The notes below the pieces were generated by a model. It did not search any database. It was not told the origin of the DNA and saw nothing but the letters and a program-made list of their open reading frames with translations. Shown here piece after piece: positions 1 to 64,000 of a stretch of 64,000 nucleotides of DNA. The position numbers and the translations under genes are program-made. Source of the stretch: Anaerolineae bacterium (GTDB taxonomy: Bacteria; Chloroflexota; Anaerolineae; DUEN01). How positions within the stretch are numbered: the stretch's first letter is position 1; the number at the start of each line of letters is the position of its first letter. The stretch lies in NCBI GenBank assembly GCA_025060615.1, contig JANXBS010000005.1:124001-188000 (forward strand). The letters run 5' to 3'.

Positions 1-608
1 TCATATCCTGACATCGCTGCCTGCATCATCGCCTGAAAGAAGGCGGTGAGTTCCTGATGCAAGCGCAGGTGTTCGGTGTCGAGCGGGGCCTGCTCCGGCG
101 TCATCGGCACCAACACATCTTCAATCGCGTTACAGCAGAACCAAAAGGCCTCCGCTGTCTCTGCGGCGTTCAAGCCATACTGAGCAGCCAATTGTCCTTG
201 TCGGTATGTGATCGTTAACGCCTGCGCTAGCATTTCTTCCTTACCCTCACGGCGGGCCAAGAATTGAACGGCCAAGATCAAAAGCTGCCGGCCGAGCTGG
301 CGTTGCTCCTGTTGCACCGGCTCGGGGAAGCGCCGGTACCAGGCCAGGGAGTGGATGGACCGCGTGGCCAGCGCCTGGCGCGTGTCGTTAAGGACCACCT
401 CGGCAGGAGGCAACGAAGCTTGCGGTCCCAGCCCGGCGGCGATGCGGCTGTGCACCCGACGAATCTCGTCATAAGTGAACCGACGATGGCCGCCCAATGT
501 GCGATAACAATGCACGATACCGCGATCCGCCCAATGGCGTAAGGTAGAGGGAGACACGCCCAACAAGCGGCTAGCCTGTCCCAGATTCATCCATTGCGAG
601 GCCCCCAT
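1..608 (-). CDS. MerR-like DNA-binding regulator, C-terminus cut by window edge
   Basis: The reading frame is open from ATG 608 to the left edge, about 202 codons, and is still open at position 1. Residues 7-50 form a MerR/excisionase-type winged helix-turn-helix (RLLGVSPSTLRHWADRG, then GGHRRF). The rest is a helical domain of about 130 residues with no recognised ligand motif. Start 608 is preferred because GAGGAG lies 8 nt upstream; ATG 590 in the same frame has no clear ribosome site. A TGA at 1-3 is not in this frame. It is a likely transcription factor; the signal it senses cannot be told from the sequence. Confidence 0.75.
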   Translation of the reverse strand, partial: MGASQWMNLGQASRLLGVSPSTLRHWADRGIVHCYRTLGGHRRFTYDEIRRVHSRIAAGLGPQASLPPAEVVLNDTRQALATRSIHSLAWYRRFPEPVQQEQRQLGRQLLILAVQFLARREGKEEMLAQALTITYRQGQLAAQYGLNAAETAEAFWFCCNAIEDVLVPMTPEQAPLDTEHLRLHQELTAFFQAMMQAAMSGY

Positions 609-627
609 ACCTTAGACTCCTCTCTGC

Positions 628-640
628 GTAGAAAATCTAC
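628..640. promoter_or_regulatory. Dyad in front of the MerR-like gene, candidate autoregulatory operator
   Basis: GTAGA-AAA-TCTAC is a perfect 5-bp inverted repeat centred 26 bp upstream of the start of the MerR-like gene. MerR-type proteins bind short dyads in promoters and often control themselves. The link to this gene is inferred from position only; no good -35/-10 pair was found around it. Confidence 0.3.
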
Positions 641-795
641 AAAATCAACAAGGGCGATCATACCCGCGAAGCCCTGAGCTGTCAAAGCACGGCATGGAGA
701 CGCGCGAACAGGGAGACCAAAGTTCCTCACCATTGAGAAGGACGAACTGCGCTCCAGCCGGGGTAACAACATCGGACTGACAAGTAGGACTGCAA

Positions 796-1524
796 TCAGC
801 CGTTTGTGGTTTGTGATTGGGAGAGGATTTGAGCCGGCCCTATAGCTATAGCTGTCCGAGTGCTGAGCAAGGTGAGCGTATGTAGCCCCCAGTTTAGCCA
901 CCAGTTGGGCACAGTGAGGTAAAGCGCTGTGGTGATAAAGGCAAGCAGGGCATGGACCATAAGTGGATAGAGAGAAACCCTTTTGCTACGCCAGATCCAC
1001 GATCCGCTGATCCATTCCAGCCCGAGGGTCAACAAGCTCGCCCAGGCTCCCCAGTAGGGGTCCCACCATCGGACCCAGGCATCCCGATAGAAAGCCCAGT
1101 GCATCTGCTGCGCGCCAGCCTCCAGCGCAGCCGAGAGCCAGCCAGCCGCGCGTGTATTGCGATGGAAGATTAAGGTTGAGTCGGGGGAGAGGAGATGAGC
1201 CTGACGCCAGGCGATCAAGATCACCCCCCAAGCTGCCATAGCCAGCGGCACACCTAGCCCCAACGTATGCACCCAATCTAGCCCGGTCAACCCCATGCCG
1301 CGAGGCGAAGCCCCGCCAGCCAGCAGGGCTAGATAGGGAAAGCCAACCAGATACGTCAGGCGAATGCCCCACCAGGCCGGCTCCAGGATCTCATGGTCAG
1401 CTAACCAGGCTAAGATACGAGCGGCGATGCTCAGGCGCAAGGCCTGAACGCCCAGAAGATACGACAGTACCGAAGCCAATACCCACGGGCTGAAGTCAAC
1501 CCGCCAGTCAGGCCAGACATCCAT
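796..1524 (-). CDS. Polytopic membrane protein of unknown function
   Basis: This 242-residue protein contains about five to six hydrophobic segments (around residues 12-30, 52-70, 87-105, 155-173, 183-205 and 210-225), so it is an integral membrane protein. Tryptophan is very frequent. No catalytic motif or named family was recognised. It lies downstream of the tRNA cluster on the same strand but is separated from it by a probable terminator, so it is likely transcribed on its own. It stands 187 bp from the MerR-like gene, which is read in the same direction. Confidence 0.6.
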   Translation of the reverse strand: MDVWPDWRVDFSPWVLASVLSYLLGVQALRLSIAARILAWLADHEILEPAWWGIRLTYLVGFPYLALLAGGASPRGMGLTGLDWVHTLGLGVPLAMAAWGVILIAWRQAHLLSPDSTLIFHRNTRAAGWLSAALEAGAQQMHWAFYRDAWVRWWDPYWGAWASLLTLGLEWISGSWIWRSKRVSLYPLMVHALLAFITTALYLTVPNWWLNWGLHTLTLLSTRTAIAIGPAQILSQSQTTNG

Positions 1525-1570
1525 GGATAACTGCGATCCTATCCTCCGCCCACAGCGTGTCTGCCTTAGA

Positions 1571-1605
1571 AAGCAAGAAACTCCAGCCTGATACGACTGG
1601 AGTTT
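1571..1605 (-). terminator. Stem-loop after the tRNA cluster, probable terminator
   Basis: On the minus strand AAACTCCAG and CTGGAGTTT pair over 9 bp around a 10-nt loop, just past the last tRNA. The following stretch (CTTGCTTTC) is only partly T-rich, so termination may be modest. Confidence 0.5.
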
Positions 1606-1617
1606 CAGCCTAGAAAA

Positions 1618-1690
1618 TGGGCCCCCTCGGATTCGAACCGAGGACCAACCGGTTATGAGCCGGCCGCTCTGACCGCTGAGCTAGAGGCCC
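1618..1690 (-). tRNA. tRNA with anticodon CAT (tRNA-Ile2 or elongator tRNA-Met)
   Basis: The cloverleaf is complete: acceptor GGGCCTC/GGGGCCC, D stem GCTC/GAGC, anticodon stem GCCGG/CCGGT with loop CTCATAA, T arm CTCGG-TTCGAAT-CCGAG and discriminator A. The CCA end is not encoded. The GGCTCATAACC surroundings resemble lysidine-modified tRNA-Ile(CAT) in Gram-positive bacteria, but elongator Met is not excluded. It is the third and last tRNA of the cluster in transcription order. Confidence 0.85.
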
Positions 1691-1698
1691 GGGGCAGG

Positions 1699-1771
1699 AG
1701 CGGGAGACGGGACTCGAACCCGCGACCAACGGCTTGGAAGGCCGAGGCTCTACCACCTGAGCTACTCCCGC
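1699..1771 (-). tRNA. tRNA-Gly (anticodon TCC)
   Basis: The cloverleaf has acceptor GCGGGAG/CTCCCGC, D stem GCTC/GAGC, anticodon loop CTTCCAA and T loop TTCGAGT. The discriminator is T and CCA is not encoded. It lies 8 nt from the CAT tRNA and 4 nt from tRNA-Pro, so the three are probably one transcript. Confidence 0.92.
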
Positions 1772-1772
1772 C

Positions 1773-1849
<77 letters not shown>

Positions 1850-1903
1850 TCTCCTATAGGCAAGTATACACAGAAACCCATCGGCCGTCAAAAACGCCCG
1901 GCC

Positions 1904-3655
1904 TCACCTTCCCCAACTCAGCCGCTCCGAGAGCCAATCATCGGTCGTACCTGGTAGATCGGCCAGCTTTCGGATCGCGCCTCCCGCGGCGGGGATCACA
2001 TAGATCGCCCAAGAGCCAGATCGGTCGGATAAGAAGGCGATCTGCTGGCCGTCTGGCGACCACACGGGCAACCCAGCATTGCCCGCGCCCATCACCAATG
2101 GCGTCACCTTACCCGTAGCCACTTGCAGGATGTAGATATCCCAACGCCCCGTTCGTTCGTAAGACATGAAGGCCAGTCGCTTACCGTCGGGTGACCAGGA
2201 GGGAGCTGTATCGCTGGGATCATTGGTTAGCGGTTGGCGGTTGCTACCATCGGGCGCCATCGTCCACAGACCACAACGATTGCCCCACTCATCACAGCCC
2301 TGATAGGCGATACGCTGGCCATCGGGGGACCATGCTGGCGATCGTCCGAGCCCCAAGCTAGTCTCTGGCAATGTGCCCTCTGCCCATGCCCATACTCGAT
2401 AGATGCGCCAGCGACGATCCCCTTCGCGGTTCGAAGCGAACACAAGCTGTTGGCCGTCAGGCGACCAGGAGGGAAAACCGTCTTCTGCAAAGAACGTCAC
2501 ACGACGACGCTGACCGGTGGTCAGGACAAGGAGCTCAAGGCCTAACTCATCAGCCTTTAGGGAGCGAAAGGCCATTGCTTTCCCATCTGGCGACCAGGCC
2601 GGCTGAATGGCTTCTTCGACCAGCACCTGAGGGGCCTGTCCTGGCATGATGGTGAAGATACGGTAACGCCGGAGATGTGGATCACGCGCGGCCACCGTCA
2701 CGCGCCCTGATATGCCCCCCCTTACCCCCTCTACTTCGGCAACCACCCCCACGCCAGCTTTGCAACGTTCAGAGGCCAAATCGTGGCTCGTGCGCACCAC
2801 CTCGGAATTTACGATCTTCAAAGAGGCTTCATACTGTTCTGCGGCTGCGCACCAATTCCCGCGCTCGCCCAGTTGTTTCGCGTAGCTGGCGTGAGCATCA
2901 GCCAGTCGCTGTCTAACATCGCGGTAACTAGGATTCCGTTCATAAATCTTCTGAAAGCGGGCAATGGCCTGTTGCCAGTCAGCGCGCCAATAGCTCAAAC
3001 CGTTAATGTAAAGAGCAGCCCATTCACGCTCGTTCCTGACCTCCTGCGCGTCCGGTTTCAGCATCAAGGCTCGGTCAAACATGCGCAGGGCTTCCTCGAA
3101 GCGGTTTTGCTCAACTAACATCGCCCCCCGTTGGCGATAGGCCTCGAACAACATGCGCTCCACTTCTTGCTGTTGATAGGCAAGGTCATAAAGGCGAAGC
3201 GACTCGAGCAACTGGATGGCCTCCGTCCAGTTGCCGAGTTGATAGGCCTGAGTAGCTTCCTCAAAGAGCGGCTTTAGAGCATCGCCCTGGCCTGGCTCGG
3301 CAACACTCAGGGAAGGAGAAGAGGCGACTGTCTCAGATGGCACAGGGGTAGAAGATGATCGGGTTTGGCGCAGCCTTTGAAGCGCTGCTGCTGCATCGGG
3401 ATAATCAGGCTGTAACTCGAGAGCAGCCTCCAGCTCGGCCTCAGCTTCGTCAAGCCGGCCGGCCTGCAAAAGCGCAAGCCCCTGTCGGTAATGGATAGCG
3501 GCTAACTCCCGCTGATAGGCTGTGATCTGCTGCTGTAAGGACTCAATCCGTTGTTGTTGCCCCTGGTAAATGCCCAGAACTATGCTCAAAGCCAACGCCA
3601 AAACGCCTATTAACGTTACAACGGCAAACGCTAGTTTCCAGCGTAAGACACCCAT
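1904..3655 (-). CDS. Membrane-anchored TPR protein with C-terminal PD40/TolB-like propeller
   Basis: The protein has 583 residues. A single membrane helix near residues 10-30 is followed by a coiled-coil stretch rich in Gln and by several tetratricopeptide repeats (about 45-300). The C-terminal 270 residues carry at least five WSPDG-type PD40 blades, as in TolB, forming a beta-propeller probably outside the membrane. The start at 3655 has GAGGAG upstream and lies inside the transcript predicted from the promoter at 3705-3733; a start at 3700 would lie at or before the transcription start. Role unknown; such proteins usually act as scaffolds or sensors. Confidence 0.75.
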   Translation of the reverse strand: MGVLRWKLAFAVVTLIGVLALALSIVLGIYQGQQQRIESLQQQITAYQRELAAIHYRQGLALLQAGRLDEAEAELEAALELQPDYPDAAAALQRLRQTRSSSTPVPSETVASSPSLSVAEPGQGDALKPLFEEATQAYQLGNWTEAIQLLESLRLYDLAYQQQEVERMLFEAYRQRGAMLVEQNRFEEALRMFDRALMLKPDAQEVRNEREWAALYINGLSYWRADWQQAIARFQKIYERNPSYRDVRQRLADAHASYAKQLGERGNWCAAAEQYEASLKIVNSEVVRTSHDLASERCKAGVGVVAEVEGVRGGISGRVTVAARDPHLRRYRIFTIMPGQAPQVLVEEAIQPAWSPDGKAMAFRSLKADELGLELLVLTTGQRRRVTFFAEDGFPSWSPDGQQLVFASNREGDRRWRIYRVWAWAEGTLPETSLGLGRSPAWSPDGQRIAYQGCDEWGNRCGLWTMAPDGSNRQPLTNDPSDTAPSWSPDGKRLAFMSYERTGRWDIYILQVATGKVTPLVMGAGNAGLPVWSPDGQQIAFLSDRSGSWAIYVIPAAGGAIRKLADLPGTTDDWLSERLSWGR

Positions 3656-3704
3656 ACGCGTTTGTCTCCTCGCCTTCGGGAGATCTTGGCTGTCACGCAA
3701 GGGG

Positions 3705-3733
3705 ATTATAGTCGCAATCCGGCGAGATGTCCA
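3705..3733 (-). promoter_or_regulatory. Sigma-70-type promoter of the TPR/PD40 gene
   Basis: On the minus strand TGGACA, a 17-nt spacer and TATAAT precede the gene. Transcription should start near 3698, giving a leader of about 43 nt to ATG 3655. Confidence 0.65.
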
Positions 3734-3837
3734 TTCCGCTAGTCTCTAGGCAGCTAAGCGTCTCCCTCGTCAATTCAAGCTTCCAGCAGGGTAAAGGGGG
3801 TAAAACGGCGCAGATGCGCCTGACAGGATGCAGATGT

Positions 3838-3866
3838 TTGCGCGTTAGCACGCATAGGGGTATAAT
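3838..3866 (+). promoter_or_regulatory. Sigma-70-type promoter of the chelatase operon
   Basis: TTGCGC, a 17-nt spacer and TATAAT lie upstream of the fused chelatase gene. The predicted leader is about 94 nt long and contains the stem-loop at 3904-3926. Confidence 0.6.
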
Positions 3867-3903
3867 TTCTCTGCGTTGAGATCTGGCTATGCCTGAGGCG
3901 AAG

Positions 3904-3926
3904 AGCGGCCGCGGGTGGCCGCTTTT
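3904..3926 (+). terminator. Terminator-like stem-loop in the leader of the chelatase gene
   Basis: AGCGGCC and GGCCGCT pair over 7 GC-rich bp around GCGGGT, followed by TTT. It lies between the predicted promoter and the start codon at 3967, so it could act as an attenuator. The T-run is short, and no alternative antiterminator pairing or known riboswitch was recognised. Confidence 0.35.
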
Positions 3927-3966
3927 ACTTATCCCCCTGAACTCGGTGATGAGGCGTTGATTGAAC

Positions 3967-6063
3967 ATGGCGTCCATCTTCCCATTCACAGCCATCGTCG
4001 GCCAGGAGCGCATGAAGCGTGCGCTCATCTTGAACGCGATCTACCCGATGATCGGAGGCGTGCTCATCCGCGGCGAGCGCGGTACTGCCAAATCCACCGC
4101 CGCGCGCGCCCTGGCCGCACTGCTCCCTGAGATCGAGGTCGTGGCTGATTGTCGGTTCCAGTGTGACCCCAACCGGCCGGACACCTTCTGCGATGAATGC
4201 CGAGCTCGCGTCGAGCGCGGTGAGACCCTGCCCGTCGCCCGCCGGCGCACCCGTTTCGTAGACCTGCCGGTCAGCGCTACCGAGGACCGCGTGGTGGGTA
4301 CGCTCGATATCGAAAAGGCCATCCAGCGCGGTGAACGTCACTTCGAGCCCGGCATTCTAGCGGCTGCTAACCGCGGCGTGCTATATGTAGACGAGGTTAA
4401 TCTGCTAGATGACCACGTGGTGGACCTGTTGCTGGATTCAGCAGCTATGGGCGTCAACGTGGTCGAACGCGAGGGGATCAGCTTCTCACACCCAGCCCGT
4501 TTCGTCCTAGTGGGCAGCATGAACCCCGAAGAGGGCGATCTGCGCCCCCAACTCCTAGACCGTTTTGCCCTCTCCGTGGATATCCACGGTCTGATGGACG
4601 CCAACCAGCGCGTGCAAATCCTAGAACGCCGCATCCAGTTTGAACAGGACCCGGAGGGCTTTTGCGCACGGTGGCGGGCAGAAGAGGAAAAGCTATCGCG
4701 AGAGATCGCGCTCGCTCGCGAGCGGCTGGACATGGTCACATATACTCGCCGCGACCTGTACACCATTGCGCAGCTCACCGCAGAACTGCATGTAGACGGC
4801 CACCGCGCTGACATTGTGATCCTGAAGACGGCACGCGCTCATGCTGCGTTCGAGGGCCGGCTAGCCATTAACGAGCGCGATATCTTGCTGGCAGCCGAGC
4901 TGGCGCTGCCTCACCGCCTGAAACGTCAGCCGTTCCAGGATTCGTCGCTGGAGTTCGAACAGCTCCGCGAGCGCCTGGAACATGCCCAGGCGAAGGCCCA
5001 ACAGCGGGAAAGCCAGCTCAACCAGGCCGAGCCGAGCATGGGGGATATAAAAAAAAATGAGCTGACCGGCCAGAGCGAAGAGGCCATCACCGAAGACCTC
5101 TCGTCGGCCATGGTCCTGACGCTCGAGCCCGTGGACCAGCGATCGGCTGAAGGGCGTGATCACAGCGCGCACCGGCCGGTAGAGATCGGCCGGACGTTTG
5201 TGACGCGTCGGCTGGACACGCCGCTGGACCGGCTAACGCGGCAAAAGGCGGGGAAGCGCTCGCGCACGCGCACGGAGCGTAAACGCGGCCGTTATGTGCG
5301 CGCCCGCCCGGCCAACGGCCAGCTAGACGATATCGCCTTCGACGCTACGTTGCGCCAAGCGGCCCCCTACCAAAGGCGCCGCCGCGAGACTGCTCAGAAC
5401 CCTCCAGCGCTCATCGTGCGCAAGGAGGACTTGCAGCGCAAGCTGCGCGTGCGGCGCGCTGCCAATCTGGTCCTCTTTGTCGTAGACGCCTCATGGTCCA
5501 TGGCTGCCGCTGAACGGATGGAAGCGACCAAGGGCGCTATTATGTCATTGCTGCGCGATGCTTACCAGCGGCGGGATCAGGTGGGGTTGATCGTGTTTCA
5601 GAAGGATCGGGCGCGCCTCGTGCTTCCGCCCACCTCCAGCGTCGAGCTGGCCCAACGAGCTTTGAAGGATATCCCCGTAGGTGGCAAGACCCCCCTATCT
5701 AGCGGTCTGTTGTTAGCCTATCAAGTGTGTATGACCGCCAAACGTCGCGATCCCGAGATCATGCCTCTCATTATCCTGCTCACGGATGGCGCTGGCAACG
5801 TCTCCATCGCTGGTCTGCCTGCTCAAGAGGAGGCTTTGCGTGTGGCTGACCTGCTGCGTCAAGCCCATCTGCGTAGTGTGGTCATTAACATGGAACACGC
5901 CGCCTTCGATCGAGGGCTGGCCCAGAGCCTCGCCATCGCCATGGGGGCACCTTGTTACTCTCTGCCTGATCTGGAAGCGGAATCGCTGCTGCGTACGGTT
6001 CGGGATGAACTACCTGTAACTTCCTGGCCGATCGTCCGATCGCCTATAAACCGGCCGCGTTGA
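3967..6063 (+). CDS. Fused magnesium/cobalt chelatase-type protein (AAA+ and VWA domains)
   Basis: This 698-residue protein joins a BchI/ChlI-like AAA+ ATPase to a BchD/ChlD-like half. Walker A is GERGTAKST (36-44); Walker B is VLYVDE (138-143). A C-x3-C-x8-C-x2-C cluster lies between them and may hold a metal. A basic, charged linker (about 340-480) leads to a von Willebrand A domain with MIDAS motif DASWS from residue 507. Such proteins drive ATP-dependent insertion of Mg or Co into tetrapyrroles with a large H-type subunit, which is not in this window. ATG 3967 is preferred over TTG 3961. The substrate metal cannot be told from sequence. Confidence 0.85.
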
Positions 6064-6066
6064 TCT

Positions 6067-7017
6067 ATGCCACCTCTTTCCTCTGTCATCACTGCGCATC
6101 GTCAACTTTGGGCCGATCTGGCATTACTTTCAGTGGCGGCGATCTGGGGGGCCACCTTCGTCATGGTCCGCGATGCCGTCTCCACCTTCCCCGTTTTCGC
6201 GTTTCTAGCCGTGCGATTCGTACTGGCGACGATCGCGTTGTTGCCGCTAGCCTGGCGTGAGAAGGCCGATGGCTGGCTGAACCGGCGGTTAATTGCGCAG
6301 GGAGGGCTGATGGGGCTGGCCCTGTTCGCCGGCTATGGTTTTCAGACGATGGGGCTGCGTTACACCACACCGGCCAAAGCTGGGTTCATTACGGGGCTCT
6401 CCGTCGTGCTGGTGCCGGCGGCATCTGCGCTGCTCCTGCGCCGCCCGCCGACGCGCGCGGCGGCCATCGGCATCGCCCTAGCAACGGGGGGGATGGCTTT
6501 GCTCTCCCTCAACGCCGATCTGAGCATCGGCCTAGGCGATCTGCTGGTGCTGGCGTGTGCAGTGAGTTTCGCCGGCCAGATCGTGCTAACAGCCGCCTTT
6601 GCGCCCGGGCAACCGACCTTACACCTGACCTGCGTCCAGATCGCCATGGTCGCCCTGACGAGTGGGGCCATCGCTTTGGCTGGAGAGCGGCCTTGGCCCC
6701 CGATGAGTGGTCAGGTATTCTTCGCGGCCGTGTTCACAGGGGTGTTGGCTACCTCGTTTGCCTTCGCCACGCAGACGGCAGCTCAGCGTTTTACCAGCCC
6801 CACCCATACAGCTCTCATCTTCTCGTTGGAGCCGGTCTTCGCGGCTCTCTTTAGCTTTTTCCTGATCGGCGAGACGCTGACTGGGCGGGCCGTGGCCGGG
6901 TGCTCGCTGATTCTGGCTGGCATGTTGACGGCGGAGCTGGGAGATCTGATCTGGCAAGGGCTGAGCCCTCGACGCCGGATAGCCAGGATGAGCCGCGAAC
7001 AGCCCCGGGAAATGTGA
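6067..7017 (+). CDS. DMT-superfamily (EamA) transporter
   Basis: The 316-residue protein has about ten predicted membrane helices arranged as two EamA halves; the pattern WGATFVMVRDAV near residue 30 and the GE-containing end of the second half are typical. It should export or import a small metabolite across the inner membrane; the substrate is unknown. It starts 3 nt after the chelatase stop codon and is almost certainly co-transcribed with it. Confidence 0.85.
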   Translation: MPPLSSVITAHRQLWADLALLSVAAIWGATFVMVRDAVSTFPVFAFLAVRFVLATIALLPLAWREKADGWLNRRLIAQGGLMGLALFAGYGFQTMGLRYTTPAKAGFITGLSVVLVPAASALLLRRPPTRAAAIGIALATGGMALLSLNADLSIGLGDLLVLACAVSFAGQIVLTAAFAPGQPTLHLTCVQIAMVALTSGAIALAGERPWPPMSGQVFFAAVFTGVLATSFAFATQTAAQRFTSPTHTALIFSLEPVFAALFSFFLIGETLTGRAVAGCSLILAGMLTAELGDLIWQGLSPRRRIARMSREQPREM

Positions 7018-7047
7018 CAGCTGTGATCAATCAGGGTGAGGATAAGG

Positions 7048-8163
7048 ATGCACATCCCAGGCAGCTATGAGGACTTGCTCGCTCAGGCACGACAGGCACG
7101 CGCCAGCGGCCAGGCAGAACAGGCGGTTGAGCTGTACAGCCGAATCGTGGACCGCCTGAGCGAGGTCTTGCCACAGATGTCCTCGCCTGACGAACGGCTT
7201 CAGGATTATTTGATCACTGCGGCCGATGAGCTGCAGCTGGTGCTCGATTGGCAGGGAGATCACGCCCGCGCCAGCGCGCTCTGCCGCCACCTGGCTGAGC
7301 TGGACCCGGATGGCCGCTCGCTCTGGCTGCGACGAGCCGCCACCGAACGCATCTACGCCGGAGCAATCGAAGAGGGATTAGCCGAGCTGCGCCGACTAGC
7401 GAAGGAGGAACCTGACGAGTTCTGGCATCCGCTCGAATTGGCCGCTCGTTTACTGGACTTGGAACGCCTCGATGAGGCAGAGGTCTGTTTGGCCGAAGCG
7501 GAACGGCTGGCTCAAGACAATAAGGAGCGAGGGCTGATCTGCTGGACGCGAGCGCGCTTGCTGCAGGCGCGCGGGCAGTACCTAGAAGCGGCTCACGCAT
7601 GGGAGGCGGCCTGTAAATACGATCCGTTCTTCAAGCAAGGGGCAGAGACAATCTACCGTATGTTCCTAGAGGTTGGAGATTACGACAACGCCATGGCGTA
7701 TTTAGACCTGGAGGAGAACCCGCTGCTGGCCGGCTACTATCGCGGCTTGCTAGCTCACCTTCAGGGAGACCGTCTCCGCGCTGAAAAGGCATGGCGACGG
7801 ATTGTCCGCTACCGGCCAGACGACTTCGAGGCTGGATGGGAAGCCTGGGCGATGGCTCAGCTTCGCCTAGGGGAAAAACAGGCTGCGTTAACGTTTTTGA
7901 CAGAGCTAGCCCATCGCGGGCACAACACAGAACAATGCTATCTAACTACGGCGCTGGCGTGGGCTGTTTCCGGCAATCCGGATGCGGCCAAAGCCCACCT
8001 GGATGTAGCCTTGCGCATCCACCGACAGACATTCGGCCCGCGCGCTTTACTGTCCGCGGAACAATGGCGCGACTTTGAGGAGCTGGTTCCTGATGAGGCA
8101 CTGAAACAGGAGCTGCAAGGATATTTCGCAGCCAAGAAGCCCTCGCCAGAGGACGTCAGCTGA
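7048..8163 (+). CDS. Tetratricopeptide repeat protein, soluble
   Basis: The protein has 371 residues and no signal peptide or membrane helix. It consists almost wholly of degenerate TPR helices with recurring Leu/Ala patterns such as LAEAERLAQ and AAHAWEAACKYDPF. It is likely a protein-protein interaction scaffold. ATG 7048 is preferred to GTG 7036 because GAGGATAAGG lies just before it. It is the third gene of the plus-strand group with the chelatase and transporter, 30 nt downstream of the transporter gene. Confidence 0.7.
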   Translation: MHIPGSYEDLLAQARQARASGQAEQAVELYSRIVDRLSEVLPQMSSPDERLQDYLITAADELQLVLDWQGDHARASALCRHLAELDPDGRSLWLRRAATERIYAGAIEEGLAELRRLAKEEPDEFWHPLELAARLLDLERLDEAEVCLAEAERLAQDNKERGLICWTRARLLQARGQYLEAAHAWEAACKYDPFFKQGAETIYRMFLEVGDYDNAMAYLDLEENPLLAGYYRGLLAHLQGDRLRAEKAWRRIVRYRPDDFEAGWEAWAMAQLRLGEKQAALTFLTELAHRGHNTEQCYLTTALAWAVSGNPDAAKAHLDVALRIHRQTFGPRALLSAEQWRDFEELVPDEALKQELQGYFAAKKPSPEDVS

Positions 8164-8184
8164 TCCCTGGACGCCCTGCTCCGA

Positions 8185-8796
8185 TTAGTCCTGAGGCACC
8201 TTCAGTCGGCCATAGAGCCACCAGAAGCGCTCTCGGGGGAAAGCCGAGACAAGCTCTGACGCCCAGATGAAATCGCTCGGCTGAAACCACAGCTGCAGGC
8301 GACAGTCCAGCGTGCGTAATTGCTGAAGGACCTCGGCTGGTATCATGTGCTCTCCGAGATGGTCAATGAGCAGCTGGATGTGGGTACGGATACGTACTTC
8401 AGCCGGGTAGGCATCGCTGCATTTCTCTGGCTCCTCGACACACTCGTCTAAAAACCAGGTCCAAGAGTGCAAAAGGCTCTGTAGCTCCTGAACGACATGA
8501 GCGCGATAAGCCTCCGGATACCAGCGTCGTGCCCGCTGCAGTTCAGCCTCCGCGTGGGACAGTAAGGCACACTGCTCGGGTGTGAGGCGATCGGCCAGGG
8601 CGCGCAGGCGGGCCAGATAGGCCAACACTACACCAATAGACATGGTAGGCCAGCGCGTTCCCGCTGGCGTTTCTACAGCCATGGGCCAGTACAGGCGATC
8701 GCGAGTCAGGTAATCGTCCAGCCGCCCGATCATCGCCTGGAGGATTGCGAAATCAGTGGCTTCCTGCTCAGGTTGTACGGCAGAGGCGTCTTTCAT
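8185..8796 (-). CDS. Hypothetical helical protein downstream of dtd
   Basis: This 203-residue protein is rich in Leu, Glu, Arg and Trp, mostly helical, with no signal peptide, membrane segment or recognised motif. The C-terminal third is unusually aromatic (FWWLYGRL). It starts 4 nt after the dtd stop codon on the same strand, so the two are probably co-transcribed. It converges with the TPR gene on the other strand. Function not recognised. Confidence 0.6.
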   Translation of the reverse strand: MKDASAVQPEQEATDFAILQAMIGRLDDYLTRDRLYWPMAVETPAGTRWPTMSIGVVLAYLARLRALADRLTPEQCALLSHAEAELQRARRWYPEAYRAHVVQELQSLLHSWTWFLDECVEEPEKCSDAYPAEVRIRTHIQLLIDHLGEHMIPAEVLQQLRTLDCRLQLWFQPSDFIWASELVSAFPRERFWWLYGRLKVPQD

Positions 8797-8800
8797 CGGG

Positions 8801-9253
8801 TCATGCTCCTTTCTGAGCTGTGTCCAGGATCAGCGTGACCGGGCCATCGTTGCATAGGCGAACGCCCATATGGGCCTGAAAGCGGCCCGTCTGCGTGGGG
8901 ATACCCTCATTGCGCAAGTACGCCACAAAGCGCTCGATCAGTGGCTCGGCCTGTTCCGGACGGGCAGCATCAGTAAAGCTGGGGCGACGGCCCTTGCGCG
9001 CGTCAGCATAGAGGGTGAACTGAGAGACCACCAGGGCTTGGCCGCCCACATCGGCTAGCGATAAGTTCATCTTTCCTTCGGCATCCTCAAACACCCGCAG
9101 ACCGGCAATCTTCCGAGCCAGATAGGCTGCCTCTTCCTCACCGTCGCTATGGGTTACGCCGAGGAAGATCAACAGCCCACGGCCGATTGCGCTGATTACC
9201 TCGCCTGCAACGATCACTGATGCTTCGCTAACGCGCTGTACCACAGCTCTCAT
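8801..9253 (-). CDS. dtd: D-aminoacyl-tRNA deacylase
   Basis: The 150-residue length and sequence match the DTD family throughout. It begins MRAVVQRV, carries the [17 protein letters not shown] block around residues 77-93 and ends with the NDGPVT motif near residue 138 that contains the active-site Gly-Pro pair. The enzyme removes D-amino acids (and glycine from tRNA-Ala) from mischarged tRNAs in the cytoplasm. The start is the conserved family start. Confidence 0.95.
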
Positions 9254-9294
9254 AGCCTATTTTGCCTCTCCAGGTGATCGAAAAGCCGTCGTCA

Positions 9295-9511
9295 TCACTT
9301 TGGATCCATCCAGATCGCGGTATCCACCGTCACCGCGCCAACGCGCACAAAAGTTCGCACGTCTATCGGTCGATGTGCCCCGCCAGCGCCGATCAGGGGC
9401 AAGCCCACTTTGGCATACCCCCTGCTCCGGCGCAGCCCAGGCTAGCGGCGCCACGGTAGGCCCATAGAGCCACTCCTGCACTGGCGTACCATCCCCGCTA
9501 ACACGAAACCA
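9295..9511 (-). pseudogene. Decayed C-terminal fragment of a dihydroorotate dehydrogenase-like gene
   Basis: In one frame the minus strand reads LYGPTVAPLA (from about 9468), and after a one-base shift near 9420 it reads GLPLIGAGG, then VRVGAVTVDTAIWMDP and a stop at 9295-9297. These match, in order, the closing FMN-binding blocks of dihydroorotate dehydrogenase (SGP..P.AL, IPIIG.GGI, GA.AV..GTA...P). The intervening frameshift and the TAG at 9512-9514 argue for a dead gene. The upstream part of such a gene is not recognisable. Confidence 0.45.
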
Positions 9512-9835
9512 CTAAGCACCTCCGCTATCCGGAGCAGTGGCAAGCCGAAACGCAGTTGAAGCCCAATAGGAGCCGTGACCCAGATGCTGTACCAGGATAA
9601 GTCCAACGAGCACACCCTCTAGGATACCCTCGGGCTGCACTGTAAGCCAAGTCAGCCCGCGGTCGTGGGCGTCTAGTAACCAGAGTGCCAGTTGCCGAGA
9701 CGCGATCATGGCAGGAAATCGAACACGCTGCAGGTAGGGATCCCAGATGTCGAAGGAGGGGGTACAACGCACTAGAAAGAACCACCCTGGACCGCAAATA
9801 GGATTGGGGTCCAGACCTCTCAAATAAAACAACAA
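9512..9835 (-). CDS. Doubtful small open frame, 107 residues
   Basis: The frame starts at TTG 9835, has no clear ribosome site and encodes a Leu/Trp-rich sequence with no known motif. It reads into the dihydroorotate-dehydrogenase-like remnant in the same frame, separated from it only by the TAG at 9512, so it may be part of the same decayed gene. Codon use looks plausible, but expression is uncertain. Confidence 0.25.
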   Translation of the reverse strand: MLFYLRGLDPNPICGPGWFFLVRCTPSFDIWDPYLQRVRFPAMIASRQLALWLLDAHDRGLTWLTVQPEGILEGVLVGLILVQHLGHGSYWASTAFRLATAPDSGGA

Positions 9836-9896
9836 GCCAGGGCCGAACAGCTAACGGCTCTCGATTCAGCCCTGTGTGATTTTCACTGATGCGTTC

Positions 9897-10598
9897 TCAG
9901 TACTCTTCAGCCACGTTGCGCAAGCCTTCCGGATCAAGGATGACGACACGTCCACGTTCGGTGGTGATCAATCCCTGCTTGCGAAACCGGCTCATGACGC
10001 GAATAGCCGTTTCCACCGTTGTGCCCGTCATATCTGCGATATCCTGCCTGGTTAGAGGCAGATCAATTACCAAGCCATTAGAGTTGCGTTGGGCCGTCGC
10101 GGCAGCCAATTTGAGCAGCATCCGGGCAATGCGCCGTTCCACACGCTCGACGGCGAGGCTGTGAATCAGGTCATTGGCGTTGCGCAAACGTCGGCTTAGC
10201 TCGCTGATCACAGCGAGTGCCACGCTAGGATACTTTTCCAAGAGGCGAAAGAAATCAGGGCGAGAGATAGCCACCACGGCTACATCCTCCATCGCCTGCG
10301 CGCTAGCACTATAGGGTGCGCCGTCGAACACAGCCATCTCGCCGAACATATGGCCTGGGCCGATTACGTCTAAAACGATGTCTCGCCCCTCTTCAGAATG
10401 GCGCAAGAGCTTTACCTGGCCAATCCAGACGATATAGAGAGCCTCAGGGGGATCACCGGCGTGGAAAATATAAGCATCCTTGGGATAGCAGCGGCCGATC
10501 AACATGTCCGCCACGCTCTCCCAATCCTGTGGGGTTAAGGACAAAAATAACGGCACAGATTTGACGATCTGCACCATGTTTAGATGTAGCTTATCCAT
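9897..10598 (-). CDS. Crp/Fnr-family transcription regulator
   Basis: The 233-residue protein has an N-terminal cyclic-nucleotide-binding-like beta-roll (about 15-130, with GDPPEALYIVWIGQVKLLR and GHMFGEMAVFDGAPYS), a dimer helix (about 130-160) and a C-terminal winged helix (about 160-225, LTRQDIADMTGTTVETAIRV). The GEMAVF-type phosphate-binding cassette suggests a nucleotide ligand may bind. No Fnr-type N-terminal cysteine cluster is present. It lies just beyond the end of the late flagellar genes, but no binding site ties it to them. Confidence 0.85.
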   Translation of the reverse strand: MDKLHLNMVQIVKSVPLFLSLTPQDWESVADMLIGRCYPKDAYIFHAGDPPEALYIVWIGQVKLLRHSEEGRDIVLDVIGPGHMFGEMAVFDGAPYSASAQAMEDVAVVAISRPDFFRLLEKYPSVALAVISELSRRLRNANDLIHSLAVERVERRIARMLLKLAAATAQRNSNGLVIDLPLTRQDIADMTGTTVETAIRVMSRFRKQGLITTERGRVVILDPEGLRNVAEEY

Positions 10599-10665
10599 GC
10601 CCGCCCCCCATAGATTTAGAACAAGCGACGAAACTTTATCTTACCAATCCTTTTTAAGCAAATGG

Positions 10666-10694
10666 ATTATACCATGCTGGCCAGCCGGGGGCAA
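10666..10694 (-). promoter_or_regulatory. Sigma-70-type promoter of the Crp/Fnr gene
   Basis: On the minus strand TTGCCC, a 17-nt spacer and TATAAT precede the gene by about 68 nt. Confidence 0.55.
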
Positions 10695-10724
10695 CTCAAG
10701 CCGTTCTCCTAAACACTGACCATT

Positions 10725-10793
10725 GCAGAAGAAAAAGCCAGGAAATGTCTGTCTGGAATTCACATGTGGAGATAAAGGATGAGACTCTGGCTT
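10725..10793 (-). terminator. Possible terminator after flgL
   Basis: On the minus strand AAGCCAG pairs with CTGGCTT, which runs into TTTCTTCT. The loop is long (about 45 nt), so folding is uncertain. Its place 17 nt past the flgL stop fits the end of the flagellar operon. Confidence 0.25.
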
Positions 10794-10809
10794 GCGGAGC
10801 GGAGGTGTA

Positions 10810-11700
10810 TCAGCCAAGATAATCGAAGAGCGAGGGACCTAATAGCCGGGCACTGGCTGCTAGAATAGCCCGATACATCCGTTCCTCGAGATGGAGATCG
10901 AGCGAAGCCTTCGCCATGTCAGCGTCTTCGATCTGGCCAAGGAGGCCGCGCAAATTCACATCTAAGGCATCCAGACGGGATATGGTTTCATCCACCTGCC
11001 GAGCACGCGAGCCGATCACTGCCAGCGTTTCTAACGTAGTGTTCATCGCTTCTTCTAGCTCGCCGATGGAAACGCGAAGTCCCGCCGTGTCGCCGGCTCG
11101 AAGACGGCCATACAGGTCGCCAAGCGTAGCGAACATCTTTTGAAATAGCTGGTGATCACCGGGTACGTTCACCTGAATCCGGACTGTACCTTCTAGTTGA
11201 TGTTCCATCGGGCCACTATCGCCCCGATAGCTCACCTGAGGAGCGGGAGTCCAGGTAAGCTCGAATGGCTGGGTGGTCACCTTCCGCCCGGCGAAGAGGT
11301 AGAGCCCTCGATGATCGGAGTTGCCAATTTGCACCGCCTGCTCGATCAACTTGCCGACCTCAACAGCCCACACTTGAAACCCTTCCTGGGATTGAGCTGC
11401 CTCATTGGCCGCGTGTAGCGCGATGACACGGGCGCGCTCGGCCACCTGCTGTAGGCCCTTTAAGGCGACCTCTGTAGCGCTGAGCCAATCGTCCGTCAGG
11501 CTGAGATTGCGACGTGTGGCCTCTAACGCCTGGAGATGCGAGCGGATGCTCAGAGCGCGCTCAGCGCCTAAAGGATCGTCTTCCGGCTTTTGCAGCTTTT
11601 TTCCTGACGCAATAATTGACTGAATCTTCTGTAGCCGTTCAAAATAGCCTGCAATGCTCTGGCTGGCCTCTTCAATCAGACGCCTTTGGGTTACCCGCAT
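10810..11700 (-). CDS. flgL: Flagellar hook-filament junction protein FlgL
   Basis: The 296-residue protein has the flagellin-like coiled ends of HAP3: MRVTQRRLIEEASQS at the start and a C-terminal amphipathic helix (about 240-290). It carries the usual GLYLFAG.K..T.PF block near residues 137-150. FlgL joins the hook cap region to the filament after export through the flagellar type III apparatus. It is the last gene of the locus, 11 nt after flgK. Confidence 0.9.
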   Translation of the reverse strand: MRVTQRRLIEEASQSIAGYFERLQKIQSIIASGKKLQKPEDDPLGAERALSIRSHLQALEATRRNLSLTDDWLSATEVALKGLQQVAERARVIALHAANEAAQSQEGFQVWAVEVGKLIEQAVQIGNSDHRGLYLFAGRKVTTQPFELTWTPAPQVSYRGDSGPMEHQLEGTVRIQVNVPGDHQLFQKMFATLGDLYGRLRAGDTAGLRVSIGELEEAMNTTLETLAVIGSRARQVDETISRLDALDVNLRGLLGQIEDADMAKASLDLHLEERMYRAILAASARLLGPSLFDYLG

Positions 11701-11711
11701 CCCTCACCTCG

Positions 11712-13085
11712 CTATCGTCCCACGATGCCCGTGCCTTTGATCAGTTGTTCTAGCATCTCATCCATAGCTGTGATCACTCTGGCCGCCGCTTCGTATGCTC
11801 TTTGTGAAGCTATCAACTTCACAGCTTCCTCGTCTAGCGACACCCCCGAGATGGCATCGCGTCGTTCGTTGAGATACCGCAGGAGCACCGATTGGTTGCG
11901 AGCCTGCGCGTTAGCATGTTGCACGCCCAACCCCACCAGAGCGATCATGGTGCCGTAGTACGCGCCCAAGGTCGCGCCTTGAGGCGCCAGGGCCTGGCCG
12001 GCCAATCGAGCGATGTCAAGGGCATGACCTCCATCTCCGGGCGCGTCAGGGGCAGAGGCAGCGGCGATATTATTCACATCATCCATGATTGCCGCTGCCA
12101 CCTGGATGTCACTAGCATCTGTGCCGACGAAGAAATCCAACCCGGTAGCATTGTTGAGGCCATACCCGCTTCGATGCGCCGTATTGACCGCCGTGATCAA
12201 GGCACTTGCCAAATGGTTCAAGCGATCCATGTAAACAGGAATCTCCTCATCCCTCGCCTCTAATAGCCCTAACCACTGTCCCCCCAACACGCTCACCGGT
12301 GAGCCATCTTCGATCCAGACAGGCGGGATCGAAGTTTCATCGATCTGGTGCGCTCCCCGATCACTGACCAGCAAATGCCCGCCTAGGCTCACTGTTACCC
12401 CGCCATCTGGCCGGAAGGCTGTTGTAACCTTGACCATCCGCCCGAGCTCGATTAGAAGCCGATCCCTTTGATCTAGCAGGTCGTTGGGGGTTGTGCCAGC
12501 GATCATCCCCTGACGCACTTGGCGGTCCACGTCAGCGATGCGAACCGCTAAATCGTTCACCTGGCGGATAGTCTCCCGAACGCGCTGGCTGATTTCCTCA
12601 CGCAGCTGTAATAATTGTTGATAAATCCGCTGAATGAGTGCAGCCACTTGCCGCGCGAGCTCTCGCAGTTGAACGCGCAAGCTGAAGCTAGTCGGCTCTG
12701 TGCCCAAATCCTTCCAGGCGGCCCAAAAGCGGTCAAGGGTTGCTCCCAGCCCATTATCGCTTGGCTCGTGGAAGATGGCCTGTATCTGGCCCAGCACATT
12801 GCTCATAGCCTGCCAACGGGCCTCCTCGCCGGTCTCGCGACGGATCTGCTCCGTCAGAAAGGCCGAGGCGTAGCGCTGAATACCTGCCACTTGCACGCCT
12901 GCACGGATATATCCCTGCCCGGTTCGCTCCCCTGCCGGGATAGAAAGTGAAGTCAGCAATACTTCCTGCCGGGAATATCCCTCGGTGTTCACATTGGCGA
13001 TGTTGTGGTTAATCGTCTCCAGCGCGCGCTGATGGGCTTGTAAAGCACTGAGTCCAATCTGCAAGCCGAAAAAAGCAGACGTCAT
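11712..13085 (-). CDS. flgK: Flagellar hook-associated protein FlgK
   Basis: The protein has 457 residues. Its N-terminus (FFGLQIGLSALQAHQRALETINHNIANVNTEGYSRQ) carries the axial-protein motif of FlgK, and its C-terminus ends in the matching helical region (SVLLRYLNERRDAISGVSLDEEA). FlgK (HAP1) is the first junction protein on the hook. The start at 13085 gives the family N-terminus; the frame is open a little further upstream. It follows flgN by 35 nt and precedes flgL. Confidence 0.92.
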   Translation of the reverse strand: MTSAFFGLQIGLSALQAHQRALETINHNIANVNTEGYSRQEVLLTSLSIPAGERTGQGYIRAGVQVAGIQRYASAFLTEQIRRETGEEARWQAMSNVLGQIQAIFHEPSDNGLGATLDRFWAAWKDLGTEPTSFSLRVQLRELARQVAALIQRIYQQLLQLREEISQRVRETIRQVNDLAVRIADVDRQVRQGMIAGTTPNDLLDQRDRLLIELGRMVKVTTAFRPDGGVTVSLGGHLLVSDRGAHQIDETSIPPVWIEDGSPVSVLGGQWLGLLEARDEEIPVYMDRLNHLASALITAVNTAHRSGYGLNNATGLDFFVGTDASDIQVAAAIMDDVNNIAAASAPDAPGDGGHALDIARLAGQALAPQGATLGAYYGTMIALVGLGVQHANAQARNQSVLLRYLNERRDAISGVSLDEEAVKLIASQRAYEAAARVITAMDEMLEQLIKGTGIVGR

Positions 13086-13120
13086 CTCTTGTGAATCCTC
13101 CGGCGCACGCACTGTACACG

Positions 13121-13651
13121 TTACACCTGACGTTCTAAAAGATGGCCACCACCTGGTTGGGTGCTGAACTGTCCAGTTGGACCGTATAGCGTCCCCAAGG
13201 GCTCGTTACCAGCCAGGCGATGCCACAAAGCCCGCCTTAGCTCCAATTCCAACCGGACAAGCAGCCTGTTACACTGGTTAATCAACGTCAGCTCTTCCAA
13301 TCGCTGAGCGATAGACCTGGTCAGATGCACCAACTGATCGGCATCTGCCGGGCTCATTCGTCCGGCCACATCCATCACAGTCACAGAGGGAAAGGCCATC
13401 CCATACAGATCTGCCCATGCAATTAAGAGGGCCTTGCGATTCAACTCAATCCGATGTAACGCGGCCAAAGCTTTGAGCTGTTGTTGGCTGGTATATGTGA
13501 TCTGATCCGGCTGCATGGTTAGGAGCGCCCGTTGGGATTCCTGAGCCCATGCCAACAAAGAGGCACATGCCTCTGCCTCTGTCTGCAAGATATGCAGTAA
13601 TTGCTGCTCAACCTGGCTTTTGGATAGGGGGAGCGGCAGATCAGCGTCCAT
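13121..13651 (-). CDS. flgN: FlgN-family flagellar export chaperone
   Basis: The 176-residue, nearly all-helical protein lies between flgM and flgK, the usual place of flgN. The sequence has the weakly conserved FlgN pattern (leucines in long helices, a Gln/Ile/Thr-rich middle near residues 50-70 and an N-R-L-L segment near 125). FlgN keeps FlgK and FlgL soluble and brings them to the export gate. The call rests partly on position. Confidence 0.75.
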   Translation of the reverse strand: MDADLPLPLSKSQVEQQLLHILQTEAEACASLLAWAQESQRALLTMQPDQITYTSQQQLKALAALHRIELNRKALLIAWADLYGMAFPSVTVMDVAGRMSPADADQLVHLTRSIAQRLEELTLINQCNRLLVRLELELRRALWHRLAGNEPLGTLYGPTGQFSTQPGGGHLLERQV

Positions 13652-13656
13652 GGTCC

Positions 13657-13974
13657 TTACTCTGCGCCCAGGATGTCATGGCGCTGCCCTAACAGCCGGA
13701 TCACCAAGTTATCGAGCGGGATTTCGTACTTCCCCTCGGCGATCAATCGTTTGAGCTCAGCGACCCGCTCTCTGTGCATTTCTGGAGTAGCCATGGCTGC
13801 GGCTTTGGCTTTCTGCAGTAGCTGAGCTTCATCCGACAACGCGATCTCATCTCGTTCCAATCTCCCCGTTGGCTGCGCGTTCGGTGTCCATCGCTCGTCA
13901 ACCCGGGCGACCTGAGCTTGATAAGCCCGTGTTATCCCTGACGTCAGTTTGTCTGAAACGATCATCTCATTCAT
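13657..13974 (-). CDS. flgM: Anti-sigma-28 factor FlgM
   Basis: The 105-residue protein has the FlgM C-terminal sigma-28-binding region: DEIALSDEAQLLQKAKAA, then RVAELKRLIAEGKYEIPLDNLVIRLL (about 45-98). FlgM holds FliA inactive until the hook is finished and FlgM is exported. ATG 13974 is chosen because GGAGATGGAGAA precedes it. It lies next to flgN, as in many Gram-positive clusters. Confidence 0.9.
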   Translation of the reverse strand: MNEMIVSDKLTSGITRAYQAQVARVDERWTPNAQPTGRLERDEIALSDEAQLLQKAKAAAMATPEMHRERVAELKRLIAEGKYEIPLDNLVIRLLGQRHDILGAE

Positions 13975-14128
13975 TTCTCCATCTCCAGCCTCCCGCAAGG
14001 CTTGGACATTCCACAAGGGGATGGACTCTGATCATACCTGCAAGAGCTCTTATAAAAATGTATCGGCAGGATCTCAAGATTTGTTCAGTCTTGATCTCCG
14101 AGCCTGAGATAAAGGTTCTGGACGCAAC

Positions 14129-14890
14129 TCACACCCGCAACTCAAGCGCCAGCTTATGCATATGATCGGTCATTTGCAACATGCGCAGGGCGAGGCTATA
14201 CGCTCGCTGAACACTCACTAAGGCCGTCATCTCTGCGCTCAGGTCCACATTCGACCTCTCCAAGGCCCTTGCGACGATTTCCGCGTAGCCAGGGGAGCCA
14301 GCTCGAGCCACCTGAGCCGGTCCTGAAGCCGCCGTCGGTATGTACCGATTGGCTCCCACCATCAATAGCCCTTCTGGATTGGCGAAACGAGCCAGCTCTA
14401 GGACCCCTATCTGTTGTACCTGCCCGTTTACTTGAGCCAGCACTGCACCATTCCGATCCACATACACCTCACGGGTGTCAGCCGGGATGACAATCGGTGG
14501 CAACACCCACATCCCGTCAGCCGTGACCAATCGCCCGGTTTGATCGGTACGAAATGAGCCGCTACGGGTATAGGCAATTGTCCCATCCGGCTGCTGGATC
14601 TGGAAAAAGCCTGGCCCGTCTAGCGCCAGGTCCCAAGTCTGCCCTGTCGTCTCAATGGTTCCCTGCTGAAAAAGTCGGCGCGTGGCAGCTAGATAGGTGC
14701 CGCCGGGTAACCATCTTTCTAACGCTCGCTCAGCGCCGGGCAGCACTTCATCCTCCGTGATCGCTTGCGAGCGCTTGTACCCTGCGGTCTGCAGATTGGC
14801 AATGTTGTGGCTGATCACCTCCAACTCTCGCTCGCGAGCATATAGCCCGCTGTATGTGATCTGAAAGAGCGACGCAATGGTCAGGCTCAT
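14129..14890 (-). CDS. flgG: Flagellar distal-rod/hook-basal-body protein FlgG
   Basis: The 253-residue protein has the N-terminal rod motif (ISHNIANLQTAGYKRSQ, about 27-43), the central FlgG/FlgF/FlgE beta domain (ALDGPGFFQIQQPDG, TRSGSFRTDQTGRLVTADG) and the C-terminal helix (SNVDLSAEMTALVSVQRAY). ATG 14890 follows GGAGGAAG. FlgG forms the distal rod. FlgF and FlgG are close homologues; this is named FlgG by its order after the FlgF-like gene, which is not proof. Confidence 0.85.
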   Translation of the reverse strand: MSLTIASLFQITYSGLYARERELEVISHNIANLQTAGYKRSQAITEDEVLPGAERALERWLPGGTYLAATRRLFQQGTIETTGQTWDLALDGPGFFQIQQPDGTIAYTRSGSFRTDQTGRLVTADGMWVLPPIVIPADTREVYVDRNGAVLAQVNGQVQQIGVLELARFANPEGLLMVGANRYIPTAASGPAQVARAGSPGYAEIVARALERSNVDLSAEMTALVSVQRAYSLALRMLQMTDHMHKLALELRV

Positions 14891-15007
14891 GACAACTTCC
14901 TCCGTGGCATCTGAATCTCTTACCTCGTCTTTGGTCCCATCCAATAGGCTTAGGAACCAAGATTGGCAGGTAAAAAGGCAGAATGTTTCTGGAAGGATAA
15001 GACCTCC

Positions 15008-15026
15008 CTCCAGGCCTCACCTGGAG
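15008..15026 (-). other. Stem-loop between flgF and flgG
   Basis: CTCCAGG and CCTGGAG pair over 7 bp around a 5-nt loop in the 200-nt space upstream of flgG. No T-run follows, so it is not a terminator. It may affect mRNA stability. No clear promoter was found in this gap. Confidence 0.3.
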
Positions 15027-15090
15027 AGCAGAGGATTCCTGGTCTTCCTAAACCTGATGCGCATAGGATATTAGGCTCCTTGTGTTCCCC

Positions 15091-15828
15091 TTAACGGCCC
15101 AAATCCATCAAACGCGCCAGCATCTCATCCTGTATTTTGAGCAGTTTCTGTGCGGACTCGTACGACTTCAGAGCCGTCATCATAGTGATCAACGTGGCGG
15201 TCACATCCACATTGGCGCGCTCCAGATAACCCTGATGTATAGTGACTTGTCCCACTGGCACCGGCTGCGGGTCCTGGCCGATGAACAATCCCTGTCCCGC
15301 CCGCTGAAGCATCTCCGGCCCAGCGAAGCGCACCAGAGCCAGCCTAGCCACGCGGGTCTGTCCGGACCAGATGGTACCACTCCTGTCTATCGTCAGATCG
15401 CCTTCCGGCAACTGAATCGGTCCATCCTCGCCCAGCACGCGGTAGCCATGACTAGTCACCAGGTAGCCAGCCGCGTCGCGCCCGAAGTTGCCGTTACGTG
15501 TGTATCGCTCGCCGTCTGAGGTTTGCACGCGGAAGAAAGCATCGCCGCTGATGGCCAACGATAACGGGTTCTCGTTCGGCTCCAGCGCTCCTTGCGACAG
15601 ATCCAGGCGGTCCTCTCCCTGATATACACCGACGCCTACAGGGCCCACCGTAGCTGCGATGACGCCACCTTCTGCGCGCGCCGTCAGGAGATCGCCAGCC
15701 GGCGTCAGAATAGGCACTTCCTGCTTGAAGGCTGGCGTATGAATGTTCATTAGGTTATTCGACAGCCGGCCTTGTAACTCCAGCATAGCTCGCATACCCA
15801 ACGCCACCGCATATATTCCTCGATTCAT
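15091..15828 (-). CDS. flgF: Flagellar proximal-rod protein FlgF (FlgF/FlgG family)
   Basis: The 245-residue protein starts MNRGIYAVALGM, the family start, after GGAGGATAGCTCG. The usual NNLANVNTPGFK is altered to NNLMNIHTPAFK. The middle contains LAISGDAFFRVQTSDG and TRNGNFGRDAAGYLVTSHG; the C-terminus has ERANVDVTATLITMMTALKSYE. The ATG overlaps the stop of the RskA-like gene by 4 nt. Which of this and the next gene is FlgF cannot be settled without alignment. Confidence 0.82.
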   Translation of the reverse strand: MNRGIYAVALGMRAMLELQGRLSNNLMNIHTPAFKQEVPILTPAGDLLTARAEGGVIAATVGPVGVGVYQGEDRLDLSQGALEPNENPLSLAISGDAFFRVQTSDGERYTRNGNFGRDAAGYLVTSHGYRVLGEDGPIQLPEGDLTIDRSGTIWSGQTRVARLALVRFAGPEMLQRAGQGLFIGQDPQPVPVGQVTIHQGYLERANVDVTATLITMMTALKSYESAQKLLKIQDEMLARLMDLGR

Positions 15829-16553
15829 CGAGCTATCCTCCGACGCACGTACCATGCTGCAACAGCCACCACGCCTACTATCAGCAGAAGTTGCAGAGAT
15901 AAGCTCGCCTCACCATAGACCTCACGCGTCCCTCCTGTGACTGGTAGGAACTCTGGTCTGGGGCCATCGCCCCCTGCCCATCGGCCAGCCGACGGCCCAG
16001 CAGCTGGCTGCAATAGCGCTTCCTTGGCCAACTGCATGTTGGGGAAGCGTCCTATCAACGCCCGCTTTTCGCTAGGAGCGGGGTCTGGATCTGGTGATGA
16101 TTCCACCGTGATCCACATTGCCCGATACTCGGTGTAGGGCAGATCGTCCAGAAGGATGTGAAGTTCACCTTTCCCACCATTATCGCTATTGAACACTCCT
16201 ATGGAGATGAACTCGCCAGTGTCAGCGCGTTCCAGCCACACCTGATAGTGCTCATCCTTCAAGCGCGGCAGCCCTTTTGTCTCCAGGTGAACCTCTCCTT
16301 CGCCCACAGCCACCAAGGCATGTCCGGTCGCCCACGATGGACCCCAGTTAGAGATTCCTGGAATGTGGTTCAGAAATATATCTACCGGCGCGCCATTAGC
16401 CTGCACGACAGCCATAAAGACGGAAAGCATCAGTACTACGGCTACGCCTATGGCGATGGCTGCCCCAAAATATAGGCGCACCATCTGAATTCTGTCCTCC
16501 TCGTTCGGCCGTCCATCTGGATAAAGACTGGCAATGGTGAACTGAAAACCCAT
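15825..16553 (-). CDS. RskA-type extracellular domain protein with LPVTGG C-terminal signal
   Basis: This 242-residue protein has a membrane helix at about 27-50, an outside domain matching the C-terminal part of RskA anti-sigma factors (GLPRLKDEHYQVWL, then SIGVFNSD, to about 170), then LPVTGG at 203-208, a second hydrophobic segment (217-234) and an RRR tail. The end matches an LPxTG sorting signal. The N-terminal zinc anti-sigma domain of true RskA is absent, so it is probably not a complete anti-sigma factor. Its stop overlaps the flgF start (ATGA), so it is part of the flagellar transcript. Role unknown. Confidence 0.7.
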   Translation of the reverse strand: MGFQFTIASLYPDGRPNEEDRIQMVRLYFGAAIAIGVAVVLMLSVFMAVVQANGAPVDIFLNHIPGISNWGPSWATGHALVAVGEGEVHLETKGLPRLKDEHYQVWLERADTGEFISIGVFNSDNGGKGELHILLDDLPYTEYRAMWITVESSPDPDPAPSEKRALIGRFPNMQLAKEALLQPAAGPSAGRWAGGDGPRPEFLPVTGGTREVYGEASLSLQLLLIVGVVAVAAWYVRRRIAR

Positions 16554-16563
16554 AGCGTTTCTC

Positions 16564-17091
16564 CTACGCTGATGTGTTCAGTCTCATGATGATTTCCTCT
16601 TGCGACAGGCGAGTCTGTCGAGCGATCTCGACTACATTTATCCCTTGAGAGGCCAGAAACCGAACTTGACGGTTCACCTCAGAGGGCTCTTCGGTTCTCG
16701 TGGCCTGGCTAATCACTTTAGCCGACAGCCTTTGATCCTCCATGGCGATGACAGGGCAAGCCATCTCGGCTGTGACAGAAGCATCTGGGGCGGGCTCATC
16801 AGTTGAGACCGAGTCTTTCGCGCGTTTGGCCTCAGGCATCTGCGAGCCATCGGTGATGTTTTCCGCCCTTGCAATGAGAGCCAATAGCTCCTCTCGTCTT
16901 CGGCTCAGATGAGCGCTGATCTGCTGCGCAGTTCGCGTCAAATCCTCAGACAGCTCGGTGACTTGCTCTTCCCAGAGCGCCAACGGTCCCTCTGCCTCGA
17001 TAGTTTGCCATATCTTTCGAGCCAAGCATACGGCATATAGAGCCATCCCTATGGCTAGGAAGCTAAGAAACAGGCTCAGCGGTTCGAACAT
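16564..17091 (-). CDS. SwrB/YlxL-like single-pass membrane protein
   Basis: The 175-residue protein has one N-terminal membrane helix (about 5-25), a coiled coil (about 35-75), a poorly conserved acidic stretch and a C-terminal helix-turn-helix-like end (VNRQVRFLASQGINVVEIARQTRLSQEEI). This layout and its place right after fliA fit the SwrB/DUF2802-type proteins that help activate the flagellar export gate in Bacillus. ATG 17091 follows GGAGGAGCT. The gene overlaps the end of fliA by 29 nt. Confidence 0.65.
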   Translation of the reverse strand: MFEPLSLFLSFLAIGMALYAVCLARKIWQTIEAEGPLALWEEQVTELSEDLTRTAQQISAHLSRRREELLALIARAENITDGSQMPEAKRAKDSVSTDEPAPDASVTAEMACPVIAMEDQRLSAKVISQATRTEEPSEVNRQVRFLASQGINVVEIARQTRLSQEEIIMRLNTSA

Positions 17092-17920
17092 AGCTCCTCC
17101 CACGTCCTTTTCCATATGAAGCCCCGTTAGCACACAGGCTTGCCCGCAAGTAGAGGATGATCTTAGCGTGTAACTGGCACACCCTCGCCTGTGACAAATC
17201 AAGCACCTCACCGATCTCCCGCATCGTCAAACCTTCGTAGTAGTAAAGGGACAATAATAATTGCTCGCGCTGTGGGAGTCGCAACAGCGCCTCTTTCAAT
17301 GCCTGCCGCAATTCCTCTTCTTCGATCTGCTCAAGCAGCTCATCTTCAACGGGATCCTTTAGGAGGTCTGCTAAAGCCACTGGGGGTTCTCCCTTGAAAA
17401 TGGCGAGCGGGGCATCCAACGACAAGATAACGAACCCGGCTTCGATCAGAGCCTGCTCATAAGCAGCCTGTCCCATGCCAGTATACGATATCACCTCTTC
17501 GTCCGTGGGGATACGTCCTAATCGCTGTTGTAGACTCTCTATGGCCTTACGAACCTGGTTCACGCGCTGACGGGCCAAGCGCGGCAATGGATCTAGCGAA
17601 CGCAACGCGTCCAGGATGCTGCCGCGAATCCGGCTAATCGCGAAGGTTTCAAAGCGATAGCCCCGCTCTGGTTCGAACCGCTCAATGGCCTCAATGAGGC
17701 CAATGATCCCATATCCGATCAGGTCTTCCTCGTCCACGCCGTTTAACGGTTGCACTCCCATGCGCCCGACGACTCGTCGCACTAAAGAGACATAGCTCAG
17801 GATCAACTGCTCGCGCGCCGCGGCATCCCGGGTCGCTCGATATCTAGCCCAGAGCTGGTCGAGATGTTTCTTTGAGCCGTCTGGCTCTCGCTGGCGCGGC
17901 AACCGCTTTGTCCCAGTCAT
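17063..17920 (-). CDS. fliA: Flagellar sigma factor sigma-28 (FliA/WhiG family)
   Basis: The 285-residue protein has sigma regions 2 (ERFEPERGYRFETFAISRIRGSILDALR, about 81-108), 3 (about 115-150) and 4 (LPQREQLLLSLYYYEGLTMREIGEVLDLSQARVCQLHAK, about 215-255). The RIRGSILDALR sequence is typical of FliA/SigD. It recruits RNA polymerase to late flagellar genes and is held by FlgM. No clear sigma-28 promoter was found in this window, so its targets (for example flagellin) may lie elsewhere. Confidence 0.92.
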   Translation of the reverse strand: MTGTKRLPRQREPDGSKKHLDQLWARYRATRDAAAREQLILSYVSLVRRVVGRMGVQPLNGVDEEDLIGYGIIGLIEAIERFEPERGYRFETFAISRIRGSILDALRSLDPLPRLARQRVNQVRKAIESLQQRLGRIPTDEEVISYTGMGQAAYEQALIEAGFVILSLDAPLAIFKGEPPVALADLLKDPVEDELLEQIEEEELRQALKEALLRLPQREQLLLSLYYYEGLTMREIGEVLDLSQARVCQLHAKIILYLRASLCANGASYGKGRGRSYVRTAEPVS

Positions 17921-17948
17921 GGGTCAGTCCCTGCCATATCCCATGGAC

Positions 17949-18293
17949 TCAGCTTGAAGCAGGTACCGCGTAGCCTTCTCTATCGGCGTCGTTCGAGTGG
18001 TTGTCATCGGTCTGTCCCCTTTCAGCAGAGGCCGACTCCAGCCCTGACGGCGATACGGCCGCCGATGAACTCGCTTCGGCAGCTGCTGGCCCTTCGGATG
18101 AACGGGCAGGTGTGGGCAATAGCGCCAGAATCGCCGCCCAACTCAATACTCCAGAGCCTACCAAAGCCACGGCCATACGAGCGATCATCGCATCGAAGCC
18201 AACCCCGGACAGTAAGCTGATTATGGCGACGAACAACGTAATCGTTAGACATAGCAAGTACATAGTGCGAGCGATCGAGTTCAATGCAGGCAT
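17949..18293 (-). CDS. Small membrane protein in the place usually taken by flhG
   Basis: The 114-residue protein has two N-terminal membrane helices (about 10-30 and 40-62) and a disordered Ala/Ser/Glu-rich tail. ATG 18293 follows AGGAGGGGAGG. It lies between flhF and fliA, where flhG is expected in many flagellar loci. It has no P-loop and is not FlhG. Function not recognised. Confidence 0.6.
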   Translation of the reverse strand: MPALNSIARTMYLLCLTITLFVAIISLLSGVGFDAMIARMAVALVGSGVLSWAAILALLPTPARSSEGPAAAEASSSAAVSPSGLESASAERGQTDDNHSNDADREGYAVPASS

Positions 18294-18343
18294 CCTCCCC
18301 TCCTGCCTTTTTTTCATCCCTCATCCTGCAAGAAGCTGGTCAT

Positions 18344-19513
18344 CTACAGTTGCGAGCGGTCAGCAGCGAGCTTGTGTAGGCTAAACACCTCCGATAGACG
18401 TGGCGAGAGCTCTGAGGGGGGCCATAAGCTGCCCTGAATAACCCGATTCGCCAGATCCTCGGCGGAGGCCAGTTCCCAGTCCGTCGGGACGCGTCGCCCA
18501 GTGGTGATACAGCTCACCGGCAGCCCATAGCGCCATGCCAGGCTAACTGCAGCACCGATGCTTGTGGCCTCATCTGCTTTGGTGAAGACCAACCCATCGA
18601 GAGGCACCAGGCTGAAATGTCGGACGATCTCCTCCATCTCTTGATAGGCGGTGGTACACGCTACCGCCAAATACACGGACCGCGATGGCACGGCTAGTAG
18701 GAACTCTCGCAAAGCTTTCAGGCCGGCCTGGTCATGCTGGCTCTGGCCAGGCGTGTCTACCAGGATCAGCACCTGATCCGTTTGGGCCTGTACGATACCA
18801 GTCAATTCCTCAGGCGTATAGGCGATCTCAACAGGGATTCCTAGGATGCTACCGTATCGCTGAAGCTGAAAGGCCCCACCCAACCGAATCGTGTCAACGC
18901 TTACTAAAACCACAGGCCGGTGATGTTCTCGCGCGCAGTAGCTAGCAAGCTTGACAAGCGTCGTCGTCTTGCCCACACCCGTTGGCCCGATCACGAAGAC
19001 GACCCTATTCATCTGCGCGCCCACTACCATCGGATAAGTGGGGATTTTGCTCCGCAGATGGCGGGCGACGCAAGATTTAGCCGTCTCTTCATCTGCAGCG
19101 GCGACGGCGCTCAACTCTGATGCAGCCGCCAGCACCACGTCAGCTGCTAATTCAGGCGAGAGGGACTGGCTGAGAAGTTGCGAGTAAGCCATTTGCAAGC
19201 CCCGCTCCAGCGCCGGCAACCGGGCGCTCCGCACCTCCCAAGTCAGGCGAGCAATAACTTCGCGCAGAGCCGCCAGCTCGGCCTGAACTTCCCGAGGAAG
19301 AGCCCATACCGGCTGGCGTTCCTCCACATGTCCAGCTTGCGCTCGTGCAGCGGATTTTAAGTCGACGGCAGCGATCACCTCGAGCAGGGGACGGCGCAGC
19401 CATCCCCTGCGGATCCGCCGTGAGTGCAGGATCACGGCATCGGGGCCCAGGCGTTCCTTGATCATAGCCAACGCCTGAGCCATATCCTGCGCCTGAAATC
19501 GCTCAACTCGCAT
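18344..19513 (-). CDS. flhF: SRP-type GTPase FlhF
   Basis: The 389-residue protein has the FlhF N-terminal domain (MRVERFQAQDMAQALAMIKERLGPDAVILHSR), an NG-type GTPase with P-loop GPTGVGKT (176-183), DTIRLGG, DTPGQ near 255 and TKADE near 315. FlhF sets the place and number of flagella at the cell pole, usually with FlhG. The start overlaps the flhA end by 11 nt. No flhG is found nearby. Confidence 0.93.
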   Translation of the reverse strand: MRVERFQAQDMAQALAMIKERLGPDAVILHSRRIRRGWLRRPLLEVIAAVDLKSAARAQAGHVEERQPVWALPREVQAELAALREVIARLTWEVRSARLPALERGLQMAYSQLLSQSLSPELAADVVLAAASELSAVAAADEETAKSCVARHLRSKIPTYPMVVGAQMNRVVFVIGPTGVGKTTTLVKLASYCAREHHRPVVLVSVDTIRLGGAFQLQRYGSILGIPVEIAYTPEELTGIVQAQTDQVLILVDTPGQSQHDQAGLKALREFLLAVPSRSVYLAVACTTAYQEMEEIVRHFSLVPLDGLVFTKADEATSIGAAVSLAWRYGLPVSCITTGRRVPTDWELASAEDLANRVIQGSLWPPSELSPRLSEVFSLHKLAADRSQL

Positions 19514-21620
19514 CCTCAGCCTCCTCCAACTCGATCATCCCCTCGGTATAGATCTCCACCCCCGATGCCACCTCGTTATAAGCTAATATGGCCAGCGTAG
19601 GTAACGAGCGCTGGAGAAAGCGACGTAAAGGCAGACGCAGGCGGCTCGAACAGAGCAGCGTCGGCTGATAGCCACGCGTGATCATGCGCTCTACCTGGGC
19701 TCTCACCTCTCGCAATAGTGTCTGTGCCCTGTCAGGGCTCAAAGCGATAGCCATTCCCCAATCGGTGGGCTGCAGTGCAGCGATCAATGTGGACTCGAGA
19801 CCGGGTCCCAGCGTGAGCACATGCAACGCACCATCTGGGCCGCGCAATTGATTGGTGATAGCTCGGCTCAAGGCCAGCCGTGCATACTCGCTTAGGAGGT
19901 CGGGGTCTCGTGTCTCCGAGACACGGCTCATAATCGCCTCGAGGATGGAAAGCAGATCTCGGATGGAGATCCGCTCACGCAGTAAGTTTTGCAGGACTTT
20001 CTGGACCAATCCTATTCCCACGCGATCACTCAGCACCTCGTCTACCACGGCTGGATAATCTGGTCGCAACTTCTCGATGAGCTTCTGAACCTCCTGACGC
20101 CCTAACAGCTCAGCTGCATGAGCTTTAGCGACTTCCATCAAGTGTGTGGTGATGACAGAACTCGGATCCACTACCGTATAGCCCAAGATCTCGGCCCGCT
20201 CTTTGGCCTTTGCGTCAATCCAAAGTGCAGGCATCCCAAACACTGGCTCTTTAGTAGGCAATCCCTTGACCTCCTCGCCCAGGGTATTGAGATCGACTTC
20301 CGGGCCAGGTGAGAGGGCGAGGAAATGATTTACCAGCACCTCCCCCCGGCCAACCTCCTCGCTGCGCAGCTTGATCGTGTAGGTGTTGGGCGGCAAGGTC
20401 AAGTTGTCCCGAATCCGGACCTTGGGCAACACAAATCCGAGTTCCAGGGCGATCTGACGACGGACAGCGCTGATACGCGGTAATAAGCTACCTTCCTGGG
20501 CCTCATCCACTAGTGAGATCAGACCATATCCCAACTCCAGCTCCAATGGATCCACCCGCAGCAACGCGCTCACATCATCGGCTTCTTCCATCGGAGTCGG
20601 ACGGGTTTCCTCGGGCTTCTCGATCCGGCGTGCCATCTCCATATGGCTCATCAGATAGCTGGCCCCACCCACCAGGGCTCCCAGCACGAAGAAGGGCACT
20701 TTAGGAAGCCCAGGCACCAGGCCGAATAAAACCAGCATGCCGGCCACAATCATTAACGCTCGCGGATAGGTGATCGTCTGCTGCAGGATCTCCTGCCCCA
20801 TGTTCTCAGTCGCTGCTGCGCGCGTCACGATAATGCCAGTTGCCGTCGAGACCAGCAGCGCAGGGATCTGCGCGACCAGCCCATCGCCGACCGTGAGCAG
20901 CGTATACGTCCTCAAGGCTTCAGGGAGCGTCATACCCATTTGCAAAATGCCAATGGCGAATCCACCCAGGATGTTCACCAGGATAATCGCTACGGCGGCG
21001 ATGGCGTCACCTTTGACGAATTTGCTAGCCCCATCCATTGCCCCATAGAAGTCAGCTTCCAACTCAATCAGATGCCGTCGCTGACGAGCCTGCTCCTCGT
21101 TGATCAGGCCGGCATTCAGATCGGCATCAATACTCATCTGCTTGCCGGGCATAGCATCCAACGTGAAGCGCGCCGCCACCTCAGCCACGCGCCCAGCGCC
21201 GTTGGTGATGACCACGAACTGGATGATCATGAGCAACAAGAAGATGACGATACCGACGATATAGTTGCCTCCGACGACAAACTGGCCAAAGGCCTGGATC
21301 ACCTGGCCGGCATAGGCGTGGAGAAGGATGGACCGAGACGAAGAGATATTCAGCCCCAGCCGGAACAGGGTCACGATCAGCAACAACGAGGGAAACACGC
21401 TGAACTGTAACGGCTCTCGCACGTACATCGTGATCAGCAGGATCGCGATAGAGATGCTGAAGTTAAGTGTCAACAGCAGATCGAGCAATATAGGTGGTAT
21501 AGGGATCACCATCATGGTCATGATCCCAACCACCGCGACCGCCAGCACGATGTCGCTTTGCCGCAGGACTCGATTCAGGTTTCGCAGGTACAAGGTACCA
21601 GTGCCAGGATTCGCTGTCAT
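19503..21620 (-). CDS. flhA: Flagellar type III export gate protein FlhA
   Basis: The 705-residue protein begins with about eight membrane helices containing the conserved FHIPEP-like region (LINEEQARQRRHLIELEADFYGAMDGASKFVKGDA, about 173-207). A cytoplasmic domain (about 360-690) follows; it forms the nonameric ring that receives chaperone-substrate complexes. Length is as usual for the family. It lies between flhB and flhF. Confidence 0.95.
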   Translation of the reverse strand: MTANPGTGTLYLRNLNRVLRQSDIVLAVAVVGIMTMMVIPIPPILLDLLLTLNFSISIAILLITMYVREPLQFSVFPSLLLIVTLFRLGLNISSSRSILLHAYAGQVIQAFGQFVVGGNYIVGIVIFLLLMIIQFVVITNGAGRVAEVAARFTLDAMPGKQMSIDADLNAGLINEEQARQRRHLIELEADFYGAMDGASKFVKGDAIAAVAIILVNILGGFAIGILQMGMTLPEALRTYTLLTVGDGLVAQIPALLVSTATGIIVTRAAATENMGQEILQQTITYPRALMIVAGMLVLFGLVPGLPKVPFFVLGALVGGASYLMSHMEMARRIEKPEETRPTPMEEADDVSALLRVDPLELELGYGLISLVDEAQEGSLLPRISAVRRQIALELGFVLPKVRIRDNLTLPPNTYTIKLRSEEVGRGEVLVNHFLALSPGPEVDLNTLGEEVKGLPTKEPVFGMPALWIDAKAKERAEILGYTVVDPSSVITTHLMEVAKAHAAELLGRQEVQKLIEKLRPDYPAVVDEVLSDRVGIGLVQKVLQNLLRERISIRDLLSILEAIMSRVSETRDPDLLSEYARLALSRAITNQLRGPDGALHVLTLGPGLESTLIAALQPTDWGMAIALSPDRAQTLLREVRAQVERMITRGYQPTLLCSSRLRLPLRRFLQRSLPTLAILAYNEVASGVEIYTEGMIELEEAEDAS

Positions 21621-21636
21621 CGCATCGCCCTATGCC

Positions 21637-22695
21637 TTATACGTATATAGGCCTGGTCTGCCGCAGCCGATACACGAAAGCCAAAACTTCGGCCACGGCC
21701 TGGTATAGCGCAGGCGGGATCTGCGTTCCGACTTCCAAGCGGATCAAAGCGTGGGCCAGCGGAGGGTTTTCTACAATAGGGACACGATGCTGTTGGGCCA
21801 CTCGGACGATCTGAGCGGCGATCACTCCCTTCCCCTTTGCTACCACCGTGGGAGCTAACATAGTTCGCCCGTTATACTGAAGCGCGACTGCCAAGTGTGT
21901 TGGGTTGGTGATGACTACATCGGCCTTCGGCACCTGCTGCATCATGCGCAAACGTGCCAAACGCCGCTGCATCTGGCGAATGCGCCCCTTCAAATGCGGA
22001 GACCCCTCGGCGCTCCGCATCTCCTCCTTAACCTCCTCGCGCGTCATGCGGATGCTTCGCTGAAACCGCCGGCGTTGATAGACGTAGTCTATGACGGCAA
22101 TACCCCCAAATAGCAATGCCACCCGTAGTACCATTTCATACCCGGTTTTCGCCAGTAGCGCCATCCCGTTAGATATGCCCGCTGTAGAGGCTGCTGCAAT
22201 CTCGGCCAGCCGCTGAGGTAACGGCACGAAGACCACCAGGCCGATCACCGCGAGCCTTCCGAGGTCTTTAAGGACTTCCATTAGGCTGTGTCGAGATACT
22301 AAGATCCTCAAGTTAGCCATGGGGTTGATACGGTTCAGGTTGGGCTTCAACAGCGTGAGGGCGACCAGGCCACGCGTCTGAGCCAATGTGCTCAAAACTC
22401 CTGTTACCATCATGACGATGACCAATGGGCCTATCAGCCCCATAGCAAACAGGGCTAGGGCATTGCCCCTCGCCTGCAAGGCTGCCAGAGACAGGTCTGG
22501 CCGCACGAGTACGCCGAAGGCCTCACGCATCAACTGACCTAGCCCGTTGATAAGCTCGTCCCCCTGTGAGCGCAGCATGTAAACGCCGACCAGCAGGCTC
22601 AATGCGCTGCTCAACTCCACACTCTTGGCGACTTGCCCCCGTCGCCGGATTTCGGCCAGGCGACGGGGAGTAGGCGCTTCGGTTCGCTCGCTCAT
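21637..22695 (-). CDS. flhB: Flagellar export switch protein FlhB
   Basis: The 352-residue protein has four membrane helices (about 28-45, 82-105, 140-160, 185-205) and a cytoplasmic domain with the self-cleavage motif NPTH at 264-267. Cleavage there, with FliK, switches export from hook to filament proteins. The N-terminal SERTEAPTPRRL block is typical. It sits between fliR and flhA. Confidence 0.95.
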   Translation of the reverse strand: MSERTEAPTPRRLAEIRRRGQVAKSVELSSALSLLVGVYMLRSQGDELINGLGQLMREAFGVLVRPDLSLAALQARGNALALFAMGLIGPLVIVMMVTGVLSTLAQTRGLVALTLLKPNLNRINPMANLRILVSRHSLMEVLKDLGRLAVIGLVVFVPLPQRLAEIAAASTAGISNGMALLAKTGYEMVLRVALLFGGIAVIDYVYQRRRFQRSIRMTREEVKEEMRSAEGSPHLKGRIRQMQRRLARLRMMQQVPKADVVITNPTHLAVALQYNGRTMLAPTVVAKGKGVIAAQIVRVAQQHRVPIVENPPLAHALIRLEVGTQIPPALYQAVAEVLAFVYRLRQTRPIYV

Positions 22696-22716
22696 CTCAT
22701 AAAGCTTTCCGAACTC

Positions 22717-23478
22717 TTACCGGACGGCTAACAACACGTTGCGCGCCGCCTGGAATATCACCTGTTCCACAACTGGCATCATGGATGGCCATGCTATTAT
22801 CAACGCGGCCAGGCCGGCGGCGACCTTCAACGGCATCCCTAAAACGAACACTGGTGCTCGTGGGATCACTCGGTTGATCATGGCCAGTGCGAGGTCAGTA
22901 AGCAGCAGCGTAGCCAGGACTGGCAATGCAATCTGGAGCGCGCTCACGAAGACGGCCTCGCTGAAACGAATCAATCGCTCCGCCGTAATGGCATCCATTA
23001 CTAAGGAGCCCGGCGGCGCAACTTCCAACGTGCGCCCGAGTGCCACCAATAAGGCGTGATGTCCTCGAATCGCAAAAAAGATGAGCGTCGCCAATAACAC
23101 ATAGAATTGCTCGATCAGGCCCCCCTGGCTTGGCAGGACTGGATTGATCAAGACGGGGAAGCTGAGCCCCATCTCCATGCTGATGATGCCGCCGGCCATC
23201 TCCAAGGCATGAAACGCTAACATGCTCACGAATCCGATCAAAGCCCCTATCAAAACCTCAGCTCCCACGGCAATCAGAAATGTAAGCCCATCCGAAGAGG
23301 AAGCGACAGGTGGATTTGCCACAAGCGTTGCGTAGGTCAAAGCCATGGCGAGGCCGATCTTCACCGGCGCAATCACCGCCCGATGGCCGAACACTGGCCC
23401 CGTCGCCAGTGCGGTGAGCACCCGCACAAAGGTCAGCACTCCCTGTTCTGCTATAGCACCTGATAGATGTAGGTCCAC
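22717..23478 (-). CDS. fliR: Flagellar export gate protein FliR
   Basis: The 253-residue protein has about six membrane helices and the conserved FliR region EVLIGALIGFVSMLAFHALEMAGGIISMEMGLS (about 73-105). It forms, with FliP and FliQ, the export pore. The start is GTG 23478 after GGGAGGATGTGACCG. Confidence 0.93.
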   Translation of the reverse strand: MDLHLSGAIAEQGVLTFVRVLTALATGPVFGHRAVIAPVKIGLAMALTYATLVANPPVASSSDGLTFLIAVGAEVLIGALIGFVSMLAFHALEMAGGIISMEMGLSFPVLINPVLPSQGGLIEQFYVLLATLIFFAIRGHHALLVALGRTLEVAPPGSLVMDAITAERLIRFSEAVFVSALQIALPVLATLLLTDLALAMINRVIPRAPVFVLGMPLKVAAGLAALIIAWPSMMPVVEQVIFQAARNVLLAVR

Positions 23479-23497
23479 CGGTCACATCCTCCCATCC

Positions 23498-23767
23498 TCA
23501 ACGCGCCAAATTTGGCAGACTGGTGAACAGGCCAGCTGTATACTGCAGCAAATCCTGAAGCATCCAGGATCCCAGCAACGCCAACACCAGGAAAAACACC
23601 AACAGCTTAGGCACAAACGTCAATGTGACCTCATGAATCTGGGTAACCGCCTGGACGAGGCTGACGATGAGACCCACTAGAAGACTACTCAAAAGCAGGG
23701 GCAACGCTAACATCAGCGTGATGATCAACGCATTGCGCCCTAACTCCAGCACCATCGTCTCCGTCAT
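23498..23767 (-). CDS. fliQ: Flagellar export gate protein FliQ
   Basis: The 89-residue protein has two membrane helices (about 15-38 and 50-72) and the family motif QAVTQIHEVTLTFVPKL. Length is standard. ATG 23767 follows AAGGGGATCTCAT. It is part of the FliP5Q4R1 pore complex. Confidence 0.93.
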   Translation of the reverse strand: MTETMVLELGRNALIITLMLALPLLLSSLLVGLIVSLVQAVTQIHEVTLTFVPKLLVFFLVLALLGSWMLQDLLQYTAGLFTSLPNLAR

Positions 23768-23780
23768 ATGAGATCCCCTT

Positions 23781-24551
23781 CTAAACATGAAAGCTCATCA
23801 CCAGCGAACGCACCACCAGATGCCAACCATCTACCATGACGAAAAGCAACAGCTTAAAGGGAAGGGAAATCACCGTTGGCGGTAGCATCATCATACCCAT
23901 GGACATCAGTGCACTCGATACGACCATGTCCACTACCAGAAATGGGATATAAACCACAAAGGCCATCTGAAAGGCCGTCCTCAGCTCGCTGATGACAAAG
24001 GCTGGGATCAGCGCGTATGTCGGCACGTCATCCGCCGTGCGCGGGCGAGGGAGCTGAGCTAGATGGATGAAGAGTGCTAGATCCTCCTCGCGAGCCTGCT
24101 TCAACATAAATTCCCGAATCGGCTGCATCCCTCGTTCCATTGCCTCCTGCTGGGAGAGCGTCCCAGCAATAAACGGCTGCAATGCGTCCCGGTTAACTTG
24201 CTCCCACACCGGATTCATCACGAAAAAGGTCAAAAAGAGCGAAAGGGCGATAATCACCTGGTTAGGAGGCAATTGAGGAAGGCCGATGGCATTTCGTAAG
24301 ATGGAGAGAACCACTGTGATGCGAATGAAGGCCGTGGTCACAATCAAGATAGCCGGCACCAAGGCCAGGGTGGTAAGCATAATAAGGAGCTGAAGCTCAG
24401 CTACTAGCTCCTGACCGTTTCCCGGCATACTGACGCGTAAGTCGAAGTCGGGTGAGCCGGCGTCCTCCGCCCGAATGACACAGCCGGTCACTCCTACGGC
24501 GAGAAAAAGGATGGCCAAGATCAGCGCAATGCCACCTGTTCTGAAACTCAT
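23781..24551 (-). CDS. fliP: Flagellar export gate protein FliP
   Basis: The 256-residue protein has a signal peptide (about 1-25), then membrane helices and the FliP signatures RITVVLSILRNAIGLPQLPPNQV and the C-terminal VISLPFKLLLFVMVDGWHLVV. It builds the export pore. Its ATG overlaps the fliO stop by 4 nt. Confidence 0.95.
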   Translation of the reverse strand: MSFRTGGIALILAILFLAVGVTGCVIRAEDAGSPDFDLRVSMPGNGQELVAELQLLIMLTTLALVPAILIVTTAFIRITVVLSILRNAIGLPQLPPNQVIIALSLFLTFFVMNPVWEQVNRDALQPFIAGTLSQQEAMERGMQPIREFMLKQAREEDLALFIHLAQLPRPRTADDVPTYALIPAFVISELRTAFQMAFVVYIPFLVVDMVVSSALMSMGMMMLPPTVISLPFKLLLFVMVDGWHLVVRSLVMSFHV

Positions 24552-25159
24552 ATCCCCTCCGTGCGGCCCAGCTCTCGCAGCCGATCGATCACCTCGCGCA
24601 GCCGATTGAACGCGGCGTCCATTTTCACCTGCGGCATCGATGTCATTGGCTCATCTGCTATGGATGCCAGCTGCGCCGCAAAGGGACTTGGTTTTCCCAC
24701 GGTCTCCCGATCCATTTCCGCCAATAGGCTTACCTGATGATCCGTAGCGCCTAGTACCAACAGCCGCCCATTGATCTCAACCAGATGAAGCGTCCGATGA
24801 GGGGACAGGTGAACAGTCTCCCATACTTGGATCCAGTTAGCCCTAGCAGCCGTTAGGCCCCTCCGCCACAAAAAGGCTCTGATCCCCCACAGGGTGCCGT
24901 AAATGGCTATCACCACCAAGAGCAGGCTGCCAATCACTCCCAAGGCCGTTCGCCATCCTGCTGGCTCTGGATTGGCCGAGATCGCCGGCACCAATTCCTC
25001 GTAATCCCGCACAAAACCGGTGGACTCGAGTCCTGCAGATAGCTGAGAACCGCCCAAGACCGGATCTTGCGCGTGGCTGATCCCTGTCAAAACAACCCAC
25101 CAACCCACAATCAGGAGGACCACCCTCAGCCATCGGGTAATACGGAAAACCCTGCCCAT
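24548..25159 (-). CDS. fliO: Flagellar export assembly protein FliO
   Basis: The 203-residue protein has a signal peptide (cleavage near HAQD, residue 31), a membrane helix (about 68-92) and the cytoplasmic FliO domain (IQVWETVHLSPHRTLHLVEINGRLLVLGATDHQVSLLAEM). FliO helps FliP fold into the export gate. It overlaps fliP by 4 nt and is flanked by fliN. Confidence 0.85.
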   Translation of the reverse strand: MGRVFRITRWLRVVLLIVGWWVVLTGISHAQDPVLGGSQLSAGLESTGFVRDYEELVPAISANPEPAGWRTALGVIGSLLLVVIAIYGTLWGIRAFLWRRGLTAARANWIQVWETVHLSPHRTLHLVEINGRLLVLGATDHQVSLLAEMDRETVGKPSPFAAQLASIADEPMTSMPQVKMDAAFNRLREVIDRLRELGRTEGI

Positions 25160-25174
25160 CCCAGCCTCTCTCGT

Positions 25175-25510
25175 TCAGCCCAGAGAACGCACGCGTGCTG
25201 CTGGCGGGACGATGTCCGTCACACGCACGCCAAACATGTCGTCAATGACTACGACTTCACCGTGGGCGATTAGCTTGCCGTTTACCAGGATGTCCACCAC
25301 TTCGCCAGCCACTTTGCTCAGCTCCACCACTGAGCCAGGCCCCAGCGCGAGCACCTCGCGGATGGGCATCTCAGTTCGTCCTAACTCTACGGTCACACGC
25401 AGTGGGACATCGAGGAGCAAATCCAGGTTTCTAGCACCTGAGCTGGGCTGTCCCGTCCCTAGGGGTGTTAGCTCTGCCGGCTGTACGGTAGCAGGCTCTT
25501 TCTCTGACAT
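25175..25510 (-). CDS. fliN: Flagellar motor switch protein FliN
   Basis: The 111-residue protein consists mainly of one SpoA/FliN domain ([73 protein letters not shown]). It forms the bottom of the C-ring. ATG 25510 follows GAGAGGTGATTGCAT. No CheC-like part is fused to it, so it is FliN, not FliY. Confidence 0.93.
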
Positions 25511-25516
25511 ATGCAA

Positions 25517-26539
25517 TCACCTCTCTTCAAGTCTCTCGGCCTCTCCGGTGATCACTTGAGTGATCTCGACGGCCAGGCGAGTGCCCCGGGTGCCTGGCCG
25601 CGCCCAGAATCGGTGCACTCCTCCTACCAAGACCTTGATCTCGTGATGGGCTGCCGCGTCTAGTGGGATCAGATCACCGGGCTTTAATTCGTTCAGCTCT
25701 TGCAATGTCGTGTCTACCTCCCCCAAAATCGCCGTCACCTCCACAGGCACCTCTTGCAAGTGGGCGATAAGATGCTGAATTTCAGCGGTTCGCTCCAGAT
25801 CGTCAGAGGCTTCAGTGCCAGCAATCCATGCCTGTGGGCTCAGCTTAGCGCCCACCGGCTTTAGGAGCGCATATGGAAGCCCCAACCGTAGATAACCATT
25901 CACCTCACCCAGCCGCACCTCAAACACGATCCATACGATGGCATCGGTCAACAAGCCAAGCTGCACAAAATACATATTCAGCAACGTCTCTTCCACCTGA
26001 GGCTTCACTGGAAGTACGGCTGTCCATGCCTCTGCCAGGCTATCCAGAATTCGGACAACCACTCCTTCCAGTAGAGAAAGCTCTAGGTCCGTGAACTCCC
26101 TATGCCGTTCCCATGCCCGTCCTGGCCCTCCCAACAGGCGATCAATGATCACATCAGCTAGCGGCGCGCTGATCTCCAGAACCATCTGCCCCTGTAGCGG
26201 CTTCAAACTAACGATGTTATAGATGGCCGGCCCAGCTAGCTGGGATAGAAAGGTCGCGTAAGTGCCTTGATCAATATCTGCCAGATTAGCGTCTACTGCA
26301 GTCCGTAGATAGGCAGAGAGGGAAATAGCCATTCGCCGTCCCATGTTCTCGTGCATCATGCGCAGCGCACGGATTTGTTCCTTAGAGAACTTGTCAGGGC
26401 GACGGAAGTCGTAGTGCCGAATGGCGGCTTGCTGATCCGACGGCGGCGCGGGGGCTAGCAGGGTCTCACCACTCGTGGGCAGCATAGCCAAAAGCGCGTC
26501 TATCTCCTCCTGGGTCAGGATCTCGCTAGGAGTCGTCAT
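25517..26539 (-). CDS. fliM: Flagellar motor switch protein FliM
   Basis: The 340-residue protein has the N-terminal CheY-binding peptide (EILTQEEIDALLAML, residues 6-20), the CheC-like middle domain (about 45-230) and a C-terminal SpoA domain (about 255-330). CheY-P binds the N-terminal peptide and changes the direction of rotation. It lies next to fliN. Confidence 0.95.
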   Translation of the reverse strand: MTTPSEILTQEEIDALLAMLPTSGETLLAPAPPSDQQAAIRHYDFRRPDKFSKEQIRALRMMHENMGRRMAISLSAYLRTAVDANLADIDQGTYATFLSQLAGPAIYNIVSLKPLQGQMVLEISAPLADVIIDRLLGGPGRAWERHREFTDLELSLLEGVVVRILDSLAEAWTAVLPVKPQVEETLLNMYFVQLGLLTDAIVWIVFEVRLGEVNGYLRLGLPYALLKPVGAKLSPQAWIAGTEASDDLERTAEIQHLIAHLQEVPVEVTAILGEVDTTLQELNELKPGDLIPLDAAAHHEIKVLVGGVHRFWARPGTRGTRLAVEITQVITGEAERLEER

Positions 26540-26572
26540 GCTAGGCCTCTTGCTACCGGATATCAGGGTTGG

Positions 26573-27145
26573 CTACTGAACCACGAAATCGGTGAAATAT
26601 ACAGCCCCAACATATTTGCCATCGCCCAGGCTGGCATTCAGTTGTTCCATCAGCTCCTCTTTGAGCTGCTGTTTGCCCTCTAAAGAGAAAATCTCAGCAA
26701 ACGTCTTGCTGCTTAAGATCGAGATCACCAAATCGTCTATGATGGGCTTTTGACGCATTAGCTCTTCTTTAAAGTGCGTCTCTTCGGCCATTCGCTTCTC
26801 TGGTGGGAGCCGATAGAACTCTGCGCTCTCCGGCAGAAATTCCAGCGTGATCGAGACGCGCAGATAGCGGTACCCACCCGGGTCTGCCAGATTTACGACG
26901 CGCTCTCCCAGCGAAAACAGAATCCCATGGCCGCGCAACGTTGTCTGATGGACTGGAGCCACAGGCCCTATGGGCTCTGCAGGGATAGGCGTGCCGGGCT
27001 GTGTCTGAGTCGGCCCGATTTGGAGCTGAATCTGGATGGGCTTAGGCAAGCCCGAGGGAACCATGAAATATCCCACGCCGAACAGCAACAGGGCTATAGC
27101 TCCACCGATGATGAGCAATTTGCGATTGGCAAACAATTTTTTCAT
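26573..27145 (-). CDS. fliL: Flagellar basal-body protein FliL
   Basis: The 190-residue protein has an N-terminal membrane helix (about 10-29) and the FliL periplasmic domain (YLRVSITLEFLPES, then LVISILSSKTFAEIFSLEGKQQLKEELMEQLN). FliL surrounds the stator and raises torque. The ATG overlaps the motB stop by 4 nt. It precedes fliM. Confidence 0.92.
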   Translation of the reverse strand: MKKLFANRKLLIIGGAIALLLFGVGYFMVPSGLPKPIQIQLQIGPTQTQPGTPIPAEPIGPVAPVHQTTLRGHGILFSLGERVVNLADPGGYRYLRVSITLEFLPESAEFYRLPPEKRMAEETHFKEELMRQKPIIDDLVISILSSKTFAEIFSLEGKQQLKEELMEQLNASLGDGKYVGAVYFTDFVVQ

Positions 27146-27927
27146 GGCTGTCCACCGTGATGGAGATTGGCATTGGCCGCAGGGCCTTCGCCTGGCAGAT
27201 TTAAGCCATCGATAAGGTAATCGTCCGGCGGATAGAGGATCACGATGTCGGCGCGCCGATTTTGGGCACGGTGCTCGCGAGAGTCATTGGGGAACAGCGG
27301 GGCATACTCGGCGCGGCCCACCGCAACCAACCGTTCAGGCTGAATATGGCCTTTTTCGATCAGGTAACGGACCACACCAGCTGCACGAGCTGCACTCAGC
27401 TCCCAATTTGTCGGGTACAGGGGGTTGTTGGTCGGCAGATCATCCGTGTGGGCCTCAACCCGGATAGGATTTGGCATGGGGGCGATGATGCGCGCGATCT
27501 CGTCCAGCATCGGTAGGGATTCTGGGCTTAGCTCTACCCCGCCCGATGGAAACAATAGAGAAGCGGAAAGGGTAATGGCGATCCCCTCTCGGCGCATGTT
27601 GACCGCCACAAACGGATGAGTGCCAGTCGCCCGGCTGCGCTCGGCCAGGGCCTGGGAGATGGCCAGAAAATCCTTGCTACGCTGCGGCAATGACTGAAAG
27701 GGAAGTGCCCCACCGCCCTCGCCCGGCAAAATCCCTTGACCTCCGCTACTTGGCAGAACGCTAATCCCAAAGCCCTGGCGCAGCGAAATGGCCAACTTAG
27801 TAAAGCGCTCTAGGTCGGCCTTGGAACCGGCATACATGATGATGAAGAAGGCTAGCAAAAGCGTAATGAGGTCCGCGTAAGTCAACAACCAGCGCAGGCC
27901 TCCTGCACTGCCATGTCCGCCCGCCAT
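27142..27927 (-). CDS. motB: Flagellar stator protein MotB
   Basis: The 261-residue protein has an N-terminal membrane helix with the ion-binding Asp19 (WLLTYADLITLLLAFF), a plug and an OmpA-type peptidoglycan-binding domain (about 115-240; RVEAHTDDLPTNNPLYPTNWELSAARA). It anchors the stator to the cell wall. The sequence around Asp19 does not settle H+ or Na+ use. It starts 4 nt after motA. Confidence 0.94.
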   Translation of the reverse strand: MAGGHGSAGGLRWLLTYADLITLLLAFFIIMYAGSKADLERFTKLAISLRQGFGISVLPSSGGQGILPGEGGGALPFQSLPQRSKDFLAISQALAERSRATGTHPFVAVNMRREGIAITLSASLLFPSGGVELSPESLPMLDEIARIIAPMPNPIRVEAHTDDLPTNNPLYPTNWELSAARAAGVVRYLIEKGHIQPERLVAVGRAEYAPLFPNDSREHRAQNRRADIVILYPPDDYLIDGLNLPGEGPAANANLHHGGQP

Positions 27928-27931
27928 CGCC

Positions 27932-28732
27932 TCACGCTCCTTCAGCCACAGCCCTCGCCGGCGTCGGCTCTGCCCTCCCCCGCAAGCTGGGGGACAGATA
28001 CGCTTCTAGCTTTTCCCGGATGATATGTGGGTTGTCACCCGCTTGGATGGCCAATATCCCCTCGGTCATGATCTTGCGAAGGAGGACCTCTTCCTGACTA
28101 TGAGCCTTCAGCTTGCCGGCCAGGGGTAAGAAGACAAGATTGGCCACGCCGACACCATACATTGTGGCCACAAATGCTGTAGCGATTCCCTTGCCCAGAT
28201 GGGAGGACTCCTCCAAGTGACTCAACACGTTGATGAGCCCCAGGACAGCCCCCAAGACCCCCATCGTTGGCGCATAGCCGCCCATCGCCTCCAGAACACC
28301 ATATCCATGAGCGTGGCGTTCTGCCATCAGCTGAGTGTCGGTCTCCAGGATATGCCGGATCTCAACGGGATCCACGCCGTCTACTACCAGCATGATCCCT
28401 TTCTTCAAGAAGGGGTCCGTAATGTTCTGCTCTTCCTCTTCTAGGGATAACAGCCCCTGTCGCCGGGCTTTATCAGCTAGGCTCACCAACTGCGAGACTA
28501 ACTCTTCAACCTGATGGTGAGGTCCTCCGGTGATAGTACGGATCACCATCTTCGGTAGTGCCTGTATTAACGCCAGCGGGAAGTTCACCAAGGTTGCGCC
28601 GATGGTGCCGCCAAAGACGATCAAAGCGCCTGGCAAGTTGACCAAAGCGATGAGAGCCCCTCCCTCCACCACCACAGAGGCCAGGATGCAGCCTATCCCT
28701 ACGAGAAGCCCCAGAATCGTCCCGATGTTCAT
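27932..28732 (-). CDS. motA: Flagellar stator protein MotA
   Basis: The 266-residue protein has four membrane helices (about 5-22, 30-50, 150-170, 183-203) with the MotA/PomA motif ATVGG-like GGYAPTMGVLGAVLGLINVL before helix 3. The large cytoplasmic loop (about 55-145) contacts FliG. Its ATG overlaps the flbD stop by 4 nt. Confidence 0.94.
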   Translation of the reverse strand: MNIGTILGLLVGIGCILASVVVEGGALIALVNLPGALIVFGGTIGATLVNFPLALIQALPKMVIRTITGGPHHQVEELVSQLVSLADKARRQGLLSLEEEEQNITDPFLKKGIMLVVDGVDPVEIRHILETDTQLMAERHAHGYGVLEAMGGYAPTMGVLGAVLGLINVLSHLEESSHLGKGIATAFVATMYGVGVANLVFLPLAGKLKAHSQEEVLLRKIMTEGILAIQAGDNPHIIREKLEAYLSPSLRGRAEPTPARAVAEGA

Positions 28733-28947
28733 CGCTCCGCTCCGAGCTCTGATGGCTCCGCCTTGCGATTGGCAATCCGCTGTCGGTAAGCGATCACCCG
28801 CTCGATGATTTCCGCAACGGATTGCTGTACTACAAGCTTATGGCCTGTGGTGAGAGAGATCACGGTATCGGGCCTTTGCTCTACCGTCTCGATCAGATCC
28901 GCGTTGACTACCAATTCGCTGCCGTCCAGACGAGTCACGTAGATCAC
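28729..28947 (-). CDS. flbD: FlbD/SwrD-family flagellar protein
   Basis: The 72-residue protein has the family pattern IYVTRLDGSELVVNADLIETVEQRPDTVISLTTGHKLVV. The start is GTG 28947, which gives the family N-terminus and follows GGAGAGGAGGGC; the frame is open further up but without support. In Bacillus SwrD raises motor power; its place at the head of motA-motB fits. It is the first gene after the repeat-bearing promoter at 28998-29052. Confidence 0.88.
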   Translation of the reverse strand: MIYVTRLDGSELVVNADLIETVEQRPDTVISLTTGHKLVVQQSVAEIIERVIAYRQRIANRKAEPSELGAER

Positions 28948-28997
28948 ACGCCCTCCTCTCCTCGCAGTGAAACCTTCGCTCAAACGTTCGCGCCTTG

Positions 28998-29052
28998 ATC
29001 CTATCATGGTGCCCCAAAAGAGAGGGTAAAGGGAACGTAAAGCGAGTGTAAA
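28998..29052 (-). promoter_or_regulatory. Promoter with three 11-bp-spaced TTTAC repeats before flbD
   Basis: On the minus strand TTTAC occurs at 29052-29048, 29041-29037 and 29030-29026, each exactly 11 bp apart. After a further 22 nt comes TGA-TAGGAT (hexamer 29003-28998), a fair extended -10 box. Tandem sites one helical turn apart are the usual targets of OmpR/PhoB-type response regulators, and such a gene lies 86 bp away at 29138. No good -35 box is present, as expected for an activator-dependent promoter. The same layout stands before the flgC operon. Confidence 0.55.
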
Positions 29053-29071
29053 GATCCCGTATCACCCGCCA

Positions 29072-29109
29072 ACAAAAAGAAAGCCGGCCGCTCTCGCAGA
29101 TGGCCGGCT
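29072..29109 (-). terminator. Rho-independent terminator of the chemotaxis/response-regulator operon
   Basis: On the minus strand AGCCGGCC and GGCCGGCT pair over 8 bp around a 12-nt loop, followed by TTCTTTTTGTT. It lies 29 nt past the response-regulator stop and separates that transcript from the flbD operon. Confidence 0.85.
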
Positions 29110-29137
29110 CCCCAAGCAAAACTCTCCACAGGTTCAA

Positions 29138-29827
29138 TCAAGCGGGAACATAATAACCATGCCGGTAAACAGTGCGGATGTACTTTGGGTTCTTGGGCGT
29201 CGTTTCAATTTTGTTCCGGAGGTTCATGATCTGCATGCGCACCACGGTGGGATCCCCGGTGCCTGGATAATAGCGCCAGACCTCCTGCAGCAACTGTTCC
29301 GCCGAGATCACTTCGCCGGCCCGGCTCATCAGATAGTACAACAGCTCAAACTCGACGGGGGTCAATTGTACAGTGCGCCCATTGACCTCTACCTGATATT
29401 TGGTGGCATCCAGGCGCATTCCCCCGGCCTGTAACTGCTTAGCCGAGCCATTTTTCTTCCGGGTCCGACGCAAGAGGGCTTCCACGCGCAACTCCAACTC
29501 TCGTAGATCAAAGGGCTTCACCAGATAGTCATCTGCCCCCGCCTCGAATCCCTCGATCCGATCGTTCAACATGCTGCGCGCCGTCAGGAACATCACCGGC
29601 GTGTCCGCCAACTTGATGCTCGACCTAAGGCGGCGACAGACTTCATATCCGTTTAGGTCTGGCATCATCACATCTAGGAGGATCAGATCGGGGAACACTC
29701 TGGGGGCCTCTTCCAAGGCTTTGGTTCCACTGTTTGCCACGATGACGAAGTGCCCCTGTCCTTTCAGCACAGCTTCGATCATCCTGCAGACTCGAAGGTC
29801 GTCATCTACCACCAGAATGCGCGCCAT
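29138..29827 (-). CDS. OmpR/PhoB-family response regulator
   Basis: The 229-residue protein has a receiver domain (2-120; phosphoacceptor Asp52 in LILLDVMMPDLNG, Lys in VKPFD) and a C-terminal winged helix (about 130-228; LTPVEFELLYYLMSRAGEVISAEQLLQEVW and RTVYRHGYYV). ATG 29827 follows AGGAGGTCTTCGCAG. It is the last gene before a strong terminator, 145 bp beyond the cheX end. No sensor gene is adjacent; the nearest kinase is at 36222. It may bind the TTTAC repeats just downstream; this is inference. Confidence 0.9.
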   Translation of the reverse strand: MARILVVDDDLRVCRMIEAVLKGQGHFVIVANSGTKALEEAPRVFPDLILLDVMMPDLNGYEVCRRLRSSIKLADTPVMFLTARSMLNDRIEGFEAGADDYLVKPFDLRELELRVEALLRRTRKKNGSAKQLQAGGMRLDATKYQVEVNGRTVQLTPVEFELLYYLMSRAGEVISAEQLLQEVWRYYPGTGDPTVVRMQIMNLRNKIETTPKNPKYIRTVYRHGYYVPA

Positions 29828-29993
29828 CTGCGAAGACCTCCTCATCAATGGGCCTTAGTGGATTTGAAGTGGTTGCAGCGACACTATAAACCTCGTTCTG
29901 GGCCCTCAGAATAGCGCGAGAGTACCACTGGATCTAGCGCACGGATGCCCCAATAGGCACATACCCAACCCGGCGGGATGGGGCAATGCCCTC

Positions 29994-30482
29994 TTAGGCC
30001 TGATTGCTTTGCGCACCGTTCCGCCGTTCCCGCAAGGCTAGGTGGATCTCCAGGGTTCCGTAGGGCGTGAGCAAAGGCACGACCAAGCGTTGAAAATCCA
30101 GCGTTGAGATCTGAACGTTCTTCCCCACGATCAAGGTGGGCACCGAGATCACTGCGGAAAACCCCTCGGCAGCGAGCAGCGTGCTAGCGCGGCCGGTGAT
30201 GACGTTGCCCAGCTCGCCGATCCCGCTTTGGGCGAGTTCGTTCAGCTCCTCCACCGGCTGCCCTAACATCCTAGAGACGAAGGCCAAGGCCATTTCGGCG
30301 CTCATCCCGTACATTACAACTCCCTCTACGTCCCCTACCAGGGTCAGGAGCGCGGTCACCTCGTTTCCAGTCAGGGACGAGCGCTGTAACTTAAGCTCAC
30401 CGCGCTGGATCTCGGTTTGGATCTCGGACCGGAGCACTTCACCGGCTGCGACCACAAAAGGGTTGATGAATCGGATGTTCAT
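29994..30482 (-). CDS. cheX: CheY-P phosphatase CheX
   Basis: The 162-residue protein begins MNIRFINPFVVAAGEVL, as in CheX, and carries the phosphatase motif E-L-G-N (SGIGELGNVITG) near residues 85-96. CheX removes phosphate from CheY-P to end the signal. Its ATG overlaps the cheR stop by 4 nt. Confidence 0.9.
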   Translation of the reverse strand: MNIRFINPFVVAAGEVLRSEIQTEIQRGELKLQRSSLTGNEVTALLTLVGDVEGVVMYGMSAEMALAFVSRMLGQPVEELNELAQSGIGELGNVITGRASTLLAAEGFSAVISVPTLIVGKNVQISTLDFQRLVVPLLTPYGTLEIHLALRERRNGAQSNQA

Positions 30483-31285
30483 AGCACACCTCTACCAAGC
30501 TGTTCCTCCTTACGGTAAAAGGAAATCCCCACTGCCTGAAGTCCTAATTGACGAGCGAGAGGGAACGGGATCATCTCTGTCCCACCGACGAAGAGGATCC
30601 CACCCGGCCGCAAGGCTCGCACTAAATGGCTCAGCGCCCTCTGTTTGGCAGCGTCCGAGAAGTAGATGATCACGTTACGACACACCACCAGGTCAAACGA
30701 TTGGCCGATCTCGTCTTCTAACAGGTTGTGTTCGCTGAAGGTCACGCGTTGGCGAAGAGAGGGCCGTACATACCATCCTTCGGCGCGTAGCTCCAGATAT
30801 TTCTTCCGCAGATCCGACGGCACGTTCTTCACATCTTCTGCGGTATAGGGGCCACCGGCCTGCGCCCTCTCCAGAGCGCTCAGGTCAATATCCGTGCCCC
30901 AAACGTGGTAACGTCGTATCTCGCGCATTTCGGCCACCATGGCCAGGCTGTAGGCCTCCGCGCCATACGAGCACCCTGCACTCCACATGGTCAACTCGGA
31001 GCCAAAGTGCATCAGCTGTGGTAAGAGCTCGTCGCCAAGCCGCCGAAACTTCTCCGGGTCTCGGAAAAACGAGGAGACGTTAATCGTGAGGTAATCCCGA
31101 AAGGCCCTCAACTCCTTCGGATCCTGTGTCAGCCGACGCAGATACTCGGCCCAGCCTCTCGCACCACTGCGCTTCAGATACGCGTCGAGGCGGCGTTGCA
31201 TCTGCTGGCTCTTGTATGCGGAGAGGTCAATGCCAGTTATCTCTCGAATCTGGCGGCATAGGAACGCATACTCTTGTCCCGTCAT
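30479..31285 (-). CDS. cheR: Chemotaxis protein methyltransferase CheR
   Basis: The 268-residue protein has the CheR N-terminal helical domain (about 1-75) and the SAM-binding domain (WSAGCSYGAEAYSLAM, about 100-115; FDLVVCRNVIIYF; GGILFVGGTE). It methylates glutamates on chemoreceptors. It lies between cheB and cheX with near-zero spacing. Confidence 0.94.
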   Translation of the reverse strand: MTGQEYAFLCRQIREITGIDLSAYKSQQMQRRLDAYLKRSGARGWAEYLRRLTQDPKELRAFRDYLTINVSSFFRDPEKFRRLGDELLPQLMHFGSELTMWSAGCSYGAEAYSLAMVAEMREIRRYHVWGTDIDLSALERAQAGGPYTAEDVKNVPSDLRKKYLELRAEGWYVRPSLRQRVTFSEHNLLEDEIGQSFDLVVCRNVIIYFSDAAKQRALSHLVRALRPGGILFVGGTEMIPFPLARQLGLQAVGISFYRKEEQLGRGVL

Positions 31286-31287
31286 GT

Positions 31288-32355
31288 TTATCCTCCGGCC
31301 GAAGCAGGGTTCAGATGTCGAATAATCGCCTCGGCCATCTGGTCCAAGGGTACCACCTCATCGGCTAGGCCCGCCTCGATCACGCTGCGCGGCATCCCGT
31401 ACACCACGCAGGTAGACTCATGCTCGGCTAGCACTATCCCCCCAGCGCGCTTGAGCGCCCTGGCTCCGTCGGTGCCATCATGTCCCATCCCAGTTAATAC
31501 CACGGCTATAGCTCGGCCGCCATGGACCGCAGCCGCGCCGAGCAGCGTCACATCTACCGATGGCCGCACCCCGTTCACCGCCGGCCCCTGATCCAATCGG
31601 ATCCCCCCATCTCGATCCGGGATCATGTGATAGCCGCCAGGGGCGACTAGAGCCACTCCACGCTCCAATCGATCGCCGGCCACTGCCTCGCGTACTTGCA
31701 AGGCGGCGCATTGATCTAAATGCTGGGCCAGAGAGCGCGTGAAGCCAGGGGGCATGTGCTGTACAATCAGCACAGCCGCTGGCAAATCCCCCGGCAAAGC
31801 CTTGAGCACATGCCGTAGTGCGCGCGGTCCCCCGGTGGAAGCGCCGATGATCAAGACGCGATCCCAAGAGGCTACTTCTGCCGTCACCTGTGCAAAACGC
31901 GCCGAATCGAGAGGCGAACGGAGCCGCTCAGGCTCGCGCGAGGGGGGAAGCGGAGTTACCTTCGCTTTGGACGCGCGCTTGACCTTGGTCACGAGCTCGT
32001 TCGCTACCTGATGGATAGCCGTCGCCTGGCTTGGCTTGGGCACGAAGTCCACTGCGCCCAATCCCAGCGCCTCCACCGTGATCTCGGCCCCAGCCTGGGT
32101 GAGGCTGCTCAGCATGACCACTGGGGTGGGCCTATAAGCCATCAGACGGGATAGAAATTCCAGCCCACCCATCTTAGGCATCTCCACGTCTAACGTGATG
32201 ACATCAGGGCACAGAGCCTTTACCTGCGCAAGGGCCTCTTCGCCATCTCGCGCAACCCCCACCACCTCTAGGGCAGGATCCTGGCCAAGCAGCCTGCTGA
32301 TCATTACGCGCATGAACGCCGAGTCATCTACCACCAGGACGCGAACGGCTGCCAT
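31288..32355 (-). CDS. cheB: Chemotaxis methylesterase/deamidase CheB
   Basis: The protein has about 355 residues: a receiver domain (about 1-120; Asp in VITLDVEMPKMGG) and a CheB catalytic domain with the Ser-His-Asp set in GASTGGPRAL, VQHMPPGF and GMGHDGTDG. It removes methyl groups from receptors when phosphorylated. ATG 32355 is chosen; ATG 32364 in frame is an alternative. Confidence 0.94.
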   Translation of the reverse strand: MAAVRVLVVDDSAFMRVMISRLLGQDPALEVVGVARDGEEALAQVKALCPDVITLDVEMPKMGGLEFLSRLMAYRPTPVVMLSSLTQAGAEITVEALGLGAVDFVPKPSQATAIHQVANELVTKVKRASKAKVTPLPPSREPERLRSPLDSARFAQVTAEVASWDRVLIIGASTGGPRALRHVLKALPGDLPAAVLIVQHMPPGFTRSLAQHLDQCAALQVREAVAGDRLERGVALVAPGGYHMIPDRDGGIRLDQGPAVNGVRPSVDVTLLGAAAVHGGRAIAVVLTGMGHDGTDGARALKRAGGIVLAEHESTCVVYGMPRSVIEAGLADEVVPLDQMAEAIIRHLNPASAGG

Positions 32356-32365
32356 AACTGCCATC

Positions 32366-32722
32366 CTATGTCAGCATCTTGCGCACAGCGCTCAACACGC
32401 GTTCGGTATCAAACGGCTTGACGATGAAATCGCGGGCGCCCGACTTGATGGCTTCGATGACAATCCCTTGTTGACCTAACGCGGTCAACATGACTACGCG
32501 CGCCTCTGGATCGTGACAGCGGATTTGACGGAGTGCCGTCAGCCCATCCATCTCGGGCATGGTGATGTCCATCAACACGACATCAGGGCGGTGCGCCTGA
32601 TAGACGCGCACAGCTTCTGCGCCGTTCTGAGCCTCTAACACCTCAAAGCCGTTTTCTGACAGCAGGCGCGCACATCGCATACGCATGAACTGGGCGTCAT
32701 CCACCACCAGCACTTTGGGCAT
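32366..32722 (-). CDS. cheY: Chemotaxis response regulator CheY
   Basis: The 118-residue single receiver domain has the acidic pocket (VVDDA), phosphoacceptor Asp52 (VVLMDITMPEMDG), a Thr switch (MLTALGQQG) and Lys in VKPFD. It carries the signal from CheA to FliM. ATG 32722 follows CGGAGGTATCGCA. The single receiver domain between cheD and cheB, with FliM in the same locus, supports CheY. Confidence 0.93.
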   Translation of the reverse strand: MPKVLVVDDAQFMRMRCARLLSENGFEVLEAQNGAEAVRVYQAHRPDVVLMDITMPEMDGLTALRQIRCHDPEARVVMLTALGQQGIVIEAIKSGARDFIVKPFDTERVLSAVRKMLT

Positions 32723-32736
32723 TGCGATACCTCCGT

Positions 32737-33279
32737 TCAAGTTCTGGATAACTCTTCCTCCTCTTGGCCAGCGAAGCGAACGGTCACCCGGCCATCCGGC
32801 AAATACAGCTTTAGCGTGCGCCCCACGTGCCCCCCTAAGGAGGCTCCACTTAACACAAACCCGTATTGTGCCAGGACCCTCTGCATTGTCTCCAGATTCT
32901 GCTGACCGATGTTGAACATCCCCTGGAAGCTAGAGGTCGTCAACATCTGAGCGCCACCTGCCGCATACCACCGAAGGCGGGATGCCTTAGCGCCTTGACG
33001 CTCCATCTCAGCGATCAAAGCCGGTATGCCAGTATCCACAAACTTCGCTGGGTTCACATCGTTATCGCGATGTCTGGGCAACACCGCATGCAAGAGCCCC
33101 CCGATGGATTCCACTGGGTCATATGCAGCCAGCCCGATACAAGAGCCCAAGCCGTAAGCCACCAGAACACAATCAGATCGCCGCGATACCACCATCTCCC
33201 CTAAACCCACGGCAACTGCACGGCTCTCTTCATAGCTTCCTCCGGCCACCTTCTCCTTAACTATAGAGCGGTAGGCCAT
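32737..33279 (-). CDS. cheD: Chemoreceptor glutamine deamidase CheD
   Basis: The 180-residue protein has the CheD core: YGLGSCIGLAAYDP with the active Cys, GGLLHAVLP with the His and YAAGGAQML with the Thr/Ala position. It deamidates receptors and interacts with CheC. ATG 33279 has GGAGG 8 nt upstream; the frame is open up to 33300. It overlaps the cheC end by 23 nt. Confidence 0.92.
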   Translation of the reverse strand: MAYRSIVKEKVAGGSYEESRAVAVGLGEMVVSRRSDCVLVAYGLGSCIGLAAYDPVESIGGLLHAVLPRHRDNDVNPAKFVDTGIPALIAEMERQGAKASRLRWYAAGGAQMLTTSSFQGMFNIGQQNLETMQRVLAQYGFVLSGASLGGHVGRTLKLYLPDGRVTVRFAGQEEEELSRT

Positions 33280-33979
33280 CTCCATTGCCTCCAGCGCCAA
33301 CGTGCGCCGTCCTGTTATCGGGGATGATCCAGAAATAGATCTGCACCTGCCGATCTGGGCCGTGGAAGATGGTCTCTAATAACAACAGCTCATCTTGATC
33401 TTCATATAGGCTGCTTACCACGGTATCCAGCACAGCGCCGGCCATATCCACCATCACAGCCGGTGGGGATGGACGCGCTTCGATCCCCAAAGCCGCCGCA
33501 ATGAAGTTGAGCAATAAGCAGGCGGAGATGTTCCCCACCTCGCCCAGCGCGGACTCTTCCAAGGGCGTAAGCTGCTGGGTCGTCCCCTCAGGCAGCTCCA
33601 TTAGCATGTCCACCAGACGCAGAGCCGCAGCGTGGGGCAAAATCAGCATGATGTGCCCTGTGAGGTCTCCGAAAGCCAAAAGATACACGGCTACCACCAG
33701 CTCTTCTGGTCCCCCCACCCGCTCTGCAATATCACGAATGGGAACTTTGCTGACTCGAGGAACGCTCATATGGATCGGACGCCCCACTAGCGTGGATAAT
33801 CTCTCCATTGCCATCACAGCCCCATGCCCAGTGACTACTTCGAACACGCGATCCAACGGACACTTCGCCTTCACTTGGGCCTCCTGTGCACCGATCGAAC
33901 TGATCCGAAAACTCCCATAGGGTATCGGGAGGTGTGCAAAGGCCATGACCTTTCGCTGTTCCACAGAATTCCCGGACAA
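33257..33979 (-). CDS. cheC: CheC-family CheY-P phosphatase with one intact motif
   Basis: The 240-residue protein matches CheC: GRPIHMSVPRV, the middle strand LTGHIMLILP, and the intact second motif ALGEVGNISACLLLNF (about 145-160). At the first motif the expected E-I-G-N is read as E-V-V-T, so only one phosphatase site seems complete. CheC works with CheD in adaptation. The start is uncertain: TTG 33979, GTG 33964 and ATG 33946 are all in frame. It follows cheA by 4 nt. Confidence 0.85.
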   Translation of the reverse strand: MSGNSVEQRKVMAFAHLPIPYGSFRISSIGAQEAQVKAKCPLDRVFEVVTGHGAVMAMERLSTLVGRPIHMSVPRVSKVPIRDIAERVGGPEELVVAVYLLAFGDLTGHIMLILPHAAALRLVDMLMELPEGTTQQLTPLEESALGEVGNISACLLLNFIAAALGIEARPSPPAVMVDMAGAVLDTVVSSLYEDQDELLLLETIFHGPDRQVQIYFWIIPDNRTAHVGAGGNGDGLPLYS

Positions 33980-33983
33980 GCTC

Positions 33984-36089
33984 TCAGTTCAGCGATGTGC
34001 GCCGACGCTCGCGTAACGTAGTCTGTACCAAGCCCGAGACGTCCAAGATGAGCGCCACACGCCCATCGCCCATGATGGTGCCTCCAGCCACGCCCGGCAC
34101 GTCGCCCATCTGGTGGCCAAGAGGCTTGACCACCACTTCTTGCTGCCCTAACAGGCCATCCACTACTAGCCCTATCTGAGCTTCTCCCCACCGAATCGCA
34201 ACCACATAATAGGTGGCGCTGTGATGACCATTGCGCCAACCAAAGTAGTCTTCCAGCCACAGCAAAGGCAACACTCGGTCACGCAGAACCATCACCCCTT
34301 GATGCAGTACACTGGCCACCTGATCTGGCCGGATCCTTAAGGTGCTCATCACGGAAGTCAACGGGATCGCGTAGGTCTGCCCCCGAACCGATACCAGGAG
34401 GGCCGGCATAATGGCTAGAGTCAACGGCAACCGCAGCTCAAATAGGGTCCCGCGTCCCCGTTGGCTGCTCACCCGCACAGAGCCATTGAGCCGCTCCACG
34501 TTCGTGCGGACCACGTCCATGCCTACCCCGCGCCCCGAGAGCTCTGTCACCTGTCGGGCGGTGCTGAAACCGGGGGCGAAGATCAATTCCAATGCCTCGC
34601 CGTCGGATAGGCGCTGTGCCGATTCCCGGTCGAGCAATCCTCGCTCGACGGCCACTCGACGAATTTCGTCTGGGTCTATTCCACGTCCGTCGTCTTCTAC
34701 AGTGACGAGGATGTGGTGCTCCTCGGAGCGGGCTGATAGGTAAATCCGCCCGATCGGCGGTTTGCCGGCCCTTGTTCGCTCTGCCGGCGGTTCAATCCCA
34801 TGATCCACCGCGTTGCGGATCAGATGGACCAGTGGATCGCCGATCCACTCGATCACCGAGCGATCCAACTCGGTATCTTGCCCCTCGATGACCAGCTCCA
34901 CCTGTTTGCCGAGCTCACGCGCCAGCTCTCGGACCATACGCGGGAACTTATTGAAGACCTGAGCCACCGGCACCATGCGTGCCCGCATGACTTCATCCTG
35001 CAATTGGTCGGTAATCCACGAGAGGTGGGAGAGGGCCTCTCCGAGCTGTCCCAGGAGTTCCTCCCAATCTCCTCCCGTCGTCATCTGCGCTCGGACTTGG
35101 AAGAGGCGATTGCGATCGGTCACCAGCTCGCCGACGAGGTTCATGAGCTTGTCCAGCCGTTCGACGCTAGTACGAACCCAACGGGTTTTCCCATCAGACG
35201 GCAGCGAGTCTGCTGCCATAGAGCTCGTCGTTCGCTTCAGCACGTCTTCCGCCCCTGTCAAGGGCTTTTGCATGGGGCGCGTCTCCCGCTCGCTGGTGTA
35301 AGGCGCTATCAGGCATCGGACTTCCGAGATGGTGTTCAACAATTGCTCCAGTTGAGTTGGATCCGCACCCGTCACCAAGGCTTGGACTTGGTGTTGCGAC
35401 CAAGCGTCATCTAACTCCTCTACTCGAGGGTGGCTCCAAAGCACCTGGGCGGCCTGCTCCAGGGCCAGCAGCACTTGTAAGGCACGTCCGCCGGGGGCTA
35501 CGCTATCCGCTGCGATCTCCACCCCGACCATCCACACAGACTCGCCCGCGGCCATTCGCTGATCTGCGATCGCTGTGGCCTCTTCTGGCAATCTCCATGG
35601 TAGCGTGTGGCCTGCAGCCACTTGAGGTTGGCCAGGCTCTCCTTGGCAATAAGCCCTCAACTTGGCCACCAGCTCCTCGCACGCGACGCCGCTGCTCTGC
35701 CGGGTCTTGACTTCGCCGACCAGGGCCCGGATCGCATCTAGGGCAGCAAACAGGGTGTCCACAAGGTCTGGGCTAACCGGTACGGTTCCCCGACGTAAGC
35801 GATCCAGCACAGTTTCCATCTCATGGGTCAGCGCAGCCAGCGAGGTATGTCCGATCGCTCCAGCGCTGCCCTTTAGTGTGTGAGCGCTGCGAAAGATCTC
35901 CTGCATTACTGCCTGGTCCGCCTCGGTTTTCTCGAGCTGGACCAAGCAATCGTCTAGACGGGTGAGGTGTTCCTCCGCTTCCTGCAGGAAAATCTCGGTC
36001 TCTTCTGGGGTCAAGTCGAACTGGAGTTGCATAGAGAGCTCTATCCCATAACGAGGCTTCGCCACGAAAATCGTGTCTTCACTTTCCAT
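33984..36089 (-). CDS. cheA: Chemotaxis histidine kinase CheA
   Basis: The 701-residue protein has P1 with phosphoacceptor His70 (FRSAHTLKGSAG), a P2-like domain (about 165-280), P3 (LNTLMNLVGELV-like, about 305-370), the P4 ATPase (HLIRNAVDHGIEP, VEDDGRGIDPDEI, GRGVGMDVV) and a P5 CheW-like end (about 565-690). It phosphorylates CheY and CheB. Start 36089 is the longest; ATG 36032 (MQLQFDL), with GGGATAG upstream, is nearer the usual N-terminus. It is the first gene of the che operon. No cheW is seen. Confidence 0.93.
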   Translation of the reverse strand: MESEDTIFVAKPRYGIELSMQLQFDLTPEETEIFLQEAEEHLTRLDDCLVQLEKTEADQAVMQEIFRSAHTLKGSAGAIGHTSLAALTHEMETVLDRLRRGTVPVSPDLVDTLFAALDAIRALVGEVKTRQSSGVACEELVAKLRAYCQGEPGQPQVAAGHTLPWRLPEEATAIADQRMAAGESVWMVGVEIAADSVAPGGRALQVLLALEQAAQVLWSHPRVEELDDAWSQHQVQALVTGADPTQLEQLLNTISEVRCLIAPYTSERETRPMQKPLTGAEDVLKRTTSSMAADSLPSDGKTRWVRTSVERLDKLMNLVGELVTDRNRLFQVRAQMTTGGDWEELLGQLGEALSHLSWITDQLQDEVMRARMVPVAQVFNKFPRMVRELARELGKQVELVIEGQDTELDRSVIEWIGDPLVHLIRNAVDHGIEPPAERTRAGKPPIGRIYLSARSEEHHILVTVEDDGRGIDPDEIRRVAVERGLLDRESAQRLSDGEALELIFAPGFSTARQVTELSGRGVGMDVVRTNVERLNGSVRVSSQRGRGTLFELRLPLTLAIMPALLVSVRGQTYAIPLTSVMSTLRIRPDQVASVLHQGVMVLRDRVLPLLWLEDYFGWRNGHHSATYYVVAIRWGEAQIGLVVDGLLGQQEVVVKPLGHQMGDVPGVAGGTIMGDGRVALILDVSGLVQTTLRERRRTSLN

Positions 36090-36158
36090 CGGCCCCGGGG
36101 TCTAGTTTGTTCATGGTACCTTGGTCACACTCTGATCCGCCGCTCTGCGTATGAAGGC

Positions 36159-36190
36159 TTGCATCGCCGCGGCCTGGCCTATGATATAAT
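36159..36190 (+). promoter_or_regulatory. Extended -10 promoter of the PAS histidine kinase
   Basis: TGA-TATAAT (hexamer 36185-36190) is a perfect extended -10. A TTGCAT lies upstream with a 20-nt gap, too far for a normal -35, but an extended -10 can work without one. It lies in the 132-bp space shared with the divergent cheA; no matching cheA promoter was recognised there. Confidence 0.6.
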
Positions 36191-36221
36191 GGTTTATCAG
36201 AGGATAATGGGCTGATGGTTC

Positions 36222-37661
36222 GTGGCTCAGGACGCGATGAAACCCCTATTTACCCCATTTCCACAGAGAACGGATGTCAAAAGACGGACGCGAAGGTGGC
36301 ACAATTGGTTTAGCCTGCGACGAGGGACTCGTATCCTGCGTTGGGCCGGCATTGTACTAGTGATCCTGGCCAGCGCGATCCTCTATCGGGTTCACGGACC
36401 TATAGATGGCCTTCTGTTCGCCCTCTGCTTCGGACTGCTCGCAGCGGGATATGAGCTGTGGATCGCCCGCCTTGAGACCAGGGCTGAAGCCCTTGAGACA
36501 CGGCTGCATCGTCAGACCACGGTTCTAAATGACGTGAGCGATGGCATCGTGGTGTTGGATCAGCAATACCGCGTGGTGATGCTTAACCCTGCTGCCGGCC
36601 AGCTCACCGGCTGGGCACCAGAACAGGCTCAAGGGGTCCCCTGCCGTGAGATCTTCCGTTGCCATAATGAGCGGGAGATCGCTCTTTGCTACACGGAGTC
36701 TTGCCCTTTACAGGCTACCAGCCTTGCTGGTGAGGCACAGCGTCACGTGGTGGTGTTCCATCGGCAAGATGGTCAACACCCTTGGGTGGAGATGGCATGT
36801 TCTATCGTGGCCGAGCGCGAGGGTCAGCCCTCGTTTTTATGCACCCTTCGCGACATCTCTGAGTCAAAAAAGCTGGAAAAGCTTAAGTCTGACTTCATCG
36901 CCAGCGTGTCGCATGAGCTGCGATCACCATTGACGATCATTTATGGCTACAGCCAGATTTTGGAACGTACCCTTAAGGACGAAGAGTTACTTTACTACGC
37001 CACAGCCATCAGCGATGAGTCACGCCATCTGAGCAGGCTCGTGGAGGACTTGCTAGACTTCTCGCGTATTGAAGCCGGCCGCCTTCGCTTGAACCTGGAG
37101 TGGTGCGATCTCTCGCAGATCATCCTCGAAACGGTTAAGATATTTGAGGGATACTCCCAAAAGCACCCGATTCGCTTGAATCTCGCGTCAAGCGCTCTGC
37201 CCATCCGAGCTGATCCCGCCCGTATCCGGCAAGTGTTAACTAACCTCCTCAACAACGCGATCAAGTATTCACCCGAGGGAAGCCCTATTGAGGTGACTTT
37301 GACCACGGGGCTCGCCTCAGAGAAAGGGCAAGCGGAAAAGACAGCCCGCGTCAGCGTACGCGACGAGGGCCCAGGCATCGCCCCAGAACACCACCAACGC
37401 ATCTTCGAACGGTTTTATCGGGTGAACCCCTCGCTGGCGGGCGGGGAGGGGGTGGGATTAGGATTGGCTATCAGTAAGGCCATTGTGGAAGGCCATGGAG
37501 GAAAGATCTGGGTTGAGAGCGAGCCGGGAAAAGGCAGCACTTTTTACTTCACCTTGCCGCTGCCCTTGCCGGCAGTCCTGATTTCGTCGGAAGGGGAACC
37601 CGACGCTGAATTACAGGAGCCCGATAGGCCTCATCCAAAAGCTACACCCATCTCCGAGTAA
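36222..37661 (+). CDS. PAS-domain sensor histidine kinase with cysteine cluster
   Basis: The 479-residue protein has a two-helix membrane anchor (about 42-56 and 60-80) with hardly any outside loop, a PAS domain (about 100-212), a HisKA domain with His231 (SVSHELRSPL) and an HATPase (about 330-450; NNAIKYSPEGS, DEGPGI, GVGLGLAI). In the PAS domain four cysteines (141, 147, 156, 161) form C-x5-C-x8-C-x4-C, which could bind metal or sense redox state. The start is GTG 36222; ATG 36237 is also possible. It is the only plus-strand gene inside the locus and may pair with the OmpR-type regulator at 29138. Confidence 0.88.
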   Translation: MAQDAMKPLFTPFPQRTDVKRRTRRWHNWFSLRRGTRILRWAGIVLVILASAILYRVHGPIDGLLFALCFGLLAAGYELWIARLETRAEALETRLHRQTTVLNDVSDGIVVLDQQYRVVMLNPAAGQLTGWAPEQAQGVPCREIFRCHNEREIALCYTESCPLQATSLAGEAQRHVVVFHRQDGQHPWVEMACSIVAEREGQPSFLCTLRDISESKKLEKLKSDFIASVSHELRSPLTIIYGYSQILERTLKDEELLYYATAISDESRHLSRLVEDLLDFSRIEAGRLRLNLEWCDLSQIILETVKIFEGYSQKHPIRLNLASSALPIRADPARIRQVLTNLLNNAIKYSPEGSPIEVTLTTGLASEKGQAEKTARVSVRDEGPGIAPEHHQRIFERFYRVNPSLAGGEGVGLGLAISKAIVEGHGGKIWVESEPGKGSTFYFTLPLPLPAVLISSEGEPDAELQEPDRPHPKATPISE

Positions 37662-37738
37662 GCAAAGGCAGCGTCTTCAATGTTTTGTTCTTGATTTTTG
37701 CCCTCAAGCACCTCGTCTGAGATTTATCAAAAGGGTTT

Positions 37739-40700
37739 TTACCGTCCAGTTGTCATCCGCTGAAAGGTCAACCGATAGTTGACGTGGCGCTTTTGCGGCA
37801 ATCCCAGCCCTACCACGCGATCGCTGATCCCGGCTACCTGCACGCTGTACTCCCCCAGCGGGCCATAGAGCGGGAAATTGGCCCCTGCCTCGTCTGTTTG
37901 TGTCTCTGCTGAACCATCGCCCCATAACAGCTGAACACGCTGCCCAATGACGGGACGGCCCTCCTCGTCTAGGAGCCGGATGAACACGTGATGTAGGCCG
38001 CCGGCTTCCTCTGGGCTCTCCCAGCGCGCCTCTATCAGCCGCCAGATGGGCTGACCCGCCACGGGCGAGGCCGACACCAGGCGCACGCCGAGGTCATTTA
38101 ACCGAGGATCCCACACAGGTTGCTGCGGCAATAACGGGGTAGAGGCCGAGGAAGGCATTGGGGTCATAACCACCGGAGATAGAGAGGTAACCGCAGTCGA
38201 GCCATCTGTCCCGGCGCGGGCGATGACGTGACCCTGCTCATCCAGCAGTTGCACATGCCAGCGGTGCTCTGTTGGCCGCTCTGTCCGCCAGGAAGCCGTC
38301 CAGCTTCTCCCCGCGCTTAAATCTACCGGCCCTTGACTCACCAGGACTTCGTCCTGCCATAACTGAAGTCGACCTCGAACGTTTGAAGTTGCTGTCAACC
38401 CGAAAATCACCTTATCAGCTTCCAGGCCCAGCCCTAGGGCCAGCTTGTCCGACGCCCAAACCACCGGGCCGATCCTCCCCGTGGCATACCATCGCTCTGT
38501 CCATCCCACGGCCTGACCGGGCGGCAGCTCAGCATAGGTGTTGAAGTCAGGGGTCACCCCACCCCACAATTCCAGATACCTGCTCTCATCGTCCGTCCAC
38601 AGACGCGGATCGAGCCCAGGCCCAGCGAAGAATTTGGCCCCGCGCGCTACCTGAGCCGGGAAGAGGCGCACTATGCCCATCCCTGTAGTGCCATCGTACA
38701 CCCCCATAAAGTTGCGCTGAGGTATGGTGAAGAAACCCAAGTAGTCCGGCCACTCCGCATATGCGCGCAGATTGCGGCCTCCAGCCATCGGCCATCTCAT
38801 CTGCTCGCCAGCTGGAAAAGCCGGATCGGAGCTGGAATGGACCACCAGCGTATCAGAGGGCCAGACAAACTGTGTATCATGGGAGACCGAGTTACCGCTC
38901 GGAGCCAACATTGCGTTGAGCCAGAATTGATACCGCTGAGGGCTACTGGTCGGGTTCACCAGCCTGGGCGATATGGTGAAGTAAGCGTGAACTGCATCGA
39001 GAGAGACGGCGACCTCGGCACGCAACCCAGTTCGCTCATCGACGCGGGTCAGCGTCACGGCGGCTTGTCGCCCATCAGCGCGAATTTGATAGTCCCATGG
39101 CTGATACTCATGAAAGCCATGTTCCTCGACGGGAAAGGCCCACTCCAGGCCACCCGCTCCGATCCACCAACCGCGATATCCCCAGCGGGTCGGCTTGATT
39201 ACCGGGTTCTGATACAACAACGGTCGCCCAGAGGCTTTATCCATCCATTGGTAAATCCGTCCTCCCAACTCCGGCAGCAAGACTAGCCGGAGGTAACTGT
39301 TCTCCAGGATCACTGCACGGTAGGTTCGCGGCACCGGGGGCCCCAACTGGTTGAAATCCAGCCGCGGATATGGATAGATCGGATCATCGGGCGTTGTCGG
39401 CACCAGGGCCTGTTCATAGGGATAGGTCGGGATCAACAGATATACCTCGCGGACCACAGGAGCTATCGCTGGTGGTGATAGCTGCGCCGAGATCGTAGAA
39501 CCATATGTCGGCGCGGGGGCAACCGCTGGCGAGCTCGGCTGAGGCTTCGGTGTAGGAGGCACGAACACCATCTCCGGCTTCAACTGTGTAGCTGGCGGAG
39601 AAGCCCATGGGCTAGCCGTAGGCGATAGGGCCTCGCTCGGAGACACAGGAAGATAGCAGCGCGTGCGCCCCTGCGCAGCGAGCTCCTTGATCGCTTCTAC
39701 CACTGGACGAGGCCGCCCTCCGACAGGATACCAGGCAGCCGACTCCCATGCAGCGTCACCGCCTCCACCGTCCAGGTTCGCCAACAGCCATGGCATGAAG
39801 GCGAAGTAATATGCCGGTGCCTGGTCTATCATGTACTGGAAAGCGGCACGTGTGCGCTGGGCTACATCGAGCTCGGTCACTCGTGGGTAGCGCGGGTCCT
39901 CCTGGGATCCGACGATTGCGCCACCCTCGGTAGTGATGATGGGCAGCTCCCGGCCTAGCCGTCGGTAGACAATATTGCGGTAAGCTTCGAACTTACGAAA
40001 GCCATTGGAGTCCTCGTCTATTGTGTCGCCGACATAGTAGCCGCCTTGAGAACGCGGCCAACGGGCGATTTGCCGAGCATGATTGATGGCAGCAACCTCG
40101 GCCGCGCTCAGCCCACGCTCGTGGATCTCAACAGGCGTGAGCGGCACGCTCAATCGGTTGACGGGGTCTTCCGGGTAGTCCAAGGGATGGTTAAAGAAAT
40201 AGTTGTGCAAGGGGACCCAGGCTCGATGAAGGGTATCCAATGCCCCCCTCTGTTGCAAGAGGCCAAGGAATTCGTCGAGGAAGCGCATGTCATCGTAGGA
40301 GCCACCAGGGGCCAAAGTCGGCAGCCCTGGATACCCCCCCAGCGCAGCGATTTCCCTGGCTGCAGGGATCCACAGGTCGGCGATCCGAGCAACGCTGATC
40401 GCCTCTCCCGGCCGCCAGCCGCCGGCCTCTCCGGCGATGTTCGGCTCATTGTACAGTTCATAATAGAACACCCCGTGGGCTAGTCCCTCACGCACGATAG
40501 TGGACAGATGCTGATAGGGTTCATTCCATGGCCGGTAGACGCGCAGCACTGGCATGATATCCCGTCGCACAAGCTGATCAATCAGATACGTGTGCTGGAG
40601 CTTGGGCTCGTCAGCCTGGATCAGCTTGATCCAGCGTAGTCCCAAGGCTTCCACCTCGGAGAGTAGGCGATCCACCACATCAGGCGGCTGGCTGAAAAGG

Positions 40701-42133
40701 ACAGGTGGCCAATGAATACCCCAGCCATTATCGCGAGCAGGGCGCGGATATGCACTCAAAGGCAACGGTGCGGTTCCTACAGGGGTAGCTCGCGGCTGAA
40801 CGGCTGCTGTCGGCGCAGTTGGCTGAACGAAGACCAGAGGGGTCGCTACAGCCGGCGGCTGCGCTGGCTGGTTCCAAAGGACAGCCCCAGGCTGAAAGCG
40901 GCGCGCCTGACCGCGCCGCGGATGCGATTTCAGCGCGTCCACCACCGGAAGGTGATCCCCTTCCCGGTTCTTGTACCAGGCCCACGACTCCCAAGTGGGG
41001 TTGAAATGATCCATCGCCCGTTCGGCAAGCAGCCAAGTGGTAAAGGCGAAGTAGTACGGTGGGGCCTCATCTAGCATGTACTCCAAGGCTTGAATGGTCA
41101 TCTCGGCTTGAATGGCTGGAGTTACGCGAGGATATCGCGGATCTTCGCTGGAGCCGACGGTAGCCCCACCTTCGGTGCTGATCAGCGGGATCTCGAATCC
41201 GAAGATCTCGTAAAAGCGGTTCCGATAGGCTAGAAACTGGAGAAAGCATGAGTTGTCTTCGTCAATCGTGCTGCCGACGTAATACCCTCCCTCGGCGCGA
41301 GGCCGTCGGGCGATAGCCCGTGCTCGGTTGATCGCCTCTACCTCTGCCGGCGACAGGCCATACCGGCTGATCTCCTCCGGCCGTAATGGCGTGCCTTTCA
41401 GATTGGCCTCGTCATATGGATAACGTAGAGGATGGTTCAGGAAATAATTGTGAATAGCTCCCCATGATCGGTACAGCACACTGGTGTTGCCAGTGTCCTT
41501 GATTCGGCGCAGAAAGCGGATAAAGAAGCTGTTCTGCCAATTGGGGTCCTTGGTAGACGGCGGGAACATGGAGGGCAAAGAGGGGAAGCCACCCTCTTCT
41601 TGGACTACACGCGCAGCCGGTACCCACATGTCAGCCATACGTTCGGGATCGGGCCGCTCCCCATGGCACCAACCACCGGCTTCCCCTTCCAATTCTGGCT
41701 CATTGTAGAGCTCGTAATAGAAGACACCCTTAGGGCGATAGTGCTGCACCAACCGACGCAGCGAGCCCAGATCTAAGGGTTTATTACATTTCTGGTAAAT
41801 GCGCATCACGGGCATCATGCCGTGAGCTACAAGCTGCTCGATCAAATACTCATTATGCCGGCCCTCAGTGCCATCATTGAGAAACTTGACCCACTTAATG
41901 CCCATCGCCACCATCTCGGCCACGAAGTAATCCACGATCTCGCGCGACTGGCCGTAAATATTCGTGCTCCAGTGGATACCCAGGCCGTTGTCCTGAGGCG
42001 GGCGTGGATATGCGCTTAGGGGCAGCGGCCCCACATCCTGGGCATCGGCCAGCCTAGGCCACGTCCAGCCCGCCACTAGCGTCAACAGCACTAGCAAGCC
42101 GATCAACCTGTATAGCGGATTGAGACGGGGCAT
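37739..42133 (-). CDS. Large secreted protein: two glycosidase-like TIM barrels plus DUF5107-like domain
   Basis: This 1464-residue protein starts with a Sec signal peptide (cleavage near ADA-QD, residue 32). Residues 36-400 and 455-825 are two copies of one domain; each holds PLPLSAYPRP, then YNEP (Glu145, Glu563) and TEGG (Glu321, Glu736), the acid/base and nucleophile pattern of clan-A glycosidases. A Pro/Ser/Thr linker leads to a beta-rich domain like DUF5107 (about 930-1330; NSYLRLVLLPELGGRIYQW) and an Ig-like end. ATG 42133 follows AGAGGTGAAG and lies 67 nt past flgE on the same strand. The substrate is unknown. A third copy of the domain is in the protein at 55541. Confidence 0.75.
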   Translation of the reverse strand: MPRLNPLYRLIGLLVLLTLVAGWTWPRLADAQDVGPLPLSAYPRPPQDNGLGIHWSTNIYGQSREIVDYFVAEMVAMGIKWVKFLNDGTEGRHNEYLIEQLVAHGMMPVMRIYQKCNKPLDLGSLRRLVQHYRPKGVFYYELYNEPELEGEAGGWCHGERPDPERMADMWVPAARVVQEEGGFPSLPSMFPPSTKDPNWQNSFFIRFLRRIKDTGNTSVLYRSWGAIHNYFLNHPLRYPYDEANLKGTPLRPEEISRYGLSPAEVEAINRARAIARRPRAEGGYYVGSTIDEDNSCFLQFLAYRNRFYEIFGFEIPLISTEGGATVGSSEDPRYPRVTPAIQAEMTIQALEYMLDEAPPYYFAFTTWLLAERAMDHFNPTWESWAWYKNREGDHLPVVDALKSHPRRGQARRFQPGAVLWNQPAQPPAVATPLVFVQPTAPTAAVQPRATPVGTAPLPLSAYPRPARDNGWGIHWPPVLFSQPPDVVDRLLSEVEALGLRWIKLIQADEPKLQHTYLIDQLVRRDIMPVLRVYRPWNEPYQHLSTIVREGLAHGVFYYELYNEPNIAGEAGGWRPGEAISVARIADLWIPAAREIAALGGYPGLPTLAPGGSYDDMRFLDEFLGLLQQRGALDTLHRAWVPLHNYFFNHPLDYPEDPVNRLSVPLTPVEIHERGLSAAEVAAINHARQIARWPRSQGGYYVGDTIDEDSNGFRKFEAYRNIVYRRLGRELPIITTEGGAIVGSQEDPRYPRVTELDVAQRTRAAFQYMIDQAPAYYFAFMPWLLANLDGGGGDAAWESAAWYPVGGRPRPVVEAIKELAAQGRTRCYLPVSPSEALSPTASPWASPPATQLKPEMVFVPPTPKPQPSSPAVAPAPTYGSTISAQLSPPAIAPVVREVYLLIPTYPYEQALVPTTPDDPIYPYPRLDFNQLGPPVPRTYRAVILENSYLRLVLLPELGGRIYQWMDKASGRPLLYQNPVIKPTRWGYRGWWIGAGGLEWAFPVEEHGFHEYQPWDYQIRADGRQAAVTLTRVDERTGLRAEVAVSLDAVHAYFTISPRLVNPTSSPQRYQFWLNAMLAPSGNSVSHDTQFVWPSDTLVVHSSSDPAFPAGEQMRWPMAGGRNLRAYAEWPDYLGFFTIPQRNFMGVYDGTTGMGIVRLFPAQVARGAKFFAGPGLDPRLWTDDESRYLELWGGVTPDFNTYAELPPGQAVGWTERWYATGRIGPVVWASDKLALGLGLEADKVIFGLTATSNVRGRLQLWQDEVLVSQGPVDLSAGRSWTASWRTERPTEHRWHVQLLDEQGHVIARAGTDGSTAVTSLSPVVMTPMPSSASTPLLPQQPVWDPRLNDLGVRLVSASPVAGQPIWRLIEARWESPEEAGGLHHVFIRLLDEEGRPVIGQRVQLLWGDGSAETQTDEAGANFPLYGPLGEYSVQVAGISDRVVGLGLPQKRHVNYRLTFQRMTTGR

Positions 42134-42200
42134 CTTCACCTCTGCTAGATGGGTGATAGGTGGCAGAGGGCGATGCCTTCTGCCACCCACAAGGCCGGAA

Positions 42201-43448
42201 TTAACGGACGATGTTCACCAGCTCCTGCAGCATTTGGTCCGAAGCAGAGATGACCCGCGAATTGGCCTGGAACCCGCGCTGAGCTCGAATCATGTCGGTA
42301 AACTGGGTCGCCAAATCCACGTTGGACATCTCTAGGTAGCCGGCGTTGATCTGGCCACGCTCCCCAGTGCCAGCGACCCCTACCGTACGCGCGCCGGTGT
42401 TGGCAGACTCGGAGTACAGGTTTTGCCCCTCCTTGATAAGGCCGGCTGGGTTACGGAAGGTGGCCAGGGCGATTTGTCCCACAGCTTGGCGCAGTCCGTT
42501 GGAGTAAACCCCCATCACAATCCCGCTTGTGGCCACGTCAAAGCCGACGAGCGCACCGGCTGCGTTCCCGTCTTGGGAAACCGCCCTCACCTCGCTCAAG
42601 TCGGCCAGTTGAGTTAACGAGGTAAGGTCCAGATTGATGGTCTGCGGAGTGTTCGCCCCATTAGACAGAGTGATCGTCAGGCTAGGGGTTCCTCCAGATG
42701 CAACGTTCCCCTGCGCGTCGAACACCAAGTTTGCAGGAAGTGGGGAGGTGATCGCCATGTCGGGGTCGTTCTCACTAGGGGTGATGCTCCACGTGTTATT
42801 GGCCGTTTTCTCGAAGGTAAGCGTGATGTAATGGCTAGTCCCCATCGAATCGTACACCTCGAAAGTGACGCGGGTCTGCGAGTCAGGGCCTATTGGCGCA
42901 GACGACCTGAGGTTGCCACGGAAGACGACGCTGGACGTTGGATTCGCCGTCACCGTGCTGCCCAGCCCAATCGTGATCACCGTCAGGGGCGTCGTAGGGT
43001 CTATATTGCCGTTGGCATCCGCTTGCCAGCCGAGGATGGGCAACCCGGTGTGTGGGTTCACCAGCCTGCCGTCGGTGGCGATGTCCAGAGTCCCATCGCG
43101 CGAGTAAAGCTGTCGGTTGTTGGGCCCCTGAAAGATGAAGAAACCCTCGCCCTGAATGGCCAGATCACTGGTGCGACCAGTGGACTGTAGCCCGCCCTGG
43201 GTGAACAGGGTATCCACCCCTCCTAGCGTCATGCCGAGGCCGATCTGCACCGGGTTGATGCCTCCGCGGCCTGCCGCTAGGTCGGGCCCCGTCCCACTGC
43301 TGATGACCTGATTCATCATCTCCTGGAACGAGACGCGACTGCTCTTGAACGCAGTGGTGTTGACGTTGGCAATATTGTTCGCCACCACGTCCATAAACGT
43401 CTGATGGAACCGCAAAGCCGAAGCTGCTGAAATCATAGATCGCAACAT
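42201..43448 (-). CDS. flgE: Flagellar hook protein FlgE
   Basis: The 415-residue protein has the N-terminal axial motif (VVANNIANVNTTAFKSSRVSF, about 21-41), FlgE_D2-type middle region (about 150-290) and the C-terminal helix (SNVDLATQFTDMIRAQRGFQANSRVI). This length is typical of hook protein in monoderm bacteria. ATG 43448 follows AGGAGG. It polymerises into the hook after export. Confidence 0.95.
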   Translation of the reverse strand: MLRSMISAASALRFHQTFMDVVANNIANVNTTAFKSSRVSFQEMMNQVISSGTGPDLAAGRGGINPVQIGLGMTLGGVDTLFTQGGLQSTGRTSDLAIQGEGFFIFQGPNNRQLYSRDGTLDIATDGRLVNPHTGLPILGWQADANGNIDPTTPLTVITIGLGSTVTANPTSSVVFRGNLRSSAPIGPDSQTRVTFEVYDSMGTSHYITLTFEKTANNTWSITPSENDPDMAITSPLPANLVFDAQGNVASGGTPSLTITLSNGANTPQTINLDLTSLTQLADLSEVRAVSQDGNAAGALVGFDVATSGIVMGVYSNGLRQAVGQIALATFRNPAGLIKEGQNLYSESANTGARTVGVAGTGERGQINAGYLEMSNVDLATQFTDMIRAQRGFQANSRVISASDQMLQELVNIVR

Positions 43449-43506
43449 GATTTTTCCTCCTGTAGGGGTATGTCTTGGCCTTCAAGGCTGGAAAATTGTT
43501 CGATCG

Positions 43507-43546
43507 GTTGCGCTGGCCCCCTGCAAGAGGTCCAGCCAAGCGCAAC
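43507..43546 (-). other. Stem-loop in the leader region of flgE
   Basis: GTTGCGC and GCGCAAC pair over 7 bp, with a possible inner TGG/CCA helix, in the 142-nt gap between the TIGR02530-type gene and flgE. No T-run follows on the minus strand, so it may mark a processing or stability site and not a terminator. Nothing else is evident in this gap. Confidence 0.35.
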
Positions 43547-43590
43547 GGATTCTCCGCCGCATACTTCGCGCTACCACCTGCACCATCATC

Positions 43591-43983
43591 TTACGCCAGC
43601 ACTGCGCTGTCAATGTTTGTAAACACATTCGATTTGCGGTGGCGTGCATCCATGGCGGTAATCACTGTGCGATTGCGTATGCTGACTACCAGTGCCAGAT
43701 CGTCTAGCAGGATCAGGGACTCTCGAGCACCTCGGCGGTCGGCTGCTTCGACAGCCTTCTCGATCCGCTCACGCTGAGCCGGGGTTAGCTCGATTTCTCT
43801 CTCACGCAGACGGACCTCCGCATGGTGAGAAAATCGGAGCTGTCCGATCTCAGACTCTCGACGCAGCACCGCTGCAAAGTCGGCCTGTGGTTGGCTCACG
43901 GTTACAGGCCGCAACGGCGAGGATGCATACGGCTCGATACGGATCGGGTCTGGCGTCAAAGGCAACGTGATCTTTTCAACCAT
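43591..43983 (-). CDS. Flagellar operon protein of the TIGR02530 type
   Basis: The 130-residue protein has the typical core FSHHAEVRLREREIELTPAQRERIEKAVEAADRRGARESLILLDDLALVVSIRNRTVITAMD (about 51-112). Members of this family stand between flgD and flgE in many Firmicutes and related loci, as here. The molecular role is not established; it may assist hook assembly. ATG 43983 follows TTAGGAGGAAGGTGCT. Confidence 0.85.
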   Translation of the reverse strand: MVEKITLPLTPDPIRIEPYASSPLRPVTVSQPQADFAAVLRRESEIGQLRFSHHAEVRLREREIELTPAQRERIEKAVEAADRRGARESLILLDDLALVVSIRNRTVITAMDARHRKSNVFTNIDSAVLA

Positions 43984-43995
43984 AGCACCTTCCTC

Positions 43996-44430
43996 CTAAC
44001 GCACCAATGTAACTTGGGAAAGTAGAACTTCGCGATCACCCAAATCTAGGCTCACCACGCCATTGCGGACGCGCGCTCCCTGTACAATTCCCTCTATCAG
44101 CCGCCCACCCTCATCCATCGCCTGCACGGTACGGCCGATCAGCGCACTGGCTTGCAGGAGCTGCTCTTGGGCCATAAAGGTCTGCAGGCTCTCATTCATC
44201 CGCCACATCTGTTCCAGCGTCGTTAGTTGGGCCAGTTGCGACAGGAATTCTTCACCTCGGATGGGCGAAAGCGGATCTTGGTTACGGATCTGGACCAACA
44301 ACAGTCGCAAAAACGCGTTACGGTCTACGTTCAGCGACGATGATTCTTGCTGGTTGCTGCGTGCACTCGACACCTGGGGAACGGCCGCCAGTAGGCTGGC
44401 CGCTGCCACCGCCCATGAGGTATCATCCAT
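43996..44430 (-). CDS. flgD: Flagellar hook capping protein FlgD
   Basis: The 144-residue protein has the FlgD N-terminal core (LRLLLVQIRNQDPLSPIRGEEFLSQLAQLTTLEQM, about 41-75). It is the short form without the tudor/fibronectin domains of enteric FlgD. FlgD caps the growing hook. ATG 44430 follows AGGAGGCAAGT. It lies 9 nt after fliK. Confidence 0.92.
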   Translation of the reverse strand: MDDTSWAVAAASLLAAVPQVSSARSNQQESSSLNVDRNAFLRLLLVQIRNQDPLSPIRGEEFLSQLAQLTTLEQMWRMNESLQTFMAQEQLLQASALIGRTVQAMDEGGRLIEGIVQGARVRNGVVSLDLGDREVLLSQVTLVR

Positions 44431-44439
44431 ACTTGCCTC

Positions 44440-46596
44440 CTATGCTTGTAAGTCAATCAACGAATAGGCTCGGCTCGTCAAAACGCCTTGCGTGGCTGCT
44501 AAGGGCTCAGTTGGCGGCTGCCAGGCCATCCCTCGTCGAGGCAGTCGGAGCTCCTCGGCTTCATATGGATGCGAAGCCGTTCCTCCCCAGCTACCAAAAT
44601 GGCCAACTAGACTCGATCCCTCAGCCCCAGAGTGGCTAGCTATCACATCACACCGTTCAAGCTGAATGCCACGCTCTGCTAGCCCACTTCTGAGCTGATC
44701 GAGATTAGCCTGGATCAACGCCAGCGCCTCTGGAGTCTCCGCCTTCATTAGCAGAGCAATGCCGTGGACGTTGGTGCTAAGGCGGATCTCCAGGTGTCCC
44801 AAGTGGTTTGGCCGCAGTTGCATCCGCCACTCGGATTCACCGCGCCGGAGCGCCACATACACCCGATCTACCAACTCGCGGAACAAGTGCAAAACCGCCC
44901 GATCAGAGCTCACCCCCTCACCTCGATCGCCCCTCCCAGCAATCGCTAGAGAGTTGGAAGAGCCAGACAAGTCTAAAGCTACCTCGGCTGCCGGTGTCTG
45001 CTCCAACGGGCTCACACTGTCTTGAGCTGAGCGGCCCCGATTCATCCTCTGCCAAAGCTCTTCTGAGGCAATCGCCTTTAACTCGACGGTAACCGTACTA
45101 GCAGGAAGCCTCACAGAGACTGACTCTCCTAGCACCTGTTTCGCCTCAGACATCTGTTGCCTCTCTGGACCTGCCTGGCACATGGTCTGCTGATCCGTTA
45201 CGGCAGCGTTCACGCTCTGCGCCGTAGCCTGTCCGGCTGGGAAAGCCCTGCCCAGGGTTGAGGCCTCGACGGCCTCCATCGCCATTTCCCACTGCGTGGC
45301 TTTGCCACCTTGGATGGCCTGTTGGTCCAGGCTCACCACTAAAAGCTCACTTGCTGATAGCAGGGCACTTTTATCCCCGACGTGCCGGCCATCCCCTTGA
45401 CTTGGAACTCGCCTATCCTCATGTTGGTTTATCCGATAAGAGAGTCTTGCTTCGGTAGCTACGGCTTTTTGACCGCCGACTACACTGCGGATTTCTGTAT
45501 TAGATGGTCGAATGATCTCTGAAGGAGCGTTGGCTTCTGGGCTAACTCGGCCGGCCTCGGGCTGATCAGACAGATACTGATCATCCCAGGAGATCGCCGA
45601 AGCTGCTCCTTGCTGGGTCACCGGTCTGCTTTCGATTATCAACTCAAACTGTGATCGTCGGCCATCCACATCGGCCTGAAAACTACTCCTTCCCGCCGTA
45701 ATGGGTCGAGCCATAGAAGATGAGAGTTCTGGCAACACAAGCCACTTTGAAGCAGCGGGCCGTTCTATGGCCAGTCCTTCCGTTGGCAACGGTTTTGGCT
45801 CGGTTACTCCTGCTCTTGCGCCCCACTGGATCGTCCCATGAGGGCTGCTTCCCATATCGGGCTGATAGGCCGCTACAGGCAGAGGCATCCCTGATGGCGT
45901 CGTAGCGCGTGCGAGTATAGGTTCAACCCCATCTGCCATCGGCTGGGCGATCACCTCCATCACCACGTTTTGTAGCTCCAAGTCTGCCTGCACCTGTCCG
46001 ATGGCACCTTCTGACGCATCCCGTGTGGAGATCCTTAGTTCTCTAAGTCGCACAGATTGCGGCTGTATAGATGTCTGGGACGATTCAGCAACGTAAGCCA
46101 TGGCAGGCAGTTCGATGACGTCCATCGAACCGGAGGTGACCTCCAACGCTTCATTCGTGGGTGGTCGAACGGGAATCACCCACCACGACAGAGCCGGCGA
46201 GTCAGCCCAGAGTGAATCCGATGGGACAACGCTCAACAATCCTTCGTGCACTGCCTCCTGCCTATTCGCCGTCTGCGGTTCATCTGGGGGATCACCTTGA
46301 GGAGGCTCGGCCATCGCCCAGCCAACGATCTCGGGCAATGGCATCACTGGAACGTCGGCTATCTGCCTTAAATCTCTTTCTCGTTGTCGATGAGACAGGT
46401 CTACCGGTTCCAGGTCAGCTTTCGAGGTGGCCTCTACAGGGATTTGGATTGATGAGCTACTAACAGCCATCCACTGAGCCAGTAGCGTCGCCAAGAAACG
46501 GGCCTCCTCACCTGGCCGCCGGGCCATCCCACCAAGGGATGGCAAAGAGGGGAGCAGGCACGTCCCCGTCGAGATACTCGGATCCACGATTTGCAC
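44440..46596 (-). CDS. fliK: Flagellar hook-length control protein FliK
   Basis: The 718-residue protein is long, mostly low in conserved structure, and has a C-terminal Flg_hook domain (about 590-655; MQLRPNHLGHLEIRLSTNVHGIALLMKAETPEALALIQANLDQLRSGLAERGI). FliK measures the hook and triggers FlhB to switch export. The start is GTG 46596 after AAAGGGGGTGA. The middle is a long spacer, as expected of the ruler part. The length is above the usual 400-600. Confidence 0.85.
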   Translation of the reverse strand: MQIVDPSISTGTCLLPSLPSLGGMARRPGEEARFLATLLAQWMAVSSSSIQIPVEATSKADLEPVDLSHRQRERDLRQIADVPVMPLPEIVGWAMAEPPQGDPPDEPQTANRQEAVHEGLLSVVPSDSLWADSPALSWWVIPVRPPTNEALEVTSGSMDVIELPAMAYVAESSQTSIQPQSVRLRELRISTRDASEGAIGQVQADLELQNVVMEVIAQPMADGVEPILARATTPSGMPLPVAAYQPDMGSSPHGTIQWGARAGVTEPKPLPTEGLAIERPAASKWLVLPELSSSMARPITAGRSSFQADVDGRRSQFELIIESRPVTQQGAASAISWDDQYLSDQPEAGRVSPEANAPSEIIRPSNTEIRSVVGGQKAVATEARLSYRINQHEDRRVPSQGDGRHVGDKSALLSASELLVVSLDQQAIQGGKATQWEMAMEAVEASTLGRAFPAGQATAQSVNAAVTDQQTMCQAGPERQQMSEAKQVLGESVSVRLPASTVTVELKAIASEELWQRMNRGRSAQDSVSPLEQTPAAEVALDLSGSSNSLAIAGRGDRGEGVSSDRAVLHLFRELVDRVYVALRRGESEWRMQLRPNHLGHLEIRLSTNVHGIALLMKAETPEALALIQANLDQLRSGLAERGIQLERCDVIASHSGAEGSSLVGHFGSWGGTASHPYEAEELRLPRRGMAWQPPTEPLAATQGVLTSRAYSLIDLQA

Positions 46597-46667
46597 GCTC
46601 TCACCCCCTTTCTTCAGGCTTGTTCAAGGCCATTCGCGCCTGCCAGGGCAGCCCCTTCCAGCTCCTT

Positions 46668-48479
46668 TTACCCATTGGATGGGCAACTGCTGGTTGGCAG
46701 ATCAGCTATCGGCAAAATGGGACGGCCGTCCACACTGTGCACCCAAACGGTCGAGCTAGTCTCTATGCCGTCAACACTTAGCCAGAAGTACATCCGATTA
46801 TCTGGATTACGAGCCGCGCGCACGTCCAAATTGTTGAAATCCCAGACTATATAGCGGATGCCGTTCTGAACCACCTCTCGCGGCAAGCCAGGGATGCCTC
46901 GACCGCCAGTTCCATCCGTGGCGTCATTGATCGCCCAGTGCAGTCGCACGATTGGCCTGAAACCGGCCGCTGGAAAAGCTTGGCGAGTTCCTGCCGCAAA
47001 CAGGATCGCTGTCAGGTTGGCACGTTCCGCTTCTTGTGCAGGTACGCCCCCGTGCGGCCAGAGGATACTAATCCAAGCGTCTACGCGCGAGGGTACCTCC
47101 TGTACCAGGCCGACCGGCATCGGCTCAACTACGTTCAGCGTCCGCACATCCCGGCCAAGGGACACCACATTGTGAGCGGTTGTCATACCATCTACTGTGG
47201 CGAAGAAATGCATCGGCTCACCCATCTGTCCCAGAATGGAGACGTCCACCCCAGTGAAGTCCCAAACAGGGAAGCGCAGCCCCCTCTCCTCGACCATTCG
47301 CTTCTTGCCAACTGTCAACATGCGCGCCGGCGTGTTTCCTCCCGCTCCCCAGAGGCGGACCGTTGGCTCCCACTCACAGGGGGGCGGCGTCAACGCAGCA
47401 TCGCTGAACAGGTACACTGTAGCGCTGACCTGTTGTGGTCCAGATGGCCATAATGCCTCGATCTTCGCTTGCACTATTGGCGAGGGCAAAGCAGTTGCCA
47501 TAGTAGCTGAGACCGGCGCGGAGGTCGATGTCAGGGCTGGAGGCTCCGAAGAGATAGTCTCAGCTGACGGCTTCGGCGAGGTGGACGAGGGCGTCGGATC
47601 AGAGGTGACGATCGTTTCCTCAGGCACGGACGGAGAAAACGAAGAGGAGGTCGGCATAGGCGTTGCAGCTGAGATCGGCGTTGGCGCTATCACTGAAGCA
47701 AGCGAGGATTTAGGCACCGGCGTCTCTTCGTTGTAGGGCGTCGCCCCGAGGCGTCTTCTGCCGTAGATGAACCTCAAAGAGAGGACATCCTCTTGGGCGA
47801 CCCTCACGGACAAGCTACCGGCCGCATGTGATGGCTTCGGCCATTGGTAGTGCACGGCCAGCCGCGGGCGCTGTGCTACGCTTCGCCACTCCGAACTAGC
47901 CAGATAATACTCTACATCCTCGCCCTCGGCCGTCATCAGCAGGATCATCTCACTAAAGGCAGCCCGCAATTGCTCACGCACAGCATCAGTCACATTCCAG
48001 CGATACCAGCACCCCACTTTGTTCAAGGCCTGTCGGCTGAGCATCCCACTGCGATTCCTTATCTCAAAAGCGTCTAAGCTCTTGCCAGGCTGTCCAACCA
48101 AGGCCATGAGCCAGGCAGCCTCTTCGTCCCATGGCCGCGTGAGCAGAGACACGGCCACGTCTAACGGGGCCGGGGCGCTACGACCTTCCACCCACAACTC
48201 TAAGCTGGCGTTCAAAACTTCCGCCCCCTTTGGCAACCGACTCAGATCGAAACGAAGGAGTACTGCCGCCCCTGTGGCAATGGAAAGCACCGGCTCGGCA
48301 TCATACACTCGGCTCGGATTACGGGCAGTTACATACGTATCGTTTACTGCTTGCTCCATAGGAGGCGCTGCTTGGATGACCAATGTGGAGCTCATCGTTT
48401 CCTGAGCTAGGGCACCGGCCGACCATCCGAGAAACCACAGGAAGGCGAGGAAAGGCCATAGGTATATTTGACCGCTCAC
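46668..48479 (-). CDS. Secreted DNRLRE-like protein with tandem beta domains, coupled to flgB
   Basis: This 603-residue protein has a signal peptide (cleavage near ALA-Q, residue 25) and a DNRLRE-type beta domain (about 40-215; VLLRFDLSRLPKGAEV, W...WNVTDAV). A Ser/Thr/Pro-rich linker (about 250-335) leads to two copies of a beta domain (about 336-450 and 460-590), each with LWP, an I/V-V-R-L line and VWDF-NxLDV or similar. The start codon GTG 48479 overlaps the flgB stop (GTGA), so translation is coupled to flgB. No enzyme motif is seen; binding or adhesion is likely, but not shown. Confidence 0.7.
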   Translation of the reverse strand: MSGQIYLWPFLAFLWFLGWSAGALAQETMSSTLVIQAAPPMEQAVNDTYVTARNPSRVYDAEPVLSIATGAAVLLRFDLSRLPKGAEVLNASLELWVEGRSAPAPLDVAVSLLTRPWDEEAAWLMALVGQPGKSLDAFEIRNRSGMLSRQALNKVGCWYRWNVTDAVREQLRAAFSEMILLMTAEGEDVEYYLASSEWRSVAQRPRLAVHYQWPKPSHAAGSLSVRVAQEDVLSLRFIYGRRRLGATPYNEETPVPKSSLASVIAPTPISAATPMPTSSSFSPSVPEETIVTSDPTPSSTSPKPSAETISSEPPALTSTSAPVSATMATALPSPIVQAKIEALWPSGPQQVSATVYLFSDAALTPPPCEWEPTVRLWGAGGNTPARMLTVGKKRMVEERGLRFPVWDFTGVDVSILGQMGEPMHFFATVDGMTTAHNVVSLGRDVRTLNVVEPMPVGLVQEVPSRVDAWISILWPHGGVPAQEAERANLTAILFAAGTRQAFPAAGFRPIVRLHWAINDATDGTGGRGIPGLPREVVQNGIRYIVWDFNNLDVRAARNPDNRMYFWLSVDGIETSSTVWVHSVDGRPILPIADLPTSSCPSNG

Positions 48480-48898
48480 TTTCGTCCTTCCGTAACGATG
48501 GCCCTCAACAGAGCCAGCTTGCGAGCCAGAATCTGCGTAGAAGCCTGGTAGAGTAAGCTCGTCTCTGTGAGAGAGGCCATCTCTTTCTCCAGGTCTACGT
48601 TGTTGCCGTCGGCGCGCAAAGTCGTGTTCATGCGTGTTCGTACTATTGGCTGGACTTCTAGCGCCGAGGAAGAGTCGACCCGGAAGTGCGCCGGATGGGT
48701 GACTCGGAGCGGCTCGACCTGCCCGCGCTCAGCCTCGAGCGCCCGTTTCAGCTCGGCCTCGAACAGGACCTCAGAAGCCTTAAAACCAGGAGTGTTCAGG
48801 TTGGCCAAGTTGTTGCTCGTCACCTGCTGGCGCAGCGAAAGGGCTGTCAAAGCCCGCTGTAACACTGCTGTGGTTATGTCATCGAAGAACACCCTCAT
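48476..48898 (-). CDS. flgB: Flagellar proximal-rod protein FlgB
   Basis: The 140-residue protein has the FlgB pattern: FDDITTAVLQRALTALSLRQQVTSNNLANLNTPGFKASEVLFEAEL, then the C-terminal NNVDLEKEMASLTETSLLYQAS. ATG 48898 follows GGGAGGGTTAGGC. In most bacteria flgB directly precedes flgC; here it lies 6 kb away, after a lytic transglycosylase gene, with a 2-nt gap. Confidence 0.93.
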   Translation of the reverse strand: MRVFFDDITTAVLQRALTALSLRQQVTSNNLANLNTPGFKASEVLFEAELKRALEAERGQVEPLRVTHPAHFRVDSSSALEVQPIVRTRMNTTLRADGNNVDLEKEMASLTETSLLYQASTQILARKLALLRAIVTEGRK

Positions 48899-48900
48899 GC

Positions 48901-49431
48901 CTAACCCTCCCACTCGCTCCTATGGACAAGCTGTAGCACACGCCGCACGTAAGCCTGCGTCTCCGCATACGGCGGAATGCCGCCGTAGCGATCCACCGCG
49001 CCTGGACCGGCGTTATAGGCCGCCAACGCTAACGATAGCTGGCCGTAGCGATCTAACATACGGCGCAGATAGGCCGTTCCCCCTTCAATGTTCTGAGCCG
49101 GGTCGAAGCTATCTCTCACGCCCAGCGCTGCAGCGGTAGTGTCCATCAACTGCATTAGCCCCTTCGCACCAGCCGCCGACACCGCCATTGGGTCGAAGTT
49201 CGACTCGACCCGGATCACGGCCTTGATCAGGTCCGCAGGCAGATCGTACTGCCGGGCAGCCTTCTCGATCAGGGCATCAAAGCGGGTGGGATCGCTAGCC
49301 GTGAGGGGGTGAAACCTCCCGACCTTTGCACCGCGATCCCGCTCTGCCAGACGCTCAACGATCTGGCGTAAGAGGGCAACTTGCAGGTTAGCGATGATGC
49401 AACCAACCTGATCTACAATCCCGCCCATCAC
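48901..49431 (-). CDS. Flagellar-locus lytic transglycosylase (SLT domain)
   Basis: The 176-residue protein has a lysozyme-like SLT domain (about 45-165) with catalytic Glu76 ([11 protein letters not shown]), then [13 protein letters not shown] and [12 protein letters not shown]. It should cut peptidoglycan so the rod can pass the wall. No Sec signal is seen, which suggests export by the flagellar apparatus or cytoplasmic retention. The start overlaps the fliJ stop by 4 nt. It may replace the muramidase half of FlgJ. Confidence 0.88.
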
Positions 49432-49880
49432 ATCACCTTCCGTCGAGGATAGCGGATTGTGTTGAGATCATCTATCAAGACCTGTTCTGCCCGCGCTTCC
49501 TCTTGTGCCCAAAGCTGCTGCAAGCGTTCCTTCAGGCGCTCGATTTTCTTCTTTTCCTTCAGCGCCTCGTTCAGGGCTGTCCTACAGGCTTGAATCTGCT
49601 GAGTCAGCTCTTGTACGATCAACATCTGCCGAGTCAGCTCAGCTTCTAGCTGCGTTAGGTAAGATTCGGCCGCCAGCAAGCCGGCCTGGTCCAGCCGCTG
49701 AGCTGCCTTCAACGCGCGCACGCTTGCGAGCGTATGTGCCCACTCGCCTTGAAGCGCCTGTAAGACCTCCTCTGCATGGCGCTGGTGCCTAAGGGCTGTC
49801 GCCAGCTCTGTCTCGCGAAGCTCAACCAGCGACTTCCGATAAGAGAGGACCGTTTCCAGATGAAAAGGCTTTTTGCCCAT
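49428..49880 (-). CDS. fliJ: Flagellar export chaperone/stalk protein FliJ
   Basis: The 150-residue protein is one long coiled coil (about 10-135), starting with [22 protein letters not shown], as in FliJ. FliJ forms the central stalk in the FliI hexamer. It lies right after fliI, its usual place, and overlaps the transglycosylase gene. Confidence 0.88.
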
Positions 49881-49882
49881 CG

Positions 49883-51241
49883 TTACGCTGCCTTACCTCG
49901 TCCCCGAGACTGGGGCATGGGTTCCGGAGGGAACATGTTGATGAGCCAAGCGATAGATTCCTCTAGCGCCGTGACCTCGTTCTCCCCCTGCCGAAGAAAG
50001 GCCTGAATTTTAGGAAGCATCGCTAGGGCGTAATCAATCTGTGGGTTACTGCCGGCTACGTAAGCTCCGATGTTGACTAGATCGCGTGCCCGCTCATAAG
50101 TAGCCAGCGCCTCTCGCAGGCGGGCGGCTGCCTGTTGATGCTCCGGACTGGTGATGCTGGGCATCAGCCGGCTCACGCTATGCAGGATGTCAATGGCTGG
50201 ATAGTGGTTCTCCGCCGCCAATGATCGGCTTAGCACGATATGGCCGTCCAGAATGCTACGCACGGTGTCTGCAATGGGCTCGTTCATGTCGTCAGACTCC
50301 ACCAGAACTGTGTAAAAACTGGTGATCGTCCCCATCTCTCCAGCGCCGGTTCGCTCCATTAACTTGGGCAACAGCGCGAAGACAGAAGGCGGGTAAGCCT
50401 TCATCGCCGGCGGCTCTCCGATGGCCAGTCCCACCTCCCGCTGGGCCATCGCAAAGCGCGTCACCGAGTCCATCAGGAATGTCACATCCATCCCCTGATC
50501 CCGAAAATACTCAGCGATGGCTGTCGCTGTCCAGGCCCCCTTGATGCGGATCAATGGAGGATGATCGGACGTGGAGACGACGACGACGGAGCGCGCTAGC
50601 CCCTCTGGCCCCAAATTCGTCTCGATGAACTCTCGCACCTCACGCCCGCGCTCGCCGATAAGGGCGATCACGTTGACATCAGAGCTGGCATGACGGGCGA
50701 TCATGCCCAGCAAAGTGCTCTTACCCACGCCGCTGCCGGCGAAAATCCCCACTCGTTGTCCCTTCCCGCAAGTCAGCAGGCCGTCAATAGCGCGAATTCC
50801 CGTCGCCAAAGGCTGAGAGATGGGGCGACGCCGAAGCGGATGCGGTGTGGCAGCAGACAGTGGTGAGCGACGTTCACCCACCAACGGCCCCTTGCCGTCT
50901 AATGGCCGTCCCAGGCCGTCCAATACACGGCCCAAAACCTGTGGGCCAATAGACACCGCAAAGGACGCGCCACTGGCGATGACTGGGCTGCCAGGCTGGA
51001 TGCCTTCCATCTCGCCCAAAGGCATTAACAACGTGCGATCTGATTTGAATCCCACCACCTCGGCAGCGATCGGCTCATCCCGGGCAGCCGAATGGACGTA
51101 GCACAGTTCACCGATCTGGGAGTTCAACCCCTCCGCCTCGATGGTGAGCCCAATCACCTGGACCACCCGTCCCTGACAGCGCAGCAGGGTCAGGCCTGAC
51201 AGCACATCATGGTACTTGCGCAGGTCTATCATCAAACTCAT
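49883..51241 (-). CDS. fliI: Flagellar export ATPase FliI
   Basis: The 452-residue protein is an F1-beta-like ATPase with Walker A GSGVGKST (169-176), VTFLMDSVTRFAMAQREVGLAIGEPPAMKAYPPSVF and the C-terminal Arg finger region. It powers protein unfolding at the export gate. ATG 51241 is chosen by family length; the frame is open to 51325. It overlaps fliH by 35 nt. Confidence 0.94.
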   Translation of the reverse strand: MSLMIDLRKYHDVLSGLTLLRCQGRVVQVIGLTIEAEGLNSQIGELCYVHSAARDEPIAAEVVGFKSDRTLLMPLGEMEGIQPGSPVIASGASFAVSIGPQVLGRVLDGLGRPLDGKGPLVGERRSPLSAATPHPLRRRPISQPLATGIRAIDGLLTCGKGQRVGIFAGSGVGKSTLLGMIARHASSDVNVIALIGERGREVREFIETNLGPEGLARSVVVVSTSDHPPLIRIKGAWTATAIAEYFRDQGMDVTFLMDSVTRFAMAQREVGLAIGEPPAMKAYPPSVFALLPKLMERTGAGEMGTITSFYTVLVESDDMNEPIADTVRSILDGHIVLSRSLAAENHYPAIDILHSVSRLMPSITSPEHQQAAARLREALATYERARDLVNIGAYVAGSNPQIDYALAMLPKIQAFLRQGENEVTALEESIAWLINMFPPEPMPQSRGRGKAA

Positions 51242-52037
51242 CGAGCAACCCTTGTATCGAAGGAACTTCCCGGTCACCCAGCAGTGCTTTTTGAACGAGG
51301 TCCAACTGTGTCTCAAGGCGGGCATCCACGGTGGCTGCCCCGCTCTCCAAGATGCACCCGCCGGGGGCTATGCGCTCATCTGGCACTAACTCCCACTCCA
51401 CGCCGCCTGGGTCATCTTGCGCCTTCCACCGCTCAGACAGACGTTGGGCGTCCCGAGGGCTCAAGCGGATCCGGTAAGGTCCGCGCTGGCCAAGCTGACG
51501 CACTGCCCGCTGCACCATATGGATGATCACCTGCTCATTATGAGCGGCCTCTTCACCGATGACCTTTCGAGCGATGGCCAGGGCCAGCGCTACGACCTCA
51601 CCTTCCAGGCTTTCCAACATCTGCCGGCGAGCTTGAGCTAGTGCCTGCGCAATGGATCGGACATGTGCCACTTCCTGGTCCAAGGCATGGCGAGCGAGCT
51701 CTAGCCCTTGGTCGTACCCCCTGCGATAGCCAGCCTCATATCCCTCGGCTTCGGCCTGCTTAGCCAGGGCTTCAGCACGCTGATGGGCTTGCCGCAGTAC
51801 CTGGTCTACCTCGGCTAACCGGGCTACCCACTCATCGGCCAACTGCTGGTCACCCGTCCGCAGCTCTTGCTCTGCCTGTCCCTCTGTCCCATCCGCCGGC
51901 GTCAGCCGCACTTCCGTTTCCATCTCCGGGAAGAAGGGGCGGAATGGTGGAGGCTTACCTACTTCATCCGTATCACTTGGGAGCAACAGCGACACGAACA
52001 GAGGCGGATCGGCTGTCCTTCGGCGAGCGCTAGACAA
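51207..52037 (-). CDS. fliH: Flagellar export stator protein FliH
   Basis: The 276-residue protein has a helical Glu/Gln/Ala-rich middle (about 65-155, AKQAEAEGYEAGYRRGYDQGLELAR) and the V-ATPase E-like C-terminal domain (about 155-270; LALAIARKVIGEEA, GRVEWE-like PGGVEWELVPDERIAPGGCILESGAATVDARLETQLD). FliH regulates FliI. The TTG start at 52037 follows AGGAGG and overlaps the fliG stop, a better match than the open frame start at 52070. Confidence 0.88.
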   Translation of the reverse strand: MSSARRRTADPPLFVSLLLPSDTDEVGKPPPFRPFFPEMETEVRLTPADGTEGQAEQELRTGDQQLADEWVARLAEVDQVLRQAHQRAEALAKQAEAEGYEAGYRRGYDQGLELARHALDQEVAHVRSIAQALAQARRQMLESLEGEVVALALAIARKVIGEEAAHNEQVIIHMVQRAVRQLGQRGPYRIRLSPRDAQRLSERWKAQDDPGGVEWELVPDERIAPGGCILESGAATVDARLETQLDLVQKALLGDREVPSIQGLLDEFDDRPAQVP

Positions 52038-53073
52038 GGATATCCTCCTGGCCACCACGGGCCACCACAATTTCCTCGGCTTCCTCCAACCGTCTTACCA
52101 CACTGACGATCCGCTGCTGAGCTTCTTCCACGTTGCGCAAACGTACAGGCCCCATGACGGCCAAGTCCTCCATGAGAAGTTGGGCAGCACGCTTGGAGAG
52201 GTTGCGGAAAATGAGTTGTCGAATCTCATCGCTGGCCCCGCGCAGCGCCATCAACAGGTCTTTCTGGTTCACCTCTTGTAGTACCCGCTGCACCGAGCGA
52301 TCGTCCAGTAGGCGGAGATCCTCGAAGACGAATAACTTAGCTTGGATTTGCTCGTGCAGTTGAGGATCTGACTTAGCCAGCGATTCCATGATTTGCTTCT
52401 CCGTGCTGCGATCTACCTGATTCAACACCTTGGCTAGGAACTCCAGCCCACCGGCCGTGGAGGCGCTCTCAGCGCGTAGAAGCACGGTCGCCAACTTCTT
52501 TTGCAGCCCTTGATCCACCCGCCGCAGCACCTCTGGCGATGTACGATCCATTACGGCGATTCGGATGCACACATCAGTCTGAAGAGCGGGATCCAGATTG
52601 GCCAGGATCTTGGCCGACTGCGCCGGCCGCAAGTGAGAGAGGACCAGCGCGATGGTCTGCGGGTGTTCGTCCTTCAGGAAGTTTGCGATCTGCACTGCGT
52701 CGGCATCAGATAGGAAGCTGAAAAGCCCATCGCGTCGCTCCATACGGAGGCGTTCGATGAATTCTTCGGCCTTTTGCCGGCCCATGGCGCGCTCTAGCAG
52801 CGCGCGCACATAGGTCAATCCTCCGGATTCCGGTAGCTTGGCCATCTGAGCCTGAGCAAACGCCTCCTTCAACACATGGCTTCTAGCCTCTGAGGTGATG
52901 TTCTGCGTGTTAAGAATCGCCATGGTGAGGCGTTCGACGTCGCTCTCCTGAAGCCGTTTCAGAATCGCAGCCGAGAGCTCGGTTCCCAAGCTGATCAACA
53001 GGATCGCGGCTTTGGTGAGTCCGCTCAGCCCAGAAGCGTTACGCGCTTGTGCCTCTAACCTTCCCGCAGCCAT
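52030..53073 (-). CDS. fliG: Flagellar motor switch protein FliG
   Basis: The 347-residue protein has the FliG N, M and C domains; the EHPQTIALVLSHLRPAQSA motif (about 134-152) and the C-terminal torque helix (about 285-300, DEIRQLIFRNLSKRAAQLLMEDL) are present. It binds the MS-ring through FliF and meets MotA. It overlaps fliF by 19 nt. Confidence 0.95.
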   Translation of the reverse strand: MAAGRLEAQARNASGLSGLTKAAILLISLGTELSAAILKRLQESDVERLTMAILNTQNITSEARSHVLKEAFAQAQMAKLPESGGLTYVRALLERAMGRQKAEEFIERLRMERRDGLFSFLSDADAVQIANFLKDEHPQTIALVLSHLRPAQSAKILANLDPALQTDVCIRIAVMDRTSPEVLRRVDQGLQKKLATVLLRAESASTAGGLEFLAKVLNQVDRSTEKQIMESLAKSDPQLHEQIQAKLFVFEDLRLLDDRSVQRVLQEVNQKDLLMALRGASDEIRQLIFRNLSKRAAQLLMEDLAVMGPVRLRNVEEAQQRIVSVVRRLEEAEEIVVARGGQEDILV

Positions 53074-54752
53074 TTTTCGATGACCTCTACGATCGTGTCG
53101 GGATCCTCACGAGCCAGCATCATCATATGCCGCAAGTAGCGGGCTTCCTCGTTTTGAGCCGTGGACAGGGCCGAGAGCTCCACCTCATCGGTTACCTCCT
53201 CTGTCGCGCGCTGGGCTGTCGGCGGCCCTGCTAGCGTAGGGCCCGGCGCCAAGGCAGAGACCGCCTGAGAAGGAGCTAGCTGTCCTTGAGCGGCCTCCAA
53301 CGCCGCGATGGGCACAGCCGTCTGACCGGCTGATAACACAGTCATATACGGGTGCAAACGGCGAACAGAAAGGTCGCGGAAGAGGCCGCGCACGAAGAGC
53401 AGAAGCAACGCCAATCCAATAATAGACGCCAGAGCTTTCACGCCTGCAATGAGCAGCTCCTCCCGCTGAGCGGCCTGGAAGGCCTTTTGTTGCGCCGTGT
53501 AAAAGCTTCGGTCAAATGCTGTGACGGCCAAAGCGATAGTATCGCCGCGGGAAGAGTCAAGTCCCACCGCAGCGGCTACCATCTGCTCAATGCTCCGACG
53601 CTGCTCAGCCGGCACGCTTTGATCCAGCAACACAGCTACCGACATCCGTTTGATGCTGCCAGGCGCCTTGACTAGGTTCTGGACCGTCTTGGACACCTCG
53701 TAATTGTAGAGGGTCTCACGTCGCACATATCCGCCTTCAGCCGTGGCGGTGATCACACCAGGATAGCTAGGAATCTGGGGGGAGTTGGCATCCAAGCCGA
53801 CCACACCTCCTGCCAGGGCTCCCGGCCGTCCCTGATATTCCTCTATCACTCGCGAGCTGCGCAATACGCCCGAGGCTGGCCCACCCTGCGAGTAGGTTTC
53901 GCTGCTAGTCTCCAGGCGATCCCAATCCATTGTGACGCTAACCTGGACGGCGGCCTTGTCTGGTCCCAGGGTCTTGTCTAACAAGCTCTGAAGCCGGTTT
54001 TGCATTTCCGCCTCGTACATGCGCTGAATCTCGATCTGAGTGGCGCTCACCCGCTCAATCCCAGCCCCTTCGGTCTCCTCCGCTTGGCTCCATAGGACCT
54101 CACCCTCCACATCCACGACGGTAATGTTCTTGGGCTTCAGCCCCTCGACGCTGCTGGCCACCAAGTGGGTGATGGCCTCGATTTGCCCCCGGTCCAGACG
54201 GCGCCCGGGTTTGAGCTGAACCAGGACGGATGCACTAGGTTCTTTCTGTTCTTCGAGGAACAGGCTGGGCTCAGGGATGACGAGATGAACGCGGGCCGTC
54301 TGTAGTGGCTCCAGGCTGGCGATGGTGCGGGCCAGCTCTCCTTCCAGAGCGCGTTGGTAGTTCACGCGCTGTAGGAAATCGGTCATACCCAAGGTGCCGA
54401 GCTGCCCACTATCGAAGATCTCGAAGCCGACCGTGCCACCCTTGGGCAGTCCCTGTCGTGCCATCTCCAGCCGCACCTCGTACACCTGGCTGGCAGGGAC
54501 GCGGATCACGCTTCCATTCCCCTCAATCCGATATGGCACGTTGCTCTTCTTCAGCGCCTCTACCACCGCGGCCGCATCCTGTTCGCTCAGTCCGCTAAAA
54601 GCTACAGCGTACTCCGGCGTCTGGGCTAAAATAGTCAGATAGAACAGCAGCGCTAGGCCTCCGATGCCAATTCCGACAGCGGCGATCTGTTGCCAGCGCG
54701 CCAAGCTTTGCCACCAGTCCTGAACCCGCTGCCTCAGCACACCCATGTCCAT
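53055..54752 (-). CDS. fliF: Flagellar MS-ring protein FliF
   Basis: The 565-residue protein has two membrane helices (about 23-43 and 432-452), YscJ-like ring domains between them (PYRIEGNGSVIRVPASQVYEVRLEMARQGLPKGGTVGFEIFD) and a C-terminal FliG-binding tail (about 520-560; MMMLAREDPDTIVEVIEKWL). It is the base of the flagellum in the membrane. Start ATG 54752; ATG 54746 is equally possible. Confidence 0.95.
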   Translation of the reverse strand: MDMGVLRQRVQDWWQSLARWQQIAAVGIGIGGLALLFYLTILAQTPEYAVAFSGLSEQDAAAVVEALKKSNVPYRIEGNGSVIRVPASQVYEVRLEMARQGLPKGGTVGFEIFDSGQLGTLGMTDFLQRVNYQRALEGELARTIASLEPLQTARVHLVIPEPSLFLEEQKEPSASVLVQLKPGRRLDRGQIEAITHLVASSVEGLKPKNITVVDVEGEVLWSQAEETEGAGIERVSATQIEIQRMYEAEMQNRLQSLLDKTLGPDKAAVQVSVTMDWDRLETSSETYSQGGPASGVLRSSRVIEEYQGRPGALAGGVVGLDANSPQIPSYPGVITATAEGGYVRRETLYNYEVSKTVQNLVKAPGSIKRMSVAVLLDQSVPAEQRRSIEQMVAAAVGLDSSRGDTIALAVTAFDRSFYTAQQKAFQAAQREELLIAGVKALASIIGLALLLLFVRGLFRDLSVRRLHPYMTVLSAGQTAVPIAALEAAQGQLAPSQAVSALAPGPTLAGPPTAQRATEEVTDEVELSALSTAQNEEARYLRHMMMLAREDPDTIVEVIEKWLREG

Positions 54753-54761
54753 CCGAACCCG

Positions 54762-55070
54762 CTACACCTGCATCCGCATGATCTCTTGATACGCCTCGAC
54801 CAGCTTGTTTCGCACTTGGAGAGCTAGCTGAAATCCTAAGTTCGCCTTTTCGATGGCGATCATGACGTCGTGTAGATCCACCGGCTTACCGGCCACAAGA
54901 TCGGTGGCAGCCTGGTTGGCCTCCACCTGCAGCCGGTTTAACTCTTCCAGCGCGTCGCGAATCAGGGCACCAAACGAGGGACCTGCCGAAGAGCGAAGCA
55001 TCGAGTTTGCTGTCCTCTCAGCGGAGGATGGAAGGCTCTGTTGAATCTGAGAAATCAGGTCTATCGCCAT
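54762..55070 (-). CDS. fliE: Flagellar MS-ring/rod junction protein FliE
   Basis: The 102-residue protein has the FliE pattern: FGALIRDALEELNRLQVEANQAATDLVAGKPVDLHDVMIAIEKANLGFQLALQVRNKLVEAYQEIMRMQV. It joins FliF to the rod. Gap of 9 nt to fliF and 10 nt from flgC. Confidence 0.94.
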   Translation of the reverse strand: MAIDLISQIQQSLPSSAERTANSMLRSSAGPSFGALIRDALEELNRLQVEANQAATDLVAGKPVDLHDVMIAIEKANLGFQLALQVRNKLVEAYQEIMRMQV

Positions 55071-55080
55071 CGCCTACTCC

Positions 55081-55521
55081 CTACCGTCCGATATCAAGCG
55101 CTCGGAGAGCCATCTGCTTAGCGGTCTGAGCAGCTATCAGATTCGCCTCATAAGCCCGCGCAGCCGACATCATGTCCACCATTTCAGTGACGATATCCAC
55201 ATTTGGATACGTAACGTATCCTTCGGCGTCCGCGTCAGGATGATTCGGGTTATAGACCCGCATGCCGGGCCGCGGGTCTTCCACGATGGCTGCCACTCGC
55301 ACACCCATCTGATCGGGCAACGGGCGGTTGACCTCTTGAGCGCGCCCCAGCACCCTATGGGCCTCTAACGGGACGAAAACAGCCACACGTCGGCGGTAAG
55401 GCTTCCCGTTGACCGCGCGCGTCGTCTGCTGATTGGCGATATTGTTGGCGATCACATCCATGCGCAACCGCTCGGCCGTAAGCGCCGAAGCGCTGATCCG
55501 TAAGGCGGTAAAGGCCCCCAT
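55081..55521 (-). CDS. flgC: Flagellar proximal-rod protein FlgC
   Basis: The 146-residue protein starts MGAFTALRISASALTAERLRMDVIANNIAN, the FlgC N-terminus, and ends with VDIVTEMVDMMSAARAYEANLIAAQTAKQMALRALDI. ATG 55521 has GGAGG 10 nt upstream; in-frame starts at 55527 and 55530 are possible. Instead of flgB, a glycosidase-like gene precedes it. Confidence 0.94.
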   Translation of the reverse strand: MGAFTALRISASALTAERLRMDVIANNIANQQTTRAVNGKPYRRRVAVFVPLEAHRVLGRAQEVNRPLPDQMGVRVAAIVEDPRPGMRVYNPNHPDADAEGYVTYPNVDIVTEMVDMMSAARAYEANLIAAQTAKQMALRALDIGR

Positions 55522-55540
55522 TTCCATCACTCCTCCGAAT

Positions 55541-56839
55541 TTAAATCTCTGCTTGCAGGATCGCCACTAACGGGCTTACCTTGCCATCAACTCGAAACAG
55601 GGCTTGAGACTCCCAAGCAGGATCATGCCCTCCGCCCAGAGCATTGGCAATCACCCAATAGGTATAAGCCAGGTAGTATGGCTCTCGATGCCGCATGTAG
55701 CGATAGGCATCGGCCAGGATGCGGACCTGCTCCTCCTCGCTAAGGTGAGGACCGCAGTAGACACCCCCTTCCGTTCCGATCTGGGGCAGGCTCCGTCCCA
55801 GTTCCTGGCGCAGGATCTCGTCATATCGGCGAACTCGTAGGTAATCGACGCCGTAGTTGTGGACGCTTAGCCAGGCCCGGTTGAGCGCGTCCGTGGCGCC
55901 GCGCGCCTTGATCTGCCGCAAGGCCTCTTGCAGGAAGGTGAGATCATCTACATCCCCCTGCGGGCTGAGTGCGCCAAACCCAGGCAAGCCCCCATTGGCT
56001 GCCACGATCCGGGCGGCCGGCAGCCAGAGGTCGAGATAACGCTTTACATCTGGCATGCGGCCGCCGTTCTCCACCCGTAAGTTCGGCTCGTTGTAGAGCT
56101 GGAAGTAGTGCACGCCTAGGCTGCGATAATGGCGTACCAACGCAGCTAGGTCTCCCTCGATAGGAGCTCCCGCATCGGTGTAGATGCGCATCACGGGCAT
56201 GATGCCGGCCTCGACCAACCGCTTCACGAGGTAATCGTTGGCCCCAATCTCAGTCCCCCGATTTAGAAATGTGACCCAACGAACGCCCATGCGCTGTGCC
56301 TCAGCCACAAAACGGTCCACTACTGCGGGGCTAGAGCTTGTGGTCGGGATCCAGTGTAGGCCGCGCCCGTTATTCCCGGCTGGCTGAGGATACTCAGATA
56401 AGGCCAACGGGCGGTCTGGGTTCATTGGGACAAGCGCTGGATCGTTCATCACAACTGAGGATGCGGGCCCAGAAGCAAGGGATGACGCAGTTAGCCGCGA
56501 AGGCGGCTGGCCCATCACCCCTGCGGCTTCTAGCCGCATCGATTCTGGCTGTTGGACAGTCTGGTAGACGGCCTGGATCGGCCGTCGAGCTAAGCCCAAT
56601 ACGAATGCGGGGATCGTTCCCTTGGCCTCATCGGCCAGATAGCGTAAGCTTTGCCAGCGGTTAGGGACGCCGGGGGGCCGTTCTGCGACCATAGGATGCA
56701 GCGATTCACCGCCAGCCTGGGCTAACGCGTCAGCAAACGATGAGCTGCTAGACAAGCGAGAAGACGTCGCTTGAGAGGGTTCGTCTATAGCTAAAGGGCG
56801 GACCGCTTGCACGACCTGAAAAGACGTCAAGGAAGCCAT
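55541..56839 (-). CDS. Glycosidase-like protein heading the flgC operon, no Sec signal
   Basis: The 432-residue protein has a disordered N-terminal region (1-140) and a TIM-barrel glycosidase-like domain (about 142-430). The domain has PLALSEYPQP, YNEP (Glu251) and TEGG (Glu357), the same motifs as in both barrels of the protein at 37739. No signal peptide or membrane helix is seen; the start (SSSFADALAQAGG near residues 31-44) resembles N-termini of flagellar export substrates such as FlgJ and FliK. Only about 19 nt separate it from flgC. Export by the flagellar machine and a glycan-cutting role are inferences. Confidence 0.75.
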   Translation of the reverse strand: MASLTSFQVVQAVRPLAIDEPSQATSSRLSSSSSFADALAQAGGESLHPMVAERPPGVPNRWQSLRYLADEAKGTIPAFVLGLARRPIQAVYQTVQQPESMRLEAAGVMGQPPSRLTASSLASGPASSVVMNDPALVPMNPDRPLALSEYPQPAGNNGRGLHWIPTTSSSPAVVDRFVAEAQRMGVRWVTFLNRGTEIGANDYLVKRLVEAGIMPVMRIYTDAGAPIEGDLAALVRHYRSLGVHYFQLYNEPNLRVENGGRMPDVKRYLDLWLPAARIVAANGGLPGFGALSPQGDVDDLTFLQEALRQIKARGATDALNRAWLSVHNYGVDYLRVRRYDEILRQELGRSLPQIGTEGGVYCGPHLSEEEQVRILADAYRYMRHREPYYLAYTYWVIANALGGGHDPAWESQALFRVDGKVSPLVAILQAEI

Positions 56840-56869
56840 ACGATAATCCCTCTGCCAACCTCCGGCGTA

Positions 56870-56924
56870 ACTATATCTCGAGGGCTCGCTGAGATGAGTA
56901 AAAGTGAGATAAGGGATTTGTAAA
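56870..56924 (-). promoter_or_regulatory. Promoter of the flgC operon with 11-bp-spaced TTTAC sites
   Basis: On the minus strand TTTAC occurs at 56924-56920 and 56902-56898, 22 bp apart, with a weaker CTTAT exactly midway (56913-56909). After 22 nt comes TATAGT (56875-56870), a 5-of-6 match to a -10 box; no -35 box fits. Repeat spacing and the 22-nt distance are the same as before flbD. The shared word TGTAAAGATYCCG (plus strand, 56919-56931 and 29047-29059) is also seen at both. The leader to ATG 56839 is about 25 nt. The rest of the 288-nt space to folB (56925-57127) holds nothing that I recognise. Confidence 0.55.
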
Positions 56925-57127
56925 GATTCCGCAAAATCGAAGCCCGTAGCTGTTCCTCCTCAGCCAAGCTGGTAAAGTGAGGTTTTTGGATAGATGCTCT
57001 TTATCACCCCCTTTGTTGCAATAACTTCAAAACAACTAGAGGAAAAGGCTGAGAGCTTACTGACAGACTGCTCCCAAAGCTTTATGGTTCTCCCTGACTT
57101 GACATGTCCCGAAAACTCGAGGACGCG

Positions 57128-57496
57128 ATGGCCGATCAAATTCATATCGCTGACCTCCTCCTCAGAACGGTGATCGGGATTAACGCTGAGGAACGGCGAG
57201 AACGGCAAGATGTGTTAATCAATATCGTCTTGTATACAGACACCCGAAGAGCTGGCGAGACTGACGACATCAACGACGCGGTGAACTATCGCACATTGAC
57301 CAAGCAGGTGATCCACCTGGTGGAAAACTCACAGTTTTATCTGATTGAGAGATTAGCTGCTGAAATCGCTGCGCTTTGCCTGGAGGATCCCCGCGTGGAA
57401 CGAGCTCGCGTGACAGTGGAGAAGCCCGGCGCTCTGCGCTTCGCCCGCTCTGTCGGCGTGACCATTGAACGAGATCGTCATCAACGGCTGCCCTAG
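57128..57496 (+). CDS. folB: Dihydroneopterin aldolase FolB
   Basis: The 122-residue protein has the FolB core: DLLLRTVIGINAEERRERQDVLINIVLY, NYRTLTKQVIHLVENSQFYLIERLAAEIA and VTVEKPGALRFARSVGV. It makes 6-hydroxymethyl-dihydropterin for folate. ATG 57128 is chosen by family length, with GAGG upstream. It is the first of three folate genes. Confidence 0.93.
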   Translation: MADQIHIADLLLRTVIGINAEERRERQDVLINIVLYTDTRRAGETDDINDAVNYRTLTKQVIHLVENSQFYLIERLAAEIAALCLEDPRVERARVTVEKPGALRFARSVGVTIERDRHQRLP

Positions 57497-57506
57497 AAGG
57501 ACGACT

Positions 57507-58049
57507 GTGAATCTGGTTTACCTGCTACTGGGCTCTAACATCGAGCCGGAACGAAATCTACCAGCCGCTGTGGCTCACCTGAGCCGATTCGGATGTGTGC
57601 GGGCAACCTCGGCTGTCTGGCAAACTGCCCCTATCGGGCGGGCTGATCAGCCCGATTATCTTAACGCGGTCGTACTGCTGGAGACCCCGTTATCGGCACA
57701 GGAATTGCGAGAGACAGCGATCGCTTTTGTCGAGGCTGCCTTGGGACGCGTACGAACGGCCGATAAGGATGCGCCGCGGACCATAGACGTGGACATCCTG
57801 TTATTTAACCGGGAGATCCTATCGCTGGGCCAGCGTCGCATTCCCAGCCCTGAGATCCTGGAGAGGCCCTTTGTGGCGATTCTCCTGGCCGAGATCGCCC
57901 CTGGATATATCCATCCCGAAACCGGTCAAACGTTGCAGCAGATCGCAGATCGCTTCCCCAGCGAGGCGGCCAAGATGCGTAAACGGGAGGACGTTCCATT
58001 GCTGCCACCACAGGCAATGCCTACAGCCATGAAGAGGGAGAAGCGATGA
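57507..58049 (+). CDS. folK: Hydroxymethyl-dihydropterin pyrophosphokinase FolK
   Basis: The 180-residue protein has [32 protein letters not shown] and the signature [14 protein letters not shown] (about 92-105). It adds pyrophosphate from ATP to the FolB product. The start is GTG 57507 after AAGGA; the frame is open upstream into folB. It overlaps folE by 4 nt. Confidence 0.94.
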
Positions 58050-58696
58050 CCCATCACGTGCAGGTAACTCCCGATGAGGAATGGCTGAAGGCAACCTCCA
58101 TAGAAGATAGCAATACGGAAAATAGACGCCAAGCTGAGATCCGGGCTGCTGTGCGTAAGCTCCTTTGCGCCATTGGGGAAGATCCCGATCGAGAGGGCCT
58201 GGTGAACACGCCCGATCGAGTCGCCCGTATGTATGAGGAGCTGTTAGTGGGATACCACACCGATCCAGTGAAGCTCGTCAACGGGGCGCTGTTCCATGTG
58301 AACTACGACGAGATGGTGGTAGTCAGGGATATCGAGTTTTACAGCCTGTGCGAGCATCACCTATTGCCCTTCTTCGGCTATGCCCACGTTGCCTATATTC
58401 CCAACGGTACGGTCATCGGACTGAGCAAAATCCCGCGGATCGTTGACATGTTCGCCCGAAGGTTGCAAGTTCAGGAACGAATGACCCAGCAGATCGCCGA
58501 CTTTATTCAGGAGATACTTCAGCCGCAGGGGGTAGCTGTGATCATTGAAGGGGCACACATGTGTAGCATGATGCGTGGTGTGAAGAAATCCCAGGCCACT
58601 ATGACCACCAGTGCTATGCTCGGCGTGTTTCGCGATAACCCAAGGGCTCGCGCGGAGTTCCTAGAACACATTAGCCGTCGTCAGCTCAATGGCTAA
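58046..58696 (+). CDS. folE: GTP cyclohydrolase I FolE
   Basis: The 216-residue protein has the family motifs [34 protein letters not shown] (zinc Cys and His) and the C-terminal [28 protein letters not shown] (second zinc Cys). It makes dihydroneopterin triphosphate, the first folate step. The ATGA overlap with folK shows one transcript. folP is not in the window. Confidence 0.96.
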
Positions 58697-58750
58697 AGGG
58701 AAGTATGGGCTCTCGGCCTGCTATCTTGACCTGTGTCAGAACTTGCCTCT

Positions 58751-59761
58751 TTACACTTCTACTGTAAACGTAAGCCCTCCCTCTGGTACGAACTGCCGTA
58801 AATACTGAGCTGACTCTTTTAGCTCGCGCAACAGGCGCTCCTCGGTCACGGTGGAGCCCGGGATCACCTCCAGGATTAGGAAGTGCTGCTGGACCGGCGG
58901 AACGATCCCGTAGAGCCTGTTCTCTTTCCAGTGGCGATGCCCCCATTCGATGGCTTCGAGCACCTTCTGCATGTCAATATGGCCTTGCTGGTTGCGTTCC
59001 GCCGTGAACGGCCAGTGATAGCTGCCATCTGGAGTGGTCTGCTGAAGGTGAACTACCTCGCTCACAGGGGCTAAAGCGCGCAGCCAAGCTACATAGTCTA
59101 GGTCATCACCGGTGGCACCATAGTGCATTCCCGCTTGATGCCCGACGTCAATGGTTAGATACAACGGCACACGCGGCGCATCTTTCAACGCGCCGTTGAC
59201 GGCCACCAGATACTCAAAGGCCTGCTCAATCGTCCATGGCGTCTCGCTGGGAATGTACATCTGCTCGTTATAGAGCGCAGTCAGCCCTTTTTGCGCAGCC
59301 ACCTCACACAGCTCGCGGAAGGTATCGTATAGACGGCACATCGCCTCCCTTGTCCGCTCGGGATCAGCTAGCACCTCGACAGAGAGGGCATCCCAATGGC
59401 CGCCCAGACGCGTGGCTCCCAGCGCCAATGTGATGTCCATTGCCTGCACGATCCACTCCCGCATGCGGGCACGCACCGAGGGGTCACTATGCGACAGACC
59501 ATGAAAGCGGTGGGTGGCCATCCCTGTGTAGTAATCGCTGATGACCACGCCGTATTTTTCTCCAGCGCGACGGGCCGCTTCGGCGGCGCGTAGCTGATAG
59601 GAGCGATCGCCGCTAAAGAACGGGTCAATGACATCGCCGCAGAATTCTAAATATGGATAGCCGAGCTCCGCTGTCAGCCGCATCCAGTTCTCTGGCTCTT
59701 CCCATCGACGGGTGGTGAAAGCGGCGTTGAGGCCGATATCGAGTTTAACGGTGCGTGTCAT
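58751..59761 (-). CDS. Sugar-phosphate isomerase/epimerase-type TIM barrel protein
   Basis: The 336-residue protein fits the xylose isomerase-like AP-endonuclease family 2 fold: an N-terminal strand with EFCGDVIDPFF, LGATRLGGHWDALS, ALYNEQMYIP, YLTIDVGHQAG with a metal-binding Asp/His and VVHLQQT. It probably isomerises a ketose or tetrose derivative. Its place in the rhamnose-type cluster suggests a sugar role, but the exact substrate is unknown. Confidence 0.75.
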   Translation of the reverse strand: MTRTVKLDIGLNAAFTTRRWEEPENWMRLTAELGYPYLEFCGDVIDPFFSGDRSYQLRAAEAARRAGEKYGVVISDYYTGMATHRFHGLSHSDPSVRARMREWIVQAMDITLALGATRLGGHWDALSVEVLADPERTREAMCRLYDTFRELCEVAAQKGLTALYNEQMYIPSETPWTIEQAFEYLVAVNGALKDAPRVPLYLTIDVGHQAGMHYGATGDDLDYVAWLRALAPVSEVVHLQQTTPDGSYHWPFTAERNQQGHIDMQKVLEAIEWGHRHWKENRLYGIVPPVQQHFLILEVIPGSTVTEERLLRELKESAQYLRQFVPEGGLTFTVEV

Positions 59762-59822
59762 GGAAGCGAACTCCTATAACGACAAAGTGAGAATCGGACG
59801 GATGTCGAAGGAACTCCTTGGC

Positions 59823-60185
59823 TTACTTGGCTTTCATTGCCCGCCTACGCGACACCGTATGTCGCTCCATGTCTATGACCAGACGAAAGTCCTGTAACAC
59901 GTGCGTCCCAACAATCGGTTCGCTGCCTGGAGGCCCAATGATCACGTTACCAGCAATGGTCTCTCCGCCAAAATCGAACAGACAGAAACCGTAAGGGAAC
60001 TCCTTAATACTGCCATCTGCTAGCTCCAGAGCGAGGGTGCCTATAGGTTGGATACCCAACCTATCAGCGATCTCCTTAGGAATCCAAGCCCTCGTGGCTC
60101 CAGTGTCTACTAGAAAGGCGATCTCTTGCTGCCGCTCACGATCATGGATGTTGGCGACTGTGAGTTCCAGGTAGATCTCACCCAT
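59823..60185 (-). CDS. Single-domain retropepsin-like aspartic protease
   Basis: The 120-residue protein has the clan AA motif FLVDTGATRAWIP (DTGA at about 27-30) and the second strand GTHVLQDFRLVID (about 93-105). The size fits a single half that works as a dimer. No membrane segment is present. Its place between two sugar genes, with a 9-nt gap to the aldolase-like gene, has no clear reason. Physiological substrate unknown. Confidence 0.75.
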   Translation of the reverse strand: MGEIYLELTVANIHDRERQQEIAFLVDTGATRAWIPKEIADRLGIQPIGTLALELADGSIKEFPYGFCLFDFGGETIAGNVIIGPPGSEPIVGTHVLQDFRLVIDMERHTVSRRRAMKAK

Positions 60186-60194
60186 AGCTGTGCC

Positions 60195-60968
60195 TCACTT
60201 TAATCCCAGCATTCGGCGTCGCAGCGCCTCGTCTGGGCGGGTGTGAATGCGGGTTACCTGCTGTTCGGTGAGAAAACGCGGTCCACCCAATGCATACGTC
60301 CCCAGCAACACGCGCGCCACCTTCACAGCCATGGCGGTGATGTTGAGCACCTCTTGTGGACTGCTCCCCAGCGCGATCAGCCCATGGTTTTGCATGAGGA
60401 TCACCTTAGGCGGTTGTCCCCACTCCTCCATATAGGCCTGGATCTTCTCCCGTACACAGCGGGCTAGCGGCACTCCAGGATCAGTATATGGTACAAAGAC
60501 CGGCGCCGGCCCGCACACGACGATCTCGTCCGGAAAGAGCCGTCCCGCGTACGCCGACTCCGCTGCCTGCGAGCAGAGCACTGCGTTGACGGCGGTCGGG
60601 TGTGTATGGCCCACCCACGTCGCTCCCCCCGCGGTCAGGGCGAGCGCGTGCAACACCGTCTCTACGGAGGGATGTCGCGTTGCCGTGGGATCTACCTTGG
60701 CGGCGACCAGCCCGGCCTTGACGCTAGCATCAGAGATGTCTTCCGCATCCAGCAGTGCCAAAGCCCGTTGTAGGGAGACCTCCACCAACCCATTTTCATC
60801 TAGTGTGCGCAGTTCAGCACCGCTGGCCTTGACCAGGAAAGTCTCATCATCTATACGAGCCGAAACGTTCCCCTCGCCCAGAATGGCGTAATCCAATTCG
60901 GGCCGACCTAACTCGTGGGACATCCAGATAAGCTGAGCTAGAATGTCTTGTTTGGTTTGCTTGATCAT
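60195..60968 (-). CDS. Class II aldolase/adducin-family protein
   Basis: The protein has about 257 residues and the class II aldolase fold with zinc ligands in HTHPTAVNAV (about 115) and NHGLIALG (about 195). Acidic catalytic Glu is likely in the GEGNVSAR-like start region. Members cleave rhamnulose- or fuculose-1-phosphate, or are epimerases. Next to a rhamnose isomerase, a rhamnulose-phosphate aldolase-like role is plausible. The start is uncertain among TTG 60980, ATG 60971 and ATG 60968. Confidence 0.8.
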   Translation of the reverse strand: MIKQTKQDILAQLIWMSHELGRPELDYAILGEGNVSARIDDETFLVKASGAELRTLDENGLVEVSLQRALALLDAEDISDASVKAGLVAAKVDPTATRHPSVETVLHALALTAGGATWVGHTHPTAVNAVLCSQAAESAYAGRLFPDEIVVCGPAPVFVPYTDPGVPLARCVREKIQAYMEEWGQPPKVILMQNHGLIALGSSPQEVLNITAMAVKVARVLLGTYALGGPRFLTEQQVTRIHTRPDEALRRRMLGLK

Positions 60969-61060
60969 CATCTCCGGCAAACCCGTCTGTCCTCAGAGAC
61001 CGGCTATCAGCCATCAACCACCGACAAACCGGCCGTTGACGGCTAACAGCGGAATCCTCT

Positions 61061-62311
61061 TCACGCCCCCGGATAGCCGCTGGCTGATCCTGAGCCTTGC
61101 CCTCGCTCCTGCGCGATCTTCTGCTCATATTGCGAGGCGCGATGCGCCGCAATGGGATCTGGCTCTAGCCCCATCTCCACCCGCACCTGAGCCAGCAGTG
61201 GGCGCACATCCGTCTCATAGGCCTGCATCAGCACCTCATGCGCGCCCAGCACATCTCCGGCCATCTGCGCTTGGGCCAGCGCCTGCCGATCCACCAGCAA
61301 CGCCTTAGCATAGGCTGTCTGCACGTTGACCACCGACAGGATCATCGCCTCAAGCTTAGACTCGATGTTGTGGGATTGGTCGATCATGTAGGCGACGTTG
61401 CGAGCGCATGCGGCTACGGCCGGATCAGAGTCCTGCGCAGCCGCGACCAGCTCGTTGAAGATCAGAAATAACTCGAAGGGATTGATCGTGCCTACGATCA
61501 AATCATCATCTGCGTACTTGCGAGCGTTGAAATGGAAGCCGCCCAGCCTAGCCTCGTCCAGCAACAGCGCGACGATGTGTTCGATGTTGGTGCCGGGGGC
61601 ATGATGGCCGGTGTCTACCAACACTTGGGCCTGCGGGCCGAGCTTGAGCGCCATCATGTAGGCAGTGCCCCAATCGGCCAGATCGGTGTGGTAAAAAGCC
61701 GGCTCGAAGAACTTGTACTCGATGAGCATGCGCATGTTGCTGGGCAGCGCTGCGTACACCTCAGCCAACGCCTCCTCCATGCGATCCTTACGGGCCCGGA
61801 TAGAGTCCTGGCCGGGATAGTTGGTGCCGTCAGCAAACCACAGGCTGAGGACGGTGGAGCCAACCTTTTTACCGATCTCAATGCATTCCAGGATGTGCTC
61901 GATGGCCTGCCTGCGCACCTCGCGGTCCGGGTTGCAGATCGAGCCGAGCTTATAAGCATTATCCTGGAAGACGTTAGGGTTCACAGCCCCGATCCTGACC
62001 CCTAGCGAATGAGCATACGCCGTGACCTCCTCCCAGTCGTCCACCTTGTCCCAGGGAATGTGGATGGCCACGGTAGGACAGATGCCGGTCAGCCGGTGGA
62101 CGTGGGCAGCGTCGGCCAGCTTCTCCCGTAGATTGCGGGCTGCACCTGGCCAGGCGAAGACCTTGAAACGCGTGCCAGAATCGCCGTATCCCCATGAGGG
62201 GGTCTCAACGCGTTGGGCTTTGAGAGCAGTTTTCACCGCTTCTACGTCTACGCCGCGATCGGTGAGTTGCTGAGCTAGAAAGGGATATGCCTTGAGCGAA
62301 TCGGTGGACAT
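61061..62311 (-). CDS. rhaI: L-rhamnose isomerase, RhaI type
   Basis: The 416-residue protein matches the Pseudomonas/Bacillus-type L-rhamnose isomerase, a TIM barrel using two metals: [63 protein letters not shown] and [15 protein letters not shown]. It converts L-rhamnose to L-rhamnulose. A strong promoter lies upstream. No rhamnulokinase is seen in the window. Confidence 0.92.
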
Positions 62312-62394
62312 GCGTTTGCCTCCCTTCAGGGCAAATGGTGAATTCGCCTATCATTACACTGCAAGGAAAATATCGCCCTTATCAGTTTCCATAG

Positions 62395-62423
62395 ATTATA
62401 GCGGTGGTGCAAATGCCCGTCAA
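62395..62423 (-). promoter_or_regulatory. Sigma-70 promoter of rhaI
   Basis: On the minus strand TTGACG, a 17-nt spacer and a perfect TATAAT precede rhaI. Transcription should start near 62388, giving a leader of about 77 nt. A short palindrome ATTCATGAAT lies about 120 bp upstream. Otherwise nothing is recognised in this 282-nt gap (62312-62593). Confidence 0.75.
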
Positions 62424-62593
62424 GGAGGTTTCTCAATCGGTTCAGGGGAGCACCAGACATGGGCGCGGGCGCTCTGGAGGCTTCCTGCCAGGGGCAGTGA
62501 TCCCTAGTCTCCCAACTGCTTCAACGCCCAAGATGATTCATGAATGAAATGATGCTAAAAGTTCAAGCATTGAAATGAGATTGCAAACGCCGC

Positions 62594-63616
62594 CTATTTC
62601 CACTCGAAAATGACTTTGCCCGTTTTTGCTGTGTCCGCCAAGCGGAAGGCCTCTGGCGCTTCCTCAATAGTGAAGCGATGTGTGACCATCGCTTCCAGGG
62701 GAATGTGATGGCGAATTAGGAACGCCGCCAGATCCCAGTACATGTCAATGGGTGAGACGAAAGAGCCCATCAGGGTGAGCTGCTTCCCGATGATCTCGGT
62801 GAGGTTGACGGTCTTTTCTTGCGCGCCCACCCCGACGAACACGGCCTTTCCCCCTTTGCAGAGGGCGTTGACAAGGTTCTGGTGAGCAGCAGCGGCCCCA
62901 GATGTCTCCAAGGCCATGTTCGGGCCTTCGCCATCGGTAAGCGCCCGGAGGCGGGAGACGACGTCCTCCTGGACGCCGTGGATGACCTCATCTGCCCCCA
63001 ACCGACGCGCGAGCTCGAGACGCTCTTCGACCACATCCACGCCGATTACCCGAGCTCCAAGGGCTTTGGCGATCAGGACCCCACAGAGGCCCACCGGGCC
63101 GAGGCCAAAGATCGCCAAGGTGTCACAGCCAGAAGGGTTCAGCTTGCGCAAAGCACTGAAGGCGGTGCTAGCCTGGCAGGCGATGAAGGCGCCGTCTACG
63201 TAACTCAGTTCTGGCGGCAACGGCAGGCAGTTCACCTCGTTGGTTAGAAGCAGGTCGGCATCCGAGCCATGAATGTGGCTCCCGTAGCCCTTACGCTCTG
63301 GACACCATTGGATATAGCCGCTCAGACAGTATCGGCAGTGTCCACAGCCGAGATAATGATAGACGGTTACACGGTCCCCAATCTTGACGTGGCGGACATC
63401 CTCGCCCAGGGCTACCACGTCTCCACTCGGCTCATGGCCGACGATTAGTCCCTCGCGCCATTTCAGAGCCTCAGGCGTCGCCCGATACAGATGCAGATCG
63501 CTGCCGCAGATCGCTGCTACTCGCATTCGGACCACGACCTGCCGGGGGCCTGGCTGTGGGTCAGGGAAATCTTGGACAAGCACTTGACGATTGCCCAGAA
63601 GAAGAACGCCGCGCAT
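62594..63616 (-). CDS. Zinc-dependent alcohol/polyol dehydrogenase (RspB/Tdh-like)
   Basis: The 340-residue protein is a medium-chain dehydrogenase: catalytic zinc Cys in AAICGSDLHL, GHEPSGDVVALG, structural zinc ligands in CGHCRYCLSGYIQWC, and the NAD-binding GLGPVGLCG. ATG 63616 is preferred, with GGAGAG upstream. It lies next to a mannonate dehydratase-like gene, an arrangement like E. coli rspB-rspA, so it may oxidise a sugar acid or alcohol. Confidence 0.87.
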   Translation of the reverse strand: MRGVLLLGNRQVLVQDFPDPQPGPRQVVVRMRVAAICGSDLHLYRATPEALKWREGLIVGHEPSGDVVALGEDVRHVKIGDRVTVYHYLGCGHCRYCLSGYIQWCPERKGYGSHIHGSDADLLLTNEVNCLPLPPELSYVDGAFIACQASTAFSALRKLNPSGCDTLAIFGLGPVGLCGVLIAKALGARVIGVDVVEERLELARRLGADEVIHGVQEDVVSRLRALTDGEGPNMALETSGAAAAHQNLVNALCKGGKAVFVGVGAQEKTVNLTEIIGKQLTLMGSFVSPIDMYWDLAAFLIRHHIPLEAMVTHRFTIEEAPEAFRLADTAKTGKVIFEWK

Positions 63617-63648
63617 AGAAGCTCTCTCCTCCTCTGCAGTGGCCATTA

Positions 63649-64000
63649 TCAATAGACGTGCATACTGCCATCCACCCGACGGACAATAGGCATATACGCC
63701 CGCTGATAGGGATATTTCTTTGCCAGCTCTTCGTTAATGTCCACACCCAACCCTGGCTTTTCATGGGGATAGGCATATCCTGCGCGAAAAACGCAGGCTC
63801 CCGGCATGACTTCGTGCACCAGATCAGGGAAGGTTACCCATTCCTGCACGCCGAAATTGGGGATAGCCAGATCTAAGTGCACAGCGGCTGCCTGGCCAAT
63901 GGGGCCGATATCAGCGGCGCCGTGGAAGGCGGTGCGGATCTGGAACGTCTCAGCCAGGGCGCAGATCTTCCTCGCCTCGGTGATCCCTCCCACGTGGATG
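63649..64000 (-). CDS. Mannonate dehydratase/RspA-like enolase-superfamily protein, N-terminus cut by window edge
   Basis: Only the last 117 residues lie in the window; the frame is open at 64000. They read HVGGITEARKICALAE, TAFHGAADIGPIGQAAAVHLDLAIPNFGVQEW and KPGLGVDINEELAKKYPY, the closing barrel part of the RspA/mannonate dehydratase group. The enzyme should dehydrate a sugar acid. The stop lies 32 nt from the dehydrogenase start. Confidence 0.85.
   Translation of the reverse strand, partial: IHVGGITEARKICALAETFQIRTAFHGAADIGPIGQAAAVHLDLAIPNFGVQEWVTFPDLVHEVMPGACVFRAGYAYPHEKPGLGVDINEELAKKYPYQRAYMPIVRRVDGSMHVY

Follow-up and report, generated by a model that had tools for sequence, protein, structure and literature searches.

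The window analyzed here is a stretch of 64,000 nucleotides from an Anaerolineae bacterium (contig JANXBS010000005.1, positions 124,001 to 188,000 of the forward strand), whose genome comprises 3.86 Mb in 73 contigs. In keeping with this class, the nearest relatives of its motA among named records come from Anaerolineae, Caldilineae and other Chloroflexota. It carries two predicted flagellar operons, each led by an array of 11-bp direct repeats that we refer to as flagellar boxes 1 and 2:

17063-28947, minus strand: likely operon from flbD to fliA (motor, export gate and flagellar sigma factor)
28729-28947, minus strand: flbD, GTG start set by comparison, protein MIYVTRLDG... (Pfam FlbD 1e-26)
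28998-29006, minus strand: extended -10 TGATAGGAT (TGn + TAGGAT), aligned with TGnTATAnT of 35 sites
29020-29063, minus strand: flagellar box 1, GATACGGGATC TTTACACTCGC TTTACGTTCCC TTTACCCTCTC, four 11-bp direct repeats upstream of flbD
29078-29113, minus strand: intrinsic terminator (GC-rich hairpin and T-run) between the regulator gene and box 1
29138-29827, minus strand: OmpR-type response regulator (receiver and Trans_reg_C, ATG at 29827), the proposed binder of the boxes
36222-37661, plus strand: PAS-containing histidine kinase, divergent from cheA
55541-56839, minus strand: lead gene (432 aa) of the second box-led operon, conserved before flgC in flagellated relatives
56870-56875, minus strand: -10 TATAGT of box 2, 22 nt after the last TTTAC, as at box 1
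56892-56935, minus strand: flagellar box 2, TTTGCGGAATC TTTACAAATCC CTTATCTCACT TTTACTCATCT

The first cluster begins with flbD and follows the order flbD-motA-motB-fliL-fliM/Y-fliO-P-Q-R-flhB-flhA-flhF-...-fliA, and its fliA product matches FliA_WhiG at 233 bits, above the cut-off. A preliminary description of this DNA had placed TTTAC words on the minus strand at 29052, 29041 and 29030, with 22 nt leading to TAGGAT, and these coordinates are exact on the sequence: the strand reads TTTACACTCGC TTTACGTTCCC TTTAC (ending at 29026), and after 22 nt, the last three of which are TGA, comes TAGGAT at 29003-28998. The 11-bp periodicity that it reported also held, but its count of three repeats did not, since the consensus of relatives and the 11/22/33 pairing of their TTTAC-like words give the box four units (29063-29020). 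Unit 1 is GATACGGGATC (29063-29053), and its counterpart GATACGAGACT is kept in the same-family genome G002; a further in-phase unit, TTTTGGGGCAC, lies downstream of box 1 and is not conserved. The regulator gene was said to lie 86 bp away behind a terminator, and indeed its stop is at 29138, 86 bp from 29052, with the hairpin (29113-29078) in between. The hairpin has an energy of -23.3 kcal/mol with a z-score of only -1.85, and a shorter stem was found too. The assignment of this neighbor to the OmpR type was confirmed by Pfam, with the receiver at 96.1 bits and Trans_reg_C at 83 bits, both above the cut-offs for OmpR/PhoB-family membership.

The promoter was also said to lack a -35 element. 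This is true of both promoters in the window, which have CCCTCT (box 1) and CTCATC (box 2) at the -35 place, but not of most relatives, in which unit 4, TTTACTGACA, overlaps a degenerate, passable -35 (cTGACA, 17 bp from the -10). Judged by its sequence, the -10 of the box 1 promoter is of the housekeeping type. FliA (sigma-28) promoters have a -10 of the GCCGATAA type, which we found neither in the consensus of 35 sites (TGnTATAnT) nor in the window's own TAGGAT and TATAGT; this consensus points to sigma-70 rather than FliA as the probable reader of the promoter.

The preliminary description proposed looking for the pattern in related genomes, and it is kept upstream of flbD in relatives. Among 396 genomes of the class, 23 carry flbD, and the promoter is readable in 22 (the copy of G001 ends at a contig edge). 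All 22, the window's genome included, have tandem 11-bp units and a -10 at a fixed distance before flbD, the units being degenerate in G153, G219, G340 and G378, which are Caldilineae-like. The 35 sites from other genomes align without gaps to the consensus TTTACGCAAnn TTTACGnnnnn TTCACGCCnnn TTTACTGACAn, followed by TGnTATAnT, and the A at columns 4, 15, 26 and 37 is invariant. When we paired TTTAC-like words across 21 regions upstream of flbD, distance 11 occurred 30 times, 22 occurred 20 times and 33 occurred 9 times, compared with at most one pair at any other distance up to 40 and about 0.2 in shuffles. The autocorrelation at 11/22/33 and the 35-site alignment thus both display the tandem direct repeats at about 10-11 bp that are a feature of OmpR/PhoB-family operators. 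All 20 relatives' flbD loci searched were re-found, with scores of 18.9-63.9 bits; for 19 the locus's own site was left out, G324 was outside that training set throughout, and a reversed-column control gave no match of at least 8 in the same loci. This leave-one-out procedure was aided by near relatives (G153/G219, G340/G378, G371/G381 and G053/G123/G311), and the G014 site was in the training set and absent from the leave-one-out set. At E<=0.01, the flbD sites of G340 and G014 were not re-found by the model.

The bare repeat is a poor search tool. Its exact form, the TTTAC triple, occurs at one place in the 3.86 Mb of this genome (reversed control, 0) and at 13 places in 8 of 100 class genomes, this one included (control, 2 places). 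Matches in relatives were mixed, several preceding other genes, and were not taken as direct flagellar support. With up to three mismatches, the triple is not enriched in the window's genome (45 places versus 39 for the reversed control) and many of the inspected places lie inside open frames, so that it was discarded as a genome-wide regulon finder. The exact form exceeds chance; the mismatch-tolerant one does not in this genome. Given the 45 versus 39 places, we regard the bare triple as weak evidence and the comparison with relatives as the convincing part; unlike exact-triple matching, only an alignment-based model separated signal from noise.

A matrix built without own and same-family (G002) sites gave two sites in the window, at 29063(-) with a score of 32.8 (box 1) and at 56935(-) with 29.0 (box 2). 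A register shift of box 1 came next at 10.0; as controls, the reversed matrix reached at most 7.4 and the best of 20 column permutations 14.8. On the scale of the whole genome, a sequence-only model trained on the 35 foreign sites returned boxes 1 and 2 alone at E<=10, with box 1 as the best of the genome (6.5e-6) and box 2 as the second and last (0.19), so the genome-wide scan put forward in the preliminary description ends at two sites that both precede flagellar operons. The concentration of sites before motility genes that it named as supporting evidence is seen in relatives as well: at E<=0.01 the model found 86 sites in 20 of 22 flbD-bearing relatives, and 64 of the 86 precede flagellar genes. 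Training sites account for 34 of the 86, and among the 52 held-out sites 30 are flagellar. Assigning each site to the longest ORF beginning shortly after the box, we obtained flbD (19), the 432-aa gene (13, one of them only 31% alike), fliR (11), fliK (7), fliI (4), fliW (4, three by Pfam and one by resemblance), flgC (3), fliA (2) and fliJ (1). The remaining 22 comprise one chemoreceptor and 21 others, two of which are loci without a matrix site above 12. These non-flagellar targets include glycosyl- and nucleotidyltransferases, UDP-galactopyranose mutase, an epimerase and adhesin-like proteins, and could be surface or flagellin glycan genes.

The box also tracks flbD between genomes. It was found in 21 of 23 genomes with flbD and in 11 of 79 without it (28 sites; Fisher 7.6e-12), a comparison in which stricter filters applied to the 79, flbD genomes had supplied the model's training sites and G027 counts among the 11. 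In G027, which is probably flagellated with flbD unassembled, the box lies before fliA; in the flbD-less G060, boxes precede the genes of a small helix-turn-helix protein and of a prepilin-like protein. When the model was run across the phylum, sites appeared in 4 of 400 genomes, all of the same class; this says little on other classes because scoring was limited to 13 candidates per genome and missed the window's own box 2. At motA loci of other phyla, two weak matches in Kryptonia (12.9 and 13.8) were taken as chance.

Some candidates fell below these thresholds. At C6:9533-9598 (+) in the window's genome (L119, L372), three clean TTTACG units keep the 11/33 phase and TACACT follows at 22 nt, before genes for a TPR-glycosyltransferase, an epimerase and a UDP-sugar dehydrogenase. 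The score of 15.8 is under what the model listed, and this is a possible, unproven third site, perhaps for flagellin glycosylation. In G028, fliD and a flagellin gene have a boxed TPR gene (L374) nearby, on the other strand. A variant box, TTTACG / TTTACGG / TTTAGG / TTTACTGA with a -10 of TAGAAT or similar (L309, L310, L311 and L317), is found repeatedly in front of polysaccharide genes of families f41 and f45.

Downstream of the 432-aa gene that follows box 2 lie flgC, fliE, fliF, fliG, fliH, fliI and fliJ. The 432-aa protein (55541-56839) had no match in Pfam or NCBIfam; its homologs in flagellated relatives are 47-61% identical and stand just before flgC, which makes it an unassigned protein family of the early flagellar operon. 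A gene resembling flgB exists apart from it in at least one relative (G088). In eight relatives (L151, L153, L155, L159, L165, L168, L169 and L170), the two operons, one headed by flbD and the other by the 432-aa gene, diverge from each other, and there is a separate box on each strand.

We found the neighboring regulator to belong to a subfamily that is marked in its DNA-binding domain by the signature WxYPxGTGxPxLVRMHIxNLRxKIE, with LVRMHIxNLR as the recognition-helix region and a preceding loop one residue longer than in most aligned OmpR-type paralogues. The window's genome holds 49 further response-regulator matches to this protein, seven of them OmpR-like at E<=1e-35, and a model of the DNA-binding domain identified a single member there, at 166 bits with the next paralogue at 96. 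In the regulator tree, the whole subfamily is a weakly supported grouping (39/49); the subfamily claim is carried by the helix/loop signature and the HMM gap. Members were detected in 20 of 23 flbD genomes, those lacking one (G028, G123 and G001) being 83-87% complete. Full-length identity was too blunt a test of presence and was given up, as the members with divergent receivers (G371, G381 and G075) were found by the DNA-binding-domain model. At a threshold of at least 195 bits, the regulator is present in 14 of 23 genomes with flbD versus 19 of 79 without (p 0.0019). Twelve of these 19 flbD-less subfamily genomes have no box at E<=0.01, and among the 79 the subfamily is present in 7 of 11 with a box versus 12 of 68 without (p 0.003). 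Moreover, a box lies on the same strand within 500 nt past the stop of a subfamily gene at 11 loci, six before flbD and five before other genes, the latter in two genomes with flbD (G149 and G311) and three without (G060, G004 and G042). Nearby boxes were found at 12 of 41 subfamily loci versus 2 of 24 other OmpR loci (Fisher p 0.06; one of these two had been picked for its box). Synteny and co-occurrence thus support the neighboring regulator as the best candidate reader of the box. The histidine kinase at 36222-37661 is a possible partner kinase. A box at L002, initially read as autoregulation of an OmpR regulator, was dismissed because the gene encodes a receiver-only protein.

We consider it highly probable, on the strength of these sequence comparisons, that the repeats are part of a four-half-site operator of the adjacent OmpR-type regulator, which would switch on the flbD and flgC-fli operons. 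The TTTAC repeats first noticed would be the lower part of this operator. If transcription starts some 7 nt past the -10, the first positions of the units fall at about -72, -61, -50 and -39, and two dimers of the regulator, presumably phosphorylated, would occupy a single face of the DNA in head-to-tail order from about -72 to -29. Like PhoB, they would extend over the -35 region, and they would place sigma-70-type RNA polymerase on the extended -10, thereby turning on flbD-mot-export-fliA; box 2 would act in the same arrangement on the operon holding flgC-fliEFGHIJ, and FliA from the first operon would go on to activate late genes. Binding, dimers, phosphorylation, activation and this hierarchy are steps of the model. 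The earlier proposal that the regulator controls motor and export genes is thereby favored by comparative evidence, namely conservation, scans, synteny and co-occurrence.

Could such an array arise without a dedicated reader? A chance repeat in intergenic DNA, as the unenriched mismatched triple might suggest, is hardly credible: phase and position are kept in 22 of 22 readable flbD promoters, and the model scans and the 11/22/33 pairing refute it. It is scarcely more plausible that the phased T-runs form a curved-DNA or UP-like element. The period is near the helical repeat and the words are T-rich, but the T-runs are of only three, C and G positions are kept as well (TTTACG, TTCACG, TTTACTGACA), and almost all instances of the motif in the window's genome lie at flagellar promoters.

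Two further readings grant that the box is a true operator, and we regard both as unlikely, to a similar degree. Another OmpR-type regulator might read it, the neighboring gene being there by chance of synteny; the seven OmpR-like paralogues and the three flbD genomes without a detected subfamily member leave room for this. It fits poorly with three observations: in several families, whether or not they have flbD, a box comes right after the subfamily gene; the subfamily is present in 20 of 23 flbD genomes; and its helix region is distinctive, with a longer loop before it. Alternatively, the regulator might bind the box as a repressor of the flagellar operons and be released on a signal, as could be expected from a box that overlaps the -35 region and whose unit 4 holds cTGACA at 17 bp in most relatives. 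The -10 nevertheless stays uncovered, as the units stop about 16 bp before it, and the window's own promoters lack that -35, which gives them an activator-dependent look. Because cTGACA has been lost and the extended -10 alone remains, promoters of this family should need an activator, the role that we propose for the adjacent regulator.

By the features tested, the regulator is not CtrA, and the control that we propose would work like that of FtcR or CtrA. CtrA belongs to the OmpR family, and Rem, of the ActR/Rem-type regulators, is an FtcR-like OmpR-type flagellar regulator. Direct repeats are bound by head-to-tail dimers of OmpR/PhoB-family proteins, and the affinity of M. tuberculosis PhoP is higher for three or four tandem 11-bp units than for two (PMC4832192). 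PhoP boxes resemble the window box in being 11-bp direct repeats (a 7-bp motif and a 4-bp spacer) with tetra-repeat binding (PMC4832192), and PhoB sites are described as overlapping the -35 region (PMC3348028). The words and regulons of PhoB and PhoP differ from those of the window box, and the PhoB model gave 184.7 bits versus a cut-off of 296. CtrA of Caulobacter and of Rhodobacter sphaeroides fla2 is likewise a response regulator at flagellar promoters; its full site, TTAA-N7-TTAA, is given as a direct repeat with 11 bp per unit, as in the window box, and divergent flagellar promoters are served by one or two such sites, a likeness to the boxed relatives (PMC6180460). It differs in having two units rather than four, TTAA rather than TTTAC, and in being an alphaproteobacterial cell-cycle regulator. 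The window protein reached 148.2 bits on the CtrA equivalog model NF045991, below the cut-off of 350, and the consensus unit of the 35 sites is TTTACG, with TTAA in a minority of units.

FtcR of Brucella is similar in being an OmpR-type flagellar master regulator whose gene lies near flagellar and che genes, and it binds upstream of fliF (PMC8639532, PMC9456535). In contrast to the window regulator, FtcR-like proteins are described in these sources from Alphaproteobacteria (PMC8639532, PMC9456535), and the reported motif is TGTGGGCA, the passages cited describing no 4x11 architecture (PMC9456535). We found this motif absent from the 35-site consensus, and no FtcR model was among the best 25 NCBIfam matches of the regulator. 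The best NCBIfam models were RpaB (214.9 bits, cut-off 330), MtrA and PhoB; none reached its cut-off. The HLR1 element read by cyanobacterial RpaB has the half-site (G/T)TTACA, a core word nearly that of the window box; it comes as two half-sites with 2 nt between them, a 10-bp period, and is described for light/redox-responsive genes (PMC9241938). With a period of 11 and four units, and with the score given above, the window's regulator and box fall outside RpaB/HLR1.

OmpR-type flagellar master regulators are thus known, and it is the subfamily, the four-unit site and the phylum that are new within the open-access literature searched, where we found no paper on transcriptional control of Chloroflexota flagellar genes. 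Flagellar motility has hardly been seen in this phylum: a 2023 paper reports none observed outside Tepidiforma (PMC10284905). Flagellar genes are nevertheless widespread in Chloroflexota. The predicted operator and regulator lend themselves to a direct DNA test and offer a first testable switch for flagella in these poorly studied bacteria; the operator predicts which genes are early flagellar and could tie motility to a signal via a kinase. Adding relatives turns a site found by eye into a regulon.

In other Chloroflexota (L033, L058, L060, L092 and L030), flbD stands directly behind a regulator gene that looks, by eye, to be of the LuxR/NarL type, with no TTTAC box, which suggests that the regulator was swapped between classes. 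We see about an even chance that the regulator subfamily, together with its four-unit box, is an ancient switch for surface appendages in Anaerolineae. On this reading, it would be the master regulator of early flagellar operons in flagellated lineages, and also of genes for flagellin or surface glycans, and in flbD-less lineages the protein-box pair would run other surface and signaling genes, including a type IV pilin. If true, Chloroflexota would gain with this switch their first defined flagellar regulatory circuit. Among flbD-less genomes, we also observed a box of four TTTACG units before a leader, GACTCACCCCCGCAGGGCACCGCTCGG, common to two of them (L006 in G076 and L011 in G009), and boxes before short helix-turn-helix genes of HTH_17/MerR-like type, one of them receiver-fused (L263, L273 and L276, in G060 and G009).

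Follow-up and report, generated by a model that had tools for sequence, protein, structure and literature searches.

A predicted clan GH-A glycosidase heads a flagellar basal-body operon in Anaerolineae and is a candidate substrate of the flagellar export gate

FlgJ of the beta- and gammaproteobacteria is both a rod cap and a peptidoglycan hydrolase. Flagellar wall enzymes of the FlgJ and SLT types have been described (PMC8517470), and enzymatic flagellins are also known (PMC5595980). In the Chloroflexota, flagellar genes have been described (PMC10284905; 233 genomes in PMC12488501), and flagella have been observed directly in just one cultivated genus (PMC10284905). The envelope of this phylum is multilayered and monoderm, with additional layers outside the peptidoglycan, and in the case of a relative's archaellum, how the filament gets through the envelope layers has been described as unresolved (PMC13319060). 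Our literature search, conducted outside subscription journals, found no glycosidase described in the flagellar export set. Here, we examined a gene for a 432-aa glycosidase-like protein located in a window of 64,000 nucleotides (the whole stretch of DNA analysed) from an Anaerolineae bacterium. This gene is real, conserved and flagellar. It is a concrete candidate for how the filament crosses the extra envelope layers of Chloroflexota, and it would bring a glycosidase fold into the small group of wall enzymes dedicated to the flagellum.

The 432-aa protein resembles FlgJ in that a glycan-hydrolase domain lies behind an N-terminal part, a Sec signal is absent, the gene is encoded with rod genes and, judging from the sequence, the flagellar export gate is the likely carrier. 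It differs from FlgJ in that it lacks the rod-binding domain PF10135, its N-terminus is disordered and is not a cap, and it has a TIM barrel in place of a glucosaminidase domain. The best reading is that it does the job of FlgJ's enzyme half while being unrelated to FlgJ. With the GH39 beta-xylosidases and PslG (clan GH-A) it shares, in the model, the fold and the glutamates after strands 4 and 7, whereas the identity is 15-20%, none of the 37 members examined matches the Pfam GH39 profile, and the N-terminus is of the flagellar type. Like the flagellar lytic transglycosylases SltF and BB0259, it is a putative flagellum-dedicated wall enzyme encoded by a separate gene; these two have the SLT fold and chemistry, whereas in the window the SLT is a separate gene and the glycosidase is additional to it. 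Like flagellinolysin, it would place an enzyme domain on the flagellar export route, but flagellinolysin is a metallopeptidase, while the 432-aa protein is a predicted glycosidase, is not a flagellin and is encoded beside rod genes.

The genes on which the analysis relies are as follows.
55541-56839, minus strand: glycosidase-like protein, 432 aa, the first gene of the flagellar cluster
55081-55530, minus strand: flgC (TIGR01395, E 1.6e-48)
54762-55070, minus strand: fliE (PF02049, E 2e-31)
53055-54752, minus strand: fliF (PF01514, PF08345)
48901-49431, minus strand: SLT lytic transglycosylase without an evident Sec signal, a candidate second wall enzyme of the operon (PF01464, E 2e-31; position conserved)
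48476-48913, minus strand: flgB, behind the SLT gene (PF00460, E 1e-10)

The 432-aa ORF starts with ATG, and its stop is 19 nt from the flgC start (ATG GGG), with GGAGG in the gap. Thus, the spacing to flgC, the first position in the basal-body operon and the lack of a Sec signal, all claimed in an earlier sequence-only reading, were confirmed. That reading had also put the gene in the place of flgB. This part does not hold: flgB lies in the same cluster, and its PF00460 match rules out a displacement by the glycosidase gene. In the 3′ direction, the order is flgC, fliE, fliF, fliG, fliH, fliI, fliJ, the SLT gene and flgB, followed by a gene for a secreted CBM96 protein, fliK, flgD, flbD and flgE; farther along the cluster, which spans about 46 kb, lie che, mot, fliM, fliN, fliP, fliR, flhB, flhA, flhF, fliA, flgF/G, flgK and flgL (most names past flgB were assigned from the sequence and the gene order, not by profile searches). 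A scan of the coding strand found no sigma-70-type promoter upstream of the 432-aa gene. The rod-binding domain of FlgJ (PF10135) was found neither in the 432-aa protein nor in the whole genome, a control search being positive in 3 of 14 control genomes, and the P-ring protein FlgI was not found in the genome; both absences are expected because the organism is monoderm. The CBM96-matching protein (603 aa, 46668-48479, minus strand), located between flgB and fliK, is an odd neighbour for rod genes.

Within the 432-aa protein, the following features were distinguished (all on the minus strand).
56405-56839: disordered export-type N-terminal region, residues 1-145 (pLDDT mostly 40-55)
56723-56737: FADAL, residues 35-39, putative gate recognition motif of the FxxxL type (predicted helix 35-43)
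55544-56404: predicted (beta/alpha)8 barrel, residues 146-432 (AlphaFold2 pLDDT mostly above 90)
56087-56089: E251, putative acid/base, in YNEP after strand 4
55769-55771: E357, putative nucleophile, in TEGG on strand 7

The AlphaFold2 model, built on an alignment of 37 relatives, bears out the TIM barrel suspected earlier. GH39 ranked first in VIA-align (Z 22.3, rmsd 3.0, 262 residues, 17% identity), ahead of PslG (Z 20.9), GH128 (Z 19.9) and GH1 (Z about 19.5), and Foldseek placed PslG (E 6e-9) together with a GH39 enzyme at the top. In the model, strand 245-248 is followed by N250-E251, and E357 lies within strand 353-359, which is the arrangement of clan GH-A. The YNEP/TEGG pair, noted as intact from the letters of the sequence, is conserved as well: both E251 and E357 are present in 38 of the 39 flagellar-type copies and in all 8 of the other homologues; H327, N328 and W395, residues of the pocket, accompany the pair in the same proportion of the flagellar-type copies. 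The sole exception is L124, in which both catalytic glutamates are lost (DGGN for NEPN and TLDP for TEGG). At the sequence level, searches with the 432-aa protein gave no significant family match in Pfam, NCBIfam or the PDB, its relatives likewise matched no Pfam glycosidase or NCBIfam model significantly, and the Pfam search with the 432-aa protein found no glucosaminidase-type, SLT or flagellin N/C domain; the curated Pfam GH39 profile matched 0 of the 37 members at E 0.05, and one weak GH5 match (E 0.036) was seen. The enzyme is therefore best described as a predicted GH-A-type glycosidase, nearest to GH39 and PslG, that falls in no Pfam or NCBIfam family, and the view that no standard flagellar gene is of this kind agrees with the lack of a match to any named flagellar family. 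Catalysis by the barrel is strongly suggested.

The N-terminal region shows a clear contrast with the barrel: mean column conservation among the flagellar-type copies is 24% in the former and 67% in the latter. Most of residues 1-140 have pLDDT values of about 40-55, in agreement with the disorder proposed earlier for this stretch, and helices are predicted at residues 35-43 and 61-70. F35 and L39 are the only N-terminal columns fully conserved in the 39 flagellar-type copies, 37 of which lie visibly within flagellar clusters, while L071 and L121 end at contig ends. An FxxxL starts at residue 27-45 in all 39 (start codons of the homologues were picked by the analyst, some by eye); in 1000 composition-preserving shuffles, the mean was 4.8 of 39 and the maximum 13. 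The first residues, MASLTSFQVV in the window protein, are variable in other copies. In Salmonella, FlgD docks at FlhB via 36-FLTLL-40, and the corresponding motif of FlgE occupies residues 39-43 (PMC8983047). By comparison with that work, a hydrophobic FxxxL-type pentapeptide is present near the expected place (about residue 36-43), namely FADAL at 35-39. Among the 50 non-overlapping window ORFs of at least 150 aa, only FliK and the 432-aa protein have FxxxL at residues 26-45, and related pentapeptides occur in FliE (FGALI at 33), FlgD (FLRLL at 40) and FlgE (FQEMM at 41). A Sec signal is absent from all 39 flagellar-type copies (maximum 12-residue hydropathy at most 1.98). The likeness of this N-terminus to flagellar export substrates, proposed earlier, was thus strengthened by an invariant FxxxL where FlgD has its gate recognition motif and by a Sec/no-Sec split among the homologues. 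The motif and the lack of a Sec signal strongly suggest that the protein leaves the cell by way of the flagellar type III gate.

The split is clean. Of the homologues encoded away from flagellar clusters, each of the 28 examined has an N-terminal hydrophobic or lipoprotein signal, and none of the 39 flagellar-type copies does; the lowest maximum 12-residue hydropathy among the former is 2.18, and the highest among the latter is 1.98. The last 20 of the 28 were retrieved after the Sec/no-Sec prediction had been made. In the Chloroflexota set, most non-flagellar homologues carry a lipobox, and one flagellated genome (G565) has both a Sec-type and a flagellar-type copy. This argues that the substrate probably lies outside the membrane throughout and that only the route differs. 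The situation amounts to a natural experiment in secretion routing: one and the same catalytic domain is preceded by a lipoprotein signal where the genome lacks flagella and by an FxxxL tag where it has them, and this contrast provides independent support for the gate recognition motif in organisms distant from Salmonella. A Sec-type relative also exists in the window.
37739-42190, minus strand: 1483-aa Sec-type protein with a signal-peptide-like N-terminus, two tandem barrels of the same type and DUF5107, directly behind flgE
In several relatives, similar large proteins are encoded 12-18 kb from the flagellar copy. Riflebacteria (L087-L091, L098) have Sec-type barrel homologues, one with LysM; near these, no counterpart of the rod, hook or basal-body genes of the window was found, the only matches being weak ones to chemotaxis and response-regulator genes. 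In a tree of 51 barrels, the tandem Sec-type domains form one supported group and the lipoproteins another; since the backbone is not resolved, the tree leaves the direction of the Sec/flagellar exchange (tag gained or tag lost) undecided.

The distribution of the gene follows that of flagella. A homologue at E < 1e-100 was found in 22 of the 396 genomes of the class, in all 22 directly 5′ of flgC, which is more than chance adjacency, and the flgC-adjacent order recurs among named genomes across many families. FliF (PF08345, over the cut-off) occurs in 24 of the 396, and 21 of these 24 have the orthologue, compared with 1 of the 372 FliF-negative genomes; in this one, G088, flgC adjoins the orthologue, and the assembly is fragmented and 80% complete. 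Because the genomes are related, the Fisher p of 1e-30 for this co-occurrence, which ignores relatedness, is only a guide. The carriers belong to 11 families. At least four of these (f25, f36, f38, f45) include genomes without FliF, and such genomes, G088 excepted, do not have the flagellar-type gene. Other places were also found: the gene follows SLT-flgB in L067, L072, L081 and L086, and in L075 it precedes motA-motB-fliM-fliN, still within the flagellar cluster. It is absent from three flagellated genomes of the class (G201, G371, G381) and, in the remainder of the phylum, from about 25 of the 35 flagellated genomes examined, so a flagellum does not require this enzyme. Beside flgC, the three class genomes have no substitute enzyme and carry flagellin, FliD-like, FlaG-like and FliS-like genes instead; other flagellated genomes without the gene have a RecO-like or sortase-like ORF there, or nothing. 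The sequence-only reading had named three findings that would speak against it, namely no TIM barrel, catalytic glutamates not conserved, and absence beside flgC in all relatives; all three were looked for, and none was obtained. One source genome, Centralia_MAG_106 (L081/L085), is labelled Proteobacteria, but the genome set assigns this very contig to Chloroflexota, and it is probably a mislabelled member of that phylum.

From the predicted fold, the catalytic pair, the synteny, the co-occurrence, the motif and the lack of a Sec signal, we infer the export, catalysis, substrate and timing as follows. The flagellar type III export gate would accept the protein as one of its early (rod/hook-class) substrates, and the disordered N-terminus may dock at FlhB through the FxxxL formed by residues 35-39. 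The chain would pass unfolded through the growing rod and refold, once across the membrane, into a clan GH-A barrel, which would hydrolyse a beta-glycosidic bond in an envelope glycan, either peptidoglycan or a polysaccharide linked to it. Working beside the SLT lytic transglycosylase of the operon, it would let the rod and hook cross the multilayered monoderm envelope. We somewhat favour this early substrate that cuts envelope glycan, and opening the envelope for the rod and hook is the likeliest single role, held with modest confidence. It suggests that a growing flagellum may ship its own glycan cutter so as to penetrate an unusual cell wall. We lean slightly against a wider statement, in which these genes form an undescribed flagellar family of GH-A glycosidases, assigned to no known glycosidase family, which switch between Sec/lipoprotein secretion and the flagellar gate when the N-terminus is exchanged, for crossing peptidoglycan and a special polysaccharide layer of Chloroflexota.

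Clues to the substrate come from fusions. An NlpC/P60 peptidoglycan-peptidase domain lies between the export region and the barrel in L081/L118 (E 7e-25; L081 9245-10897) and behind the barrel in L073/L117 (E 6e-27; L073 853-2604), with Cys and His present in these domains; since they are on opposite sides of the barrel, the two fusions are probably separate in origin. Together with the LysM of the Riflebacteria homologue, they point to the cell wall. To our knowledge, GH-A enzymes are not usual peptidoglycan hydrolases, which counts against the favoured reading, as does the SLT enzyme of the operon, since it could itself open the peptidoglycan. As the operon already holds this SLT, we conjecture that the glycosidase cuts what the SLT cannot, such as a polysaccharide attached to peptidoglycan.

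The same clues bear on an unlikely rival, the first among several, in which the enzyme is exported by the flagellar apparatus but works extracellularly; its targets would be secreted polysaccharide, the matrix of a biofilm or food glycans, much as Psl is the target of PslG. PslG is the best Foldseek match, the cluster also encodes the Sec-type tandem-barrel protein and the CBM96-bearing secreted protein, and filaments with enzyme domains exist (flagellinolysin, PMC5595980); however, the gene lies among the proximal rod genes (flgC, fliE, flgB), not among filament genes, the protein has no flagellin domains, and the two NlpC/P60 fusions and the LysM homologue indicate the cell wall. It is improbable that the exported enzyme trims the glycans carried by the flagellum or by a glycoprotein of an S-layer or outer proteinaceous layer: the additional layers outside the peptidoglycan (PMC13319060) would offer such a target, but no linked glycosylation genes were identified among the ORFs read around the gene, and the NlpC/P60 fusions point elsewhere. 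A cytoplasmic glycosidase kept with the operon for regulation would suit the lack of a Sec signal, and PslG is reported to have an intracellular role in signalling (PMC9075953), but this is very improbable, as it leaves the invariant FxxxL without a role and conflicts with the export signals of all 28 homologues outside flagellar clusters. Equally improbable is a mainly structural rod cap or scaffold with a relic barrel, which L124 and the lack of a FlgJ rod-binding domain in the genome would favour but the retention of the catalytic and pocket residues in 38 of the 39 copies opposes.

The L124 copy (1345-2715) retains its position in a flagellar cluster and its FxxxL, and may be a pseudo-enzyme. 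In L067 and L072, the N-terminus of the SLT encoded upstream of flgB is longer and contains FAEVL or FSDML; this SLT, too, may therefore use a gate recognition motif.
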